A DNA stretch of 64,000 bases, taken from assembly GCF_000317675.1 (NCBI RefSeq), contig NC_019776.1, forward strand, positions 2,976,001 through 3,040,000, read 5' to 3'. Numbering within the stretch: position 1 is the first letter of the stretch; each line of letters opens with the position of its first letter. Shown here piece by piece: positions 1 through 64,000 of the stretch. The stretch comes from Cyanobacterium aponinum PCC 10605. Its GTDB lineage: Bacteria; Cyanobacteriota; Cyanobacteriia; Cyanobacteriales; Cyanobacteriaceae. The position numbers and the translations under genes are program-made. The notes under the pieces are model-generated. The model ran no database searches. It was not told where the DNA came from and saw only the letters and a program-made list of their open reading frames with translations.

Positions 1-1254
1 GGTTTGTACTCCTGTAATCGCACATTCTCTTAAAGCCCTTTTCATTCTTTTGATTGCGGTTTCTCTATCTTCTCCCCAAACAATCAATTTACCAATCAAA
101 GAATCATAATAAGGGGGAATTTCATAGTCAGGATAAACAAAAGAATCCATCCTTACGCCAGGTCCTCCGGGGGGCAAATAGGCGATAATTTTCCCGGGAT
201 TTGGTCTAAAATCATGATCAGGATCTTCTGCATTAATCCGACATTCGATCGCATGACCTTTCAATTGTATTTGTTCTTGAGTAAAAGCTAATCTTTCTCC
301 TTGCGCGATCGCAATTTGTTCTTTAATTAAATCTAATCCAGTAATCATTTCTGTTACAGGATGTTCTACTTGGATACGAGTATTCATCTCCATAAAATAG
401 AAATTACCGTATTTATCCACTAAAAATTCTACTGTACCAGCACCAACATAATTGATATATTTGGCGGCTTTAACCGCCGCTTCTCCCATTTTCTGCCTTA
501 ATTCAGGATTAAGAGCAGGAGAAGGGGCTTCTTCTAGTAATTTCTGATGACGGCGTTGAATAGAGCAATCTCTCTCTCCTAAATGGACAACATTGCCGTA
601 ACTGTCTGCTAATATTTGAAACTCAATATGACGGGGTAATTCAATAAACTTTTCTAAATAAACTCCAGCATTACCAAAAGCCGCTTCTGCTTCTCCTTGG
701 GCGGCTCTTAATAAACGACTCAATTCTGTTTCGTCAGAGACAAAACGCATTCCTCTGCCACCACCTCCAGCAGTGGCTTTAATAATCACAGGATAGCCAA
801 TTTCGGCAGCAACTCTAGCGGCCTCCTCCTCATCAGTAATTAAACCCTTACTACCTGGAATAGTTGGCACACCTGCCTCTTGCATCGTTTTCTTGGCGGT
901 GGATTTATCGCCCATGGCAATAATTGCCTCTGGGGAAGGTCCAATAAACTGAAGATTATGATCAGCACAAATTTGGGCAAAACGGGCATTTTCTGCCAAA
1001 AATCCATAGCCCGGGTGGATTGCCTCTGCACCTCTGGTTAAAGCGGCGGCAATAATATTAGGAATATTCAAATAACTTTTATTACTTGGAGGAGGTCCAA
1101 TACAAACACTCTCATCGGCTAATTTAACGTGAAGGGCATGGCGATCAATAGTAGAATGTACCGCTACGGTGGCAATCCCCATTTCTTCACAACTATGAAT
1201 AATCCTTAAAGCAATTTCACCTCGGTTCGCAATTAAGATTTTGGCAAAGGGCAT
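1..1254 (-). CDS. accC: Acetyl-CoA carboxylase biotin carboxylase subunit (3' end beyond window)
   Basis: Biotin carboxylase carries out the ATP-dependent carboxylation of biotin on BCCP, the first half-reaction of acetyl-CoA carboxylase in fatty-acid synthesis. The reverse strand reads [18 protein letters not shown] from an ATG at 1254 and stays open for 418 codons to the window edge, so only about 30 C-terminal residues of the usual ~450 are missing. Visible signatures are the N-terminal ANRGEIA motif, the [10 protein letters not shown] segment and the glycine-rich ATP-grasp loop (GGGGRGMR). It stands alone here, followed upstream by a repeat-rich intergenic stretch. Identification is secure; the truncation is only the window boundary. 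Confidence 0.96.
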
Positions 1255-1584
1255 CGTTGATCATTAAAACTAATATCATTTGTATCATATTTGGTTTTGG
1301 CACTTCTGGCAATTGCTTCTTTAATCTTGGAAAGAGTAAAAAAATTTTTTAAGTAACCTCTGTTCGGTTTAAGAATATCGGGTAAGGTTAGGTGTTAGGT
1401 TTCAGGTTTCAGGTGTTAGGGTGTTTAGGGGATGAGGAGATAAGGGGATGAGGGGAGAGGGAGACAAGGTGTCAGGTTTCAGGTTTCAGGTTGCAGGTGT
1501 TGGAGAAAGTAATAAGTAACGAGTAATGAGTATTTGGAGTTATTAATTATTAATTATTCACTATTCACTATTTACCATTGCCCT
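1255..1584. other. Intergenic repeat tract
   Basis: No gene seen. 1355-1380 matches one terminus of the MITE-like family (AACCTCTGTTCGGTTTAAGA). It is followed from about 1385 by tandem CAGGTTT/CAGGTGT units, G-rich GATGAGGGGA units, and at 1500-1575 by short AATAATTATTAATTATTCACT-type AT repeats. These are the same modules that fill many other spacers in this window. Confidence 0.7.
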
Positions 1585-2331
1585 TTATTTTTCTGTCAGA
1601 AGTATATTGACAATAATATCTGAGAAACCATCAATCTGTGTCAGAGGTGGCAATAACTTCAATTCGCAACTTAGTTCTTTTTGTAACTCCTCTACTTCAG
1701 ATGCGATCGCATCTATGATTTTTCCCGTAAAGAGAAAATAAGGCATAATCATGATTTTTGGGGGATCATTTAGAGCTAATTTGGCTATAACAGAGTGTAA
1801 ATTCGGTTTTATTGACCAATAAGCCACATGGGCGTTAATTTTACCTGCCAAGCCTTCTATTTCTTCATTTCCCTTTTGTAAACTTGTACCATGACAAAAC
1901 AAAATGCGTTCAATACTAGAATCTTTATGATGGTCTAAATTTTCCTGCCTTTCATATTCAGCACATAATAAGGAAATTAAAGATAAACTCCTTCCCAAAT
2001 GAGGTAGAATCTCGATTTGTAAAGAACATTTTTGCCGAGAAACCTCCACTTCAAAAGGAATATCGTTGATAACATGAGTACCCGATAACAAAAATAAAGG
2101 TAAAACTTTAAGATTTTTATAGCCCTTTCTTTCTAATTGATTCCCAAATTCGATAATTTTCTCAGATAGAGATTGATTCCCCAATTCCAAATAAGCAATA
2201 TCCAAATCACAAGTAACCTGCAACAAATCTAATTTTTGTCTCACTGAAAAAGTTAAATCTCTTAACTGTTGAGCATAAAAAGAATTTCGACTACCATGAA
2301 CCACTAAAAGATAAGCAGAAGAATTAATCAT
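1585..2331 (-). CDS. Sirohydrochlorin chelatase (CbiX/SirB family)
   Basis: Inserts Fe2+ or Co2+ into sirohydrochlorin on the way to siroheme or cobalamin; cytosolic. The protein has two similar halves, as in long-form CbiX: an N-terminal VVHGSR motif carrying the first metal-binding His, SGTHVINDIP with a second His, and a second-half LFCHGTSL segment. I chose the ATG at 2331 (248 aa) because GAGGAAAG lies about 9 nt upstream; a longer start at 2358 would add nine residues but has no ribosome binding site. It is divergent from the SLC13 permease. Metal specificity (Fe versus Co) cannot be read from sequence. Confidence 0.82.
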   Translation of the reverse strand: MINSSAYLLVVHGSRNSFYAQQLRDLTFSVRQKLDLLQVTCDLDIAYLELGNQSLSEKIIEFGNQLERKGYKNLKVLPLFLLSGTHVINDIPFEVEVSRQKCSLQIEILPHLGRSLSLISLLCAEYERQENLDHHKDSSIERILFCHGTSLQKGNEEIEGLAGKINAHVAYWSIKPNLHSVIAKLALNDPPKIMIMPYFLFTGKIIDAIASEVEELQKELSCELKLLPPLTQIDGFSDIIVNILLTEK

Positions 2332-2446
2332 ATTTACATCTTTCCTCGTCGAAACCATGATAATAAAACCACAACAAAATTAAAAGATACCCCCATAAAA
2401 ACAAAAAATTCTGTATATTGATTACTAATCTTTAAGCATATAGTCT

Positions 2447-4255
2447 ATGAATTGGTTGGATATTTCCCCTATCTTTTTGACCTTGACGGTTTTAATTGTT
2501 GCCCTAATTGCTTTCATTGCCGAATGGTTGCCCGTAGATTTAACTTCTTTATCCATTACCGTTGTTTTGATGATATTGGGGTTAGTTTCTCCTAATGAAG
2601 GTATCTCCGGATTTGGCAACTCCGCAACTATTACCGTTATGGCGATGTTTATTCTCAGTGCAGGAATAACCAAAACAGGCATTCTTAATATTATCAGAGA
2701 TTGGCTAATTCAATGGGGGGGGAAAAATCCGACTCAGCAAATTTTCACTCTAGGGATGATAGTCGGTCCTATTAGTGCTTTTATTAATAATACCGCAGTA
2801 GTTGCCATTTTTTTACCAATAGTTGAACAGTGGAGTAAACAAGCAAAAGTTTCTATTTCTAAACTGCTCATACCCATGTCATTTCTAACAATATTGGGGG
2901 GATTAATTACTTTACTAGGTACATCAACTAACATTCTTGCCAGTGGGATTGCGGTACAATTAGGGTATCCAGAATTTGGTATTTTCCAATTTACTAAATT
3001 AGGTTTACCTGTCTTTTTTATCGGCTTAATTTATTTATCTATCGCCTCTCCAAAATTATTACCCGCAAGAAAACCTCCGGGAGGAGAATCTTTAGCCGAA
3101 GATTATGAATTAAAAGAATACGTCAGTGAAATGATTATTCCTCCCAAATCAAGTTTAATTGGACAAACTTTGCGCAGTAGTGAAATTCAACGTAAATTTG
3201 ATTTAGATGTTTTAGAAATTATCCGCAATGATACCCATTTCCCTCCCCCTTTAGCGGATAAAGTTTTAGCGGTAGGAGATATTTTATTAGTTAGGGGAAG
3301 TCGTAGTAACTTATTAAATATCAAAGATGAAAGAGGAGTGGAAATCCTCGCAGACTTTAAATTCAATTCTCAAGAATTAGAAGAACAAAATAATTCTCAA
3401 GAGGAAAAAATAGCAGAGGTTTTGATACTATCCAATTCTCGTTTAATTGGCTCTAGTTTGAAAGATTTAAGATTTAGACAGCGTTATAATGCTACGGTTT
3501 TAGCTGTTAGAAGAGGTCAAGAATTAATTAGAGAAAGATTTGGCAAAATTCCTTTGAAATTCGGCGATTTACTCTTAATTCAAGCTCCTAAAGATAGTTT
3601 TATTGGTTTACAAACTACCAGAGAGTTATTAGTTTTAGAAGAAAAAAATCGAGAGGGTTTAAGACAAAACAAAGCGGGAATTGCTTTAGCGATTGTTTTA
3701 ACGGTTATTTTCACTTCTGCTTTTAATTTTGTACCTATCTTGGTGAGTAGTTTAGCGGGGGTTTTAATAATGGTAATTACAGGATGTCTCAAACCCGGTG
3801 AAGTATATGGCTCTGTAAGATGGGATATTATTTTTCTGTTAGCTGGTTTAATACCTTTGGGTATTGCGATGGATAATTCTGGTACAAACCAATGGTTAGC
3901 CGATAATTTATTGAAAGTTGCAGGAAATTTATCAGGGTATTGGATTTTAGTTTTATTTTATTTTGCCACTTCCATGTTGACGGAGGTTTTGTCGAATAAT
4001 GCCGCAGTGGTTTTAATGATTCCTATTGCGGTAAAAGTGGCGGAAACTATTGGACTTGAACCCTTATCCTTTATGTATGCGGTGACTTTTGCGGCTTCTA
4101 ATAGCTATTTAGCCCCCATTGGTTATCAAACGAATACCATGGTTTATGCACCGGGGGGATATAAGTTTCTTGATTATACTCGTGTTGGTTTACCGTTAAC
4201 CTTAACTTTAACTTTTACTGTGCCTTTACTCATCGTGAAAATTTATGGGTTATAG
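2447..4255 (+). CDS. SLC13-family permease with two TrkA-C (RCK_C) domains
   Basis: Probable Na+-coupled anion symporter of the divalent anion/sodium type, with cytosolic regulatory RCK_C modules. Residues 10-200 hold several membrane segments with the family motifs FINNTAVVAIFLP (112-124) and GTSTNILASG (158-167). Two RCK_C domains follow at about 225-300 and 320-400. The C-terminal half repeats the fold with LSNNAAVVLMIPIA and SYLAPIGYQTN. 602 aa is normal for this class. Sulfate is a plausible substrate in cyanobacteria but is not proven by sequence. Divergently transcribed from the chelatase. The 3' end is followed by a C6/G6 hairpin repeat. Confidence 0.88.
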   Translation: MNWLDISPIFLTLTVLIVALIAFIAEWLPVDLTSLSITVVLMILGLVSPNEGISGFGNSATITVMAMFILSAGITKTGILNIIRDWLIQWGGKNPTQQIFTLGMIVGPISAFINNTAVVAIFLPIVEQWSKQAKVSISKLLIPMSFLTILGGLITLLGTSTNILASGIAVQLGYPEFGIFQFTKLGLPVFFIGLIYLSIASPKLLPARKPPGGESLAEDYELKEYVSEMIIPPKSSLIGQTLRSSEIQRKFDLDVLEIIRNDTHFPPPLADKVLAVGDILLVRGSRSNLLNIKDERGVEILADFKFNSQELEEQNNSQEEKIAEVLILSNSRLIGSSLKDLRFRQRYNATVLAVRRGQELIRERFGKIPLKFGDLLLIQAPKDSFIGLQTTRELLVLEEKNREGLRQNKAGIALAIVLTVIFTSAFNFVPILVSSLAGVLIMVITGCLKPGEVYGSVRWDIIFLLAGLIPLGIAMDNSGTNQWLADNLLKVAGNLSGYWILVLFYFATSMLTEVLSNNAAVVLMIPIAVKVAETIGLEPLSFMYAVTFAASNSYLAPIGYQTNTMVYAPGGYKFLDYTRVGLPLTLTLTFTVPLLIVKIYGL

Positions 4256-4266
4256 GGGCAAGAGGG

Positions 4267-4303
4267 GAAAACCCCCCTTTATCCCTCCTCGAGAGGGGGA
4301 AGA
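4267..4303. repeat. C6/G6 hairpin repeat, copy 1
   Basis: AAACCCCCCTTTATCC followed by CTCCTCGAGAGGGGG. This is a GC-rich stem in AT-rich DNA, 12 bp after the SLC13 stop, and one of six dispersed copies in the window. It may act as a terminator. Confidence 0.75.
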
Positions 4304-4367
4304 GCAAAGGAAAAGGTAAATAGTTGATAATTAAGAATTAAGAATTAAAAACTCCTAACTCCTGTAC

Positions 4368-4387
4368 GGGCGAATGGCCATTCGCCC
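4368..4387. repeat. 20-bp perfect palindrome, copy 1
   Basis: GGGCGAATGGCCATTCGCCC, self-complementary over all 20 bases. Identical copies occur at 29858 and 41557, all in spacers. Confidence 0.9.
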
Positions 4388-4493
4388 CTAACTAACTCCT
4401 AACTAATTTCTCCCTCTCTCCTCATCTCTCCCGCACCTTAATACCTGCAACCTAACACCTATCCTCATCCGATGTTCTTAAACTGAACTGAGG

Positions 4494-6668
4494 TTATTTA
4501 ATAAATAACATTTCTTGATAAGTTGGTAAGGGCCATAATTCATCGGCAATTTCTGCTTCCAACGCATCGGCATATTTACGAACTTCATCCATTAAAGCTC
4601 GAACAGTTTTAGCAAAATACTGTAACTTAGCCTCAGTACTTTCAAAATCATGAACAGAAATGGCATCTTGTAATTTTTGTACCTGAACCATCATTTCATT
4701 AGTTAAGGTTGAGATGTGTTTTACAATGCTTAAATCCCCTTCCAAACCTATATCCTTTAAACTAGAAAGGGTATTCATCAACTGAGATAAATATTTCATT
4801 GCCGTAGGATAAACAATAGTTTTTGCCATGTTCGCCACTAATTTAGCTTCTACCTCTAAAGACAATAAATACTGTTCTGCATAAACTTCAAAACGGCTTT
4901 CTAATTCTTTTGGGGAAAGGACTCCCATGCGATCGAACAATTCTTCGATATGTTTTTGTTTGAGGACAGGTAAAGCATCGGCGGTGGTAGGTAGATTTGC
5001 TAATCCTCTTTCTTCTACTGCCATTTTATGCCATTCTTCTGAGTAACCATTGCCCCCGAAAATCACATTGCCATGTTTTTCCATTATTTCCTTGAGAATT
5101 TTCTGAATCGCCGTGTTTAACTCAGTACCCTGTTTTAATTCTTCCTCTAGTTTGTCTGCAATCCAATTCAAAGAGTCCGCCAAAATAGTATTCATTGCCA
5201 CTAAAGGACCTGCTACGGATTGATTTGAACCCACTGCTCGAAACTCGAAACGATTACCAGTAAAAGCGAAGGGGGAAGTTCTATTTCTGTCTCCGGGGTC
5301 TTTCGGAATTTCAGGTAAAGTATCCACTCCGATATTCATTACTTGTGCTAGTTGAGAGCCTGTTATTTCACCTTTGCGAATTTGCTCAAATACATCTTCT
5401 AATTGAGTTCCTAAATAAATAGAGATAATAGCCGGAGGTGCTTCGTTTGCTCCTAAGCGATGGTCATTACTGGCGGTTGCTACCACTGCCCTTAATAGAG
5501 TTCCGTATTTATGAACACCTCGAATTACTGCTCCACAGAAGACCAAAAATTGAGCATTGGCATGGGGAGTATCTCCGGGGTCTAATAAATTGCCTTGAGT
5601 ACGATTTCCTACAGACCAGTTAACGTGTTTTCCAGAGCCATTAATTCCTGCAAAGGGTTTTTCGTGGAGTAAACAGGTAAAGCCATGTTTTTTTGCCATT
5701 TGTCTTAAAATGGTCATGGTTAGCTGTTGATGATCTGTGGCAACGTTGGCGGATTCAAAAAAGGGTGCTATTTCAAATTGTCCGGGGGCAACTTCATTAT
5801 GACGGGTTTTAGCGGGAATTCCTAGGCGATATAAGCACTCTTCTACATCCTGCATGAAAATTTGTACTCGTTCAGGAATTGCACCAAAATAGTGATCATC
5901 AAATTCTTGACCTTTAGCCGGGGGTTTTCCCAATAAGGTTCTTCCTGCAAGAAGTAAGTCGGGACGATAATGGGCAAAATGAGAATCCACAAGGAAGTAT
6001 TCTTGTTCTGCTCCACAACTGGAACTCACGGGGGCTATATCTGTATGTCCTAACAATTCTAATACTCTACGAGCGGATTTATTAACGGCAGAGTTCGATC
6101 GCAGTAGGGGGGTTTTTTTATCCAGAGCTTCTCCTGTCCAAGAAACAAATACAGTGGGAATACATAAAGTAACACCATTGTCAGTTTCCATGACATAAGC
6201 AGGGCTAGTAACATCCCAAGCAGTGTAACCTCTAGCCTCAAAAGTGGAACGAATACCACCATTAGGGAAAGATGAGCCGTCGGGTTCGCCTTTTACTAAT
6301 ACTTTGCCTGAAAATTCCGATATTACCGAACCATCTCCCTGCACTGAAACGAAACTATCATGTTTTTCCGCCGTAGAATTGGTTAAAGGATAAAATACGT
6401 GGGCATAATAGAGAGCATTCTTAGAAATTGCCCAATCTCTCATAGCTGTAGCGACTACGTCTGCAATGGATACGTCCAGAGGTTCACCAGTTTGAATGGT
6501 TTTTTTCAAAGATTTAAACACACTTTTGGGCAAAGATTCTTGCATTTTCGCTAAAGTAAAAACATCTGTAGCCCACATTTCTTCTAATTTTTTAGGAGTC
6601 TTGAAGGGCTTAACTTTGCGATTAGTGATTTCGTAAATGGCTTGAACCCGTGATTTATTTCCGCTCAT
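4494..6668 (-). CDS. glnN: Glutamine synthetase type III
   Basis: ATP-dependent amidation of glutamate to glutamine, the nitrogen-assimilation entry point. GSIII is known in cyanobacteria as a second or replacement glutamine synthetase. At 724 aa it has the GSIII length, much longer than GSI (~470). Visible features are an N-terminal GSIII domain, [11 protein letters not shown] with the catalytic Glu, [26 protein letters not shown], a [20 protein letters not shown] segment, and a helical C-terminal extension. The TAA stop (4494-4496) sits in the last bases of a MITE-like terminus, so the repeat abuts the coding end directly. A 14-bp palindrome lies 24 bp upstream of the start; no exact NtcA box GTA-N8-TAC was found. 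Confidence 0.96.
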
Positions 6669-6691
6669 AACATCATAGATTTTGATTAAGA

Positions 6692-6705
6692 TATTGTTAA
6701 CAATA
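6692..6705. promoter_or_regulatory. 14-bp palindrome upstream of glnN
   Basis: TATTGTTAACAATA, a perfect inverted repeat 24 bp before the glnN ATG. It may be an operator or lie in the 5' UTR. It does not fit the NtcA consensus. Function is inferred from position only. Confidence 0.35.
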
Positions 6706-6859
6706 CCAGACTTTTACTAACCTTTAGAAGATACTTTGGCTACAAAATTAGCAAAATTAACAATTTATTTAGATAACGATTCCAAATTTTCACTTGCTCA
6801 ACTTTTTCTGTTGTCCATTAATTTTGGAGAAATCATTTAGGATTGTTATATTGAGACAT

Positions 6860-7048
6860 AACCTCAGTTCGGTTTAAGAATATCGGATAAGAGTAGGTGT
6901 CAGGTTTCAGGGTATTTAGGGGAGAGGGATAGGTTAATTAAACACTTTTGCCTCTTGCCTTGTCTTAATTACTAATTCCTAATTACTAATTTTTAATTAC
7001 CCTTTTCGCCATCACTCATCAGTGAAAATTTATCCCGAACTCAGATTA
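6860..7048. repeat. MITE-like element with AACCTCAGTTCGG / CCGAACTCAGATT ends
   Basis: About 190 bp. Its left end, AACCTCAGTTCGGTTTAAGA, and right end, AATTTATCCCGAACTCAG, are imperfect inverted repeats. The interior holds CAGGTTT units and AATTACTAATT tracts. No ORF. The right end is 22 bp before the next gene start, so it may contribute that gene's leader. Confidence 0.65.
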
Positions 7049-7070
7049 CATAAATTTTTGAATTAGCTTT

Positions 7071-7781
7071 ATGGAAAAAAACGACATTGGTTTAAATATT
7101 CTCGCTATCGGCATTTTTTCTATTACTTTATTAGTGTTAGTTGGTCCTTTATTAAGTATCTCTCCTTTTATTCCTGCTACAATCACTTTTATTTTACTAA
7201 GTTTAGTAACTGTCGATACTTTAGCTTGGGGAAATCAGGGGACTAATTTATTTTTAAATTTATTTCTTTCGGAAGAACAAAAACAACGGATTATTCATCA
7301 CGAAGCAGGACATTTTTTAACAGCTTATTTATACGAAATTCCTATTATTGGCTATACTTTAACTCCTTGGGAAAATATGAAAATTAATAATTTAGGTTCA
7401 GGGGGGGTGATGTTTGATACTAGCTTTTTAGAAGAAAAAGGGCAAGATTTAAGGGAATTAAATTTATTAACGGAACGTTTTGCTGTTGTTTTAATGGCAG
7501 GAATTGCCGCCGAAAAATTAGTATATAAAAATAGTGAGGGAGGAGAGGAAGATAATCAGAAATTATCGGAAATTTATAAAAGTTTAGGAATAAATTATAG
7601 TCAAATAAAAATTAAACAAAGATTAGCTATTTTACAAGCAGAAACTTTAATTGAAAAATATAAAGATGCTTATTTTGCTCTGGTAGAAGCTATGGGAAAA
7701 AGATTATCTGTTACCGAGTGTCAAGCAATAATTGAAGAAAAAAAATCCTCACAATTGAATGAACTTACCCCTCAAAATTAG
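7071..7781 (+). CDS. Stand-alone M41 (FtsH-like) zinc metalloprotease domain, membrane protein
   Basis: 236 aa. Two hydrophobic helices (about 8-29 and 33-50) precede a zinc-protease-like core with HHEAGHFLTAYLYE (HExxH) and, downstream, MAGIAAEKLVY with EGGEEDNQ, matching the FtsH segment that supplies the third, acidic zinc ligand. There is no AAA+ ATPase module (no Walker A), so unlike FtsH it cannot unfold substrates by itself. Proteins of this kind occur in cyanobacteria and plastid lineages. Its end overlaps the next gene by 23 nt, so the two are probably co-translated. Substrate unknown. Confidence 0.72.
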   Translation: MEKNDIGLNILAIGIFSITLLVLVGPLLSISPFIPATITFILLSLVTVDTLAWGNQGTNLFLNLFLSEEQKQRIIHHEAGHFLTAYLYEIPIIGYTLTPWENMKINNLGSGGVMFDTSFLEEKGQDLRELNLLTERFAVVLMAGIAAEKLVYKNSEGGEEDNQKLSEIYKSLGINYSQIKIKQRLAILQAETLIEKYKDAYFALVEAMGKRLSVTECQAIIEEKKSSQLNELTPQN

Positions 7782-8457
7782 TATCATTATCCCTGTTATT
7801 AATGAAGAAAAGATGTTGCTAAAAACTATTCCTATTCTCAAGCAGTATCCTTATGTGGAAATTTTGTTTGTGGATGGGGGTAGTCAAGATAATACTATTA
7901 ACTTAATTCATCAAGCTGGTTTTAAATGTCTTTCTTCTCCTATCTTGAATCGTAGTTATCAAATGAATTTAGGAGCAGAATCTGCCCAAGGAGATATACT
8001 TTTATTTTTACACGGTGATACTATTCTTCCTCATAATTTTCCTCAAATAATTATTGATATTGTTAGCAATAGTAACTTCATTGCGGGAGCTTTTTTACTA
8101 AAAATTGATAGTGATAAAATCATTTTTCGATTATTAGAAATAATGATTAAAATGCGATCGCATCTTTTTTCTTTGCCCTATGGAGACCAAGGAATATTTA
8201 TCAAGAAAAAAATATTTGAAAAAATAGGAGGCTTTAAAAATTTAGCAATAATGGAAGATTTTGAGTTAATAAAAAGGTTGAATAAAAAAGGGAAAATTTA
8301 TATTAGTTCCGAAGCAGTAATCACTTCTGCAAGACGTTGGGAAAAATTGGGAATATTTAAAACCACATTAATAAATCAATTAATTGTTATTGGTTATTAT
8401 CTAGGAATAAATACAAAAAAACTAGCTAATTTTTATCGACAAATAAAAAGTAATTAG
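7759..8457 (+). CDS. Family 2 glycosyltransferase, TIGR04283-like
   Basis: Cytosolic or peripheral GT-A glycosyltransferase of 232 aa. SIIIPVINEEKML opens the nucleotide-sugar fold, EILFVDGGSQDNT and LFLHGDTILP (DxD-like HGDT) follow, and DQGIF and MEDFELIKRL form the acceptor side. The short single-domain form and the HGDT variant resemble TIGR04283, a family named for arsenosugar biosynthesis. No arsM or arsS partner lies nearby, though an ACR3 arsenite exporter is at 24.6 kb. The 23-nt overlap with the M41-like gene suggests coupling. Acceptor and sugar are not deducible. Confidence 0.78.
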   Translation: MNLPLKISIIIPVINEEKMLLKTIPILKQYPYVEILFVDGGSQDNTINLIHQAGFKCLSSPILNRSYQMNLGAESAQGDILLFLHGDTILPHNFPQIIIDIVSNSNFIAGAFLLKIDSDKIIFRLLEIMIKMRSHLFSLPYGDQGIFIKKKIFEKIGGFKNLAIMEDFELIKRLNKKGKIYISSEAVITSARRWEKLGIFKTTLINQLIVIGYYLGINTKKLANFYRQIKSN

Positions 8458-8490
8458 GGGTTCAGAGCTAAGAGTTAGAAGTTATTAATT

Positions 8491-8594
8491 AACCTGAGTT
8501 TTGGATAAGCTGAAAGCATTATTATCCTGTAGTCAGAAAACCTTATAGCTTCTTAGAAATTAAGAATAAAATTGCCTTAACCCGAACTGACGTT
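8491..8594 (+). repeat. 104-bp inverted-repeat-ended element, copy A
   Basis: Starts AACCTGAGTTTTGGATAA and ends TTAACCCGAACTGACGTT. The ends form an imperfect terminal inverted repeat. Copy B at 10087-10189 differs at about five bases plus one indel and is in the same orientation. The two copies bracket the substrate-binding-protein gene. Confidence 0.85.
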
Positions 8595-8742
8595 ATTCAT
8601 TAATTGTCTTTTTCTTAGCAAAATCAGAAAATTTTATCAAATTTTTATCGTGTCTCATTCTAAAAATAAAAACTAAAGTTTTGACAAGATTAGAATATTA
8701 CTTTAGGATAAAAAGGAATGATTGAGAGAAAAAATTTAAGTC

Positions 8743-10035
8743 ATGTCTTTTCAATTTTCTTTTAGAATTAGTAATTTATTAAGTTTTTTAAAGAAACAAT
8801 TTAGATATATTTCAATTTTATTAATAATTTTATTTTTTGTGTTAGTAAATGTTGTTTACAGTACAGAAAAAACAACTATAACTTTGATGATACAAGCCCT
8901 AGAAGCGGCACAATGGCAAAACTTAGTGGAAAAATTTGAAAGGGAAAATCCTGATATTGATTTAGAAATTATTTCCGCACCCAATGCCACTAATTTAGTA
9001 GAAGACTTATATACCTCTGCTTTTTTATTGGGAGATTCGCCCTATGATTTAGTTTATTTGGATATAGTTTGGGTTCAAAAATTTGCGGCGGCTAATTGGT
9101 TACAACCCCTGAATAACTTTATCAGTGAGGATGAATTAAAACAGTTTTTAAAGGGAGATGTAGAGGGAGGAAAATATCAAGATTCTCTTTATCGAATTCC
9201 TTTTCGCTCCGATGGTGGTATGCTTTATTATCGCACGGATTTGTTAGAAAAAAATGGTTATAATCCCCCTGAAACTTTTACCGAATTAATCAATATTTCT
9301 CAGGATTTACAAGCAAAAGGGAAAGCGAAATGGGGTTATGTATGGCAAGGAAGACAATATGAGGGACTTTCCGCCATGTTTGTGGAAGTTTTACAAGGTT
9401 TTGGTGGTTATTGGATTAATTCAGACACCTTAGAAGTGGGTTTAGATTCTCCAGAAGCGATCGCATCTGTGCAGTTTTTATTAGATACTATTAAAAAAGG
9501 AATTTCTCCCTCTGGTGTCACAACCTACGCAGAAGAAGAAACCCGCCGTATCTTTGAAAATGGACAAACCGTATTTTTACGAAACTGGCCTTATGTGGCA
9601 GGATTAGCCAGTAAATCAGAAATAGCAGGGAAATTCTCCCTTAAACCAATGGTACATCAACCTCAACATCAAAGCGGAGCTTGTCAAGGAGGATGGGGAT
9701 TAGGAATGTCAAAAAACACGAAACACCCAGAAGAAGCATGGCGAGTTATTGAATTTATCACTAGCGAAGACTCACAAAGGGATTTTATTTTAGAAACGGG
9801 CTATGTGCCTAGCCGAAAATCTCTTTTTAATGATCCTCAAATAGTGGAAAAATATCCCTATTACCCTCAACTATTAACAGTAGTAGAAAATTCCGTATTG
9901 CGTCCACCTATTGCTCAATATGCCCAAGCGTCAGACATTCTACAAAGATATTTAAGTGCGGCACTAACTCAAACTATGACTCCGGAAAATGCCATGAAGA
10001 AAGCCGCCACCGAAACCCGACAATTATTGAATTAA
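8743..10035 (+). CDS. ABC transporter extracellular sugar-binding protein (orphan)
   Basis: 430 aa, family 1 (MalE-like) solute-binding protein. A basic N-terminus and one hydrophobic segment (about 21-40) act as a signal or anchor, with no lipobox Cys visible. The mature part begins TTITLMIQALEAAQWQNLVE and has the two-lobed pattern with SPYDLVYLDIVWV, YRIPFRSDGGMLYYR, FLRNWPYVAG and GGWGLGMSKNTKHPEEAW. It resembles trehalose/maltose or compatible-solute binding proteins such as GgtB, but the ligand is not certain. No permease or ATPase gene is adjacent. It is flanked on both sides by copies of the same 104-bp element, which may reflect movement or rearrangement. Confidence 0.83.
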   Translation: MSFQFSFRISNLLSFLKKQFRYISILLIILFFVLVNVVYSTEKTTITLMIQALEAAQWQNLVEKFERENPDIDLEIISAPNATNLVEDLYTSAFLLGDSPYDLVYLDIVWVQKFAAANWLQPLNNFISEDELKQFLKGDVEGGKYQDSLYRIPFRSDGGMLYYRTDLLEKNGYNPPETFTELINISQDLQAKGKAKWGYVWQGRQYEGLSAMFVEVLQGFGGYWINSDTLEVGLDSPEAIASVQFLLDTIKKGISPSGVTTYAEEETRRIFENGQTVFLRNWPYVAGLASKSEIAGKFSLKPMVHQPQHQSGACQGGWGLGMSKNTKHPEEAWRVIEFITSEDSQRDFILETGYVPSRKSLFNDPQIVEKYPYYPQLLTVVENSVLRPPIAQYAQASDILQRYLSAALTQTMTPENAMKKAATETRQLLN

Positions 10036-10086
10036 GAAAAGTAGCTCTCTTGCTTGTCGTTGTGTGCCTGACAACTGATTTTTATT

Positions 10087-10189
10087 AACCTGAGTTTTGG
10101 ATAAGCTGAAAGCATTATTATCTCGTAGTCAGAAAACCTTATAGCTTCTCAGAAATAAGAATGAAATTGCCTTAACCCGAACTAACGTT
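10087..10189 (+). repeat. 104-bp inverted-repeat-ended element, copy B
   Basis: About 94% identical to copy A at 8491-8594 and in the same orientation, about 1.6 kb apart. Ends are AACCTGAGTTTTGG and CCCGAACTAACGTT. Confidence 0.85.
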
Positions 10190-10442
10190 AAATAGTTAAA
10201 AATTAAGAATTAAGAATGAAAAACCACGAATACTTATTACTAATTTATTATTTATTACTTGTTTCCCCCTTTCCCCTCATCACCTCATCCCCCCATCACC
10301 TCATCACCCTAACACCTGCAACCTGCAACCTGACACCTGACACCTAACCTTATCGGATATTCTTGAACCAAACTGAGATTTTATTAACTTCCTTAACTTC
10401 CCCCTAACACCCCAACACCCTAACACCTCAACCATAAAACGA
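10190..10442. other. Intergenic repeat tract
   Basis: No gene. Contains AAGAATTAAGAAT units, C-rich CCCCTCATCACCTCAT units, ACCTGCA/ACCTGACA heptamers and, at about 10351-10380, a MITE-like terminus (TATTCTTGAACCAAACTGAG). Confidence 0.65.
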
Positions 10443-11843
10443 CTATTGAGCAAGTCTGGTAGGTAACAAATCCTGTCTGACTAAATCATCATAGGTTTCT
10501 CTACGAATAATTAAACTGCTTTCGCCTTCATTAACTAAAACTGCGGCGGGTCTGCCAATACGGTTATAATTAGAAGCCATACTATAGTTATAAGCCCCTG
10601 TGGCAAATACAACTAAAATATCATTGGGGTTAGTATCTGGTAATTGAATATCTTTAATCAGAATATCCCCTGATTCGCAGTGTTTTCCAGCTACAGTAAC
10701 AGTTTCACTATGTTCTTGATCCATTTTAGATGCGATCGCCATTTGATACAAGGATTGATAGGTAATCGGGCGAGGATTATCTGACATTCCCCCATCAACA
10801 GAAATATAAGTTCTCACATCAGGGATTACCTTTTTTCCGCCCACCGTATAAGCAGTAATACAAGAAGTGGCTACCATAGAGCGTCCGGGTTCAGCAATTA
10901 ACTTGGGTAAAGCTAAACCTCTTTCTTCACAGGCTTTAGTTACTGCGGTGGCAACGGTTTTAACCCAATCGGCAATACTTGGAGGATCATCAGATTCAGT
11001 ATAACGAATTCCTAAACCACCGCCCACATTTAACTCAGTGAGGGGTAAACCATAGTCAAGGGCTTTTTTAAACCAATCTGCCAACACACCGCCTAAATCA
11101 TTGTGAGGCTCAAGTTCAAAAATTTGTGAACCGATATGGGCGTGTAAACCAATACACTCAATGAAATTTTGTTCTTTGATGAAAGTGAAAACAGCCTCTA
11201 ATTGATTTAAGTCAAAACCAAATTTGCTGTCAATACTACCAGTGCGGATATATTCATGGGTATGACATTCGATACCGGGGGTTAAACGAATTAAAATTTT
11301 CGCTGATTGTTCTTTTTTGGCAGTTAATTGAGCAAGAGTTTCTAATTCTAACCAATTATCAACTATAATTTTACATCCTGCATCGATAGCTAGTTCTAAT
11401 TCTGCTATGGATTTATTATTTCCGTGAAGATAAATTTTTTCCTTGATGTCATCCCCATTATAACCACTCATTTCTAAGGCTTTGGTTGTGGTGAAAAGCT
11501 CTCCTCCCGAAACTACGTCAAAACCAATACCTTCACTGGCAAGAATACTCACAATTGCCATACAACTCCACGCTTTGGAGGCATAAATAACCTGAGACTC
11601 TCCAGGGTAATATTCCTTAAAAGCATCCCGATATTGAATGGCACAGGTGCGCAATGTTTTTTCATCCAGAATGTATAAAGGAGAGCCATACTGCTTAACT
11701 AAATCTACTACATCACAACCACCAATTTCGAGGTGATTTTTATCGTTAATTTTTGCTGTGAGGGGTAATAATCTTTGATTGGGAGAAGGTGAGTTAGAGG
11801 AATTGACCAATTTTTCACCGCTTAATTTTTCCGTTAATAGCAT
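10443..11843 (-). CDS. lysA: Diaminopimelate decarboxylase
   Basis: PLP-dependent decarboxylation of meso-diaminopimelate to L-lysine, the last lysine step. 466 aa, group IV decarboxylase fold. QVIYASKAWSC carries the PLP lysine, HAHIGSQIFE and GGGLGIRYTESD bind cofactor, EPGRSMVA and CESGDILIKD provide the phosphate-binding and active-site Cys segments, and ATGAYNYSMASNYN is the typical C-terminal signature. Monocistronic by spacing. The 3' flank is filled with repeats. Confidence 0.96.
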   Translation of the reverse strand: MLLTEKLSGEKLVNSSNSPSPNQRLLPLTAKINDKNHLEIGGCDVVDLVKQYGSPLYILDEKTLRTCAIQYRDAFKEYYPGESQVIYASKAWSCMAIVSILASEGIGFDVVSGGELFTTTKALEMSGYNGDDIKEKIYLHGNNKSIAELELAIDAGCKIIVDNWLELETLAQLTAKKEQSAKILIRLTPGIECHTHEYIRTGSIDSKFGFDLNQLEAVFTFIKEQNFIECIGLHAHIGSQIFELEPHNDLGGVLADWFKKALDYGLPLTELNVGGGLGIRYTESDDPPSIADWVKTVATAVTKACEERGLALPKLIAEPGRSMVATSCITAYTVGGKKVIPDVRTYISVDGGMSDNPRPITYQSLYQMAIASKMDQEHSETVTVAGKHCESGDILIKDIQLPDTNPNDILVVFATGAYNYSMASNYNRIGRPAAVLVNEGESSLIIRRETYDDLVRQDLLPTRLAQ

Positions 11844-12075
11844 TTACTAGATGTTATTTTTTCTATAATAGTAAGTTTATTTGTTTAACCTCTCATTTTA
11901 ACTGAATTTTGATACGATTAGACTCTTTCTTGAATTCCTTTTTCTACCATAAACCCAGATTTTAATCTTGCAATAGTACACAGAAACTAAGTGAAAATAG
12001 CAAATATGAGGTGTCAGATTAAATGATTTTTAATTCTTTTTCCCTTGAGCAACAAATAGGATTTTAACAATTTTA

Positions 12076-12819
12076 TTAATAATTTTTCATTGCTAATTTA
12101 TGGTTAACAGAATGCTCTAATGATGACCAAAAGCTAAGTATTTGATTACCTAATAATTTTGCTTGAAAATAGTGAAAAAAATGTTCTCCGTTTGGACATT
12201 GCCAGATATAATCTTCGGGTTTAAGATAAGATTTCCATTTTTCAATTTCAGACCAAAAAACCACTTGATCATCATTACTACCTGATACCATCAAAGGATA
12301 AGCAGTTTTTTCTACAGAAAAATAATCACATTTTCGATATAAAGAATGAGGAGAAAGAGAGTAAATTAGTGCTTTTTTAAGAATTTTTACTAAAGATTTT
12401 TGATAATAAAAATTACGATACCCGAATAAATATTTAGCTAAATGAGTTAAAATTGCTTCTTGATTACATTTAAAATGATTTCGTAATAAATAATAATAAC
12501 TTACCCAGTCTAAAGCTGGATTAATTCCTACCCCTAAAAGAGTTAAAGATTTTACCTTTTCTGGATACTTGTTCGCATACTGCAACCCTAATAGTCCACA
12601 AGTACTATGACCTACTAAATGAACGGGTTTTTTCACCATTTCCAGATAATTATTCAAAAATTCGATCGCTAAATCAAGGGAGGTGGTTTCATCTTCTGTT
12701 AGTTGATATTCCCATTGACCAATGCTGACATATTGCGATAAATATTTAATTACTGGTAAATTAAAACGCATTAGGTAAGGATTTGTGCTTAACCAGAGTA
12801 TATCAGGATTTTTATACAT
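12076..12819 (-). CDS. Alpha/beta hydrolase
   Basis: 247 aa, cytosolic. The nucleophile elbow is LVGHSTCGLLGLQ (GHSxxG). An acidic residue within SGSNDDQVVF and a late His in PNGEHFFHY could complete a catalytic triad. The strand before the elbow (KKPVHLVGHS) is typical of the fold. The N-terminus is short, starting close to the first core strands. No neighbour suggests a substrate; esterase or lipase activity is possible but unassigned. Confidence 0.75.
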   Translation of the reverse strand: MYKNPDILWLSTNPYLMRFNLPVIKYLSQYVSIGQWEYQLTEDETTSLDLAIEFLNNYLEMVKKPVHLVGHSTCGLLGLQYANKYPEKVKSLTLLGVGINPALDWVSYYYLLRNHFKCNQEAILTHLAKYLFGYRNFYYQKSLVKILKKALIYSLSPHSLYRKCDYFSVEKTAYPLMVSGSNDDQVVFWSEIEKWKSYLKPEDYIWQCPNGEHFFHYFQAKLLGNQILSFWSSLEHSVNHKLAMKNY

Positions 12820-13146
12820 TTTACTAAAAACTTATTGAAAAAAAAGTATTAGCAAAGGATAAATCGTTATTATACCCTCATGCTTAATACTCAGTAACCG
12901 ATTCTTATTGAAAACTTTTGGCATCAATTTGTTGATAACTAGCATAACTAATATCCTGATTTATTGCAAGTTATTATCATTTATTTTTTATCAAAGTAAT
13001 CATGAAACCGAGTATAAACAAATGAAGAGACTGAAAAAAGATAAATTTAAGAAGAATTTTGGGATCAAGAATAAAAAAATAGCGTCATAACTGATATAGT
13101 TTGCCGTAAGATTGAATATTTAACTGATTGAATTGAGGAGTGTAAT
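12820..13146. other. AT-rich spacer without convincing gene
   Basis: A 60-codon TTG-initiated frame at 12908-13090 has no recognisable family and a poor start context, so I do not call it. The end of the spacer contains GAGGAG, the likely ribosome binding site for the gene at 13147. Confidence 0.55.
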
Positions 13147-13551
13147 ATGAATTCTAATTTATCATTAAAAACCAGACAAAGAAGACGAGACTATCAAGAA
13201 TCTATCTCTCAAAATCGAGCCTTAAAGCAACAACAGAGACGACAAAAACGCTTAAACACAGAAAAAGCGATCGAAACTGGTTTAAAAATGACCGTTAATA
13301 TCAGTATTACTATTATTGCATTTTTTAGTGTGAAACAATTACTACCCTATCATTTAGCACAACAGGCAAAATTAGCTGAGATAGATGGAGAAATCGCCAA
13401 AATAAAACCCCGTGTGGAGAAGTTAGAGGAAGATTTTGGTAATACTTTCGATCCAAAATTAACCCGCAAGGTTATTGAAAAAAATACTTATAAAGCTGAT
13501 CCGAATTTGAGTCCTATTTTTTTTATCGATAAGAAACAACAAGACAATTAA
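13147..13551 (+). CDS. Conserved-type single-pass membrane protein, function unknown
   Basis: 134 aa. Residues 1-45 are strongly basic and Gln/Arg-rich (RQRRRDYQES and KQQQRRQKRLN). One hydrophobic segment lies at about 54-66, followed by a predicted coiled coil (LAEIDGEIAKIKPRVEKLEEDFG). A good SD (GAGGAG) precedes the ATG. The layout, a basic cytosolic tail, one helix and a coil, is seen in small cyanobacterial envelope proteins, but I do not recognise the family. No operon partner. Confidence 0.6.
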   Translation: MNSNLSLKTRQRRRDYQESISQNRALKQQQRRQKRLNTEKAIETGLKMTVNISITIIAFFSVKQLLPYHLAQQAKLAEIDGEIAKIKPRVEKLEEDFGNTFDPKLTRKVIEKNTYKADPNLSPIFFIDKKQQDN

Positions 13552-13574
13552 GGATGAAGAAAAGAGCAAGGGGT

Positions 13575-13611
13575 AAACCCCCCTTTATCCCCCTTCGAGA
13601 GGGGGGAGGGC
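13575..13611. repeat. C6/G6 hairpin repeat, copy 2
   Basis: AAACCCCCCTTTATCC, then CCCTTCGAGAGGGGGGAGGG; a strong stem 23 bp after the preceding stop. Confidence 0.75.
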
Positions 13612-13642
13612 AAAAGTGTTTAATTAATTTTGAATTAACACG

Positions 13643-13673
13643 AACTCCGTTCACGACTGAAAGGAGTGTACGA
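13643..13673. repeat. 31-bp dispersed repeat (pair 1)
   Basis: Begins AACTCCGTTCAC and ends GTGTACGA. Matches 25875-25905 at 29 of 31 positions. Both copies lie just after a C6/G6 hairpin. Confidence 0.8.
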
Positions 13674-13770
13674 ACCCAGCGAATTTCCCGAACTCGTTTC
13701 TCCCTAACATCCCAATACCCCAATAATACCCTAAGCCCCAATTTTCCACTCCCTGACATCAAGGAAAAAA

Positions 13771-14829
13771 TTAAGCTAATACTGCTTCGGGGGATTCCCA
13801 ACGATTTAAAGTTTTACCAATAACAGATAATTCCTGCATTACTTGAGCAAATCTATCAGGAGTCAAAGATTGAGGACCATCTGATAAGGCTTTTGCAGGG
13901 TTAGGATGTACTTCTATCATCAAAGAATCTGTACCTGCCGCGATCGCAGCCATTGCCATACTAGGAACGTATTCTGCCTTACCAGTACCATGACTAGGAT
14001 CAATCATAATCGGTAAGTGAGTTAGAGAACGTAAAACGGGAATTACAGACAAATCAAGGACATTACGAGCATATTCTCGATCGAAAGTACGAATACCACG
14101 TTCACAAAGGATTACATTAGAATTACCCCCTGCTAAAATGTATTCTGCCGCCATTAACCATTCACTAATAGTTGCCGACATTCCTCTTTTTAAGAGAACA
14201 GGTTTAGACTGAGCTCCAACTTTTTTCAAGAGAGAGAAATTTTGCATATTTCTTGCTCCCACCTGTAAGACATCCGCCACTTCAGCAATTTTATCTAAGT
14301 CAGCAGTATCCATGACTTCTGTGATAATTCCTAATCCCGTTGCTTCTCTCGCCGCCGCTAATAATTCTAAAGCACTTTCCCCATGTCCCTGAAAAGCATA
14401 AGGAGAGGTTCTTGGTTTATAAGCACCACCTCTAAGAAACTTTGCCCCTGCCGCTTTGACTCGTTTTGCGGTTTCAACAATCATTTCCTCATTTTCTACC
14501 GAACAAGGACCTGCTACCACTACCACAGGATGATTTAAACCAAAAACTACATCGCCATTAGGAGTAGGTACAACTACATCGCTAGGTTGTCCATGACGAT
14601 AATCTAAACTGGCTCTTTTGAAAGGTTGTTCAACTCTTAAAACACTTTCAATCCAAGGACTAATTTCTTGAATTTGTTCAGGATTTAGGGAAGCAGTTTC
14701 TCCCACTAAACCAATTACAACTTTGTGTTGTCCAACGATTTTTTCAGGTGTTAAACCCCATGTTGCCAATTCATCACTTACACGAGTGATTTCTGGTTCT
14801 GGAGTCCCCACTTTCATTACAACAATCAT
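13771..14829 (-). CDS. aroF: 3-deoxy-7-phosphoheptulonate synthase (DAHP synthase)
   Basis: Condenses phosphoenolpyruvate and erythrose-4-phosphate, the first shikimate-pathway step. 352 aa. An N-terminal ferredoxin-like regulatory domain (residues 1-70) precedes a TIM barrel with VVAGPCSVENEEM, RGGAYKPRTSPYAFQG (substrate-binding KPRTSPY), LLKRGM and IDPSHGTGK. This N-terminal extension marks the AroF/AroA-I-beta type. The pathway enzyme chorismate synthase (aroC) is at 27 kb, unlinked. The stop is preceded by repeat-rich DNA. Confidence 0.95.
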   Translation of the reverse strand: MIVVMKVGTPEPEITRVSDELATWGLTPEKIVGQHKVVIGLVGETASLNPEQIQEISPWIESVLRVEQPFKRASLDYRHGQPSDVVVPTPNGDVVFGLNHPVVVVAGPCSVENEEMIVETAKRVKAAGAKFLRGGAYKPRTSPYAFQGHGESALELLAAAREATGLGIITEVMDTADLDKIAEVADVLQVGARNMQNFSLLKKVGAQSKPVLLKRGMSATISEWLMAAEYILAGGNSNVILCERGIRTFDREYARNVLDLSVIPVLRSLTHLPIMIDPSHGTGKAEYVPSMAMAAIAAGTDSLMIEVHPNPAKALSDGPQSLTPDRFAQVMQELSVIGKTLNRWESPEAVLA

Positions 14830-14962
14830 ATTAAACTACCATTTATTAATTGACTACGGTGAAAATTCGGTTAAGGGTTATGCGTTTATAACAGCTTAAT
14901 TTGGTCAGGATAGTTGACAAAGAAGAAATTAAAAGGCAGATATTCACTTTAGTAATACCTTG

Positions 14963-15448
14963 TTATTCTTCATTCAGAGATTTTTGTCGATTATTTCTCC
15001 AAGCCGAAGTAAATCTGCCAAAATTGAGGACAAATTCAGACCATCCCCACCAACTACCAACTCTTTCTTCATCCCAAGACGTTGAAAGAATACCATAACT
15101 TAAACCTAACACACCCAAACCAAATAAACCCATACTAACCAACAAAACTGCTGTATTTGGTATCTTGAACCACTCCTGACTAACAATGGCATAAAAAGCA
15201 AAGAAGGAGAAAATACCCATAGCCGTGGGAATACCACTAAAAACAGCCATTCTTCTTACCATTCTTTTACTAACCACTTCGGGAATCCCTTGAAGGGAGT
15301 TACCACCTTTGTTTGATTTTGCCACCTTAGACTCAGTCTGATTTCGTTGAGTTTCTTTTGGTTGACTTAAATTTTTGTCGTTAACTTTTTTATTCTTAGA
15401 CTTTTTTGGTTCAAAGGGTAAAGAGTTTCTATTTGCGGGAGATGGCAT
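14963..15448 (-). CDS. PAM68-family photosystem II assembly protein
   Basis: 161 aa. A basic, disordered N-terminus (residues 1-65, Lys/Asn/Gln rich) precedes two membrane helices (about 68-92 and 98-124) and the conserved STSWDEERVGSWWGWSEF segment that marks PAM68/DUF3464. In Synechocystis the homologue Sll0933 acts with ribosomes and Ycf48 in PSII (CP47) assembly. It lies 21 bp downstream of rpsO on the same strand, almost surely co-transcribed, as known in other cyanobacteria. Confidence 0.9.
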   Translation of the reverse strand: MPSPANRNSLPFEPKKSKNKKVNDKNLSQPKETQRNQTESKVAKSNKGGNSLQGIPEVVSKRMVRRMAVFSGIPTAMGIFSFFAFYAIVSQEWFKIPNTAVLLVSMGLFGLGVLGLSYGILSTSWDEERVGSWWGWSEFVLNFGRFTSAWRNNRQKSLNEE

Positions 15449-15469
15449 AATAAAATTTACGATAAGATT

Positions 15470-15739
15470 TTAACCACGAATACCGAGCTTTTTAATTAAC
15501 TCTTGATAATCTTGAGGTCTTTGTCTCTTAATGTAACCTAATAAACGTTTTCTTTGACCAATTAATTTTAACAATCCACGACGAGAGGAATGATCTTTTT
15601 TGTTAATTTTTAGGTGTTCTGTTAATTGACTAATTCTGGCACTGAGTAAAGCAACTTGCAAGGCAGAAGAACCAGTATCAGTTTCGTGAATTTGATATAG
15701 ACCAATAATTTCTTGTTTTTTCTCTTGGGTTAAACTCAT
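15470..15739 (-). CDS. rpsO: 30S ribosomal protein S15
   Basis: 89 aa, the normal length. The characteristic core reads [19 protein letters not shown], then [19 protein letters not shown] and [14 protein letters not shown]. It binds 16S rRNA early in small-subunit assembly. First gene of an rpsO-pam68 unit. Confidence 0.98.
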
Positions 15740-15901
15740 TTTTACTTTTAAAAGTTTAAATACTGCAATCTATGATTATATCATAAACCGATTTTAATTA
15801 GGAACAGTTTAAGTTCAGAATAATATTATTAATTATCAAATATTAACTATTCTCTCTTTCCCAAATCTGCTAACATAACCAAGCAAACTACAACAATCAG
15901 G

Positions 15902-16603
15902 TTAACTATTTTCAATTTCAAACTTGTAACCAACTCCCCTAACAGTGGAAATATGACGAGTAGCCTCAGAATCTAATTCAATTTTACGGCGAATTTGTCC
16001 AATATGAACATCTACCACTCGATTATCTCCCATAGGATTGCTTTGCCAGACGTTATTTACTAAATCTTCTCGACTCCATACTCGATTGGGATTACTGGCT
16101 AAAAAATATAATAAGTCAAATTCAAGGCTTGTTAAAGTAATTGACTGAGTTTTTACTTTTACCTCTCTGGTTTCTGGATTAATAACTAAATCACCAAAAT
16201 CAAGAGTTTCTCCCCCTACGCTTTTAATTATTCTTCGACGACGTAAGATGGCTTGTATTCTGAATTCTAATTCTTCTAAATCAAAAGGTTTTGTTAAATA
16301 ATCATCCGCCCCTGTGGAAAAACCTTTTTTCTTATCCTCCACATCCGTGCGACTGGTAAGCATTAATACGAATACATCATTATTTTCTTGCATTTCTGCA
16401 CAAAGATTATATCCAAGAGTGTCAGGTAAATTAATATCAAGAATTACTAAATCTGGATGAAAATGTTTGAAAATATCTCTTGCTTTTTGTCCATCATTGG
16501 CATATTCAACTAAATATTGCTTTTGCCTAAGAAAACGAGTTATTAAATTAGTGATATGAATATCGTCATCAACTACCAATATTTTTGCTAAAACTACTTC
16601 CAT
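15902..16603 (-). CDS. OmpR-family response regulator
   Basis: 233 aa. The receiver domain (about 6-120) has DDD acidic pocket residues, the phospho-acceptor Asp in DLVILDINLP, the LTSRTD Thr/Ser switch and KPF Lys. A winged-helix C-terminal domain (about 130-230) ends RHISTVRGVGYKFE. The segment TSRTDVEDKKKGFSTGADDYLTKPF-type resembles NblR-like cyanobacterial regulators, but I am not certain enough to name it. No cognate kinase is adjacent. The spacer upstream is long enough for its own promoter. Confidence 0.87.
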   Translation of the reverse strand: MEVVLAKILVVDDDIHITNLITRFLRQKQYLVEYANDGQKARDIFKHFHPDLVILDINLPDTLGYNLCAEMQENNDVFVLMLTSRTDVEDKKKGFSTGADDYLTKPFDLEELEFRIQAILRRRRIIKSVGGETLDFGDLVINPETREVKVKTQSITLTSLEFDLLYFLASNPNRVWSREDLVNNVWQSNPMGDNRVVDVHIGQIRRKIELDSEATRHISTVRGVGYKFEIENS

Positions 16604-16909
16604 TTTTTGTTTTCTTATCTATTAGGGAGAAAAATATCATCAAAAAGATTTACGTTACCGAAAGAGTGGCTTGTAAGTTTACACACTTCAGATATCAGTA
16701 ATTTCACTGAATTTACACTGAATTTTTTATAATCTCTATCTAACAATCCTACCCCATAAGTTTCCCGAAAAGAAACTAATTGTTAATTTTCCGCTTATTG
16801 AGTTGATCTGTTTGAATATAATAAGTAGTGTTATCTTGAAATAATCATCTAAAAATTTATTAACTTTTTTCTCGCTAACTTAAATCAATATCAGGAATTG
16901 GAGGAGTAA
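16604..16909. other. Divergent promoter region
   Basis: Separates the response regulator (minus) from the CPP1-like gene (plus). It holds an inverted repeat at 16759-16777 (AGTTTC, 7-nt loop, GAAACT), and GGAGGAG before 16910. No gene. Confidence 0.5.
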
Positions 16910-17545
16910 ATGAGTATGAGTGAGTTGAATCCTTATGAACTATTAGGAGTAAAGGAGGATGCTTCTTTTGAAGAGATACAAAAAGCTAAAAAAAAGTTGA
17001 AGGATAAATACGAAAATAACCCTCAACAACTGGAAAATATCGAGGTTGCTTATGATGCTATCATTATGCAAAGGTTACGTTTAAGACAGGAAGGAAAAAT
17101 AAAAGTACCTGAACAAATTCGCTTTCCTGAAAAAACTGTAGAACCGAAAAAAGTGACAGTTATTTCTAATGCTCAAAAGAAAGCAAATATTTCTCTCTGG
17201 TTTAATAATCTAATTGATCAACCTTCTGGAAAAGAAATATTAATCAATAGTTCAATTTTTTTAGTTTTAATAGTTATTAGTATTTTTAATAATAGTAGTG
17301 AAACTTTACCTCTACTTTTAACGGTGGGAGTAGGTACTAGTTTTGCTGTTTTATATCGTAAACAAAGAGCTTTTTGGCGTTCTGTAGGGATAACTTTTAT
17401 TACTTTTATTGTTGGTATTTGTCTGGCAAATGTTATTTTTAGCTTATCTCTTAATACTGGATTTAATTTAAGTCTTTCTGCAGAACAATTTGCTTCTTTA
17501 TTTACTTTTTGTTTACTCTGGTTAGTTAGCAATTTTACTCGCTAA
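16910..17545 (+). CDS. CPP1-like (J-like domain) membrane protein
   Basis: 211 aa. Residues 5-65 form a degenerate DnaJ-like domain (NPYELLGVKEDASFEEIQKA) without the HPD motif. Residues about 115-211 hold three or four membrane helices. This architecture matches the CPP1-like family, whose plant member, chaperone-like protein of POR1, stabilises protochlorophyllide oxidoreductase. A second in-frame ATG at 16916 has slightly better spacing to GGAGGAG. Role in pigment synthesis is by homology only. Confidence 0.85.
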   Translation: MSMSELNPYELLGVKEDASFEEIQKAKKKLKDKYENNPQQLENIEVAYDAIIMQRLRLRQEGKIKVPEQIRFPEKTVEPKKVTVISNAQKKANISLWFNNLIDQPSGKEILINSSIFLVLIVISIFNNSSETLPLLLTVGVGTSFAVLYRKQRAFWRSVGITFITFIVGICLANVIFSLSLNTGFNLSLSAEQFASLFTFCLLWLVSNFTR

Positions 17546-17669
17546 TTTTTTCTGGTTAAAATTAATTGGTAATTATCGTAATTACCTTTTAACTTTTGCC
17601 TTTTTTAATATTACTTATTACTTATTTTTTATTTAGATACAAACTAATAATCCATTGGTTATTAAGGGA

Positions 17670-18587
17670 TTAATTATGAATTGTGCCGTCAGGCATTATT
17701 GTGCCTTTTAAGTTGCAAGTTTCTATGTTAGTTCCTGTCAGATTAGCTTTTTCTAGGTTTGCTTTTCTTAAATCACAGTGATCTAATTTGGCATAAACTA
17801 AAGAAGAATTAATTAGATTGGCTTTTTTTAAGTTGGCATTGGTTAAGTTAACATGACTTAAATTGGCTTGTGCAAGGTTCGCTTTTTTTAAGTTGGAATT
17901 TTGTAAATCACTACCTTCTAAATCGGCGTGAAAAAGATTTGCTTTGATTAAATTTACTCCTTTTATTTCGGCGTTAATTATTCTTGTTTCACTTAAGTTT
18001 GCTTGGGATAAATTTGTGATTTCTTTTTTGCTTTTACTACTTAAATTTGCCTCTGTTAAATCTGCTTGAGATAGATTTGCTTTGTGTAAGTTTGTGGCGG
18101 TTAAATTCGTTTGAATTAATTTGGCAGATATAAGATGCGATCGAGATAAATTACTTTTATTTAGTGTACTATAGCTTAAGTTGGCATTATTTAATTGAGC
18201 TTGGGAAAAATCACTATTACTGAAATTACTTCTTTTTAAATTACTATGGGATATGTTAGCTTGTTTAAAATTAGTTTTTATGGCTGTTGTATTTTCTAAA
18301 TTAACAAAAGATAAGTCAGCTTGATTAAAGTTTACTTGAGATATGTTATTGTTTTTTAAATTAGCCTTATGTAAGTTTGATGCTTTAAGATTTGCCTTTT
18401 GTAAATCAATTTTTTTCGAGTTAAAATGATATTTTTCTAAGTCACATTTTATACATTTATGATAGTTTTCTAACTTTAGTAGATCTTCTTTTTGATAAGC
18501 GTAAGCATTTAGGGTATTTTGACAGAAACAAAAAACGATACTTATTAAAAACACCAATATAGTTAATAGTTGTTTATTTTTGTTCAT
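17670..18587 (-). CDS. Exported pentapeptide-repeat protein
   Basis: 305 aa. An N-terminal signal peptide (about 1-30, ILVFLISIVFCFCQ core) is followed by roughly 45 A(D/N)LXX-type pentapeptides (ANLKASNLHKANLKNNNIS and so on) running almost to the C-terminus, which should fold as a right-handed quadrilateral beta-helix. CIKCD near residue 46 adds two cysteines, a start often seen in cyanobacterial pentapeptide proteins. Periplasmic or lumenal location is inferred. Function unknown. Confidence 0.88.
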   Translation of the reverse strand: MNKNKQLLTILVFLISIVFCFCQNTLNAYAYQKEDLLKLENYHKCIKCDLEKYHFNSKKIDLQKANLKASNLHKANLKNNNISQVNFNQADLSFVNLENTTAIKTNFKQANISHSNLKRSNFSNSDFSQAQLNNANLSYSTLNKSNLSRSHLISAKLIQTNLTATNLHKANLSQADLTEANLSSKSKKEITNLSQANLSETRIINAEIKGVNLIKANLFHADLEGSDLQNSNLKKANLAQANLSHVNLTNANLKKANLINSSLVYAKLDHCDLRKANLEKANLTGTNIETCNLKGTIMPDGTIHN

Positions 18588-18705
18588 AATATATAATGGA
18601 ATATCTAACTCTTTTGTTTTGTATGTTATATCATATTTTAAACCGATTTTTTTATATTATTAATAATTAGTAATATCTGCCATAGGTATAAAAGAAAAGA
18701 CAATA

Positions 18706-19839
18706 ATGTATTTAAGTAAATTAAATTTAAACTATTTTCGTAACTATATTCAATCAGAAATTAATTTCTCTAGTAATAAGATAATTATTTTGGGAAATAA
18801 TGCCCAAGGAAAGTCTAATTTATTAGAAGCAATACAGCTATTATCTTGTCTAAAAAGTCATCGCACTAATAAGGATTTAGATTTAGTTTACCGCGATCGC
18901 ATCTATGGTGAAATAAAAGGAGAAATTACTCGCAACTACGCAGATTATAGTTTAAGCATCTTATTTCCTGCAAAAGGGAAAAGAGAATTAAAAGTAAATT
19001 ATGAAAAAATATCTCGAAATATAGACTTTTTAGGTATTGTTAATACAGTTTTATTTTCTAGTTTAGACCTTGATTTGGTGAAAGGTTCTCCCGAATATAG
19101 AAGAAATTGGGTGGATAACCTTTTATTACAATTAGAGCCAGTTTTTAGCTATATTATCAAAGAATATAATCATGTATTAAAACAAAGAAATAGTTTATTA
19201 AAAAGATTGAAAAAACAAGGTATAACTAATTATGAAGATTTATCTCAAACCACTATTTTAGAACTTAATATATGGGAAAATAAACTAATTGAAAATGCCT
19301 GTAGAGTAATGCGCAGAAGAAAAAGAGTTTTAGATAAATTAGAGCCTTTAGCAAGATTATGGCATGACAAAATTAGTAATAAAACTGAAAAATTAGAAAT
19401 TATTTATCACCCCAATGTAACTTATGATCGTGACGATATACAAGAAATAAAACAAAAAATTCAAAGGGAAATTGAAGATAAAAGAAACACAGAATTGCTA
19501 ATGGGAGTGACATTAGTCGGTCCTCATCGTGATGAAATAGAATTTGTGATTAATAAAAGTGTAGCTAGAAATTATGGCTCTCAAGGGCAACAACGTACAT
19601 TAGTATTATCTCTCAAATTAGGGGAGTTGCAATTAATTGAACAGATTATCGGAGAAACCCCTTTGCTACTACTAGATGATGTGATGGCAGAATTAGATTT
19701 ACAAAGACAACAACAGCTATTAGACTGTTTAGGGAATCGTTTTCAAACTTTTATTACAACTACTCACCTTAATTATTTTGATGAAAGATTACTACAAGAA
19801 GCACAAATTATTCGTGTGGAAAAAGGTAAAATTGTATAA
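18706..19839 (+). CDS. recF: DNA replication and repair protein RecF
   Basis: 377 aa SMC-like ATPase that helps load RecA at gapped DNA. Walker A is GNNAQGKSNLLEA, the ABC signature is YGSQGQQRTLVLS and Walker B is PLLLLDDVMAELD. The N-terminal LSKLNLNYFRNY is typical of RecF. It is not linked to dnaA, dnaN or gyrB, as is usual in cyanobacteria. Confidence 0.96.
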   Translation: MYLSKLNLNYFRNYIQSEINFSSNKIIILGNNAQGKSNLLEAIQLLSCLKSHRTNKDLDLVYRDRIYGEIKGEITRNYADYSLSILFPAKGKRELKVNYEKISRNIDFLGIVNTVLFSSLDLDLVKGSPEYRRNWVDNLLLQLEPVFSYIIKEYNHVLKQRNSLLKRLKKQGITNYEDLSQTTILELNIWENKLIENACRVMRRRKRVLDKLEPLARLWHDKISNKTEKLEIIYHPNVTYDRDDIQEIKQKIQREIEDKRNTELLMGVTLVGPHRDEIEFVINKSVARNYGSQGQQRTLVLSLKLGELQLIEQIIGETPLLLLDDVMAELDLQRQQQLLDCLGNRFQTFITTTHLNYFDERLLQEAQIIRVEKGKIV

Positions 19840-20104
19840 TAATTATATTTGAATTGGGGATATTTTTCGCCGTCAAAATTAAGAATATAGAAAAAATATT
19901 GTTTCGATTTTGTTAACTATTATTAATTAGATCATAATCTATTTATAATGTTTGGATCTGATTTCTAAGTTTGATAATAGGATAGAAAAAAATTTTGGAA
20001 GCGATCGAATTTTGGTTTTATCATATTAATGATAATTATTAAATATAGGTACTCTTTATTATCAGAATCCCATTAAATCAGTACTACTAAGGCAAAAAAT
20101 TTCC

Positions 20105-21046
20105 ATGACTGACTATAATCCGAAAAACTTTTTGATTTTGGCGGTAGATGACAATTCAGTAAATAGAATTCTTATCGAGAAAATACTCCGTAAAGAAGGC
20201 TATCAGGCTAAAATTTTAGCCCACAGTCAAGAAGTTTTACCCTATATGGAACAAATTAACCCTGACTTAATTTTACTCGATTTAATGATGCCCAATATAA
20301 ACGGGTTAGAATTATGTCAACAAATAAAACTGAATCCTCATTTTCAAGATATTCCCGTTATCTTTATTACAGCTAGTGATGAAAAACAAGATTTATTAAA
20401 AGCCTTTGATTTAGGAGCTGTAGATTATATTACAAAACCCTTTCATAACCGTGAGTTATTAGCTAGAATAAAAACTCATTTAGAGTTAAAATTTACCAGA
20501 GACGAGCTAAAAAAAGCCTTAGTAGAATTAGAAAAACTAGCAACAACAGATGAACTAACAGGAATATCAAATCGTCGCAATTTTAGTACTTTAGCAGAAA
20601 GAGAATTTAACCTAGCAAAAAGACAAAAAAGATATTTTGCATTGTTAATTTTAGACATTGATTATTTTAAAAAAATTAATGATTCCCATGGCCATATTGC
20701 TGGAGATTTTGTGATTAAATCTGTGGCACAACAATGCGTTTTATCCATTCGTCAAGAAGATTTATGTGCTCGTTGGGGGGGGGAAGAGTTTATCATTTTT
20801 CTCTCTGAAAGTATGTTAGAAGATGGTATTGCAGTGGCAAGACGTTTACGTCAAGATATAGAAGAATTATCTGTTGCTTTTGAGTCTGAACAGATAAACG
20901 TTACCGTGAGTATTGGTGTGGCTGTGTATAACCCTGAAGACAAAAATGTAAATCAAACTATTATTCGTGGTGATATGGCACTATATCAGGCGAAAAATAG
21001 CGGTAGAAATAGAGTGGTGGATGAGAATGGTGTTTGTTATTTTTAA
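20105..21046 (+). CDS. Response-regulator diguanylate cyclase (REC-GGDEF)
   Basis: 313 aa. The receiver domain (8-125) has phospho-acceptor D59 in LILLDLMMP. A short coil precedes a GGDEF domain (145-313) with an active GGEEF signature at 225-229 and an RxxD inhibitory I-site (RQED, 216-219) at the correct five-residue spacing. It should make cyclic di-GMP and be product-inhibited. Two PilZ-domain proteins (34.6 and 51.7 kb) lie in the window but not next to it. No kinase nearby. Confidence 0.93.
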   Translation: MTDYNPKNFLILAVDDNSVNRILIEKILRKEGYQAKILAHSQEVLPYMEQINPDLILLDLMMPNINGLELCQQIKLNPHFQDIPVIFITASDEKQDLLKAFDLGAVDYITKPFHNRELLARIKTHLELKFTRDELKKALVELEKLATTDELTGISNRRNFSTLAEREFNLAKRQKRYFALLILDIDYFKKINDSHGHIAGDFVIKSVAQQCVLSIRQEDLCARWGGEEFIIFLSESMLEDGIAVARRLRQDIEELSVAFESEQINVTVSIGVAVYNPEDKNVNQTIIRGDMALYQAKNSGRNRVVDENGVCYF

Positions 21047-21228
21047 ACATCTTTATCTTGGCTCTTCAGAGTGTGGTTATGATAAATTAAAGCCAAGAGA
21101 AAAAGTTAAAAGGGCAATGGGCAAAGGTAAATAGTGAATAGTGAATAGTGAATAGTTGATAATTACTCATTATTCCCCTAAACCTGCAACCCGCAACCTG
21201 TAACCTGAAACCTGACACCTACCAAACA

Positions 21229-21261
21229 CCAATAATTTACATGAAGAGAAGTAATAGAGCC
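21229..21261. repeat. 33-bp repeat after a glycosyltransferase, copy 1
   Basis: CCAATAATTTACA and GAGAAGTAATAGAGCC. It matches 39529-39561 at 30 of 33 positions. Both copies sit just beyond the stop codon of a minus-strand glycosyltransferase. Confidence 0.8.
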
Positions 21262-21262
21262 T

Positions 21263-22231
21263 TTATCTTTTGATTTTGTTGATAATCTTTTTGATGATTT
21301 GCCATTTATTTTTTTTGATTAAAGGGATATTTTGTTGATAACTTTGCTGATGTAGGAAAAATTCATTTATCTCTGATAAAATATTTTTAAATCGAACTTC
21401 TATAGATTCAATACGGTAGGGTTTTAATAGCTGTTCATGATCATTATCTTGCCAATTATTAACCACTTTTAAAATTCTTTGAACATCATATTCTTGAGAA
21501 TAAACCCTTAATTTATAGCTATTAAAACTAGGATCTAAATAATCTGATAAAGCATCATTTATACTAGAAAAAACAGTGCAACCACAAGCCATTGCTTCTA
21601 GGGGAGGTAAACCAAAACCTTCTGTTGCTCCTGCTTGAATCCAATATTCACTTGAGTCATAAAGATAGACTTTGCTTTGATTAAATAATGTGGCTAAATC
21701 CTCTACCCATGAGTCAATCACAAATAAATTACAGTGGGGTTTTAAGGCTGGTATTAATTGTTTAAGTAAATATTGAGAGGATTTTCTTTTTTGTACTAAA
21801 ACATCAATGGGGCGCTCTTGATGCCAGTTTTGATATTGAGGGGAAATTTCATTTGGTAAATGGAAAATTAGGGAATTAGGGGCATATCTTCCCCAGTAGG
21901 CTTGAGAGTGTTTGCTGACGGCAATTATTGGTACTTGTGGCGGTATTTTAAATTTATAACCTGTACTATGTGCTATGTAAACAACATTGCGATGTTTAAG
22001 TTTTGTTAAGAGTTTGTTTATGTGAGGTCCCCAGTGAATAACATAAATGTCAGAATTAGCCGTTGGAGTCTGTCTAATTATATCCTCTAAGTATAAAACA
22101 TCCTTTTCTTTGCGTTCGTAGGTGACAGGATAAGCATTGGTAAGAGATTGTGCGATCGCCATAAATTTCATTTGAGCAATATGGCCACCACTATTGATGT
22201 GCATTTGAGGAAAGAGAAAATAGAGATTCAT
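21263..22231 (-). CDS. Glycosyltransferase, GT4-like (GT-B fold)
   Basis: 322 aa, soluble. INSGGHIAQMKFM near the N-terminus is a donor-side glycine loop. VYIAHSTGYKF and IIAVSKHSQAYWG form the interdomain region. The E-x7-E retaining motif is EGFGLPPLEAMACGC, strongly typical of GT4. The C-terminus is basic (KKNKWQIIKKIINKIKR), possibly membrane-associating. Acceptor unknown; no other surface-polysaccharide genes are adjacent. Confidence 0.82.
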   Translation of the reverse strand: MNLYFLFPQMHINSGGHIAQMKFMAIAQSLTNAYPVTYERKEKDVLYLEDIIRQTPTANSDIYVIHWGPHINKLLTKLKHRNVVYIAHSTGYKFKIPPQVPIIAVSKHSQAYWGRYAPNSLIFHLPNEISPQYQNWHQERPIDVLVQKRKSSQYLLKQLIPALKPHCNLFVIDSWVEDLATLFNQSKVYLYDSSEYWIQAGATEGFGLPPLEAMACGCTVFSSINDALSDYLDPSFNSYKLRVYSQEYDVQRILKVVNNWQDNDHEQLLKPYRIESIEVRFKNILSEINEFFLHQQSYQQNIPLIKKNKWQIIKKIINKIKR

Positions 22232-22347
22232 AGAGGAATAGTGAAGTTAGAAAAGAGGTGTCAGGTTTCAGGTTTCAGGTTTCAGGGTATAAGAGAAGTG
22301 GGGGCTTAGGGTTTTGGGGTATTAGGGGAAACTAATTAAACACTGTT

Positions 22348-22387
22348 GCCCTCCCCCCTCTTGAGGGGGGATAAAGGGGGGTTTGCC
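22348..22387. repeat. C6/G6 hairpin repeat, copy 3
   Basis: Reverse orientation: GCCCTCCCCCCTCTTGAGGG then GGGATAAAGGGGGG. Lies between the glycosyltransferase start and the symporter stop. Confidence 0.75.
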
Positions 22388-22446
22388 TCTTGCCTCTTGC
22401 CTCTTGCCCATTGCCCATTGCCTTGTCTTAAATTACTAATTGCTTA

Positions 22447-24237
22447 TCACTCACTTCCGGGGCGTGGCATGGGGAAAATAGGTTTTTTATTGAGTTGCTT
22501 TAGCCAGAAACCGCCGATGACAGCAATAATTAAAGCTATCCATCCAGTGGCAGATTGTAAGAGTAAAAAGCCACCAATAGCTAACATTAAACCAAATAGT
22601 AGTAACACTGAAGCAATAACTTTTAGGCAATCTAGTTGTAAATTTTGTAAGGGGCTTACTCCCGTAGTTTCCCGTTGTTTTTGCCAGCCAATTCCAGCCG
22701 GGCGCACTCTTAAATAAAATTTGTTGAGGGTTTCTTCTGACTCTGGAGGGGTGAGATACATGGCAGTAACCCAGATAATGGCGGTTGAGCCTGAAATAAT
22801 CATTAATCGATAACCAAAATCTGAGGGAAAAATATTCAAGTTGGGGATAACGCTAGTTAAACCAATGATAAATCCTGCCACCATTGCCGCTAATTCTGCT
22901 GTGGCATTAATGCGCCACCAATACCATCTTAAAATTAACACTAATCCGGGGCCTGTGCCGATGGAAATTACTAGGCGAAAAATAGTTGTGATGTCTTTTG
23001 CATAAAAAGCTGCGATCGCACCGAAGAATGTAACTAAAATAGAAGCTATCCTACCCGCAAAGACTAATTGAGTTTGAGAGGCATTAGGAGCAAAAAAACG
23101 GCGATATAAGTCATTGGTGATGTAAGAAGCCCCCCAGTTAATAGAGGTGGAAACAGTGCTCATAAAAGCGGCAATCAACGAAGCTACCACAATCCCTAAG
23201 ATAACAGGGGGAAGAAAATCAAGCATCAACTTCGGGTAGGCTAATTCTGGATCTTCTAAGTTAGGATAGATAACAATACCGACTAATGCCACTAAAATCC
23301 AAGGCCAAGTGCGGATAATATAATTAAGGATATTGAAAAACCATGCCGCTTTTTCTGCCTCTGCCTCATCCTTAGCAGAAACTAATCTTTGGATAAACTC
23401 TCCCCCCCCATCACTACGGCGAAAACTCCACCACTGCACCAATAAATAAGCAGAAAAGGTACTTAAACTGATTCCTGCTACATCACTCCATTGCCAATTC
23501 AACAGCCCTTCTCCTTTCATCAAAGGCACGAAGGAAAGTACGTCAATATCTGTGGCTTTTTGTACCGCCGGTACTAATTCATGAATACCACCTACATAAT
23601 TCACTGATACAACAGCAACTGCGATCGCACCAAAAAGAGCAAGAAAAAATTGAAAAAAGTCTGTTACCACAACTCCCCACAATCCCGAAAAACCAGAATA
23701 GATTAAAACAAAAATACTAACTGCCACCACACTCCATAACTTACCGCTTTCTCCCACATTTAAGCCCAGACTTTCCCATAGTTGCAGTGCAGAAACCACC
23801 TTAACCATAGCTAACATAGCATAACCAATACCGATACAATTAATTGGCACAGCGAATAAAAAGGCTTTAGTTGCCCTCAATACTGCCGCCATTTTTCCTC
23901 CATAGCGAATTTCCGTTAACTCTGCATCGGTAACAATTTCCGCCCTACGCCATAGTCTAGCAAAAATATAAATTAAGACAATATGGGCAATACCAAAACT
24001 CCACCATTCCCAATTACCAGCAATACCTCTTGTGGCTACCACACCGCAAATATAAAGGGGAGTATCAATAGAAAAGGTTGTCGCCGCCATACTTGTACCT
24101 GCCAACCACCAAGAAAGATTCCTACCTGATACGAAAAAATCTTCCATACTTTTTGAGGCTTGTTTAGAAAGATAAACTCCAAGTACCATTGTGGCAATGA
24201 GATAACAAATAACAACAATCCAATCTATAGTCTGCAT
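22447..24237 (-). CDS. Sodium:solute symporter (SSS family)
   Basis: 596 aa integral membrane protein with about 13-14 hydrophobic helices, opening with TIDWIVVICYLIATMVLG and the conserved SGRNLSWWLAGTSMAATTF segment. The core includes IYSGFSGLWGVVVTDFFQF and FMSTVSTSINWGASYITND, which hold Na+-site residues of the LeuT-fold. It imports a solute with Na+; substrate (sugar, proline, pantothenate-like or other) is not evident. Single gene by spacing. Confidence 0.9.
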   Translation of the reverse strand: MQTIDWIVVICYLIATMVLGVYLSKQASKSMEDFFVSGRNLSWWLAGTSMAATTFSIDTPLYICGVVATRGIAGNWEWWSFGIAHIVLIYIFARLWRRAEIVTDAELTEIRYGGKMAAVLRATKAFLFAVPINCIGIGYAMLAMVKVVSALQLWESLGLNVGESGKLWSVVAVSIFVLIYSGFSGLWGVVVTDFFQFFLALFGAIAVAVVSVNYVGGIHELVPAVQKATDIDVLSFVPLMKGEGLLNWQWSDVAGISLSTFSAYLLVQWWSFRRSDGGGEFIQRLVSAKDEAEAEKAAWFFNILNYIIRTWPWILVALVGIVIYPNLEDPELAYPKLMLDFLPPVILGIVVASLIAAFMSTVSTSINWGASYITNDLYRRFFAPNASQTQLVFAGRIASILVTFFGAIAAFYAKDITTIFRLVISIGTGPGLVLILRWYWWRINATAELAAMVAGFIIGLTSVIPNLNIFPSDFGYRLMIISGSTAIIWVTAMYLTPPESEETLNKFYLRVRPAGIGWQKQRETTGVSPLQNLQLDCLKVIASVLLLFGLMLAIGGFLLLQSATGWIALIIAVIGGFWLKQLNKKPIFPMPRPGSE

Positions 24238-24587
24238 AGTCCAATTAGTAATTAGCAGTTAGTAATTAGTCATTATTATCTAAAACTTGATACTTGTCAC
24301 CCTTGGCATCTAGCCCAAAATTGATTGGTTAAGGTAAGCAAAAGGGGAGGAGAAACCCCTCTGTATCCCGCCTTTTAAGGGGAGAAGGGGAACAGGAAAA
24401 AGAAAAAAGATAAGGGTTTGAGTTATTTTTAAGACTTAATAAAAATTGAAATAAGTTGCGTCTTAGCTCAGTTGATAATCAAGAATCAAAAACTCCTTCA
24501 AATCAACTTTTATTAGTAGGTAATAAGCTAAAATATAGAGATAAAAGCATTATTTAAAAATAGAATCAACTATAATTGATTAGTTTT
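24238..24587. other. Intergenic region with GC-rich repeat
   Basis: No gene. 24342-24390 holds AGGGGAGGAGAAACCCCTCT and CTTTTAAGGGGAGAAGGGG, a variant of the repeat also found at 39316-39350 and 44525-44560. Short AATTAGTAATTAG units occur near 24243. Confidence 0.6.
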
Positions 24588-25721
24588 ATGGGAAAGTCAT
24601 TGAATAAGTGTGCAGAAAAAGCAGGAAGTGATTTAAGTTTTTTTGAAAAATATCTTACCCTCTGGATTCTGATTTGTATTGTTATCGGTATTGGTTTAGG
24701 GCGTATATTTCCATCTTTGGCACAAAACCTCGATCTCCTCAACGTTTATAATGTTTCTATTCCTATTGCCATATGTCTATTTTTCATGATGTATCCAATT
24801 ATGGTGAAGATAGACTTTTCTCAAGCGGTAAAAGCAGTCAAAACACCGAAGCCCGTCATTTTAACTTTGGTTGTTAACTGGTTGATAAAACCCTTTTCAA
24901 TGGTAATCTTTGCTCAATTTTTCTTGGGATGGCTATTTGCTGGTTGGTTACAGGAAACCGAGATAATTAGAGGAGTAGAAGTCAGTTTGAGTAATTCTTA
25001 TATTGCAGGATGTATCTTGTTAGGTATTGCTCCTTGCACAGCAATGGTGTTAATGTGGGGTTATCTTTCCTATAGTAATCAGGCTCATACTTTGGTTATG
25101 GTAGCGGTAAACTCTTTGACGATGTTACTACTTTATGCACCGTTAGGAAAATGGTTATTATCGGCTAATGATTTAATTGTACCATGGCAAACAATTGTTT
25201 TATCAGTCATTATCTATGTGGGTTTACCATTAATAACTGCTTTGTTAAGTCGTTACTGGATTTTTAAATATAAAGGCAGACAATGGTTTGAAAATCGTTT
25301 TCTTTCTTATCTCACTCCTATTTCCATCACCGCTTTATTAGCAACTTTGATTCTCCTATTTGCGTTTAAAGGGGAATTAATCATTAATAATCCTTTCCAT
25401 ATTATCCTCATTGCTATTCCCTTATTAGTGCAAACCAACTTTATCTTCTTGATTACCTATGCCATAGCCCTAAAACTCGACTTAGTTTATGAAGATGCCG
25501 CCCCTACAGCTTTGATTGGTGCTAGTAATCATTTTGAAGTTGCGATCGCAACTGCGGTAATGTTATTTGGGTTAAATTCAGGAGCGGCTTTAGCCACAGT
25601 GGTAGGGGTATTAATAGAAGTGCCAGTAATGTTATTTTTAGTGGAAATTTGCAAGAAAACAGCATCATGGTTTAAAAGAGACCCAGAAAAAGCCACTTTA
25701 CTAGACCCTAGACTAATTTAA
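24588..25721 (+). CDS. ACR3-family arsenite efflux transporter
   Basis: 377 aa, about ten membrane helices; exports As(OH)3, and antimonite in some members. The family's essential Cys is C150 in [29 protein letters not shown] and [15 protein letters not shown] are diagnostic for Acr3. A TTG at 24576 would add four residues, but ATG at 24588 is the likely start. No arsR, arsC or arsM is adjacent, so regulation is not visible here. Confidence 0.93.
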
Positions 25722-25799
25722 CCTGAATTGGATCTGAAATTGTCGGTTAAAGCAGGCAAGAGGCAAAGAAAAAAGGTCAAAGGGCAAAGGGCAAAGGGC

Positions 25800-25836
25800 A
25801 AACCCCCCTTTATCCCCCCTCTTGAGGGGGGAGGGT
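25800..25836. repeat. C6/G6 hairpin repeat, copy 4
   Basis: AAACCCCCCTTTATCC then CCCCTCTTGAGGGGGGAGGG, about 80 bp after the acr3 stop. Confidence 0.75.
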
Positions 25837-25874
25837 AAAGGTACATAGTTGATAATTAATAACTTCTAACTCCT

Positions 25875-25905
25875 AACTCCGTTCACTACTGAAAGAAGTG
25901 TACGA
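25875..25905. repeat. 31-bp dispersed repeat (pair 1), copy 2
   Basis: 29 of 31 bases match 13643-13673; the order hairpin-spacer-repeat is the same as at the first copy. Confidence 0.8.
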
Positions 25906-26003
25906 GTGCTCGAGCGTTCTCCCCGAACTCCTAACCAAACTTATTATGGTAAATTAAAAAAGGAATCTTAAAAAATCTTAAAATTTAAGCCATAATATTT
26001 TTC

Positions 26004-26867
26004 ATGGAATGTATCGTCAATCGTCGAGCGAAATTCAGTGCCAGTCATCGCTATTGGTTGCCTGAGTTATCAGAAGCGGAAAATCAACAGCGTTTCGGTG
26101 CAAATAGTCGTTTTCCGGGGCATGGACACAATTATGTCTTGTATGTTTCTCTTATCGGGGAATTAGACAAGTATGGAATGGTACAGAATTTATCTGAAGT
26201 CAAAAAAGTTATTAAGGAAGAAGTAACTAGCCAATTAGATTACAGCTATCTTAATGATACTTGGGCAGAATTTCAACAAACTTTACCAACCACAGAAAAT
26301 ATTGCTAAGGTGATATGGGAGCGTTTATCGCCTCATTTACCACTGGTTGATATACAACTATACGAACATCCTCAACTTTGGGTTAATTATCAAGGAAATA
26401 ATATGGAAGCTACTTTAACTGTTCAAACTCATTTTAGTGCCGCTCATCGTTTAGCTTTACCTGAATTAAGTTTAGAAGAAAATACCGAAATTTATGGTAA
26501 ATGCGCACGTGTTAATGGTCATGGACATAATTATCATTTAGAAGTGTCAGTAACGGGAGAAATGGATGCTCGTACTGGTATGATTGTGGACTTAGGGGAG
26601 TTACAAAAAGCCATTAATGATTATGTAGTTGAACCTTTTGATCATACTTTTCTTAATAAGGATATTCCATATTTTGCTGATGTTGTACCTACGGCGGAAA
26701 ATATTGCTGTATATATTGCTCAATTATTAAAAGATCCGATCGCATCTTTAGGGGTAGAACTAGATAAAGTTAAATTGATTGAAAGTCCTAATAATTCCTG
26801 TGAAATTTACTGCCGCAAAGGGGTTTTAAATCAGTCACCAGCAAACCATCAAGTAGCCCTTGTTTAG
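26004..26867 (+). CDS. queD: Tandem-domain 6-carboxytetrahydropterin synthase (QueD/PTPS)
   Basis: 287 aa, about twice the normal ~120-140 aa, with two PTPS domains (1-133 and 134-275). The family makes 6-carboxy-tetrahydropterin for queuosine or 6-pyruvoyl-tetrahydropterin from dihydroneopterin triphosphate. Zinc-ligand histidines are present in both (ASHRY plus GHGHNY; AAHRL plus GHGHNY). Domain 2 keeps catalytic C167 and the D213-H214 pair. Domain 1 has N34 at the Cys position and Y80 at the His position, so it is probably non-catalytic. QueG, a later queuosine enzyme, is at 38 kb. The tandem form occurs in cyanobacteria. Confidence 0.9.
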   Translation: MECIVNRRAKFSASHRYWLPELSEAENQQRFGANSRFPGHGHNYVLYVSLIGELDKYGMVQNLSEVKKVIKEEVTSQLDYSYLNDTWAEFQQTLPTTENIAKVIWERLSPHLPLVDIQLYEHPQLWVNYQGNNMEATLTVQTHFSAAHRLALPELSLEENTEIYGKCARVNGHGHNYHLEVSVTGEMDARTGMIVDLGELQKAINDYVVEPFDHTFLNKDIPYFADVVPTAENIAVYIAQLLKDPIASLGVELDKVKLIESPNNSCEIYCRKGVLNQSPANHQVALV

Positions 26868-26901
26868 TGAATAAAAGGGCAAGGGGCAAAAGGCAAAAGG
26901 C

Positions 26902-26938
26902 AAACCCCCCTTTATCCCCCCTCAAGAGGGGGGAGGGT
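26902..26938. repeat. C6/G6 hairpin repeat, copy 5
   Basis: AAACCCCCCTTTATCC then CCCCTCAAGAGGGGGGAGGG, 35 bp after the queD stop. Confidence 0.75.
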
Positions 26939-27071
26939 AAAAGTGTTTAATTAACACTAACCCTGAAACCTGAAACCTCTTTCCGAACTCCGAACCCCGA
27001 ACTCTGGTAACGTTGCTTATTGCTTATGGTAACCAGTAAACTTAAACCCAGACTATATTGATAAATTATTC

Positions 27072-28163
27072 ATGAGCAGTATATTTGGAAAATTATTCAC
27101 TATATCAACTTTTGGAGAATCTCACGGTGGCGGAGTAGGGGTAATAGTGGATGGTTGCCCTCCCCGTGTTGAAATTAGTGCCGAAGAAATTCAATCAGAA
27201 TTAAATCGTCGTAAACCCGGACAGAGTAAAATTACTACTCCCCGTCAAGAATCTGATTTATGCGAAATTGTATCAGGAGTTTTTCAGGGGAAAACATTAG
27301 GGACTCCCATCGCCATTCTAGTTAGAAATAAGGATGCTCGTTCCCAAGATTACGATGAAATGGCGGTTAAATATCGACCTTCTCACGCTGATGCTACCTA
27401 TGATGCTAAATATGGTATTCGTAATTGGCAAGGTGGTGGACGTTCTTCCGCAAGGGAAACTATCGGTAGAGTGGCAGGAGGTGCGATCGCAAAAAAAATT
27501 CTTCATCAAATCGCAGGGGTTGAAATTATCGCCTATGTCAAAACTATCAAGGATATTAGTGCCAGTGTGGATCAAGAAACTGTTACTCTCGAACAAGTAG
27601 AAAGTAATATAGTTAGATGTCCTGATAGTGTAGCCGCCGAAAAGATGATCGAGTTAATTGATCAAATTAGACGGGAAAAAGACTCTTTAGGCGGTGTTGT
27701 GGAATGCGTCGTCAGAAACGTGCCTAAAGGTTTGGGTGAACCTGTTTTCGATAAATTAGAAGCTGATTTAGCTAAAGCAATTATGTCATTACCAGCTACT
27801 AAAGGCTTTGAAATTGGTTCTGGTTTTGAAGGAACATTATTAACAGGCAGTCAACATAATGATGAATTTTATCTTGATGAAGCAGGAAATACTCGTACTA
27901 TGACAAACCGCTCTGGAGGTATTCAGGGGGGAATCAGTAACGGAGAGAATATTGTTATCCGGGCGGCATTTAAACCCACTGCTACCATTGGCAAAGAACA
28001 AAAAACCGTTACCAAAGAGGGAGAAGAAACTGTTTTAGCCGCAAAAGGCAGACATGATCCGTGTGTGTTACCAAGGGCTGTACCAATGGTTGAAGCAATG
28101 GTTGCGTTGGTACTATGTGATCATTTATTACGTCACCATGCTCAATGTGGCTTAGATATTTAG
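27072..28163 (+). CDS. aroC: Chorismate synthase
   Basis: FMN-dependent conversion of EPSP to chorismate, the last common aromatic step. 363 aa. [15 protein letters not shown] is the first family signature, followed by [48 protein letters not shown] and [18 protein letters not shown]. Complete and typical in length. A hairpin repeat and CAGG-type repeats separate it from queD. Confidence 0.97.
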
Positions 28164-28458
28164 GATTTGCTTATTGCCCTCACCCCCAACCCCTCTCCCA
28201 CAGGCGAGGGGAGACTTTTTTTTGAACAATTGACTGATAAAAATTTCTGTATCTGTCACCATCAATTATAAGCACTGTTGCCCATTACCCTTCTCTCCTT
28301 AAAAAGGGGAGACACATATTTATTACTTGTTTCCCCCTTTCCCCTCATCACCTCATCCCCCCATCCCCTAACACCTGCAACCTGCAACCTGCAACCTGAC
28401 ACCTGACACCTAATCTTATCGGATATTCTTAAACCGAACTGAGGTTAATTATTAATTG
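28164..28458. other. Intergenic repeat tract
   Basis: No gene. Includes CTCACCCCCAACCCCTCTCC and GGCGAGGGGAGA (a stem with a following T-run at about 28210-28225, probably the aroC terminator), CCTGCAA heptamers (28373-28400), and a MITE-like terminus ending CCGAACTGAGGTT at 28445. Confidence 0.6.
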
Positions 28459-29139
28459 TTAACTACGAAAAAGCCTACTATATAAAGTTTCGTGATGGAT
28501 ACTAGCAAAAGATAAACCCCAACTACAGGAGGCTAATTGATCATCTTGAAGGTTAATTATTTGTTGAGTAGTATTAATAATAGATTCATGTAAATTAAAA
28601 ATCAATTTTTGTCCTTCCGTTTGTCCTAAAGGTATTAATTTAACTCCTCCATTTACTAGGTTATTGAGCCAACTGTGGAGATAGCCCCATAGCATTTCTG
28701 TTGAAGGTATTTGACTATAAGCACTTATAATTCCAAATGCGATCGCACTATTGCAGGGAGAATCAAAATTGTCAATAACAGATTTTAGTTTTTTATCATC
28801 TGGTATTAACTGGAGAGTTAGACGACACAAACTTTTCCCCATCTGCCAACTTTGCTCTCTTAATTCTTTGGTTTCACGGGAGGCACTTAGCCAGTTATTC
28901 CAATAATATAATCCCTTACAATCATCATTGAGATAACAATTATAAGCTCGAAATGCGATCGCACCCTCAATCCGAATTGAACCGTAAAATAACTCATTTT
29001 CTAGCCATTGTCGTAAACTTTCACCATTGGTGATATTGCCATTTTCTACCAAAAACTCTAAGCCTTCAGAATAACTATAAGCCCCCAAAGGTAAGCTAGA
29101 ATTACATAGCTGTAGTAAAGATAATAAATAATTTGACAT
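28459..29139 (-). CDS. ureF: Urease accessory protein UreF
   Basis: 226 aa, all-helical. UreF joins UreD and UreG to insert nickel into urease. The N-terminal LLQLCNSSLPLGAYSYSEGLE is the family hallmark, and SCSWGLSFASIHHETLYSRLF closes the protein as usual. No other ure gene is in the window; scattered ure genes are common in cyanobacteria. The 3' end directly follows a MITE-like terminus. Confidence 0.94.
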   Translation of the reverse strand: MSNYLLSLLQLCNSSLPLGAYSYSEGLEFLVENGNITNGESLRQWLENELFYGSIRIEGAIAFRAYNCYLNDDCKGLYYWNNWLSASRETKELREQSWQMGKSLCRLTLQLIPDDKKLKSVIDNFDSPCNSAIAFGIISAYSQIPSTEMLWGYLHSWLNNLVNGGVKLIPLGQTEGQKLIFNLHESIINTTQQIINLQDDQLASCSWGLSFASIHHETLYSRLFRS

Positions 29140-29241
29140 TACAAATGCTTAATAAATTAGCAGAAATAAACTGATGATTAACCAGAGAACTATAATAAAA
29201 AAAATCAAAGCCATTGCTTAAGCTATTCACCCACCATAACT

Positions 29242-29751
29242 ATGACTAATACCAATCTACAATATCCCATCTTTGGACCTCAAATAAAATGCCCCCATTG
29301 TCGTCAAACCATAGATGCTTTAACCCTAACAGATAGTTACCTATGTCCTCGTCATGGAGCTTTTGAGGCTAACCCTGAAACAGAAGTATTAGTTCATTTA
29401 CAGTCGGGCAGACAATGGCGTTTGTGGGAGCATAAATGGTATCGTCAACATACTCATCCTGATGGTATTCGCTTTGAAATTCATGAAGCCTTAGATCGTC
29501 TTTATACTGAGGGATACCGTGCAACAAAAGTAATTATAGCAGAACGTTACCATAACCTAATTAGTTCTTATTTAGATAAAGGCAATAATTGGCAAGGAAA
29601 TCAAGAAAGCAAATTATATAAACTATATGGGTTACCCGTAGAATTTAGTCATAAATCCGATGCCGAGCCTTGTTGGGAAGTGATTAACTTTGTCTTAGAA
29701 AAGGAAAAAGGCACACCTTCCCGTTATCCTTATTTTCGTCTTTTTGAATAA
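29242..29751 (+). CDS. Conserved cyanobacterial zinc-ribbon-like protein (TIGR02652-like)
   Basis: 169 aa, soluble. The N-terminus has KCPHC (CxxC) and a downstream LCPRHG, giving a Cys/Cys/Cys/His cluster that could bind zinc. A conserved middle part (QSGRQWRLWEHKWYRQHTH and HEALDRLYTEGYRATKVI) follows. I recall this as a cyanobacteria-restricted family of unknown function. Divergent from ureF, no operon. Confidence 0.68.
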   Translation: MTNTNLQYPIFGPQIKCPHCRQTIDALTLTDSYLCPRHGAFEANPETEVLVHLQSGRQWRLWEHKWYRQHTHPDGIRFEIHEALDRLYTEGYRATKVIIAERYHNLISSYLDKGNNWQGNQESKLYKLYGLPVEFSHKSDAEPCWEVINFVLEKEKGTPSRYPYFRLFE

Positions 29752-29759
29752 TATACTTA

Positions 29760-30009
29760 ATCTTAGTTCAACATAGGAATATCGGATAAGGGTAGGTATC
29801 AGGTTGTAGGTTGCAGGTGTTTGGGTGATGAGGTGATGAGGGGAGAGGGGGAAGTAGGGGCGAATGGCCATTCGCCCATACAGGGGTTCGGAGTTCGGAG
29901 TTTTTAATTCTTAATTTTTCCTTTGCCCCTTGCCCCTTGCCCCTTTACTTTGCACATTGCCCTTTTTGCCATCATTCATCGAAGAAAATTTATCTCGAAT
30001 TCAGGTTAA
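29760..30009. repeat. MITE-like element abutting a gene start
   Basis: The right end reads AATTTATCTCGAATTCAGGT, the family terminus, with the degenerate left end at 29760. The interior has CAGGTTG/CAGGTGT units, a GATGAGG tract, the 20-bp palindrome and a GCCCCTTGCCCC tract. Ends 2 bp before the VOC gene ATG. Confidence 0.6.
29858..29877. repeat. 20-bp perfect palindrome, copy 2
   Basis: Same 20 bases as 4368-4387; nested in the MITE-like element. Confidence 0.9.
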
Positions 30010-30011
30010 TT

Positions 30012-30458
30012 ATGATTCATCATATTTCAATTCGCACGGCTGATATAATAGGTGCGATCGCATTTTATGAATTATTAGGTTTTACGGTAAAGGAAAGATT
30101 CACCACCGGTTACACTCTTGCTTGTTGGCTAGAAGGAGAAGGAGGAAGACTAGAATTAATGCAAATACCAGAACCTAAACCAGCCCCAGATGCTTTTAAT
30201 GATGAACACTATGTTGGTTATTATCACTTCACTTTAGATATTACAGAAAAACAAATAGATTTACCCACATGGTTAGAACAATTAAAACAAAAATTTTGGC
30301 GTGAAAGTCAAAAAGATAATTCTAAAATTTCACCGTTAAAAATTCTGCTTCCCCCTCAACAACAAATGATTGAAAATCAAGTATATGAAGTAGCTTTTAT
30401 TGCTGATATAGATAACTTACCCATTGAAATAATTAGGCTTTGTGAAAAAAGTCCTTGA
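30012..30458 (+). CDS. VOC-family (glyoxalase-like) protein
   Basis: 148 aa. MIHHISIRTADIIGAIAFYE starts the first beta-alpha-beta-beta-beta module; GGRLELMQIPEP and GYYHFTLDIT supply possible metal-ligand positions. A typical one-protomer vicinal-oxygen-chelate protein; substrate unknown. The reading frame is open further upstream to 29937, but that part lies within repeat DNA, so I chose the ATG at 30012. AGG of its weak SD comes from the repeat terminus (TCAGGTTAATTATG). Confidence 0.76.
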   Translation: MIHHISIRTADIIGAIAFYELLGFTVKERFTTGYTLACWLEGEGGRLELMQIPEPKPAPDAFNDEHYVGYYHFTLDITEKQIDLPTWLEQLKQKFWRESQKDNSKISPLKILLPPQQQMIENQVYEVAFIADIDNLPIEIIRLCEKSP

Positions 30459-30488
30459 ATAATGGAAAAGTAATAATTAAACTCTTTT

Positions 30489-30528
30489 GCCCTCCCCCCT
30501 CGAGAGGGGGGATAAAGGGGGGTTTGCC
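30489..30528. repeat. C6/G6 hairpin repeat, copy 6
   Basis: GCCCTCCCCCCTCGAGAGGG then GGGATAAAGGGGGG, 30 bp after the VOC stop. Confidence 0.75.
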
Positions 30529-30583
30529 TCTTGCCTTTTAACTTTTGCATCGTTATCCGTTAAACATTTATTCATTAATTACC

Positions 30584-32614
30584 ATGACAAATCATCTTAT
30601 TAACACTCAAAGTTTATACTTACAAAAACACGCCCATAATCCGATTAATTGGTGGTATTGGTGCGATGAAGCCCTTAATTTGGCAAAGCAGGAGGATAAG
30701 CCTATTTTTCTCTCTATTGGTTATTCTAGCTGTCACTGGTGTACCGTTATGGAAGGAGAAGCCTTTTCTGATGGTGCGATCGCATCTTACCTTAACGACA
30801 ATTTTATCTCAATAAAAGTCGATCGGGAAGAACGCCCCGACATTGATAGCATCTATATGACAGCTTTGCAGATGATGACAGGGCAAGGAGGATGGCCTTT
30901 AAATATATTTCTTTCCCCCGATGATTTAGTACCTTTTTATGGTGGTACATATTTCCCCATTGAACCCCGTTATGGCAGACCGGGATTTTTACAGATTTTA
31001 CAGGCTCTTCGTGATTTTTATCATGATAAATCAGATAAATTCATATCATTAAAAAACGAAATTGTCAAGGGTTTAGAAACAAATAGTAATATAATTTTTA
31101 CCTCAGAAAATCAACTAACTCCAGAATTATTACAACAAGGTATTGCCAATAATAGTAAGGTTATCGCCAGAAATGATTATGGTTCACCCCGTTTCCCAAT
31201 GATGCCTTACAGCAATATTACGTTGCAAGGGGGGGTAAAAGACAAAAATTACCGGGATTTGGCTATCAGAAGAGCCTTAGACTTAGTTAATGGCGGTATT
31301 TATGATCATGTAGGTGGAGGTTTTCACCGCTATACCGTTGATGCCACTTGGACTGTGCCTCACTTTGAAAAAATGCTCTATGATAATGGCTTAATTATGG
31401 AGTTTTTAGCAAATTTATGGGCTAATGGCGTTGAAATATCAGAAATAAAAAGAGCTTGTGAAGGTATAAAAGATTGGTTAAAAAGAGAAATGACTTCGGA
31501 AAAAGGTTATTTTTATGCGGCACAGGATGCGGATAATTTTGCGGATATTCATCACATTGAACCAGAAGAAGGAGAGTTTTATGTCTGGAGTTATCAACAA
31601 TTAAAAGAGATATTATCAGCAGAAGAATTTAACGCTTTTATCGATACTTTTATCATTAGTGAAGATGGCAATTTTGAAAGTAAAAATGTTTTACAAAAAA
31701 GAGAAGATAAGTCCATTAATGAAATAATTAATAATGCCTTAGATAAACTCTTTAAAGTTCGTTATGGAGAAGAAAGAAACTCCTTAGAAAAGTTTTCTCC
31801 TGCTAAAAATAATCAAGAAGCAAAAACCTTTCAATGGTTAGGTAGAATACCTCCTGTCACAGACACAAAAATGATTCTTGCTTGGAATAGTTTAATGATT
31901 TCTGGGTTAGCAACTGCTTATGGTGTTTTTCAGGATGTTAGTTATTTAGATTTAGCGGAAAAAGCAACAGAATTCATCCTTAATCATCAATGGGAAAATG
32001 GACGTTTACATCGTCTTAATTATGAGGGAAATGTTGCAGTTTTCGCCCAAAGTGAAGATTATAGTTTATTTATTAAAGCCTTATTAGATTTAGCCCAAAA
32101 TCATCCCACTAATACAGGTTTTTACTTAGATCAAGCCATAAAAATTCAAGCTGAATTTAATCAATTTTGTCAGGATAAAGAACAAGGAGGATATTATAAC
32201 AATGCCCATGATAATAGCAGTGATTTATTAATTAGAGAAAAAAGTTATATCGATAATGCCACACCTTCTCCCAATGGAATTGCGATCGCAAATTTAGTTC
32301 GTTTGCACCTATTTACTGATGAAGAAAAATACCTAGATGAAGCAGAAAAAACCCTAAAATTATTTAGTGACATTATGAATAAAGCAAGTACCAGTTGTCC
32401 TAGTTTATTTACCGCCTTAAACTGGTATTTAAACCGCACCAGTGTCAAAACCACAAAAGATACAAAACTACAACTTATCCAAAAATACTTGCCCAATACC
32501 GTTATTCGTACCGATGAGGAATTACCATCTAATAGTATTGCTATCGTGTGTCGAGGAGTATCTTGTTTTGAACCTGCAACCACTATAACCCAACTGTGGC
32601 AACAATTAAGCTAG
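30584..32614 (+). CDS. DUF255 thioredoxin-domain protein (YyaL/SPATA20 family)
   Basis: 676 aa from the ATG at 30584; a TTG 39 bp upstream lies in poor context. The N-terminal thioredoxin-like domain (about 1-165) has YSSCHWCTVMEGE (CxxC) and the REERPDID and GGWPLNIFLSPD signatures. An alpha/alpha-toroid, glycosidase-like region follows (DHVGGGFHRYTVD, VPHFEKMLYDN, NSLMISGLA). It is a widespread cytosolic family whose function is still unclear. Single gene with a hairpin repeat before it. Confidence 0.92.
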   Translation: MTNHLINTQSLYLQKHAHNPINWWYWCDEALNLAKQEDKPIFLSIGYSSCHWCTVMEGEAFSDGAIASYLNDNFISIKVDREERPDIDSIYMTALQMMTGQGGWPLNIFLSPDDLVPFYGGTYFPIEPRYGRPGFLQILQALRDFYHDKSDKFISLKNEIVKGLETNSNIIFTSENQLTPELLQQGIANNSKVIARNDYGSPRFPMMPYSNITLQGGVKDKNYRDLAIRRALDLVNGGIYDHVGGGFHRYTVDATWTVPHFEKMLYDNGLIMEFLANLWANGVEISEIKRACEGIKDWLKREMTSEKGYFYAAQDADNFADIHHIEPEEGEFYVWSYQQLKEILSAEEFNAFIDTFIISEDGNFESKNVLQKREDKSINEIINNALDKLFKVRYGEERNSLEKFSPAKNNQEAKTFQWLGRIPPVTDTKMILAWNSLMISGLATAYGVFQDVSYLDLAEKATEFILNHQWENGRLHRLNYEGNVAVFAQSEDYSLFIKALLDLAQNHPTNTGFYLDQAIKIQAEFNQFCQDKEQGGYYNNAHDNSSDLLIREKSYIDNATPSPNGIAIANLVRLHLFTDEEKYLDEAEKTLKLFSDIMNKASTSCPSLFTALNWYLNRTSVKTTKDTKLQLIQKYLPNTVIRTDEELPSNSIAIVCRGVSCFEPATTITQLWQQLS

Positions 32615-32890
32615 TTTAAAAAGATAATTTTTACTACATTTTTGGCTTCTAGCCTTCATTAATCTTTGTTGGGCTTAAACACATCGGATAAGAGTAGGTG
32701 TCAGGTTACAGATGTCGGTGTGTTGGGGTTTTTAATTCTTAATTCTTCACCATTGCCCCTTGCCCTTCTTAACCTAACTTAGATTATTTTCCGTGTAAGT
32801 CTCAAAAGGTTTCGATACAATAAGAGAAAATTTCTCCATCATTAACTCATTAGCTAATCTTTATTTCTCCCATACCTAAAGGAATATTCT

Positions 32891-34516
32891 ATGACTACCA
32901 TTAAAAATTTAGAAAAACCAACCATTGCTTTTAATCAAATTATCAGGGAAATTAACTGGGCGTTATTAGCTTCAATTACAGTCCATGGGATTTTTTTCAC
33001 CCTCATCTTTCCCAGATGGTATGCTCAAGGTAACTCTAATAGTTCTAATGGTTTGACCAATACCCCGATTATAGAATTAAATTCTTTAGAACAAACTCGT
33101 CTGCCCAATTTAAACCCCTCCAACTCGTTAGATTGGAATAGTCTTAACCCCTTACCAGAAATAGATAATTTCAACGGTTTAACAATTCCTGTACCCCCTT
33201 TAGAAAGTTTGGAGAATAGTGGTTTTGATTTACCGCCACTAGATGGAGGAATGATGTATCAGGATTTTTCTGCCTTACCTCCCCCTCCTCCTGCCTCAAT
33301 TAGTAACTTTTCCACCGCCCCTATCCCTCAAACATCTTTACAGTTTGAAACTAATTCGACTGCTCCCTTAGACTTACCGCCACCACCACCCATTAATCAA
33401 AAATCCCTTGCTAATTTACCACCAATTCCCCAAGATAAAATTGATCAAATAACTGAAAAAAATAACTCTAACACATCCACATCTTCTCCTTTTAAGCAGA
33501 CAGATGTTCCCGTTAATCAAATTCTTGATGCGGAAAGACAAGCAGAAATCAGAAGACAATTATTTGCAAATTCTCCCATTGAAGTTACGGTTAACCCCAG
33601 AGATGTGATAAATAATCGAGATAATAAAACCGATGTTAAAGATTCATCAAATCCTGACAATAACTTACCCGTTAAGCTGGAAAATCAATTTAATAATCTA
33701 ACTGACAAATTAGCCCCAAATCCAGAAAATACCAGCGATGAGGAAGCCAGAAAAAATTATATTGCATGGGCGAAAAATGTCCAAAACGTTAATCCGAAAG
33801 AAATTACTATTGTTGGTGCATATCCGAAAGATGCCTGTGTTAAAAAACTAGAAGGCACTACCACTTACGGTGTTGTGGTTAACTCTATGGGTAATGTGGT
33901 TGACACTCAACTGATTAAAAGTTCTGGATATAACTTGTTCAATGAACAAGCCTTAAAACAAATTAATGCCCGACAATTTGAAAATACTGGTAATGGTAAT
34001 ATTCCTTATCATGTTTATGTTAATTTTCAATACGATACAAAAGTATGTCCTTCTGTTTCATTGTCTAATTTGGGTAATGTTCCCCAATCTAGTCCTCAAC
34101 CTTCTTCTAATCCTAATCCAGTAAAGCCTAATAATGTTAAACCTGCTACCCCTAACAATGTCAAAGATAGCCCAAGTAATTCTCAACCCTCATCGGAGAA
34201 AACTCCTGTTAAAAAAGAGAATTCTAATAATCCCCAGATAAAACAACCTACCACAGTCAACAAATTAAGTACACCGACTAATAGTGCAGAAGTTTTACTG
34301 AAACCTAATCCTGAAACAAAAAAAACTACTACCCCCCCGAAATTACCCCCAATTATCGAGAATCCAAGCAAGAAAGACAGTCAAGCACCATCTCCTTCTG
34401 CAAGAGAAATAATTAATCCTTCCGTCAACTCCTCTGGAGAAAAAGAGCAAGAAAAAAAAAGCCCTGAAAATGAAGTTATAATCAAAGAAAAAGACCCCGT
34501 GTCTTCTCCTGAATAA
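32891..34516 (+). CDS. TonB-like energy transducer with long C-terminal tail
   Basis: 541 aa. A cytosolic N-terminus and one membrane helix (about 24-41) lead into a Pro/Asn/Ser-rich periplasmic linker (45-290). A TonB C-terminal-like domain follows at about 300-385 (TTYGVVVNSMGNVVDTQLIKSSG, then FNEQALKQI). Unusually, about 155 more low-complexity Pro/Asn/Lys residues follow, whereas TonB normally ends at this domain. It could link the inner membrane to TonB-dependent receptors or to the cell wall. No exbB or exbD nearby. The next gene is PilZ, 132 bp away. Confidence 0.7.
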   Translation: MTTIKNLEKPTIAFNQIIREINWALLASITVHGIFFTLIFPRWYAQGNSNSSNGLTNTPIIELNSLEQTRLPNLNPSNSLDWNSLNPLPEIDNFNGLTIPVPPLESLENSGFDLPPLDGGMMYQDFSALPPPPPASISNFSTAPIPQTSLQFETNSTAPLDLPPPPPINQKSLANLPPIPQDKIDQITEKNNSNTSTSSPFKQTDVPVNQILDAERQAEIRRQLFANSPIEVTVNPRDVINNRDNKTDVKDSSNPDNNLPVKLENQFNNLTDKLAPNPENTSDEEARKNYIAWAKNVQNVNPKEITIVGAYPKDACVKKLEGTTTYGVVVNSMGNVVDTQLIKSSGYNLFNEQALKQINARQFENTGNGNIPYHVYVNFQYDTKVCPSVSLSNLGNVPQSSPQPSSNPNPVKPNNVKPATPNNVKDSPSNSQPSSEKTPVKKENSNNPQIKQPTTVNKLSTPTNSAEVLLKPNPETKKTTTPPKLPPIIENPSKKDSQAPSPSAREIINPSVNSSGEKEQEKKSPENEVIIKEKDPVSSPE

Positions 34517-34648
34517 AAAAAGCTCATGAATGGATGAAAGAAAATTATGAATCAAAATTAATGGAATAATCCCCCTATGGGGCATTACAATGGAAATATA
34601 AAAAATAAGATTCAGTATAAGTTTTTCACTCTTTTACTATTATTAATT

Positions 34649-35032
34649 ATGAATAATAATGTTGATATTAATTCGATAAATGAACAGAGACAATTAAGAC
34701 GTATTCTTGCTGTTTGCCGGGTGCTGGACTTGGATCATAAATTTTTAGGATTCACTCTCGACTTAAACCGTTCTGGAATTAAAATTATTGTCGATAAGAA
34801 TTTTCCCTCTGGGGATGAGTTTAAAATTATCTTAAGTCCTGTTAAAGAGGATGAGGAAATAAGCCCTGATATTGTGGTTAAGGTAGAGCAGAAATGGAGA
34901 ACTTCTACTAATGAGGAGTTTGATCAAATCGGCGGGGTGATTATAGAAGTTGATTCCCCTGAGTATATCGAGGAATTAATTGATTATTGCGATCGCCGTG
35001 CTAAGGAAAGATACCAATTAGATTGGCAATAA
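34649..35032 (+). CDS. PilZ-domain protein
   Basis: 127 aa, single domain. RQLRR provides the RxxxR element and LDLNRSGIKI the second motif, where the usual D/N-x-S-x-x-G has Asn for Ser (DLNRSG). It may bind cyclic di-GMP, perhaps weakly. An upstream GTG/ATG extension to 34577 would add a Leu-rich 24-residue segment; I prefer the ATG at 34649 because the PilZ fold begins there. The diguanylate cyclase at 20 kb is a possible signal source. Confidence 0.68.
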   Translation: MNNNVDINSINEQRQLRRILAVCRVLDLDHKFLGFTLDLNRSGIKIIVDKNFPSGDEFKIILSPVKEDEEISPDIVVKVEQKWRTSTNEEFDQIGGVIIEVDSPEYIEELIDYCDRRAKERYQLDWQ

Positions 35033-35089
35033 AACAATAAGATATTGACTTGTAAAAAAAAATTCGTTAGAATGTTGAAATGTGACCTA

Positions 35090-35170
35090 GCGGATGTGGC
35101 GGAATTGGTATACGCGCACGTTTGAGGGGCGTGTGGCTTTGCCTTGCGAGTTCGAGTCTCGCCATCCGCA
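35090..35170 (+). tRNA. tRNA-Leu (GAG)
   Basis: 81 nt. The acceptor stem GCGGATG pairs with CATCCGC, then discriminator A. The anticodon stem CACGT/GCGTG closes loop TTGAGGG, giving anticodon GAG at 35124-35126. A long variable arm marks class II, and TTCGAGTC is the T-loop. CCA is not encoded. A T-run follows, and a MITE-like repeat begins 7 bp downstream. Confidence 0.96.
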
Positions 35171-35176
35171 TTTTTT

Positions 35177-35411
35177 AACCTGAGTTCGGGATAAATTTTC
35201 ATCTATGAATGATGGAGAAAAAGGCAAAGGGCAAGGAGAAAATTTAAAAGGACAATGGGCGAAGGTAAATAGTGTTGGGGTGAATAGTGAATAGTTGATA
35301 ATTACTCATTACTCATTACTCGTTACTTATTACTTTCTCTCAACACCTGCAACCTGCAACCTGAAACCTGACACCTACCCTTATCCAATATTCTTAAACC
35401 GAACTGAGGTT
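35177..35411. repeat. MITE-like element downstream of tRNA-Leu
   Basis: 235 bp, from AACCTGAGTTCGGGATAA to TTAAACCGAACTGAGGTT; clear terminal inverted repeats. The interior has AGTGAATAGT units, ATTACTCATTACTC units and CCTGCAA/CCTGACA heptamers. It is the best-preserved copy, in opposite orientation to 6860-7048. Confidence 0.75.
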
Positions 35412-35417
35412 TTTTAG

Positions 35418-36239
35418 TTAGTCTTTAATGGTTAAATTATCGCCCCTCACATCATAAGTAATGGCTGGAGGCACTTCACTGGCTTTTTGACTCATTAATT
35501 CTAGCATAGATAAAGAATAGGTATATCCTTGAGGACAAGATAATTCTTCATAGGATAAAGGTAAAGATTCGGTTAATTTTAAGTGAGTGAAATGGGGATA
35601 TTTTTTTTCTGGTTTTTCCGTTTCGCAGTTATTGAATCTAATGGCATATTTTGTGGTTTGTGTGCCTAAATTATGGGTTGCAAAAACCCCCCAATCGGTT
35701 GGTTTAGGTTTATAGTTTTTTTGCTTGGAAATATTTTCTTTTGTGTTAGGATTTCCTCCCCAAATCATCGTCACAAAATTTTTGAGATTATCATTTTTCG
35801 CTAAAGCAATAATTGCTATGTGATGGGATGATAGTTTTTGTATTTTAAAAATATGTCCTTGTCCAAATGGTAAATAAGGAGTTTTTTCTAAAAATTCTCC
35901 ATTTTTTTGGTAATAGCTATCTTGAATATTTGTCAATAAAATTAATCCTTCTAAGGCTTCTTTTTCTAGTTCTTTATCTGATTTTAATGTGATTTTTTCT
36001 GATACACTTTTATTTTGATCTGGTAATTTTTCTTGATTATGAATTATATTTTCTTTGTTATAATCCTCTTTTTTGGTTCTTTCTAAATTTTCTTCTTCTT
36101 TCTGATTGTGATAATTATTGATATTGAATAATCCTAAAACTGAAACAATAACTAGGGCTGTAGTTGTCTGCCAAGATATGTGTTTTTTTTCTTCTATTTT
36201 TTCTAAATCTTTAATTATTTCCTCTACTTTTGTATAGCG
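35418..36239 (-). pseudogene. C-terminal part of Ser/Thr kinase, cut off by in-frame stop
   Basis: This stretch continues the kinase reading frame exactly: after the TAA at 36240-36242 it reads RYTKVEEIIKDLEKI, the expected last kinase-domain helix, and stays open for 273 codons. A membrane helix follows (TTTALVIVSVLGLFNI), then a charged linker and, from about 35936, a domain starting LTNIQDSYYQKNGEFLEK. That domain resembles the type IV pilin-like G/H module seen in cyanobacterial kinases and lipoproteins (inference). The only local start is a TTG at 35936 inside the hydrophobic start of that domain, so independent translation is doubtful. Probably a recent nonsense mutation; readthrough or a sequencing error are alternatives. 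Confidence 0.7.
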
Positions 36240-36986
36240 TTAATTAAGGGAAAAACAAACCATTTTATTAAGAATTTTACAGAGAGTTTTATTTATTTTT
36301 TCTCTTGTATATTCTTGCCAAATCCAATTATTATTTAGGTCAATTAAATCAAAGGGCGATCGCTCTGTAAGTAAAGATAAACAAGTGACACCCAAACTAT
36401 ATATATCACTGGCAAAAACGGTTTTTCCTCTGGCTTGTTCGGGGGCAACATATTCGGGGCTACCAATAACTGTAGCAGTTTTATAAGGGTCTTGTTGACT
36501 TAATAATTTTGAAGCACCAAAATCAACTAAATAAAGTTGTTGATTATCTATTTTTCTAATAATATTTTCTGGCTTTATATCCCTATGAATTATGCTTTTA
36601 TCATGAATAAATTTTAATATTGGCAAAATTTCTTGAAGTAATTTTATTATTTTTTTCTCTGAATAAATACCTTGCTTATTTAACTCTAATTTTAGATTTT
36701 CTCCATCAATAAATTCTTGAATAATATAATAATTATTATCTTGTTCGCAGAAATCAATTAATTTTGGAATATGGGGATTAGTATTGAGAAATTGTAAACG
36801 ATGAATTTCCGCAATAAATAGTTGCCAGTTTTTTGACTGAGAAGATGTTGAAGTGTTTAACAGTTGTTTAATAACACAACGATATTGATTTTGACTATGG
36901 GTGTCAATGGCTAGAAAAGTTTTTCCAAAACCCCCTTCTCCAATGATTTTTACGGCTTGATAACGATTTTTGACTAACAACTCCAT
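36240..36986 (-). CDS. Serine/threonine protein kinase catalytic domain (truncated)
   Basis: 248 aa. All catalytic elements are present: glycine loop IGEGGFGKTF, Lys40 in CVIKQL, catalytic loop IIHRDIKPENII, DFGAS (DFG), and APEQARGK. GGGGAAG-like SD (AGAGGGGAAG) precedes the ATG. The protein stops at VCFSLN-stop, where relatives continue N-x-RY and a final helix; the next 273 codons are in the same frame. The domain therefore lacks its last helix, its membrane anchor and the sensor-like C-terminus. It may be inactive, or a soluble kinase. Confidence 0.85.
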   Translation of the reverse strand: MELLVKNRYQAVKIIGEGGFGKTFLAIDTHSQNQYRCVIKQLLNTSTSSQSKNWQLFIAEIHRLQFLNTNPHIPKLIDFCEQDNNYYIIQEFIDGENLKLELNKQGIYSEKKIIKLLQEILPILKFIHDKSIIHRDIKPENIIRKIDNQQLYLVDFGASKLLSQQDPYKTATVIGSPEYVAPEQARGKTVFASDIYSLGVTCLSLLTERSPFDLIDLNNNWIWQEYTREKINKTLCKILNKMVCFSLN

Positions 36987-37016
36987 AGTCTTCCCCTCTT
37001 TTTTATTCCCTAACTA

Positions 37017-37240
37017 AACCTGAGTTCGGAGTTAAACCTTAAATGTATTGATAAAAATAATAGATAAATTGATTTTACATCTTTTTTTCTAAGTTTAATA
37101 GTTTTTATCGGTACAAACAGAGATAATGATCCCTCTCAATGCCTTATTCCACAAGGTTTTTTTACGTCGTACTCAGGTAACTGAGAGTAAATTAATCTGA
37201 AACCTCATCTTATTGGATATTCTTAAGCCAAACTGATGTT
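37017..37240. repeat. MITE-like element, diverged interior
   Basis: Starts AACCTGAGTTCGGAGTTAAA and ends TTCTTAAGCCAAACTGATGT; ends match the family but the 190-bp interior lacks the CAGGTTT and TGAATAGT modules. Could be an older copy or two solo ends. Confidence 0.5.
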
Positions 37241-37243
37241 AAA

Positions 37244-37444
37244 TTAATCATCCAATTTTGAGCCAAAAAAAGTTTGAGTTTTATGACTAATAAACTTGCT
37301 AATATTCTGATCATAGTTAGATGCGATCGCAAGGAAAGCTCCCCCAAAAATATAGAGAGGAAGGGGCATAAAAAAATTTTTTAACCACATAATAAACTGG
37401 GTCAAAGCAAACAAAATAAAAAAACTCACTAACCAAACTTTCAT
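37244..37444 (-). CDS. Small membrane protein, function unknown
   Basis: 66 aa with two hydrophobic helices (about 2-20 and 25-42; MPLPLYIFGGAFLAIASNYD) and a polar C-terminus (TQTFFGSKLDD). The ATG is preceded by GAGGAGTGATAATC, a good SD. I do not recognise the family but the coding signature and RBS look real. It ends within a few bases of a MITE-like terminus. Confidence 0.55.
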   Translation of the reverse strand: MKVWLVSFFILFALTQFIMWLKNFFMPLPLYIFGGAFLAIASNYDQNISKFISHKTQTFFGSKLDD

Positions 37445-37552
37445 TGATTATCACTCCTCAAATAATAAAAATTCAACCTAAAACCTGCCACCTGACACCT
37501 GACAACTTTTTTAAAGATAATTTATCATATCCAAAGCAAGAGAGCCATTTTT

Positions 37553-38158
37553 CTACTGATTCAAGCGGAAAACCGCTAATAAAACCCCTTCTATTTCCAC
37601 CTTATTAGATGCAATAGTAATTTTCTCCTCTTCGGGATTAAAACCTGTCAGAATAGTTTTACTGGCATTATAATCAATTCTTTTGACCATTGTGCCGTAT
37701 CCTTCTGCTTTTACCGTTACAATTTCCCCTGCTTTGATGGATTTATCGCCTTCTATGTCTCCCATAACTAAGTAATCTCCATCACTGATATAGGCGGAAA
37801 TCATGCTATCTCCATCAACTTGCAACACATAAGAAGTGGATGAAGGAAACATCGAACCAAAATCAATTTTTTCTTGTTCATCAGAGAAAGATTCAACTAC
37901 CCCCCCGTCTTTAACTTTACCCAACAAAGGTAAACCTTGATGATAGTTTTTGAGAATTTTTAAGGTGCGCGCTTGTCCTTCTGTCCATTCAAGATAGCCT
38001 TTTTTACGCATCTTTTCTAAACGACTCTGAATAGGAGCAGGCGATCGCAAATTCATTGCTTTCATCATTTCTCGAATGGAAGGAGAATGTTTATTTGTAT
38101 TGATATACTCCACCAACCAATCATATAATTGCTTTTGAGCAGGAGTCAAATTTTCCAT
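37553..38158 (-). CDS. lexA: LexA-family regulator with altered cleavage site
   Basis: 201 aa: winged helix (1-68, SPSIREMMKAMNLRSPAPIQ) plus S24 peptidase domain (75-200). The Ser/Lys dyad is kept: S118 in VDGDSMIS and K159 in TMVKRID. The self-cleavage Ala-Gly of E. coli LexA (A84-G85) aligns with D84-G85 (LLGKVKDGGVVES), so RecA-stimulated autocleavage is doubtful. Cyanobacterial LexA proteins are known to control carbon metabolism, hydrogenase and other genes rather than a classical SOS response. The spacer to queG is 91 bp. Confidence 0.93.
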   Translation of the reverse strand: MENLTPAQKQLYDWLVEYINTNKHSPSIREMMKAMNLRSPAPIQSRLEKMRKKGYLEWTEGQARTLKILKNYHQGLPLLGKVKDGGVVESFSDEQEKIDFGSMFPSSTSYVLQVDGDSMISAYISDGDYLVMGDIEGDKSIKAGEIVTVKAEGYGTMVKRIDYNASKTILTGFNPEEEKITIASNKVEIEGVLLAVFRLNQ

Positions 38159-38249
38159 AATTTACAAAATTTAGGTATGAGATTTAGTCTGTATTAGTTT
38201 TAATTTAACCTAGAACACTCGTACTAAACAAGTATTTTGAGAAAAAAAA

Positions 38250-39188
38250 TTAAATCTTTTTCATTTGAGTTTTTGCATTGCGTTGCCACATTTGAGGTTT
38301 GATGCGTCTTAGAGCTGAACCCTGAAAGCGTTTATCCCATTCTTGTTCAGTCATGTTTGCTAAGTCCGCTAATTTAGGATGGAGATTTTCTGGATAAGGG
38401 TGAAAATCGGTAATATCTGTTTCTTGGGCAAAGCGCTGATTCCAAGGGCAAACATCTTGACAAATATCACAACCTGCCACCCAACCGTTTAAGTTTTTAG
38501 CAATCTCATCAGGTAATTGAGGGTTTCTATTTTCAATGGTGTGATAAGCAATACATCGGTTAGCATCAACAACAAAAGGTTCTGTAATAGCATTAGTGGG
38601 ACAGGCACTTAAACAACGGGTACAAGTACCACAGTGGTTAGTATGGGGTTGATCAGCCTCCAGAGGTAGGTTAGTTAAAATTTCCCCTAAAAAGACCCAA
38701 CTACCATATTCTCTTGTGATCACATTAGCATTTTTCGCAATCCAACCAATACCTGCTTGTTGAGCCCAAAATTTATCTTGAATAGGTCCTGTATCCACAT
38801 AGTATCTAACTTTTGCGCTAGGGTCTTTTTCTGTCAACCAACGGGCGAGTGTTTTAAGTTTTTTCGTGATAATGCGATGATAGTCTCTACCCCAACCATA
38901 ACGGGATATTTTACCGATTTCTGGATTATCTGAGTGTTGATGAGGAGTGTAATAGTTTAAAGCCAGACAAATAATTGATTTAACTTCTTGCCAACAAAGA
39001 GTAATATCTTTACGCCGAGGATTATCCATCCATTCCATTTGAGCATGGTAGCCGTTGTCTAGCCATTTTTGCAGTCTTTTTTGATTTTCTTGCTGTTTAT
39101 CTCTATTTTCATTTACATCAACTATGCCGACTCGATGAAATCCTATTTCTAGGGCTTTTTCTTTGATTTGTTCACTCAATTTTTCCAT
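38250..39188 (-). CDS. queG: Epoxyqueuosine reductase QueG
   Basis: 312 aa; cobalamin- and 4Fe-4S-dependent last step of queuosine formation at tRNA position 34. Two cluster motifs are present: CGTCTRCLSACPTNAI and CDICQDVCPWN. RYGWGRDYH and VRYYVDTGPIQDKFWA belong to the catalytic and cobalamin region. The C-terminal LRRIKPQMWQRNA tail is complete. It lacks the extra HEAT-like repeats of some homologues. Confidence 0.95.
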   Translation of the reverse strand: MEKLSEQIKEKALEIGFHRVGIVDVNENRDKQQENQKRLQKWLDNGYHAQMEWMDNPRRKDITLCWQEVKSIICLALNYYTPHQHSDNPEIGKISRYGWGRDYHRIITKKLKTLARWLTEKDPSAKVRYYVDTGPIQDKFWAQQAGIGWIAKNANVITREYGSWVFLGEILTNLPLEADQPHTNHCGTCTRCLSACPTNAITEPFVVDANRCIAYHTIENRNPQLPDEIAKNLNGWVAGCDICQDVCPWNQRFAQETDITDFHPYPENLHPKLADLANMTEQEWDKRFQGSALRRIKPQMWQRNAKTQMKKI

Positions 39189-39577
39189 ATTTGAGAATTA
39201 TTTTTAGCTTAAACTAAGATCTTGCATTAGTATATTAATAATAAAAAACAAAATCTTTAAAATCGATTTAAATATTTTTTTTATCAATTCTTATTACTGT
39301 TTCTTGTTTTCTTTTTCCCCTTTTAAGGAGAGACACAGAGGGGTTTCCCTTTTCTTTATTTTGAGATAATATGTCTGGCTATTTATTTTGTAAATACACA
39401 ATACTATTTATGTATCTAAAACCCGAAACCTGAAACCTGAAACCTGAAACCTAAAACCTACCCTCATTGCAGTTTCATTGTCTCCCCGTCAGTCTTTTAA
39501 CTTTACCTCTTGCCTGTTGCTACCCTAACCAATAATTTACACGACGAGAAGTGATAGAGCCAGATTTATTGTTTCAC
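39189..39577. other. Intergenic repeat tract
   Basis: No gene. 39316-39350 has CCCCTTTTAAGGAGAGACAC followed by AGAGGGGTTTCCC, also found at 44525-44560. CCTGAAA heptamers run at 39424-39460, and the 33-bp repeat occupies 39529-39561. Confidence 0.65.
39529..39561. repeat. 33-bp repeat after a glycosyltransferase, copy 2
   Basis: 30 of 33 bases match 21229-21261. It lies 16 bp beyond the glycosyltransferase stop codon. Confidence 0.8.
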
Positions 39578-40711
39578 TCATTTTCTCGATTCAGAATCTA
39601 AATCTGTGCTTCGCCAACTAAGTTTTAAATTTAGCCAGTAATTCCAAATAGTGACAATTGCGATCGCACCTAAGTTTGCTACATATCGATTTAAATCGAA
39701 AATATTGTAAAAAATATTGAGAAATAGAACATTAAGAATTAATCCAGCCAAACAAATCAGGTTAAACTTAATAAATCGCTTAATTTTGCGTCTTTTACCC
39801 GGTTGGGTTTGGGCAATATCTCGAAAAGTCCAACTATCATTCCAAAGAAAATTATTGATAATAGCTAACTCTGCGGCGATGATTTTACTTCGAGTTAGGG
39901 GTAAGCCAAGGGTAGAGGAATCGCTCAACAAGTAAAGGAAAGCCATATCGACAAAGACACCGCTTAAACCTACTACCCCAAAACGAATAAAACGCTCAAA
40001 TCTCCATAAAGATAACCTTAAACGGACTAAGTGGCGAATATAGTCAATATACTGCTGTTTTGTTACCTTACTTTGACCTTCTTGTCTTTCTTGGAAAACA
40101 TATCCCACTTCACTAATCCAACCGATTTTACCTTTGGCTAAAACTTCAATTAGAATTTTGTATCCTAAAGGGTTTAATGTACTATTGGCTAAACAACGAC
40201 GGCGTACCAAGAAAAAGCCACTCATGGGATCAGAAACTCGTCCAATTACACCGGGTAAGATAATTAAACCTAAAGTTTGAGCTCCTCGGGAAAGAAACCG
40301 TCTTAACAAACTCCAGTCGCTGACTCCCCCTCCTTCTACATGGCGACTAGCAACCGCTAAATCTGCCCCTTTTTCTATTTCTGACCATAATTGTAATAAA
40401 GACTCTGGGGGGTGCTGTAAATCCGCATCAATTACCCCTAAAATTTCTCCTTGGGCTTTTTCCCATCCCTTCATCACGGCGGTAGATAATCCTTTTTCAC
40501 CTTGACGGCGAATAACTTTGAGTTGAGGATATTGATCACTTAAATCTTGGGCTATTTTCCAAGTTAAATCAGGACTGTCATCATCCACAATAATTATTTC
40601 ATATTTCTGCTCTAAGGTGCGATCGAGTAGAGAAGTCAACTGAATAATTAAAGGGGATATATTTTCGCTTTCGTTGTAAGTAGGAATAATTAAAGATAGT
40701 AGCAAGGACAA
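39578..40711 (-). CDS. Polyprenol-phosphate-sugar synthase type GT2 fused to GtrA domain
   Basis: 377 aa. The GT2 domain (1-235) has SLIIPTYNESENI, IVDDDSPDLTW, GVIDADLQHPP (DxD) and DPMSGFFLVRR, typical of dolichol/polyprenyl-phosphate mannose or glucose synthases. The C-terminal GtrA domain (240-365) has four membrane helices (RFGVVGLSGVFVDMAFLYLL first) and may flip the lipid-linked sugar. The start is TTG at 40711: an in-frame stop lies two codons upstream and no ATG is available. Likely in envelope glycan synthesis. Confidence 0.9.
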   Translation of the reverse strand: MSLLLSLIIPTYNESENISPLIIQLTSLLDRTLEQKYEIIIVDDDSPDLTWKIAQDLSDQYPQLKVIRRQGEKGLSTAVMKGWEKAQGEILGVIDADLQHPPESLLQLWSEIEKGADLAVASRHVEGGGVSDWSLLRRFLSRGAQTLGLIILPGVIGRVSDPMSGFFLVRRRCLANSTLNPLGYKILIEVLAKGKIGWISEVGYVFQERQEGQSKVTKQQYIDYIRHLVRLRLSLWRFERFIRFGVVGLSGVFVDMAFLYLLSDSSTLGLPLTRSKIIAAELAIINNFLWNDSWTFRDIAQTQPGKRRKIKRFIKFNLICLAGLILNVLFLNIFYNIFDLNRYVANLGAIAIVTIWNYWLNLKLSWRSTDLDSESRK

Positions 40712-40805
40712 AAATTAAAAATGGTAAATAAACTATTAATAATTTTAAGATAGTTAGGGTGAAGAAAGAAAATATTAGAAGAGCTTATCTGATAACATAA
40801 TACTT

Positions 40806-41540
40806 ATGTCAAAAGAAATACCGGCACTATTCCAAAAAACAAAGTTCCTTGAAGGACAAATAGATGAATTTTTAGACAAAATAGCGGAAGGGGCAATTCA
40901 TTTTGAAATCGGGATGACGGCTTTTTTGGGAGCAGGAAAAGTCAATCAAACTTCGGAAGAGCAGTTATTTCAAATTAATAGTTTAAAAGAAAAGTGTAGT
41001 GAACTGCGTCGAACAATTGTTAATATTCTCTATACCGAAATGTTAATTCCTGATTTCAGGGGGGATGTTTTAAGTTTATTAACTAACTTATTTTCTTTGT
41101 TAGATGCCTTGGGGAAAAACTTTCAAGAATTAATGATTGAGCATCAAGAAATTGAGTCAAAAAGCCCTTCTAATTCTGAAGAAGAAAACAATCACATTGA
41201 AAATCAAAGTAGCATTCAAAAAGAAAACAATTTGAGTGAAGGGGAATTGTTATTGTTAGTGAAAATGGTGGTTAAAAGTGTGGAAATGGTGGTAGTGGCG
41301 GCAAGAGACTTTTTTCGTAATCCCAAAGCAGTAAGAGATCATATTTATCAGGTTCGGGTATATGAATCAGAAGCCGATCGCATTTCCATTAGTATTAAAA
41401 AAAATATTTTTTCCTCCAATTTAAAGTTTTCCCATAAAATTAACCTCAGAGATAAAGTTAATGCCATAGATGCGATCGCAGACAAAGCCGAAGAAGTTGC
41501 TGACGAATTATCTATTTACGCTATACAAAGAATTATTTGA
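40806..41540 (+). CDS. DUF47/PhoU-like Pit accessory protein
   Basis: 244 aa, all-helical. The segments FLEGQIDEFLDKIAEGAIHF and VYESEADRISISIKKNIFSS are typical of DUF47 (YkaA-like) proteins that sit beside Pit phosphate transporters. DKVNAIDAIADKAEEVADEL closes the bundle with metal-binding acidic residues. It is followed 121 bp later by the phosphate transporter on the same strand, so the two probably act together in low-affinity phosphate uptake. Confidence 0.87.
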   Translation: MSKEIPALFQKTKFLEGQIDEFLDKIAEGAIHFEIGMTAFLGAGKVNQTSEEQLFQINSLKEKCSELRRTIVNILYTEMLIPDFRGDVLSLLTNLFSLLDALGKNFQELMIEHQEIESKSPSNSEEENNHIENQSSIQKENNLSEGELLLLVKMVVKSVEMVVVAARDFFRNPKAVRDHIYQVRVYESEADRISISIKKNIFSSNLKFSHKINLRDKVNAIDAIADKAEEVADELSIYAIQRII

Positions 41541-41556
41541 GTTTGGGGTTAGTTAG

Positions 41557-41576
41557 GGGCGAATGGCCATTCGCCC
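41557..41576. repeat. 20-bp perfect palindrome, copy 3
   Basis: Same sequence as 4368-4387, located between the DUF47 and Pit genes, where it could form a hairpin in the joint mRNA. Confidence 0.9.
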
Positions 41577-41661
41577 GTACAAGAGTTCGGAGTTTTTAAT
41601 TATTCACCCCAACACTATCCACTAATTGCCCTTTGCCCTTTTAACTTTTTGCTTGAATCAA

Positions 41662-42729
41662 ATGAATTTAATTACAACTTTAATTTTTCTCTCTAGTGGC
41701 TTATTTTTGGGATGGTCATTGGGTGCTAATGATGCTTCAAATGTATTTGGTACGGCGGTAGGTAGTCGCATGATTCGCTTCTCAACGGCGGCGACAATAT
41801 GCAGTGTTTTTGTGATTATCGGTGCAGTGACAGGAGGGGCGGGGGCGGCTCATGGCTTGGGAGAATTGGGAAAAGTCAATGCCTTACCCGGTTCATTTAC
41901 TGTGGCGTTGGGGGCGGCTTTAACGGTGTTATGGATGACAAAATTAGGACTTCCTGTTTCTACCTCTCAGGCAGTGGTAGGGGCAATTATTGGTTGGAAT
42001 TGGTTTAGTGGCTCACCAACGGATTTTCAGAGTTTGGGTAAAATTGTTAGCACTTGGATTCTTTGCCCGATTCTGGCGGGTGTTTTTTCCTATGGCATTT
42101 ATCAGATAGTAGTAATTTTAATTGAACGCACTAAGCCTCATTTATTGAGTTTGGATAGTAATGTGCGTTGGGGTTTAATTTTGGTGGGTGCATTTGGTTC
42201 ATATACCCTCGGTGCGAATAATATTGGTAATGTTATGGGGGTTTTTATTTCCGCTTCCCCTTTTAAGGATATTAATATTGCAGGAGTTACCGAAATTTCT
42301 TCTGTGGAACAATTATTTCTACTAGGTTCGATCGCGATCGCCATAGGAGTATTTACTTATTCAAAGAAAGTGATGATGACTGTAGGAGATAGTTTAATGG
42401 CTTTATCCCCCGTTGGTGCTTTAACTGTAGTATTAGCAAATTCTTTAGTTTTATTTATTTTTTCTTCCAAAGCCCTATCAAATTTTGTCGTTAATTTAGG
42501 CTTACCTGCCATTCCCCTTATTCCTGTATCTAGTTCTCAGGCAGTAGTTGGAGCGGTGATAGGAATTGCTTTTTGTAAAGGATTTAAGGGAGTTAGACAG
42601 ATAAAATGGGGAGTATTAGGGGAAATTGCGTCAGGATGGATTACAACCCCCATCATTTCTGCTTTTATTGCTTTTATTCTCTTATTCATCGTACAGAATG
42701 TTTTTGATCAACAAGTTTATATGACTTAA
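41662..42729 (+). CDS. pit: Low-affinity inorganic phosphate transporter (Pit family)
   Basis: 355 aa, about ten helices in two homologous halves. GANDASNVFGTAVGSRM and GANNIGNVMGVFISASP are the paired GANDxxN signatures; STSQAVVGAIIG and SSSQAVVGAVIG repeat in both halves. It should carry out H+- or metal-coupled phosphate import. The ATG at 41662 is the likely start; a longer TTG frame begins in repeat DNA. Partner of the DUF47 gene. Confidence 0.95.
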   Translation: MNLITTLIFLSSGLFLGWSLGANDASNVFGTAVGSRMIRFSTAATICSVFVIIGAVTGGAGAAHGLGELGKVNALPGSFTVALGAALTVLWMTKLGLPVSTSQAVVGAIIGWNWFSGSPTDFQSLGKIVSTWILCPILAGVFSYGIYQIVVILIERTKPHLLSLDSNVRWGLILVGAFGSYTLGANNIGNVMGVFISASPFKDINIAGVTEISSVEQLFLLGSIAIAIGVFTYSKKVMMTVGDSLMALSPVGALTVVLANSLVLFIFSSKALSNFVVNLGLPAIPLIPVSSSQAVVGAVIGIAFCKGFKGVRQIKWGVLGEIASGWITTPIISAFIAFILLFIVQNVFDQQVYMT

Positions 42730-42777
42730 CATTGCTATATCGTGAATTGTTCATTGTTTGTTGATTTCTAAAAGCAA

Positions 42778-43329
42778 ATGAAATATCTGACTAAATACAT
42801 CAAATTTTTTGGCGTTAAGAGCTTAATTTTAATACTATCACTATCTTATTTTAATGATGTGAAAGCCCTTCCCCCAGAGCAAATATTACCTGAAAGAATA
42901 GAAGATTTAGAGTATCTAGGAGGTGCTTGGATTCCATTAAATAACAGTGAAGCCATGTATGGAGGTAATTTAGATGAAGGCAGTTATTGGTATCATCTTG
43001 CTCAGGGAAAAAATACAGTATTTTTAATACTTCAACAGTTACAAGCAAGAACTTCTGATGGAAAACCAATCATGAAAAATCTGGATGTGGTTGTTGTGCC
43101 AGAATTAGCAAAACAATCAACCTATAGGATTATGAGAGGAGTACAAGAAAATTGTATTTATCCTAATGGACAAAAATTGCAAGATAGTCGAATATTGATT
43201 ATTGTCAAATATCATCAAGATACAGCAACACCGATTAGGTCTTTTTTGGCAAATTTGCAAACCGAAAAATGGGAAACTCCCCCTGCTTCAACAATTAAAG
43301 GTCTTGTTTGTCAACTGGAAATACCCTAA
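42778..43329 (+). CDS. Exported protein of unknown function
   Basis: 183 aa. A signal peptide (about 1-30, SLILILSLSYFNDVKA) is followed by a soluble domain with EDLEYLGGAWIPLN, YWYHLAQGKNTVFLILQQL, and two cysteines (ENCIYP and LVCQLEI) that could form a disulfide. No family recognised. Follows pit by 48 bp on the same strand, so may be co-transcribed; a link to phosphate is only positional. Confidence 0.62.
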   Translation: MKYLTKYIKFFGVKSLILILSLSYFNDVKALPPEQILPERIEDLEYLGGAWIPLNNSEAMYGGNLDEGSYWYHLAQGKNTVFLILQQLQARTSDGKPIMKNLDVVVVPELAKQSTYRIMRGVQENCIYPNGQKLQDSRILIIVKYHQDTATPIRSFLANLQTEKWETPPASTIKGLVCQLEIP

Positions 43330-43437
43330 ATTGGAATACGAAAAAAAGTAACTTAACAATACTAAATCATTAATTAAGATTAATTCCTCTAGGGAAAATT
43401 CGATTTTCTTAGCCCCTAATTTAGATAATATTATTTT

Positions 43438-44448
43438 ATGAAAAAAGTTATTATTACTCATCCGATAGCATCTGCTACCATTGAAAAACTTAATTTAAAA
43501 TCAATTCATGAAAAGTATAGTTTAGAAGATAAAAAAGCCTATTATCAAGAAATAAATAATCAAGCAATTTTATATGTACCAGATATTGGAGCAAAACAAA
43601 TTCCCGATGAAGAAAATGATCCTAGTATTGATAGATTAGGTTATTTACTAACTCAATTTCAACCTGATATTTTAATCGTTGGTAGCAATGCTGTTCCTGC
43701 TTGGGTTCTAACTTCATGGCGCTCAGCAGTGGGTAATGAAAGAGAATTAATGGTAATTAGGAGAGGAGTTGACACAAGAGCGATCGCAGTTTTTACCGCC
43801 GAAAAATTAAATATAAAAGTGGGTAATTTACCCGGTATTAATTCCCCCTATGTTGCTCAACATATGCTCAAATATTTAGAACTATATAAAGCAGATAAAA
43901 ATAAAAATAAAATAGCTATTATTGGAGTAGGAAATATTGGTAAAGTTATTGTTAATGAATCCCTAAAATATAATCTGAACACCCATATTTTTAGTCCCTC
44001 TTTAATCGATAAAAATAGGCAAAGTTTTTACTTACAAGAAAGAGGAATAAATCCAGCACAAGTAATTTGTGAAGATTCCCTAGTAAAAGTAATACATAAT
44101 GCTACCCATGTTGCGATCGCAATTCCATGGAAAGATAAAGACGGAAAACCCCAAGCAGACTTAATCACAGCAAAAGAAATAGAAACCTTAACACAACCTT
44201 GCAAAATAGTTTCAGCATCTGTACCAAGAATCTTTAGTGAATCGGCTTTAAGACTTATGAATGAGTTAAGTCAACAAGGAAAGATGTTTGTCAGGATAGA
44301 TACAGCCCAAAGACGAGCAGAGGAATTCAAGCCCTTATATCCTCATTTACAATTTGCCCATAATGAAGCATTTGCATCTCCTGAATGTCAGGAAGCATTA
44401 GATTTAGGTATGTTTGCCTTAATTGAACAACATTTCAGCAATAAATAA
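43438..44448 (+). CDS. NAD(P)-dependent D-2-hydroxyacid dehydrogenase-like protein
   Basis: 336 aa. The Rossmann motif is IAIIGVGNIGKVI (about 160-172). The domain layout fits D-isomer-specific 2-hydroxyacid dehydrogenases: IRRGVDTRAIA in the substrate domain, IPWKDKDGKPQADLI and a late His in FAHNEAF at the catalytic-His position. The canonical Arg and Glu contexts are diverged (SASVPRIF, VRIDTAQRR), so the substrate may be unusual. The TAA stop overlaps a repeat terminus (TAACCTCAG). Confidence 0.72.
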   Translation: MKKVIITHPIASATIEKLNLKSIHEKYSLEDKKAYYQEINNQAILYVPDIGAKQIPDEENDPSIDRLGYLLTQFQPDILIVGSNAVPAWVLTSWRSAVGNERELMVIRRGVDTRAIAVFTAEKLNIKVGNLPGINSPYVAQHMLKYLELYKADKNKNKIAIIGVGNIGKVIVNESLKYNLNTHIFSPSLIDKNRQSFYLQERGINPAQVICEDSLVKVIHNATHVAIAIPWKDKDGKPQADLITAKEIETLTQPCKIVSASVPRIFSESALRLMNELSQQGKMFVRIDTAQRRAEEFKPLYPHLQFAHNEAFASPECQEALDLGMFALIEQHFSNK

Positions 44449-44524
44449 CCTCAGTTCAGGGTTCGGAAAGAGGTGTCAGGTGACAGGTTTCAGGTGTTTT
44501 TTATTTTTAATTATCTTTGCTCCT

Positions 44525-44560
44525 CTCCCCTTTTAAGGGGAGACACAGAGGGGTTTCCCT
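44525..44560. repeat. GC-rich dispersed repeat
   Basis: TCCCCTTTTAAGGGGAGACA then AGAGGGGTTTCCC; nearly the same as 39316-39350, variant at 24342-24390. The central CCCCTTTTAAGGGG is palindromic. Confidence 0.75.
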
Positions 44561-44578
44561 ATTGCCTATTGCTTTTTC

Positions 44579-45478
44579 TTAATTACTAATTACTAATTGT
44601 CTATTATTATCAGAAGTTTCTTCCTTATAAGCCAATCGAAGAAAAATAATTAAGGGTATAACTCCCAGTAAAATACCGAGGAAAATAGGAACATAAAACC
44701 CTGCTCCGATACTCATAATCATCGCAAAGCCAAAATTTCCTAAATATACAGCAGTAGGAATTGTTAAAGAAATTTTTTCCCACTGTAAGGGTTTAACTCG
44801 CCAAATTAAGGTTGCCACACTCATAAATATTGCTCCTGTGGCAAACCAACCGATAAAGTTTTGATAGGGCATTCCAAAAAATTCTCCCGGTTGATCCCAT
44901 TGCCAAAATGGTACAGATGTTTGACTCATGGCAGGATCTAAAACAAAATCCCATGAGGTTAATAATAATGCACCAAATGCGATCGCACCTAAGTCTTTTA
45001 ACCAATTAGGAATATCTAATCTATTCAAACCGACTCTGGTAATTAAATAGCTACTGAAACCGAGGTAAAACCAAGAAAGAGGAATAGTGAAAGGCACTAA
45101 TCCAGCAATTTTATAACCTAATCCTGAAAGATAATGATATGCACCGAAGGGAAAACCCGTACTCGTACCTAATAACTCGCTGGTTAAAGAAATACTTAAG
45201 GCAGGAAGCATAAATCCTAACCAATGCCATAACCCTAATTGAGTATAAGCATAAACTGCGATCGCACTCCACCCTAAAATCATATAGATAACTCCGCCCC
45301 CAATCATAGACCAACTGAATGCAGATTGACCAATAGGGGGTAAATTAGCGATAAATTCAGGATGAGGCAAGACTAACAATAAACCAGCCAAACCAAAAGC
45401 CATGGCTACAATATGACCGATGAGAAAATAACCGGCTTTGGTCGTGAAAATTTCCCTCAAGTTGATTCCAAATATCAT
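44579..45478 (-). CDS. cruF: Carotenoid 1',2'-hydratase CruF-type
   Basis: 299 aa, eight or so membrane helices. CruF adds water to the psi-end of gamma-carotene on the path to myxol glycosides. SELLGTSTGFPFGAYHYLSG and LTSWDFVLDPAMSQTSVPFW are typical of this DUF422 family. The usual partner, glycosyltransferase CruG, is not adjacent. The last residues (QLVISN) are encoded by AATTAGTAATTAG repeat DNA, so the C-terminus has been shaped by the repeat. Confidence 0.88.
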   Translation of the reverse strand: MIFGINLREIFTTKAGYFLIGHIVAMAFGLAGLLLVLPHPEFIANLPPIGQSAFSWSMIGGGVIYMILGWSAIAVYAYTQLGLWHWLGFMLPALSISLTSELLGTSTGFPFGAYHYLSGLGYKIAGLVPFTIPLSWFYLGFSSYLITRVGLNRLDIPNWLKDLGAIAFGALLLTSWDFVLDPAMSQTSVPFWQWDQPGEFFGMPYQNFIGWFATGAIFMSVATLIWRVKPLQWEKISLTIPTAVYLGNFGFAMIMSIGAGFYVPIFLGILLGVIPLIIFLRLAYKEETSDNNRQLVISN

Positions 45479-45779
45479 AGATATTGCTTAATTTTCCAAA
45501 TTTTTATTCATTCTTAATATTTTATATTTTATTTTTAACTTTTATTAAGATATAGTTCAGGTTTTACTATTTCAAAACTTCAGATTTACAGGAGAAATAG
45601 GGTGTTGGGGTATTGGGGGTTAGTTAGGGTTCGGAGGTGTCAGGTGTCGGGTTTCAGGTGAGGAGGAGATGAGGGGATGGGGGGAGAGGTGGCAGGTATC
45701 AGGTGGCAGGTGTCAGGTTTAAGGGAGTAATGAGTAACCAGTAACGAGTAATTATCAACTATTCACTATTCACTATTCA
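45479..45779. other. Intergenic repeat tract
   Basis: No gene. GTCAGGT/GGCAGGT heptamers, GATGAGGGGATGGGG units (about 45657-45690) and TATTCACTATTCACT units (45759-45782). The tandem TATTCAC array runs into the stop codon of the next gene. Confidence 0.65.
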
Positions 45780-48107
45780 CTAATTACCTCTTGTGACACC
45801 ATCAACAACAGAACGGACTCCGGTGCTACCTTCAAAAGACCCTGCATCACCTTCCCAATTAAAATCACTGATGCGCAGATTCACAGAACCTAATTCTAAA
45901 ACAGGGTTGTAGCGTAAGATAATGTTATAAGTTCTACGGCTAAACTCTAAAAAGTAGTCGGTACTAATTTCTTGATTGGTTTTAACGTTGATAAAACTTT
46001 GAACTCCTGCTCGGATTGGTCCATATAATTGTTGAGTTAGTCCTAGGGATAACACTTGATCATCTGCGAAGCGATCAAAGAAAAAGGGAGATTGATCCCC
46101 TCTAATACCCTGACTAAAACTGACCTGAAATCCCGTGTAGTCAAAAAATAGATCAGAAAAATGACCGATTTGTCCTTGTAGTCCGACGGTTGCGGTTATA
46201 CTGGGTTGGGTCTCACCATTACTGTAATAACTACCAACCCCTGTTAATCCTGTATTCAAACTAAGATATGGCACAACAGGAGTGGGAGTAAATTTTAACC
46301 CTTGATCTGGGGTGGGAGGCAATGCCTCTCCTGACCATAGTAAAAAATTACCAGTAACGATCGCAGCTCCTTGAAAACGGGTTAAAGTGGCACGGTTATT
46401 TTCTCTTTTGCTTCTTAGTAAATCTTCTCTATCGGTGTCAGCGTTGATGTTTTGAACAGAGGCTTGATAAACTAAACCAAAAGGACTATTGGCAATGGGA
46501 ATATAAGGAGAGGTAAGGATTACTCCATAGCTTTGTTGTACTGTTTGGAAACCTAATGAACCGTTAAAGAGGCGATCGCGGTAATTGTATTGTAAGCTGA
46601 GGGTGTGAGGGGCGTTTAATTCTCCTAGTTTTTGATCTAACTGCACACTGGCACGCAGACGATTTTCAATATTATCTAAGTCTAAACCAGTAAAATTAAG
46701 AATTCCGTTAAGGCGGGTACGTTCAGCAAAATCCACCTCTAAATTTGCTACCAAACCGTAGCTACTGGGGTTAAATACGCCCCCATTTTCCTCAGAATCA
46801 ATGGCATTATCATCAAAGAAAGAATCGGGGAAAAATGCCCTTTGTAGTAGAAGGCGAGGAGTTAAAGTAAAACGGGTTTTTTGATCACTATAAACCTCAA
46901 AATCTCTTTCTATATACAATCCCCCCAAATCTTCCCCATCAAATCCAATATTAAATAATCCGGGACGGCGATCGCGCCTATCGAAAACTAAACGATCTTG
47001 AAACAAAGGAATAGAAACGGTTTGGTCAAATACAAGCCGAGATTTAGTAGTTGTTAATTCATCCTGAAAAGGAGAAATACTTCTTAATCTTGCTGTATCT
47101 GCTCGAATTTCAAACTCTGGAGGAGAAAATGGATCATTGGTAATACGTATATTAGTGGCAAACCATCCCTCGTTATTAAAATCTACTTTCCCCGCCTGAA
47201 AACGAAAACGATTAATTTGCCCTCCACTGGAAGTTGAAGGTGCTCCCCCCGCCTGTTGCAATAAAGATAAATCTCTCACACTACCAACCACAAAACTATA
47301 ACCTTCCGCCGATGTCACCCTTCTTAGGGGTTGATTAGCTTCTATTTGTTGAGAAAGAATTTGAGCATTAACAGGATTATTCCCCGTATCTCCCCGAAAA
47401 TCTTGGGCTAGATTTGGTTGATATATCTCCCCTTGAGCATTAAATATTACCCCCTCATCCCTCACAAAATAATACTCGAAGCGATCGCCCCTTAAACTTT
47501 GCTCCCCCCTTTGTAAACTTACATTTCCCTCCGCTACAGCGATGCGATCGCGCAAATTCACAGAAACTAAATCAGCCCTCAACACCCCATTAGAAAAACG
47601 AATTACCACATTACCCCTAGCCTTAACAATTTCCTGTTGATCTAAATATTCCTGCTCATCTGCCAGAATTTCCACTACATTTAAAGAAGAGTTAACAACC
47701 TCTTGACCCTCTTGAGTATTTGGATTTTGCACCACAGAAAAACCTCTCCCCTTAGTGTTAAAATCATATTCCCGTGATGAGCCTTTACGACTGACAGTAA
47801 TTAAACGCTTTACATCAGTGGCAAAACGAAAAGAAGAATTATCATCAAAACTAACCGTTGATTGTCCTAAACTATTTATCTTCAACGGTGTGCCTAAGCC
47901 ATCCGCAGTTGTTTCCGGGGGATTTTCCACAGAAATAGGAATAGGAGAAATTTCTTCCCTTTGTACACGAGGGGAAAAAACAGAAGTATCTTTTTCAGCC
48001 AGAATAATCGAGGATGGATTCTGATTAACAATAGTAGTATTATTTTCCTGTATAGAACCATTATAGGGAGTAACTGCAATTAATGTACTACTAAGAATCG
48101 GAATCAT
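45780..48107 (-). CDS. LptD-like outer-membrane protein (OstA domain plus DUF3769)
   Basis: 775 aa. An N-terminal region with a hydrophobic start and low-complexity part is followed by an OstA/LptA-like domain (about 130-215: VEILADEQEYLDQQEIVKARGN). The DUF3769 beta-barrel (about 290-760) alternates polar and aromatic residues. Proteins of this type are regarded as the cyanobacterial LptD counterpart for LPS insertion. Stop TAG is created within the TGAATAGT tandem repeat. The signal peptide is atypical: only about 10 hydrophobic residues. Confidence 0.83.
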   Translation of the reverse strand: MIPILSSTLIAVTPYNGSIQENNTTIVNQNPSSIILAEKDTSVFSPRVQREEISPIPISVENPPETTADGLGTPLKINSLGQSTVSFDDNSSFRFATDVKRLITVSRKGSSREYDFNTKGRGFSVVQNPNTQEGQEVVNSSLNVVEILADEQEYLDQQEIVKARGNVVIRFSNGVLRADLVSVNLRDRIAVAEGNVSLQRGEQSLRGDRFEYYFVRDEGVIFNAQGEIYQPNLAQDFRGDTGNNPVNAQILSQQIEANQPLRRVTSAEGYSFVVGSVRDLSLLQQAGGAPSTSSGGQINRFRFQAGKVDFNNEGWFATNIRITNDPFSPPEFEIRADTARLRSISPFQDELTTTKSRLVFDQTVSIPLFQDRLVFDRRDRRPGLFNIGFDGEDLGGLYIERDFEVYSDQKTRFTLTPRLLLQRAFFPDSFFDDNAIDSEENGGVFNPSSYGLVANLEVDFAERTRLNGILNFTGLDLDNIENRLRASVQLDQKLGELNAPHTLSLQYNYRDRLFNGSLGFQTVQQSYGVILTSPYIPIANSPFGLVYQASVQNINADTDREDLLRSKRENNRATLTRFQGAAIVTGNFLLWSGEALPPTPDQGLKFTPTPVVPYLSLNTGLTGVGSYYSNGETQPSITATVGLQGQIGHFSDLFFDYTGFQVSFSQGIRGDQSPFFFDRFADDQVLSLGLTQQLYGPIRAGVQSFINVKTNQEISTDYFLEFSRRTYNIILRYNPVLELGSVNLRISDFNWEGDAGSFEGSTGVRSVVDGVTRGN

Positions 48108-48262
48108 TTTTTTTACTCTATAGTTGTAAAATAAGAATTATAACTTAGAAATAAACCCATAGAGATCCTAATTGAAAAGCCCATAAAGAACTTATCTTAT
48201 TTTTACTTGTTAATATCGATAGATATTTTGATAACTTATTCAGCAGAATATTCACTACTAAT

Positions 48263-48949
48263 CTAAGAAGGAGAGTCTTTTAACACATAACCAACTCCTC
48301 TGACAGTATGAATTAAACGAGGGGATTGATTGACTTCTAATTTGAGTCTTAATGCCCGAATATAAACCTCAATAATATTTGATTCTCCCATAAAGTCAAA
48401 ATCCCAGACATTTTCGATAATTTGATTTCTACTTAATACTTGACGGGGATGTCTTAATAAATATTCTAATAGATCAAATTCTTTTGCCGTTAGTTCAATC
48501 GAATCCTTACTCCTGAATACTTCTCTAGTTAAGAGATTCAGTTTTAAGTCTGCAAATTGGAGAATTTCTGAGGTATCATTTACTTGACTACTACGCAGAC
48601 GAGCATTAATTCTTGCCAACAATTCTTCAATACTAAAAGGTTTGGTTAAATAATCATCTGCACCAGAATTTAAGCCCAAAACTCGATCGGGAATTTCATC
48701 TCTGGCAGTTAATAATATAATAGGGATTTTAATACCCGTTTTGCGCAATCGCAAACAGACATCTAACCCGGAGATTCTCGGTAACATCCAATCAAGGATA
48801 ATTAAATCAGGAGGAAATTCTCTCACTTTTTCTAAGGCTTCCATGCCATCATCAGCAGTCGCCACTTCATAGCCTTCTAATTTTAATTCAGTGACGATAA
48901 ATTGAGATAGTCTTTGATCATCTTCCACTACAAGAATTGAATTAGTCAT
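48263..48949 (-). CDS. OmpR-family response regulator (pair with histidine kinase)
   Basis: 228 aa from the ATG at 48949; a longer frame to 48988 overlaps the kinase. The receiver (1-118) has LVVEDDQRL, LIILDWMLPRISG (phospho-Asp), LLTARDE and TKPFS. The DNA-binding winged helix (about 130-225) ends LIHTVRGVGYVLKD. The kinase stop and this start are separated by one base, giving translational coupling. Target genes are not evident. Confidence 0.93.
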   Translation of the reverse strand: MTNSILVVEDDQRLSQFIVTELKLEGYEVATADDGMEALEKVREFPPDLIILDWMLPRISGLDVCLRLRKTGIKIPIILLTARDEIPDRVLGLNSGADDYLTKPFSIEELLARINARLRSSQVNDTSEILQFADLKLNLLTREVFRSKDSIELTAKEFDLLEYLLRHPRQVLSRNQIIENVWDFDFMGESNIIEVYIRALRLKLEVNQSPRLIHTVRGVGYVLKDSPS

Positions 48950-48950
48950 C

Positions 48951-50390
48951 TTATTCTCCCCATAAAGGTAAACTGATTGTAAAAACACTGCCTTCTTGAG
49001 GTTTCGATCGCACTTTTATTGTACCTTCCATTCCTTCAATCATACCCTTAGCAAGGGCTAATCCCAACCCTGTGCCATCCCGTGAGCGAGTCATACCATC
49101 ATCTGCACGGTAAAATCTTTCAAAGATTCGTTGTTGGTGTGCTAAAGAAATACCGATACCGTAATCACGAATATGAATTAGGGCATTGGGAAAACACTTC
49201 TCTAAAATAATATCAATGGGTTGAGGGGGAGAAGAATATTTAAGGGCATTATCGACTAAATTAATTAAAACCTGTTGCAGACGATCTTGATCCGCACAGG
49301 TAATGACATCCTCATCAGTAATTATTAAATTGATGGTGCGATCGGTTACTTTTTGACTCATTTGGGCTACTTCTGTCACCAAAGTATTTAGCATCAAAGG
49401 TTGACAGTGAAAATGTAAATTACCACTATCTGCACGGGCTAAATCCAATAAATCTTCTAACATTCTAATAGTTCTTTCCGTTTCCGCCGTAGCAGTTTCT
49501 AAAGCCTGAATTTGATGGGTGCTTAAATTATCACTCCTGCGCAGTAAGCTTTGTAAATAACCTAAAACAATGGTTAAAGGAGTGCGTAACTCATGGGAAA
49601 CATTACCAACGAATTGCCGTTGTTGCTCCCAAGAAGCAGAAAGACGAAATAACATCTCATTAAAGGCTTGTGCTAGTCCAATTATCTCTTGAGGTGCTTG
49701 ATTTAGGGTTAATTTTGCCCCACTTAAATCATCTGCTTTGATAGTAGAGGCAACCCGACTCATTTTTTTTAAAGGTTTTAAACCAGTGCTAATAGTATAT
49801 GATATGGCAATAACTAAAACTGTGACTGTAACAATACTAATAAAGAATAAGCGCCAGAGACTAAAGTTTAATTTTTGTTGATCAAGGGTTATATCCTGAG
49901 AAAGATAGAGTTTTCCCACCATATCCCCATTAACAATCAAAGGAGTACCACACAAGACAATATCACGCCCATTAAATCTAACAACTTGTGGTTTAGTTGG
50001 TATTTGTTGAGTATTTTCTACCGCTTGAAATTCTACCAGAGAATTATTAAGAGACGAAGATTGTCCTAATAGTTGTCCTTGGGGATTTTTTACCCATACC
50101 ATTAAGTTTGATGTTTCTACCCGTGAAATGGCTTTTTCGATAACAGTTTCAAGGGATTCGGCTTCATTATAAACCTCTAATTGTTCTGGGAAACGCATTG
50201 CTATATATTCTAAGGTTTGTTTATGGGCGGCTACTAAATTCTGTTCCATTTGCCACCCTGCCCAAAAAGCCACACTTCCTAAACCTATCACCGATAATAT
50301 CACTAATTCTAAGGTTAATTGAAATTGCAAAGATGAGGAGGGTATTTTTATTTTTTTTATGATTTTTTGTAGCTGTCTAATTAGTTTCAT
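48951..50390 (-). CDS. Membrane sensor histidine kinase
   Basis: 479 aa. Helices at about 27-48 and 183-203 frame a ~135-residue extracytoplasmic sensor domain without a recognised fold; a HAMP domain follows (205-258). Phospho-His lies in GNVSHELRTPLTI (H-box), the N-box is LINLVDNALKYSS, and G-boxes are IRDYGIGIS and GTGLGLALAKG. Upstream gene of a two-component operon with the regulator at 48263-48949. Stimulus unknown. Confidence 0.94.
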   Translation of the reverse strand: MKLIRQLQKIIKKIKIPSSSLQFQLTLELVILSVIGLGSVAFWAGWQMEQNLVAAHKQTLEYIAMRFPEQLEVYNEAESLETVIEKAISRVETSNLMVWVKNPQGQLLGQSSSLNNSLVEFQAVENTQQIPTKPQVVRFNGRDIVLCGTPLIVNGDMVGKLYLSQDITLDQQKLNFSLWRLFFISIVTVTVLVIAISYTISTGLKPLKKMSRVASTIKADDLSGAKLTLNQAPQEIIGLAQAFNEMLFRLSASWEQQRQFVGNVSHELRTPLTIVLGYLQSLLRRSDNLSTHQIQALETATAETERTIRMLEDLLDLARADSGNLHFHCQPLMLNTLVTEVAQMSQKVTDRTINLIITDEDVITCADQDRLQQVLINLVDNALKYSSPPQPIDIILEKCFPNALIHIRDYGIGISLAHQQRIFERFYRADDGMTRSRDGTGLGLALAKGMIEGMEGTIKVRSKPQEGSVFTISLPLWGE

Positions 50391-50527
50391 AATTTTAGTC
50401 TTTACATAGATACTTCTTTGCTTCCTTTAACCCAAAAACCACATATCGAAAAATACCTTTGCGTCTTTGCGGGAAAAATAGAAAAACAAGATTTTGGGGG
50501 AAATAAAAAACATTTGTACAGAAAATA

Positions 50528-50725
50528 TCACCACATTTCATCATCTAATCCATCAGCAATTAACGCATCCCATAAATTATCAATTTCGTTATTAGCTTCC
50601 CTATAGGCATTTTCTAAATTTTTTTCATGGGGTAATATTAATTTTTTTTGCACGTCATCTGTATTAGAGTTATTAAAAGTTGATGGCGGTGTTTTCTCTG
50701 GCATTGAATTCAAATCGTCTGTCAT
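50528..50725 (-). CDS. Small acidic protein overlapping cupin gene
   Basis: 65 aa, acidic and Asn-rich (TPPSTFNNSNTDDVQ; NLWDALIADGLDDEMW). Family not recognised. The ATG at 50725 has GGAG nine bases upstream, which supports translation. It overlaps the 3' end of the cysteine-dioxygenase-like gene by 53 nt in another frame, so the two are probably coupled. A start at 50704 is possible but without SD. Confidence 0.5.
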   Translation of the reverse strand: MTDDLNSMPEKTPPSTFNNSNTDDVQKKLILPHEKNLENAYREANNEIDNLWDALIADGLDDEMW

Positions 50726-51284
50726 AGTCTGTTTCTCCGTATAAGTTAAAACTGATAGTTGGTTGATTTCCCATCGCTTCGATATGATGGATAGCGTCTG
50801 CTGAAAAACAGAGAATATCTCCTTCGGTGAGGATTTTTTCCCCTACTTTTTCGATTTTGTCAGGTTGATTAGGTTGAGGATTCCTACGCCAAAAGGTGTT
50901 TTTTTCTTTGCCTTCTAATAATGCCACGATACCCCAACAGCCATGATTATGAATTGGTGACACCGTGCCTCCTGCCCATGCTACTAACTGCACGGTTAAG
51001 GGAAAGGAAGGCTCATCGTATAATGTCATTATCTCCCACCCTGTGTCTGGATTTGGTTCTAGCATGGATAAATATAACCAAGGGGATTCATTTAATAATT
51101 TTCTCATTAAAGGTGCGATCGCACCTAATCTTTTCTCGTCATCTTGGATTGTTTCGAGGATATCTTCTAAATCTGTCAAAAAACGATAAAGACGATACAC
51201 AGAAGCAGTTTTAGAGGGTATAGAGAGAATTTTTAAAGGAAGGCACACCCCATTGTTATCCACTAACCAATCTTGCTTTTTCAT
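50673..51284 (-). CDS. Cysteine dioxygenase-like cupin
   Basis: 203 aa from ATG at 51284 (a TTG at 51326 would extend it). The cupin metal site is PIHNHGCWGIVALLEG (HxH) and a later His in DAIHHIEAMG; NTFWRR and ISFNLYGETDYDRRFEF complete the family pattern. Probable Fe(II) thiol dioxygenase; cysteine is likely but 3-mercaptopropionate is possible. No Cys-Tyr crosslink Cys is evident. Overlaps the small acidic ORF. Confidence 0.84.
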   Translation of the reverse strand: MKKQDWLVDNNGVCLPLKILSIPSKTASVYRLYRFLTDLEDILETIQDDEKRLGAIAPLMRKLLNESPWLYLSMLEPNPDTGWEIMTLYDEPSFPLTVQLVAWAGGTVSPIHNHGCWGIVALLEGKEKNTFWRRNPQPNQPDKIEKVGEKILTEGDILCFSADAIHHIEAMGNQPTISFNLYGETDYDRRFEFNARENTAINF

Positions 51285-51540
51285 ATATAGAAAATAAATA
51301 TATTTATAATTATTATAAGTAAGCAAAATGAGGGGAAAATAAAAACAAGATTAATCGTTTATGAATCCCGTAAAACAGGCATTTATAAATTCCTTAAAAT
51401 AAGCATCTTGCCTGTAAAATCTAACAGCAAAAATCATCAACTATAGCAGTGACCAAGTTGTTTAGGACGCTTTGAGGATTCTTAACGTTCATTCAGAATG
51501 ATAATCAGAGTTTTAAAAATGTTCTAATTAAAATTTATAT

Positions 51541-51571
51541 AATCTGTATCTTAAATTCATGTTCTCCTCAT
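51541..51571 (+). repeat. 31-bp upstream repeat, copy 1
   Basis: AATCTGTATCTTAAATTCAT plus GTTCTCCTCAT. 29 of 31 bases match 54817-54847. Lies about 120 bp before the GT2 start. Confidence 0.75.
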
Positions 51572-51638
51572 CTTCATGGGTTTTAATCAAATTATTGTTA
51601 AAAATATCTATTAAATATTGATCGCAATGACAATAATA

Positions 51639-51658
51639 AGGGCTAAAGCCCTTACTAC
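51639..51658. repeat. AGGGCT hairpin repeat, copy 1
   Basis: AGGGCTAAAGCCCTTACTAC; a stem GGGCT/AGCCC. Copy 2 at 56326-56345 differs at one base. Confidence 0.75.
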
Positions 51659-51693
51659 GAAACAGATAATACATAATTGATTAGTAAGAGAAA

Positions 51694-53958
51694 ATGCTCC
51701 AGCCATCTCAAATATTGCAACAAAATTCCTTAAAAAATAAGCTCAAACCCCAAACTGCAACTCTTGTTTTAGTTAGTATCATTCTTTTATCCGCAATCAT
51801 TGTCGCTTTATGGGCAACGGGAAATGGTGAAATCGCTACTATTTTTACCTATTTTAATTCTCTCCAAGAAAATCCACCGATGTGGTTAGAAACTCCCATG
51901 ATTATGGGTAAATTTCTGTTAACTCCTACCATCGTGATGTTTTTATCTGTCTGGTTAATTACGGTTATTTCTCCTCAACCTCGTTTTTGGTCTAGGACAT
52001 TCGTAATTCTGATATTATGGGGATTATTGATTCGTTATTTATTGTGGCGCTCTTTATCCAGTTTAAACCTTAGTGATCCATTAAATGGTACTTTTAGTTT
52101 ACTTTTATTCTTTTTAGAATTATTAGTTTTATTTAGTAGTAGTTTACAATTACTTCTCATGCTTCGGGTTAAAAATCGCCGTCGAGAAGCAGATTTAGCT
52201 CAACAAAGTGCGATCGCACATCAATTTAAACCTACTGTTGATATTTTAATACCTACCTATGATGAATCTATCGAAATTTTACGACGAACATTAATTGGTT
52301 GTCAGGCGATAGATTATGAATTGAAAACTATTTATTTACTTGATGATACAAAAAGACCAGAAATAGCCAAATTAGCTCAAGAATTAGGTTGTGAGTATCG
52401 TACTCGTCCTAACAATCTTTATGCTAAAGCAGGAAATCTCAATTATGCAATCCCCCAGACAACGGGAGAATTTATCGTTGTTTTCGATGCTGATTTTATT
52501 CCCACCCGTAATTTTCTCCAACGCACCCTCGGCTTTTTTCAAGATTCCCAAGTTGCCCTTGTGCAAACACCCCAAAACTTCTATAATTTAGATCCGATCG
52601 CACGCAATCTTGGTTTAGAGAATGTATTAACCCCAGAAGAAGAAGTTTTTTACCGTCAGATTGAACCCATCAAAGACGGTGCGGGGAGTGTAGTTTGTTC
52701 AGGAACTTCTTTTGTGGTGCGGCGTAGAGCCTTAGAAGAAATAGGGGGATTTGTCACAGATTCTTTAAGTGAAGATTATTTTACAGGGGTTCGTCTTTCT
52801 GCTCAAGGTTATCGTTTAATATACTTAGATGAAAAACTAAGTGCAGGATTAGCCGCAGAAAATATTTCCGCCCATGCCACTCAGCGTTTACGTTGGGCAA
52901 GAGGAACACTACAAGCCTTTTTTATTGATTCTAATCCTTTAACCATTAAGGGATTAAGTTGGCTACAAAGATTGGCACATTTAGAAGGGTTATTGCACTG
53001 GTTTACCAGTATTTCTCAGGTTGTCTTTTTAATGATGCCTCTTGCCTATGGATTTTTAAATGTGATTCCCATTCGCGCTGATGTTTCAGATTTTCTTTAT
53101 TTTTTCCTACCCTACTATATTACCCAAATTACCGTTTTCTCTTGGCTTAATCATCATTCTCGTTCAGCAATTTTATCCAATGTTTATGGTTTAGTTCTTG
53201 CTTTTCCCCTTGCTATTACCGTAATTCAAGTGATGTTGAATCCATTTTCTAAAGGTTTTAAAGTTACTCCTAAAGGAACGATACAAAATAAATATCATTT
53301 TAACTGGGGTTTAGCATTTCCGTTGTTAATCTTATTTATTCTTAATGCCGTTAGTCTTTGGTTAAATTTGTGTATTTGCATTATTGCCGAAGTCAATACT
53401 CCCGCAGATTTGTTGTATCAGTATCAGGGAATTAACCTGAGTTGGATTTGGGGTATCTATAATCTGATTGTGTTAGGAGTTGCTTTATTAATTCTCATCG
53501 ATGTTCCTAATCACAGTTTATACCATTGGTTTCAATTACGGCGTGTTGTAAAATTAACCCTCGAATCTGGACAAGTATTTTGGGGCGTAACCAATAACAT
53601 TTCTGAAGTGGGCGTAGAAGTGGCTTTAACTCAAAAGGAATTTCCCCGCATTAGTCGTGGTGATGCTTTACCTCTAAAAATTGAATTACAGGAAGAATCA
53701 ATTAATTTAACAGGAATGGTTATTCACACCGAGTTTGATGGTGAGTTTCCTTTAGTTCAAATTTGCTTTGAGAAAATGACTTTAACACAACTGAGACAGT
53801 TAATTATCTTACTTTATTGTCGTCCGGGGCAATGGCAATCTAAAAAAACTCCAGGGGAATTTCAATCTATTGGCTTGTTACTGAAAACCTTAATTAAGCC
53901 TAAGTTTATTTTTGAGCGTGAACCAAAAACTAATTCCCTCATTGTTTCTCAAATATAA
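51694..53958 (+). CDS. Cellulose-synthase-like glycosyltransferase with PilZ domain (BcsA type)
   Basis: 754 aa. N-terminal membrane helices (about 20-155) are followed by a GT2 domain with PTYDESIEIL, LDDTKRPEIA, VFDADFIPT (DxD), a TSFVVRR segment, SEDYFTGVRL (TED-like) and TQRLRWARGTLQ (QxxRW). Four to five helices follow, then a PilZ domain (about 625-735) with NNISEVGVEV. The RxxxR element reads RRVVK, with Lys for the second Arg. Probable c-di-GMP-controlled beta-glucan synthesis and secretion. No bcsB or bcsZ nearby; a CBM2 gene is at the window end. Confidence 0.87.
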   Translation: MLQPSQILQQNSLKNKLKPQTATLVLVSIILLSAIIVALWATGNGEIATIFTYFNSLQENPPMWLETPMIMGKFLLTPTIVMFLSVWLITVISPQPRFWSRTFVILILWGLLIRYLLWRSLSSLNLSDPLNGTFSLLLFFLELLVLFSSSLQLLLMLRVKNRRREADLAQQSAIAHQFKPTVDILIPTYDESIEILRRTLIGCQAIDYELKTIYLLDDTKRPEIAKLAQELGCEYRTRPNNLYAKAGNLNYAIPQTTGEFIVVFDADFIPTRNFLQRTLGFFQDSQVALVQTPQNFYNLDPIARNLGLENVLTPEEEVFYRQIEPIKDGAGSVVCSGTSFVVRRRALEEIGGFVTDSLSEDYFTGVRLSAQGYRLIYLDEKLSAGLAAENISAHATQRLRWARGTLQAFFIDSNPLTIKGLSWLQRLAHLEGLLHWFTSISQVVFLMMPLAYGFLNVIPIRADVSDFLYFFLPYYITQITVFSWLNHHSRSAILSNVYGLVLAFPLAITVIQVMLNPFSKGFKVTPKGTIQNKYHFNWGLAFPLLILFILNAVSLWLNLCICIIAEVNTPADLLYQYQGINLSWIWGIYNLIVLGVALLILIDVPNHSLYHWFQLRRVVKLTLESGQVFWGVTNNISEVGVEVALTQKEFPRISRGDALPLKIELQEESINLTGMVIHTEFDGEFPLVQICFEKMTLTQLRQLIILLYCRPGQWQSKKTPGEFQSIGLLLKTLIKPKFIFEREPKTNSLIVSQI

Positions 53959-54014
53959 CTAATTTAAAAGGAAAATCAATCGAATAATTAAAAAATATTT
54001 ATTGATAAATCGTT

Positions 54015-54677
54015 ATGACTTTAGAACAATTTAGCCTCCTAATTCATCCTTTTTTCGTCATTGTGACAGTTTTTCCTTTACTTGGTATCGTTTTCTATTT
54101 TGCGTGGGAAACTTTTCAACGACATTTACAAATAAAAAGAGGTGAAAAAAGTAAAATACCTCCATCCGTTGGTCTTAATCATGTTACCATTGGCAAAATA
54201 CTATCAAGTACCGTTTTTTTTGTTACTTTAATTGGATTAGCACAACCTCTAATCACCAAAAATATTCTTAAAAATGAACTGTGGGCAACAGATTTTTTTC
54301 TGTTTATTTTTATTATCTTAATCTTTCTTTTTTCCATAGTTTCTTTTATTTTCTTATACCATGCTAGGGTAAAATTATGGCGTGGAATTTTCGCCACTTT
54401 AAGCGGTATGGGAATAGTTATTTTAGGAAGTCAAGAAGGAATATTTCGCCGTAGTAATGAATGGTATTGGTCTCATTATTACTATGGAATAACAATCTGT
54501 TTACTAATGATATTTTCTGTAGCGATTATTAATAATATTTATCGAGATAAATCTCAAAAATGGCGCAATATACATATTATTTTAAACTGTTTAGCATTAC
54601 TTCTGTTTATCGGACAAGGCTTTACTGGTAGCAGAGACTTATTTGAAATCGGTTTATGGACGTCTCCGCCAAGTTGA
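54015..54677 (+). CDS. DUF4079 multi-pass membrane protein
   Basis: 220 aa with six hydrophobic helices. ALLIHP-like start (FSLLIHPFFVIVTVFPLLG), a HARVKLWRGIFATLSGMGIV core and NEWYWSHYYYGI with His residues fit DUF4079, found mostly in phototrophs and possibly heme-binding like cytochrome b561 (inference). It follows the GT2 gene by 56 bp on the same strand and ends before a hairpin terminator. Confidence 0.74.
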   Translation: MTLEQFSLLIHPFFVIVTVFPLLGIVFYFAWETFQRHLQIKRGEKSKIPPSVGLNHVTIGKILSSTVFFVTLIGLAQPLITKNILKNELWATDFFLFIFIILIFLFSIVSFIFLYHARVKLWRGIFATLSGMGIVILGSQEGIFRRSNEWYWSHYYYGITICLLMIFSVAIINNIYRDKSQKWRNIHIILNCLALLLFIGQGFTGSRDLFEIGLWTSPPS

Positions 54678-54748
54678 GTTTCATTACTTTTTATATTAAG
54701 TCTTTCGCATGACAAATATAAGGGTAAAAATCATAATTGTTGTACCGT

Positions 54749-54774
54749 AATACAGGCATCTTGCCTGTATTTTT
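54749..54774 (+). terminator. Rho-independent terminator after DUF4079 gene
   Basis: AATACAGGCA, loop TCT, TGCCTGTATT, then T-run: a perfect 10-bp stem. Confidence 0.75.
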
Positions 54775-54816
54775 AGTTGGTTTCTATTGAATCTTTATAA
54801 ACCAATAATTTTATCT

Positions 54817-54847
54817 AATCTCTATCTTAAATTCATCTTCTCCTCAT
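54817..54847 (+). repeat. 31-bp upstream repeat, copy 2
   Basis: AATCTCTATCTTAAATTCAT plus CTTCTCCTCAT, 57 bp before the first Cys-repeat thioredoxin start. May be promoter-linked. Confidence 0.75.
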
Positions 54848-54903
54848 TTTGACTCTTTTTAATAGACACAGAAGAAAAAATTATTAACTCAGGAGATTCG
54901 ATC

Positions 54904-55503
54904 GTGTTTAAGAAATCCGCATCATTTTGGTTAACTCTTTCTCTCACTAGCCTTGTTATCCCTGTTTCTTTAGTGGCTAACAACTTGAGGGTTTCAGCCT
55001 TAGAAAATAATACTGTTATTGCTCAAGCTAACCCTTGTGCTGGTAAAAATCCCTGTGCTAGTAACAATCCTTGTGCTGGTAAAAACCCTTGTGCTGGTAA
55101 AAACCCTTGTGCTGGTAACAATCCTTGTGCTGGTAAATCTGCTAGAAATGTAGGTGGTCCTTTAGCTAAAGAATTACAAGGAAAACCCGTTGTTGTCGAT
55201 ATTTACGCTAGTTGGTGTCCTGCCTGTAAAAATATAGCACCTACTTTATCTCAATTGAAAAAACAATATGGGAATAAAGCCCATTTCGTTGTATTTGACG
55301 TTAGCGATAAAGCTAAAGCTCGTCAAGCAGAAGCAAGGGCAAAACAATTGGGTTTAGAAGACTTTTTCAACGCTAATAAGTCTCAGACAGGTAGTGTTAC
55401 CATCGTTGATCCTAAAACCGGAGATATTCTCAGTCAGTATCGCAACAATAATAAACTAAGTGATTATACGTCCGTACTCAATACAGCTATTTCTCAAAAA
55501 TAA
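54904..55503 (+). CDS. Exported thioredoxin-fold protein with six NPCAGK repeats
   Basis: 199 aa, GTG start after AGGAGATTCGATC. A signal peptide (1-32) is followed by six hexapeptides of type NPCA(G/S)(K/N) at residues 43-78, giving six evenly spaced Cys. A thioredoxin domain (about 86-197) follows with YASWCPACKN (active site C105-C108). The cis-Pro region is replaced by GSVTIVDP. Likely periplasmic or lumenal. The Cys repeat could bind soft metals or form disulfides (inference). Paralogue of the next gene. Confidence 0.84.
   Translation: MFKKSASFWLTLSLTSLVIPVSLVANNLRVSALENNTVIAQANPCAGKNPCASNNPCAGKNPCAGKNPCAGNNPCAGKSARNVGGPLAKELQGKPVVVDIYASWCPACKNIAPTLSQLKKQYGNKAHFVVFDVSDKAKARQAEARAKQLGLEDFFNANKSQTGSVTIVDPKTGDILSQYRNNNKLSDYTSVLNTAISQK
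55030..55137 (+). repeat. Intragenic 18-bp tandem repeat, six units
   Basis: Units AACCCTTGTGCTGGTAAA with single-base variation, encoding NPCAGK-type hexapeptides. Confidence 0.92.
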
Positions 55504-55652
55504 GTGAATGGTGAGTATTATCATCTCAATCACATTCCTCCGAAAATTTTAATCAAAAAAATTCAATTCAAAAATCTTAGTACTGTTGTTCAAAGTCTGA
55601 GGAATTTTGTCAAAAACGTATCTCAGACTTTTTCCAATACATCTTAAAGCCC

Positions 55653-56282
55653 ATGAAAATTAGATTTTTTTCCTTTGTATCTATAGTTTCCCTTCTGAGT
55701 ATCGCTAGTTTAACAGGGTGCGTCAATCCAAATGTCAGTCAAACTAATTCAGCAACTGAAACTCAAGAGATACAGAATAACCCCTGTGCTAGTAAAAACC
55801 CTTGCGCTGGTAAAAACCCTTGTGCTGGTAAAAACCCTTGTGCTGGTAAAAACCCTTGTGCTGGTAAAAACCCTTGTGCTGGTAAAAACCCTTGTGCTAG
55901 TAAAAACCCTTGTGCTGGTAAAGCCGGAACTGTGGGCGCATCCTTAGCTCAAGAATTACAAGGAAAGCCCGTTCTTGTTGATGTTTATGCTAGTTGGTGT
56001 CCCGCTTGTAAAAATATTGCTCTGACTCTTTCGCAACTAGAGAAAGATTATGCTGATAAGGTTCATTTTGTTGTCTTTGACATGAGTGATAAATCTACCA
56101 CTGCTCAAGCTGAAGCTAAAGCTCAAGAATTAGGTTTAGCAAAATTTTTAGCAGAAAACAAAACTCAAACGGGAATGCTAACAATTATTGAACCATCTAC
56201 TGGGGTAATTCTCGCTCAACATCGTAATAACCCGAATATTGAAGACTATCAAAGTGTTTTGGATAAAGCAATTAGTCAATAA
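55653..56282 (+). CDS. Lipoprotein thioredoxin-fold protein with eight NPCAGK repeats
   Basis: 209 aa. A signal peptide ending in lipobox LTGC (lipidated C23) is followed by eight NPCA(G/S)K hexapeptides at residues 43-90 and a thioredoxin domain (about 96-208) with YASWCPACKN (C116-C119). It is membrane-anchored, whereas its paralogue upstream is predicted to be soluble. The thioredoxin domains are clearly homologous. The repeat DNA is nearly perfect, pointing to recent unit gain. Downstream is CcdA, the expected electron donor for such exported thioredoxins. Confidence 0.86.
   Translation: MKIRFFSFVSIVSLLSIASLTGCVNPNVSQTNSATETQEIQNNPCASKNPCAGKNPCAGKNPCAGKNPCAGKNPCAGKNPCASKNPCAGKAGTVGASLAQELQGKPVLVDVYASWCPACKNIALTLSQLEKDYADKVHFVVFDMSDKSTTAQAEAKAQELGLAKFLAENKTQTGMLTIIEPSTGVILAQHRNNPNIEDYQSVLDKAISQ
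55779..55922 (+). repeat. Intragenic 18-bp tandem repeat, eight units
   Basis: Near-identical AACCCTTGTGCTGGTAAA units; only the AGT (Ser) variants in units 1 and 7, and a few silent changes, break identity. Confidence 0.93.
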
Positions 56283-56325
56283 TTTTTTTACTTAGTATTA
56301 GACATCAACCAAATTTGGAAAAAGG

Positions 56326-56345
56326 AGGGCTGAAGCCCTTACTAC
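56326..56345. repeat. AGGGCT hairpin repeat, copy 2
   Basis: AGGGCTGAAGCCCTTACTAC between the lipoprotein and ccdA; 19 of 20 bases match 51639-51658. Could attenuate transcription between the genes. Confidence 0.75.
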
Positions 56346-56411
56346 AAAACCAGAAACGAATCTTTTTAACAGAATTCTATTGTCGTTTTAATTTTAGGAA
56401 GTTTTCTCATC

Positions 56412-57272
56412 ATGACTCAAATTCAAAAAATTCCCCCTGATGGAAAGGAGAAAATCAAGTCTTCTCCTTCTCATAATACTAAAAAATTTCTCTTTTATCT
56501 CGGATTGGGTTTAATCGCCTTAATCGTCGTTCTCACTTTAGGCCCTGTGATTAGTCATCCCATTGAGAAACTTATTTCTTTGGTGGAAAATCGTTATCAA
56601 GAATGGTTTGAGCAACAGGATACCGCTAATCCTTTAATTTTAATCACCCTTGCTTTTCTTGGTGGTTTGATTGCTAGTGTTTCTCCTTGTATCCTTGCCT
56701 TACTCCCCGTTAACCTCAGTTATATCGGTACTTTGAAAATTAAATCCCGTTGGGATGCTTTTAAAAAAGCTGGTTTATTTGTACTAGGCTCGGTAGTAAT
56801 TTTAAGTTTATTCGGTTTAGTTTCCTCCTTTGCCGGGGCGGTAATGGTGGAATATCGAGGCTATATTAACATCGTTGTCGGTTTAATTATGGCAGTAATG
56901 GGCTTATGGTTATTGGGGGTTATAAAAATCAATCTGCCGGAAACAGAGTTAAATTTGCCTAAAGCAGGTCCTTTTGGGGTGGGTTTAACCTTTGCTTTGG
57001 TGAGTTCTCCTTGTGCTAGTCCTGTGTTGTTTGCAGTGTTAGCGGCGGCGGCGGCTACTGGTTCTCAGGTTTTAGCGACTTTAACTATGGTTAGTTATGC
57101 TCTGGGTTATACCATGTTGATTTTCTTAGCTAGTTTATTTACTGGTTTAGCCAAACAGAGTAATAATTTGTTGAAACATTCTGAGGGTATTATTCGCTTC
57201 GGTAGTGTGGCTTTGTTGATGACAGGTGCTTATTATTTGTTCACTGGTACGAAATGGTTTTTTGGAGGTTAA
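56412..57272 (+). CDS. ccdA: CcdA/DsbD-family thiol transmembrane electron carrier
   Basis: 286 aa. One helix (25-46) and a short loop precede six DsbD-beta-like helices (75-280). The redox pair is C93 in ASVSPCILALLP and C201 in LVSSPCASPVLF, one in each half as expected. It passes reductant from cytosolic thioredoxin to extracytoplasmic thiol proteins and is needed for cytochrome c maturation in phototrophs. Here it sits between two exported thioredoxins and trxB (6 bp to trxB), so it probably serves them. The N-terminal extra helix is unusual. Confidence 0.9.
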   Translation: MTQIQKIPPDGKEKIKSSPSHNTKKFLFYLGLGLIALIVVLTLGPVISHPIEKLISLVENRYQEWFEQQDTANPLILITLAFLGGLIASVSPCILALLPVNLSYIGTLKIKSRWDAFKKAGLFVLGSVVILSLFGLVSSFAGAVMVEYRGYINIVVGLIMAVMGLWLLGVIKINLPETELNLPKAGPFGVGLTFALVSSPCASPVLFAVLAAAAATGSQVLATLTMVSYALGYTMLIFLASLFTGLAKQSNNLLKHSEGIIRFGSVALLMTGAYYLFTGTKWFFGG

Positions 57273-57278
57273 ATAATT

Positions 57279-58241
57279 ATGGTAGAAAATTTAGTGATTA
57301 TCGGATCTGGTCCTGCAGGTTATACGGCGGCGATTTATGCGGGGAGAGCTCAACTTAATCCCCTGATGTTTGAAGGTTTTAGTGTTGGTGGTGTGCCGGG
57401 AGGGCAGTTAATGACTACAACGGAGGTAGAAAATTACCCCGGTTTTGCTCAAGGTATTACTGGACCAAATTTAATGAAGGAAATGAGACAACAGGCTCAA
57501 AGATGGGGTGCAAGGTTAATTAGAGAAGATGTGATTAAGGTTGATTTTTCTCAACGCCCTTTTATTATCACTGCGGATGAAACAGAAGTTCAGGCTTTAG
57601 CTGTAATTATTTGCACTGGGGCAACGGCTAAACGTTTGCATATTCTTGGAGAAGAAGAGTTTTGGAATAATGGTATTTCTGCTTGTGCTATTTGTGATGG
57701 TGCTAGTCCTTTATTTCGTAATACCGAAGTTGCGGTGGTGGGTGGTGGGGATTCGGCGGCGGAAGAAGCTCTTTATTTGACTAAATATGCTTCTTTGGTA
57801 TATCTATTGGTAAGGCGCGATCGCCTCCGTGCTTCTAAAACTATGCAAGAGCGTCTTTTTGCCCATACTCAAATCAAAATCCATTGGCATACTGTGCCAG
57901 TAGTGGCTTATGGGGATGAAATCTTGCAAGGGATTCAAGTGCAAAATACCCTAACAAAAGAAGTTTCTGAGTTTTCTGTGAATGGTTTGTTTTATGCGAT
58001 CGGGCATACTCCTAACACTCGGTTATTTCAAGGGCAAATTACCCTCGACGAGCAAGGTTATATCATCACCAAAGGTAAAAGCACAGCTACCAATGTTGAG
58101 GGAGTTTGGGCGGCAGGGGATGTACAAGATCACCATTATCGCCAAGCTATCACCGCCGCAGGTACTGGGTGTATGGCGGCATTGGAAGCGGAACGTTGGT
58201 TATCTCAAAAGGGTTCTCTTTCTGTTCCTTCTTTAGTTTAG
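57279..58241 (+). CDS. trxB: NADPH-thioredoxin reductase
   Basis: 320 aa flavoprotein. The FAD motif is [14 protein letters not shown], with [17 protein letters not shown] diagnostic for NTR. The active site is C136-A-I-C139, with Ile for the usual Thr of CATC. NADPH is bound by [12 protein letters not shown] and [30 protein letters not shown] ends the FAD domain. Located 6 bp after ccdA and followed by a thioredoxin, forming a complete NADPH to Trx to CcdA chain. Confidence 0.95.
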
Positions 58242-58290
58242 TTAGGTGTTTGTGAACCGTGAAAACTATTTATTGACACTTTATTTTTTT

Positions 58291-58320
58291 GGTGGGTATT
58301 ACCCACCCCACTTATTTTTT
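58291..58320 (+). terminator. Hairpin with T-run between trxB and thioredoxin gene
   Basis: GGTGGGTATTACCCACC then CCACTTATTTTTT. The stem is 7 bp. It lies immediately before the SD (TGGAGG) of the next gene, so it may attenuate rather than fully stop transcription. Confidence 0.6.
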
Positions 58321-58334
58321 TGGAGGTAAGATTT

Positions 58335-58643
58335 ATGTCTAATTTACATGGTGCGGAAGTTTTAACTCAGTTACGTCAAGAATCTGATAAGCCTATTTTG
58401 ATTAAGTTTACTGCTCCTCATTGTCCTTCTTGTGAAACTTTAGCCCCTATTTTGGATGAGTTGAAGCGCGATCGCCCTGATGATTTTGAGTTAGTATCCA
58501 TTGATATGACTGAAGATGTAGAAATTGTGATCGAATTTAAGGTCAGAAGTGCTCCTACTGTGGTTTTACTCAAGGGAAATGAAGTTAAAGAAAAAGTGGC
58601 AGGATTAAAACCAAAAAAATTCTATCAAGATTTAATCAGTTAA
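58335..58643 (+). CDS. Thioredoxin with atypical HCPSC active site
   Basis: 102 aa, cytosolic, single thioredoxin domain. The active site reads FTAPHCPSCETLAPIL (C30, C33): CPSC rather than CGPC, and His in place of the conserved Trp. The cis-Pro loop is kept (VRSAPTVVL). A strong SD, TGGAGG, precedes the ATG; an upstream TTG is ignored. Probably the dedicated substrate of the adjacent reductase and donor to CcdA or the peroxiredoxin-like protein. Confidence 0.88.
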   Translation: MSNLHGAEVLTQLRQESDKPILIKFTAPHCPSCETLAPILDELKRDRPDDFELVSIDMTEDVEIVIEFKVRSAPTVVLLKGNEVKEKVAGLKPKKFYQDLIS

Positions 58644-58757
58644 AACTAGACATGAATTTTTGAAGTTTTACTGAAACTTTTATCATTTTCGAGGAAAGGT
58701 CAGGTTTCTCGCCTGAATTTCTGCTTAACTTTGACCAATAATTCAAACTAAGTAAAT

Positions 58758-60110
58758 ATGTCTTATTTAAAACCCTTAGCAAAAACTGAAGTTTCTGACC
58801 AAGCCCAAGAAATATTAACAGAAATAGAAAATCAATTTGGGATGATTCCCAATCTTTTCAAAACCTACGCTTATTATCCCCCTTTATTAAAAGCTAATTG
58901 GCAAAAATTTCGGGCAACTATGGAAGGGGGAACATTATCACCAAAATTAAAACAAACCATTGCCGTATTAATTTCTCTGGATAATAGTACTGAATATTGC
59001 GTTTGCGCCCATTCTCGTGCCTTATTAAATATGGGAATTAGTGAAGAAGAATTAAAAAATATTCGTCATTTGATTGAGGTTTTAATCATGAGGAAAATTA
59101 TTACAATGACTTTGGGTAGCCTGACTTTTTCAGGGTTTATCTTATTCGGATTGATATATCAAGCAGGAGGAGTGGAAAATTTCAAACTGCGTTATTTCGC
59201 CTTAACAGGTATTTTCCAAGATCAAACTAAGGAATTAGCAGATATTAGAAGCCAAAACTTAAATCCTGCTAAAAATACTCGTATTGAATTAAGTCAGCTT
59301 CTTAATGGTGGGCCTCCTAAAGACGGTATTCCTAGTATTGATAATCCCGTTTTTGATACTTCTCAAACAACTCCTTTTCCCCAAAATGAATTAGTAATTG
59401 GTGTAGTAGTTAATGGGGAAGCTAAAGCCTATCCTTTAGGTATTATGAATTGGCACGAAATCGTTAATGATACCGTAGGCGGTACTAACCTGACAATTAC
59501 CTATTGTCCTTTATGTGATACTATTGTTGCTTTTGAAAGGGGTAATACTACTTTCGGAGTTTCTGGGAAACTCTATCAAAGTTGTCTAGTAATGTTCGAT
59601 CGCAGCGATGATACTCTTTATTCTCAACCTTGGGCATTGGGAGTAGTGGGCAAAAATGTTAATACATCCTTAAATAGAGTAGCTGCCGTTAAAACAACCC
59701 TCGGAGACTGGTTAGAAAAATATCCAGATAGTAAAATTTTAGCGACAAAAACCGGGCATAATCGGGATTATTTTCGTTACCCTTATGGCAGTTATGACAC
59801 TGATACTAAATTGATTTTCCCTGTCAGAAATCAAGAACAACTGCAACTGCATCCAAAAGCCATTGTTAGTTATATTTGGGAAGAAAATCAAAAAACACCC
59901 CATAATAGTTTTTCTGGTATTAGTCAACAATTTCCCCATGAAGAATTAAAAAAATTAGGAGAAAAAACCGTCAAATTTGGCGATCGCACTGTCAAAGCTC
60001 GTTGGGATACCGAATTAAACACAGTGATTGTGGAAGAATTAGACGGAAAAATTATCCCTAGTTCTACTGCTTTTGCCTTCGTTTATCCCAGTTTTTTTGA
60101 TATTTTTTAA
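58758..60110 (+). CDS. AhpD-like domain fused to DUF3179 protein
   Basis: 450 aa. Residues 1-108 resemble a carboxymuconolactone decarboxylase/AhpD domain (FGMIPNLFKTYAYYPPLL, EYCVCAHSRALLNMG). The canonical CxxCxxxH has Thr for the first Cys, though an extra Cys precedes the His. The domain stops short at IRHLIEV, then from M111 a helix (IITMTLGSLTFSGFILFG) and a DUF3179 domain (about 160-445; MNWHEIVNDTVGG, YCPLCDTIVAFER). GAGG lies 8 nt before the internal ATG at 59088, so DUF3179 may also be made alone. A fusion through frame change is possible. Confidence 0.77.
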   Translation: MSYLKPLAKTEVSDQAQEILTEIENQFGMIPNLFKTYAYYPPLLKANWQKFRATMEGGTLSPKLKQTIAVLISLDNSTEYCVCAHSRALLNMGISEEELKNIRHLIEVLIMRKIITMTLGSLTFSGFILFGLIYQAGGVENFKLRYFALTGIFQDQTKELADIRSQNLNPAKNTRIELSQLLNGGPPKDGIPSIDNPVFDTSQTTPFPQNELVIGVVVNGEAKAYPLGIMNWHEIVNDTVGGTNLTITYCPLCDTIVAFERGNTTFGVSGKLYQSCLVMFDRSDDTLYSQPWALGVVGKNVNTSLNRVAAVKTTLGDWLEKYPDSKILATKTGHNRDYFRYPYGSYDTDTKLIFPVRNQEQLQLHPKAIVSYIWEENQKTPHNSFSGISQQFPHEELKKLGEKTVKFGDRTVKARWDTELNTVIVEELDGKIIPSSTAFAFVYPSFFDIF

Positions 60111-60158
60111 TCAAAAATATCGACTTATTTTCAATAATAAAATATAGGTAATTAACCA

Positions 60159-60803
60159 ATGAATTTACAACAAGAATTAAACAATCTTTCCCAACAAATG
60201 CAACAAAAATTATCCGATGATGTTAAAAAAATTATGGCAAAAACTGCTCAAGAATTAATTGACTCTCAAATCAGCGAAAAAGCCTTGAAAAAAGGCGATA
60301 AAATCCCTAGTTTTGCCTTACCTAACAGCACAGGTAAATTAATTAATATCAGTGATATTTTAGCCACATCAAAAGCCGTTATATCTTTTTATCGGGGAGG
60401 TTGGTGTCCATATTGTAACCTCGAATTAAAGGCTTTACAACAGCGATTGCCAGAAATAAAAGAAGCAGGGGCAAATTTAGTGGCTATATCTCCTCAAACT
60501 CCCGACAATTCCCTCTCAACTATTGAAAAACAAGAATTAACCTTTGAAGTTTTAAGCGATGTCGGTAACAATGTGGCGAAAGAATTTGGTTTAGTTTTTA
60601 CAGTACCAGAAATTTTGCGTAATATCTACCACAGTTTTGGCATTGATTTACCTAAATCTAACGGCGATGACTCCTATACCTTACCCCTTCCTGCCACTTA
60701 TATTGTGGATCGAAATGGTACTATTATTTATAGTTTTGTCGATACAGATTATACCAAAAGAGTTGATCCCCAAGAAATTATTGATATTTTAAAAAGTTTG
60801 TAG
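60159..60803 (+). CDS. Peroxiredoxin-like protein (AhpC/TSA)
   Basis: 214 aa. A helical N-terminus (1-40) precedes a thioredoxin-fold AhpC/TSA domain. The redox site is FYRGGWCPYCNLELKALQ (C83-C86), a CxxC type seen in peroxiredoxin-like family proteins. YIVDRNGTIIYSFVDTDYTKR ends the fold. Likely reduces peroxides using the thioredoxin encoded three genes upstream. Followed by a terminator hairpin. Confidence 0.85.
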   Translation: MNLQQELNNLSQQMQQKLSDDVKKIMAKTAQELIDSQISEKALKKGDKIPSFALPNSTGKLINISDILATSKAVISFYRGGWCPYCNLELKALQQRLPEIKEAGANLVAISPQTPDNSLSTIEKQELTFEVLSDVGNNVAKEFGLVFTVPEILRNIYHSFGIDLPKSNGDDSYTLPLPATYIVDRNGTIIYSFVDTDYTKRVDPQEIIDILKSL

Positions 60804-60804
60804 T

Positions 60805-60824
60805 AAGCCTTAAAAGGCTTTTTT
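60805..60824 (+). terminator. Rho-independent terminator after peroxiredoxin-like gene
   Basis: AAGCCT TAAA AGGCTT followed by a T-run; begins 2 bp after the stop. Confidence 0.78.
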
Positions 60825-60907
60825 CAATCTTGTTAAAGGTTAAATCAAGTTCAAGGGTTGAATAATATTCAACCTCGATAAAATACTATTTTGAGTTTAT
60901 TTATTTG

Positions 60908-61246
60908 ATGAATAAAAAGAATAAAAAATTAATTACAATTACTCACATTCCTACAAGCAAAATCATTGCAAGAGGGTTTGAAGGTTGGGGATTTATGGCT
61001 TTTGAGGGAAATTATTATATTCGTCTTAAATACATAAGAACCACTGGTTTTCAATTTAGTTATATACCCAGATTTTGTATTTATAAATTTTTATATGTTT
61101 GGCTACATCTTAAAGTTAAAGATTATAAAGAAGAATTTATTGCTTGGATGTATGTCATTCCTAATCCTCTTTTGCCTTTTATTTGGTTTAGAATTGGATT
61201 ACCTAGAAATCATCACGCTTTAAAAATTGAGATTGAAAATGTCTAA
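60908..61246 (+). CDS. Unknown protein, Tyr/Trp-rich, coupled to metallochaperone
   Basis: 112 aa, basic and aromatic-rich (GWGFMAFEGNYYIRLKYIR; IPNPLLPFIWFRIGLPRNH). Without clear membrane helices, but segments near 65-75 and 90-98 are hydrophobic. Family not recognised. The stop overlaps the next start (ATGTCTAA, 8 nt), so translation is coupled. It starts a new unit after the terminator at 60805-60824. A TTG directly before the ATG is ignored. Confidence 0.66.
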   Translation: MNKKNKKLITITHIPTSKIIARGFEGWGFMAFEGNYYIRLKYIRTTGFQFSYIPRFCIYKFLYVWLHLKVKDYKEEFIAWMYVIPNPLLPFIWFRIGLPRNHHALKIEIENV

Positions 61247-61703
61247 TTGTTTTGTTTGTCAACAAAAAGGAAAGCCAGTCAAAATTGTTACTCTTCAAAA
61301 CTTACTTAAAACTGAAGTATTAGCTAAGTTAAATACAACTCTTAATTACTTTTTTTGTGGTGAAGAAAATTGTCCAATTGTTTATTTTAATCAACAAGGG
61401 CAAATTTTTATCATTGAAGAATTGAAAGTACCTGTTTATCAAAAAGATAAAAGCAAAAATATTCCTGTTTGTTATTGTTTTAATTGGACTAGAGAAAGTA
61501 TTTATCAAAAAATAAAAGAAACTCAACAAAATGATGTGGAAAATTCCATTAAAGCGAAAATGAAAGCTCAACTTTGTGCTTGTGAAATCAAAAATCCTCA
61601 AGGTAGTTGTTGTTTAACTAATGTGCATCAAACTATTGATAATTACTCTTCTGAATTTGAATTACTTAATGATGATGAGATGATAGTATTAACCCAAAAT
61701 TAG
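61239..61703 (+). CDS. CopZ-like Fe-S cluster metallochaperone
   Basis: 154 aa with ten Cys: C4, C7 (NCFVC), C40, C45, C78, C80 (VCYC), C113, C115 (LCAC) and C124, C125. The pattern fits the zinc- and 2Fe-2S-binding N-terminal half of CopZ (KGKPVKIVTLQNLL; YCFNWTRESI). The usual C-terminal HMA copper domain is absent, so copper delivery is uncertain. Coupled to the gene before it and 27 bp ahead of the TauE/SafE permease. Confidence 0.8.
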   Translation: MSNCFVCQQKGKPVKIVTLQNLLKTEVLAKLNTTLNYFFCGEENCPIVYFNQQGQIFIIEELKVPVYQKDKSKNIPVCYCFNWTRESIYQKIKETQQNDVENSIKAKMKAQLCACEIKNPQGSCCLTNVHQTIDNYSSEFELLNDDEMIVLTQN

Positions 61704-61730
61704 AAATTTTGTTATTTTTATGTGATTACG

Positions 61731-62630
61731 ATGAACTTTGAATATTGGTATATGTTTCCTTTTTCCATCGTCATCGCTACTATTGCTATGGCTTCGGGAG
61801 TTGAGGGGGCGACTTTTTTTACTCCGTTATTTATGCTTGTGTTAAAATTACCGCCAGAAGTTGCTATTGGTACTGGTTTAATTACGGAAGTATTTGGTTT
61901 TTCTAGTGGTTTATTTGCTTATATTCGCAAAGGATTAATTGATTTTAAGTTAGGAAAAAAACTGTTAATTGTCACGATTCCTTTAGCTTTAATCGGTACA
62001 TGGTTGGGTAAATTAATCTCCCCTTCTGCTTTAAAAGCGATGTTAGGAGTAGGTTTATTTGTCATCGCCCAAAGTTTTTTGAGTAATCCTGAATCAGAAG
62101 AAATAGAAGTTTTAGACGCAAATATAGCTAGTCATTCGAGAGAAAATCCTCAAACTTGTCTCACTAGCAATGATGGTGAAACTTTTTGTTATACCATAGC
62201 CAATACCACTGAGGGGCGATTACTTTCGGGAATTGGGGCGTTATTTTTAGGCATGGTATCTACGGGGTTAGGGGAGTTAAATGGTTATTTCTTGATTCAA
62301 CGGTGTAAAGTGCCTTCTCAGGTGGCAGTGGCTACCAGTGTTTTTATCGTGGCTATTACTGCTTTAATCGCATCGGTAGGTCATGTATTACAATTTCTTC
62401 AAGCAGGAAATGATGAGTTGATGACAGTATTAAGTTTAGTTATTTTTACTGCACCGGGTGTTTTAATTGGTGCGCAATTTGGTTCAATGGTTGCCTCTAA
62501 ATTGTCTCAAAAATTGTTGGAAAGAAGTATGGGTATTTTGTTTATTATTGTAGGTGCGATCGTACTTTTTGAATTGGCGGTTAAAAATCAAGATTTAATT
62601 TCTAGTTTTATATATATTAGTATGATATAA
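61731..62630 (+). CDS. TauE/SafE-family permease
   Basis: 299 aa, about eight hydrophobic helices. The first half has GVEGATFFTPLFMLVLKLP and ETGLITEVFGF-like motifs (IGTGLITEVFG), the second GMVSTGLGELNGYFLIQ and APGVLIGAQFGSMVAS. A polar loop (about 121-158) splits the halves and has two Cys. The family exports sulfite, sulfoacetate or other sulfur anions, or acts in copper and cytochrome biogenesis (SafE). With the Fe-S metallochaperone next to it, a metal or sulfur role is likely. GTG at 61722 is an alternative start. Confidence 0.86.
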   Translation: MNFEYWYMFPFSIVIATIAMASGVEGATFFTPLFMLVLKLPPEVAIGTGLITEVFGFSSGLFAYIRKGLIDFKLGKKLLIVTIPLALIGTWLGKLISPSALKAMLGVGLFVIAQSFLSNPESEEIEVLDANIASHSRENPQTCLTSNDGETFCYTIANTTEGRLLSGIGALFLGMVSTGLGELNGYFLIQRCKVPSQVAVATSVFIVAITALIASVGHVLQFLQAGNDELMTVLSLVIFTAPGVLIGAQFGSMVASKLSQKLLERSMGILFIIVGAIVLFELAVKNQDLISSFIYISMI

Positions 62631-62957
62631 ATTGTGTGCCATATCTTCTTATTCTCCTGTTTGTTAAGAGAAGTTAAGGGGAAGTAAATACCATAACTGA
62701 AATATAATTGCTGTACAACTGATTTAATGTTTTATTATAACCAAATTCTGAAGGGCAGTTGATCATAACATATTCTAATTAATATAAAATGATTAACTAT
62801 TAAAAAAAAATTAGTTCATATTTTATTAAAGACTAATAAATAGTAAAAAAAATTCATTTAAAATTGTACTTTTGTTCATCATTATTTCATAGTCAGACTC
62901 CACAATAATAAATAAGAAAAGAAACAAGAAAGTATAAATATATAGGAGAAGACGGTC
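62631..62957. other. AT-rich spacer
   Basis: No gene or dispersed repeat seen. AGGAGAAGACGG lies just before the start at 62958. Confidence 0.5.
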
Positions 62958-63302
62958 ATGAAAAACTTAATTAGTAGTGTCATTTACACTTCAATGTTGA
63001 TCTTAATGGTAAACCCAAGTTATGCTAATGATTTAGCAATGAAAAGTCAGAATTCTCGATTTATAGGCTATGAGACGAATCCTCATAATTTAGTAGATTT
63101 AGGGTATCAAGGTTACTTTAAAGATAGCGGTATTCCCTCTGCAGGTTTATTTCTTCATCAAGTAAATACAGGTAAAATAACTGCTCAAAAGTTAGTGCAA
63201 ATTGGTATTGATAATGGACGTTTATCTGCTGACAAAATTAACGACGATAGTTATATTAATTCTGTTGCTAGTTATTTGCGTCAATTAAATCAAATTCACT
63301 AA
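62958..63302 (+). CDS. Small exported protein of unknown function
   Basis: 114 aa. The signal peptide (1-23) ends NPSYANDLA, an AxA-like cleavage region. The mature protein (about 90 aa) has a helical C-terminal half, with TAQKLVQIGIDNGRLSADKI and SVASYLRQLNQIH. No Cys and no known motif. A good SD (AGGAGAAG) precedes the ATG and a terminator follows, so it is a real monocistronic unit. Function unknown. Confidence 0.68.
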   Translation: MKNLISSVIYTSMLILMVNPSYANDLAMKSQNSRFIGYETNPHNLVDLGYQGYFKDSGIPSAGLFLHQVNTGKITAQKLVQIGIDNGRLSADKINDDSYINSVASYLRQLNQIH

Positions 63303-63329
63303 ATAGCTAAATATTTTAAGAAAGTATAG

Positions 63330-63354
63330 GATGGGTAAAAACCCATCTTTTTTT
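63330..63354 (+). terminator. Rho-independent terminator
   Basis: GATGGGT AAAA ACCCATC followed by seven T; ends the small exported protein unit. Confidence 0.85.
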
Positions 63355-63838
63355 AAAATTTTATGCTTTTAAATCAATACTATTAATTAAAAATGATTAT
63401 TTATAAAGAAAATAGAGAGAAAAAACTGGAAAGAAGAGAACAGTTATCATCAAAAATTCATTAGTTAGATGACAATGTTTCAATAAAAAATATTAAAAAT
63501 TATTTAATCATGAGCGGTTCATCGAAAATATTAGAGATAACCGTTCAGCATTTTTTACTTAAAAATGTCATTATAGAAACAGTTATAAAAAGTCAGTAAT
63601 TTTCTGGAGTAATGTTTAAAACTCTTAGCTATTAAGTATTAAAAAGTATTAATATGATAATAGAAAAGCTAATTTGTGTGAGGTTTAGTTAATATAAGAT
63701 TCTCAGATTTTGAGTAATAATTAGAGAAGCAAATAAATATCATAATTTTTACTTAACTAAATATTCTCTAAAGAAATAGTATGACTGACTGCTTATACAC
63801 TCTATCTTTATAAACTCACACTTAAGGAATGAGAATAA
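63355..63838. other. AT-rich upstream region of the CBM2 gene
   Basis: About 480 bp without a convincing ORF. Contains an inverted pair GAGCGGTT/AACCGTT (63514-63546) and a CTTAAGGAATGAG SD region before 63839. Possible long 5' UTR or sRNA space; nothing recognisable. Confidence 0.45.
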
Positions 63839-64000
63839 ATGGTGAATACCGTTGATTTTGCTCTAGTTAATGATTGGGGTTCAGGTTTTCAAGGACAACT
63901 CACAATCACAAACAACAGTAGCTTGTTAATTTCTGATTGGACTTTAACTTTTAGTGCAGATTTTGAAATTACAGATCTTTGGAATGGCACGATTATAAAT
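63839..64000 (+). CDS. CBM2-type cellulose-binding domain protein (N-terminal fragment)
   Basis: The first 54 codons are visible before the window edge. FALVNDWGSGFQGQLTITNN and ISDWTLTFSADFEITDLWNG match the start of family 2 carbohydrate-binding modules, including the conserved W of DWGSGF. No signal peptide precedes the module, so export, if any, must rely on another route or a C-terminal signal. What follows the CBM is beyond the window. A link to the cellulose-synthase-like gene at 51.7 kb is plausible but only by substrate. Confidence 0.82.
   Translation, partial: MVNTVDFALVNDWGSGFQGQLTITNNSSLLISDWTLTFSADFEITDLWNGTIIN

Follow-up and report, generated by a model that had tools for sequence, protein, structure and literature searches.

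The window, that is, the whole stretch of 64,000 nucleotides of Cyanobacterium aponinum PCC 10605 that was analysed, contains two adjacent, paralogous genes on the + strand, each encoding an array of cysteine-containing repeats joined to a thioredoxin-fold domain. The first gene (54904-55503) has a GTG start and specifies an exported protein of 199 amino acids; the second (55653-56282) specifies a protein of 209 amino acids. Judged by inspection, with a signal peptide in each and an LTGC lipobox in the second, both products are probably exported. Array 1 (55030-55137, + strand) lies just past the signal peptide and consists of six 18-bp units that read, in order, NPCAGK, NPCASN, NPCAGK, NPCAGK, NPCAGN and NPCAGK. 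Array 2 (55779-55922, + strand) has eight such units: NPCASK, five times NPCAGK, NPCASK and NPCAGK. The consensus NPCA[G/S][K/N] holds for both, the spacing is C-x5-C throughout, and each array is N-terminal to a domain with a CPAC motif. A search of the genome for a third array found none. The preliminary description had recognized Cys hexapeptide arrays of 6 and 8 units in paralogous exported thioredoxins, and this account is confirmed. Both proteins match PF00085 over the cut-off (E 6.8e-11 for protein 1 and 1.4e-10 for protein 2).

With a period of 18, Tandem Repeats Finder gives 5.8 copies at 88% for array 1 and 8.0 copies at 95% for array 2. The mean pairwise unit identity is 0.90 and 0.948, respectively, which agrees with the earlier remark that the units of the second gene are nearly identical and those of the first more diverged. 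When synonymous codons were simulated with the codon usage of 17 window genes (5000 runs per array), the mean unit identity was 0.777 for array 1 and 0.790 for array 2, and the observed value was reached in 0/5000 runs for either array. The similarity between the two arrays is 0.914 versus a simulated mean of 0.785, a value that was reached in 0/3000 simulations. The thioredoxin domains of the two paralogues use the same codon at only 36 of their 74 shared residues. Since the likeness of the units goes beyond codon usage while the domains have so few codons in common, the units have spread recently within, and probably also between, the two genes. This would fit an exchange between the paralogues as well as the expansion, in parallel, of a unit that both had in common.

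The thioredoxin-fold domains themselves (55162-55500 and 55944-56279, both on the + strand) lack a proline just before the strand where thioredoxins have their cis-proline. As judged by sequence, a proline between the conserved Thr and the following strand occurs in 0/49 family members. The canonical thioredoxin model TIGR01068 yields 43.6 and 41.1 bits, short of its curated cut-off of 96.8, and both proteins stay below the cut-off of every NCBIfam model that they match. The missing cis-proline and the scores under the canonical cut-off are the reasons for speaking here of a thioredoxin-fold domain and not of a thioredoxin. In a predicted structure of the second protein, built on ten sequences, the block means of the domain exceed a pLDDT of 90 from residue 101; the array blocks, with a pLDDT of 34-44, have the very low model confidence that is usual for disordered parts. 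Among thioredoxins, the best match of model residues 96-209 is 7d6l (Z 10.8, rmsd 3.1 Å, 97 residues aligned), in agreement with a thioredoxin fold in which the first helix starts with CxxC. A Microcoleus MAG encodes an array protein with the thioredoxin domain (L186:6475-7035) in which Arg replaces the Trp before CxxC.

The genes of a complete electron route lie downstream of the array genes, on the same strand: a CcdA/DsbD_TM-type membrane electron transporter (56412-57272; PF02683, E 7.7e-12), a thioredoxin reductase (57279-58241; TIGR01292, 396.8 bits, cut-off 343.45) and a small thioredoxin in which no signal peptide was seen (58320-58643; PF00085, E 1.5e-17). They are followed, again on the + strand, by a gene for an AhpD-like segment joined to DUF3179 (58758-60110), one for an AhpC/TSA-family peroxiredoxin-like protein (60159-60803) and one for a zf_CopZ-domain protein (61239-61703; PF18423, E 3.6e-21). 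Upstream, a glycosyltransferase 2/PilZ protein (51694-53958) and a DUF4079 membrane protein (54015-54677) are encoded on the + strand, and a thiol-dioxygenase-like cupin (50676-51326), a sensor histidine kinase (48954-50390) and an OmpR-type response regulator (48266-48988) on the - strand. In 163 comparison loci, DUF3179 matches (E 1e-5) are present at 25, and relatives of the peroxiredoxin-like protein at 12, of the thioredoxin reductase at 10, of the DUF4079 protein at 5, of the glycosyltransferase at 4 and of the zf_CopZ protein at 4, two of which are the same locus. The AhpD-like segment is partial and is fused to a DUF3179 protein that apparently starts with its own signal sequence; near other arrays, there are separate genes for DUF3179 and for a protein that we label AhpD-like. 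A small exported protein (62958-63302), for which there is no Pfam match, has a conserved counterpart (75% identity, 114 residues) close to the arrays in the nearest relative.

The association of these neighbours with the arrays was assessed in 47 stretches of 7 to 19 kb, namely the window and 46 others that were picked for array or thioredoxin matches and not for their neighbours; the counts are BLAST-based, arrays are counted from 2 units up, several congeners are included and some genomes contribute two stretches. A CcdA gene lies within 37/37 stretches with the thioredoxin domain and within 0/10 array stretches without it. The cupin shows a different distribution: it is found in 17/24 stretches with an array-bearing thioredoxin (at least 2 units), in 8/10 stretches with other arrays and in 0/13 stretches with an array-less thioredoxin, or, for all array stretches taken together, in 25/34 versus 0/13. 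For 17/24 against 0/13, the Fisher p is 2.2e-5; by genus, with the genera counted by hand, the figures are 11/16 against 0/10 (p 7e-4). For three of the seven cupin-less array-thioredoxin stretches (G012, G023 and G051), the cupin gene is located elsewhere in the genome, and the genome of a fourth (G311) has one next to its YHS array; an array-less genome, G044, also has the cupin elsewhere. Among 60 relatives, the cupin gene is present in 10/11 array genomes versus 11/49 array-free ones (p 4e-5), where weak matches without in-frame units and an unrelated NPCT repeat of G046 were dropped; G024 and G041 were scored as array genomes from contig ends, and G037 and G047 from separate searches. From these counts in 47 stretches and 60 relatives, CcdA tracks the thioredoxin domain and the cupin tracks the array whatever its fusion partner, although the cupin also occurs without arrays.

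In a comparison with solved structures, the cupin profile finds cysteine and 3-mercaptopropionate dioxygenases as its nearest matches (E 1.1e-15 for 6xb9 and 1.2e-15 for 3uss). H126, H128 and H180 are invariant in 12/12 cupins, and by analogy these three His would bind iron. The Pfam model CDO_I gives 16.4 bits for one relative of the window cupin, under its cut-off of 23.

Taken from sequence comparison, the arrays may be a rechargeable extracytoplasmic thiol buffer that is fed through CcdA, to which we assign a probability of somewhat less than one half (about 0.47). Redox buffering is favoured as the main task, with soft-metal binding either a part of it or the main rival. Electrons would pass from NADPH to thioredoxin, on to CcdA and then to the CPAC domain, and this domain would maintain the array in reduced form, either in its own chain or in a neighbouring one. 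The array thiols would absorb thiol-reactive stress, be it from oxidants, electrophiles or soft metal ions, for instance Cu(I), and the two-component system, whose sensor has one invariant cysteine, would induce both the array and the thiol-dioxygenase-like cupin. That the CPAC thioredoxin could reduce the array in cis, as had been proposed beforehand, is plausible in view of the strict co-occurrence of CcdA with the thioredoxin domain (37/37 versus 0/10) and of the thioredoxin reductase and thioredoxin in the window. The thioredoxin fold, the low pLDDT of the array blocks, the counts for CcdA and the cupin, the box found before cupin and array or thioredoxin operons, and the occurrence of arrays on several unrelated redox domains (thioredoxin, YHS, one-heme cytochrome and P460-like) or alone were also counted in favour of a thiol buffer. 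Several observations count against it. The thioredoxin-fold domain has work beyond the array, since array-less family members keep CcdA. The 10 array stretches without a thioredoxin hold no apparent recharger of the array. Without a proline at the cis-proline position in 49/49 members, ordinary disulfide reductase activity is not certain, and the cupin gene of the 11 array-free relatives weighs on the same side.

The number of units differs between relatives. On a tree of 49 thioredoxin domains, which was used for unit number and array presence, window protein 1 with 6 units is sister to a 3-unit gene (support 100/89) and window protein 2 with 8 units pairs with a 6-unit gene (support 85/84); both sister genes come from one genome of another genus of the same family. 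Congeners vary in three genera, with 8 versus 5 units (each count including one motif at the lipobox), 4 versus 2, and at least 6 versus 3 and 3; five species of one other genus, by contrast, uniformly have 4. The suggestion that the unit number is changing is therefore borne out between species, yet not in every genus. The sole congener of the window genome in the searches, G001, is without array genes. Over the whole tree, array presence needs 7 changes, at least 4 of which are forced by well-supported branches. Homologous thioredoxin proteins have from 0 to 11 units, and the unit length is 5 (DPCAG), 6 or 7 (NPCASKA) residues. Because the repeat length varies in this manner, a metal lattice of fixed period is unlikely; the periodic six-residue ligand array of the preliminary description finds no support in the form given, and the array is modelled at very low confidence. 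In some relatives, units have lost their cysteine (NPGAAK, NPFAAK and DPLAGK), which counts against a thiol buffer.

It could be argued from these data that the array is a neutral low-complexity spacer, growing and shrinking by slippage, with no function of its own. Variable unit number, homogenized units, the at least four changes of array presence and the cysteine-free units are all what such a spacer would give. We nevertheless consider it distinctly improbable, as NPCA is kept in 14/14 window units while the other positions vary, the motif occurs on unrelated exported domains across several phyla, and the cupin tracks the array.

A kinase like that of the window is encoded in 17/47 stretches, the window included, and an ECF sigma factor in 12/47; both together occur in none. 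Relatives of the kinase above 400 bits are found in 16/46 comparison stretches and relatives of the response regulator above 200 bits in 15/46. One cysteine of the presumed extracytoplasmic part of the kinase is invariant in 17/17. Compared with solved structures, the sensor part reaches a best E of 0.08, too weak to be informative. ECF-type regulation of the window locus was considered and rejected, there being no ECF relative in window positions 45001-64000.

The models matched by the two-component system bear on the possibility of a soft-metal buffer, in which Cu(I), Hg(II) or ions like them are bound by the arrays outside the cytoplasm and the sole role of the thioredoxin domain is to maintain the ligands in reduced form. 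In relatives, both kinase and regulator give matches to heavy-metal models that stay under the cut-off (for one kinase, 237 bits for the heavy-metal sensor model versus a cut-off of 292.55), but the best-scoring models are WalK for a relative's kinase (239) and NblR for a relative's regulator, neither of them a metal model. Cysteine is the only soft ligand within the window units, though the arrays have neither CxC nor CxxC and the spacing ranges from 5 to 7 residues among homologues. The zf_CopZ gene in the window (61239-61703) would also suit metal handling, as would class I flavoproteins, labelled MerA-like by us, in 20 of the 117 array stretches among the matches listed; no metal transporter was seen among those neighbour clusters that were annotated. 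The absence of the cis-proline can be added on the side of metal, because such a proline may prevent metal binding at CxxC, according to PMC2757866. On balance, a buffer devoted to soft metals seems rather unlikely.

The kinase-bearing loci have a common box with an 11-base spacing upstream of the cupin and the array/thioredoxin genes. A Gibbs search of 40 upstream stretches, which left out the near-copies G143, G266, G342 and G387 as well as G366 and one short row, yielded YTCA-N7-YTCA with 9.5-11.2 bits in 4 runs versus 7.6-8.2 bits in 4 shuffled runs. For the box model, 15 sites were taken from the 40 aligned upstream ones on account of their likeness to the motif, and it is thus a selected model. 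When one locus at a time was left out, the region between the cupin (or kinase) and the array/thioredoxin operon held both top-scoring sites of the entire locus in 7/9 loci, and one of them in the remaining 2/9. A set of 21 loci of our own choice, some of them training loci, was then listed with their sites. Outside the training set, both best sites lie between cupin/kinase and the array/thioredoxin operon in L103, L123, L132 and L277-L280, and one of them in L133; in L114, the window's nearest relative, the first array gene is preceded by one site of 19.1 bits. Of these, L103, L123 and L277-L280 share a genus with training loci, which L132, L133 and L114 do not. Four ECF loci (L119, L120, L122 and L128) score at most 13.3 bits. 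L116, with neither regulator, has a 19.5-bit site that does not face the array gene. In L102, sites are located upstream of the cupin and the YHS array, with weaker ones upstream of the thioredoxin array.

In the window, TTCAT-N6-YTCAT occurs in three copies on the + strand (51556, 54832 and 62875) and in none on the other strand. The first is situated in the gap between the cupin and glycosyltransferase genes and the second 72 bases upstream of array gene 1; both have the form TTCAT-N6-CTCAT and belong to two copies of a 57-bp repeat (51531-51587 and 54807-54863) that are 82% identical. It looks as if a promoter region was copied when two genes came between cupin and array. With the full model, the sites at 51556 and 54832 rank only 20th and 21st in the 64 kb, so that the window box is put forward as a suggestion only. 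The third copy, TTCAT-N6-TTCAT before the small exported gene (62958-63302), was discarded, as its half-sites are spaced otherwise in the nearest relative. Dispersed short palindromes of the ACAGGCATCTTGCCTGT and AGGGCTNNAGCCCT types are present in gaps around the locus (51392-51416, 51609-51663, 54749-54771 and 56296-56350).

The arrays are found well beyond this locus. In a phylum sample of 386 genomes, this thioredoxin domain is present at E 1e-18 in 42 genomes, and a match to a free array protein at E 1e-5 in 28, although the latter are not all true arrays. Other array carriers in cyanobacteria have a YHS domain (NF041384) or consist of an array without another domain. A scan of genome contigs for three consecutive units gave at least 117 stretches, which are not an even sample; the taxa among the matches listed (80 titles) are Pseudomonadota, Rokubacteria, cyanobacteria and some others. 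The 163 array reading frames in 117 stretches among the matches listed comprise 77 without another recognized domain within 200 residues, 60 with one CxxCH of a SoxA/TsdA-like kind, 10 P460-like, 8 thioredoxin, 5 YHS and 3 others; these classes were assigned by regular expression, with a Pfam check on one example each for cytochrome and P460, contig ends may hide domains, and a few contigs are present twice. The carriers with a c-type cytochrome or P460-like domain come from outside the cyanobacteria. According to the tables of PMC9312934 and PMC13188914, YHS (NF041384, GxU) and DUF3179 (UxxC/T) are among the families with selenoprotein members, which fits redox-active cysteines and leans to redox. 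DUF6969, named from one representative, is the commonest neighbour family among the matches listed (44/117 stretches, L155 included). A plasmid search with one array cytochrome gave a single match, which covers just the cytochrome portion and does not tell whether arrays travel together with metal resistance. One cyanobacterial genome has a frame of NPCTRT/NPCTHT repeats (L096:1495-1803), a different module as far as seen.

Family databases offer little that fits the repeat. Neither Pfam nor NCBIfam was found to have a model for the array itself; 4/4 proteobacterial free arrays have no NCBIfam match at E 0.1, and Pfam gives sub-cut-off matches only, in 2/3. The match of a free array (L014) to the animal repeat Cementoin (PF10511; 29.1 versus a cut-off of 27 bits) was taken as chance. 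The exact strings NPCAAK, NPCAGK and NPCASK are absent from the literature that was searched.

The cytochromes raise the possibility that the arrays are carriers of persulfide or sulfane sulfur, their thiols holding and passing on sulfur atoms, with SoxA/TsdA-like cytochromes as partners elsewhere. One array cytochrome contains a SoxA-TsdA cytochrome domain (E 1.4e-7) and there are weak SoxA matches, yet the two cytochromes tested score 30 and 24.7 against a SoxA cut-off of 110. The sulfur transporter PF04143 occurs in 14/117 stretches among the matches listed, and the thiol-dioxygenase-like cupin could likewise be connected with sulfur metabolism. TauE, too, is encoded in the window, but its relatives are near only 1/163 comparison loci. 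We regard a sulfur carrier as improbable.

A further possibility is a bufferin-like RiPP, in which an MNIO enzyme turns the cysteines into copper-chelating rings. Exported Cys-repeat precursors of such a kind have been published (PMC12452194), and weak matches to BufA2 are seen for the window proteins (14.2 and 11.6 bits) and a free array (17 bits). None comes near the BufA2 cut-off of 60 bits. MNIO (PF05114) was found in 2/18 array genomes searched, MNIO-like matches lie near 2/163 comparison loci, and the only MNIO gene of the window genome (L259; G000:C1:2274006-2274794) is 0.76 Mb from the arrays. Membership of the bufferins was rejected on these scores and on the position of the MNIO gene, and given its scarcity and distance a modification of this type is very unlikely.

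Returning to the thiol buffer, the array probably represents a thiol module of general use in the envelope, and the two window genes are a clear and recently expanded case of it. The preliminary description saw only one instance of this wider module, and its interpretation was half right: the change of unit number stood and reduction in cis is plausible, whereas the six-residue metal lattice was not supported. In a bolder form, which we consider possible but doubtful, NPCA[AGS]K arrays would serve the envelope of cyanobacteria, Pseudomonadota, Rokubacteria and other bacteria as a general and interchangeable thiol capacitor. They would be charged or discharged by the domain on which they are mounted, be it thioredoxin, YHS, cytochrome c or P460-like, and in cyanobacteria they would be under a single regulon that also produces a thiol dioxygenase. 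If this is true, several phyla have an unrecognized store of thiols in the envelope, made of a simple repeat that can lengthen or shorten by whole units. It would provide a concrete example in which a thioredoxin-fold domain is physically linked to a substrate of its own with many thiols, and a handle on how cyanobacteria protect the extracytoplasmic space against thiol-reactive stress. It would also give a name to many proteins that are now without a family model.

Several known systems resemble the window arrays in certain aspects. Metallothioneins are cysteine-dense, have no fixed fold without metal and bind it through CxC and CxxC metal-thiolate motifs. The window arrays are cysteine-dense as well and would likewise be without a fixed fold when no metal is bound, but come with a signal peptide, a C-x5-C spacing without CxC or CxxC, and a fusion to a redox domain. 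CcdA-dependent exported thioredoxins of the TlpA/ResA/HCF164 type have a thioredoxin fold, a CxxC motif and a CcdA gene nearby. All three of these features are shared by the window proteins, which differ in the Cys array before the domain, in having no Pro at the cis-proline position and in scoring below all NCBIfam cut-offs matched. A Met-rich periplasmic scavenger of hypochlorite, reportedly the subject of work by Melnyk in 2015, is said to be recycled by methionine sulfoxide reductase. It is similar to the array in joining an extracytoplasmic peptide rich in one residue to a dedicated recycling reductase, and the comparison concerns the way of working only: there it is Met with a sulfoxide reductase, here Cys with thioredoxin/CcdA, plus a two-component system.

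The Buf_EGKCG/oxazolin and bufferin precursors, as described in PMC12452194, are also exported and Cys-rich, some of them domain-fused, and one type has a variable number of short repeats. They differ in having EGKCG motifs in 17-residue repeats and an MNIO gene in the cluster; the window arrays have NPCA[AGS]K units, MNIO near 2/163 loci only and a thioredoxin/CcdA route in the window. By analogy, Cys- or Met-rich envelope buffers are a known kind, and the arrays described here would seem to be a variant of it.
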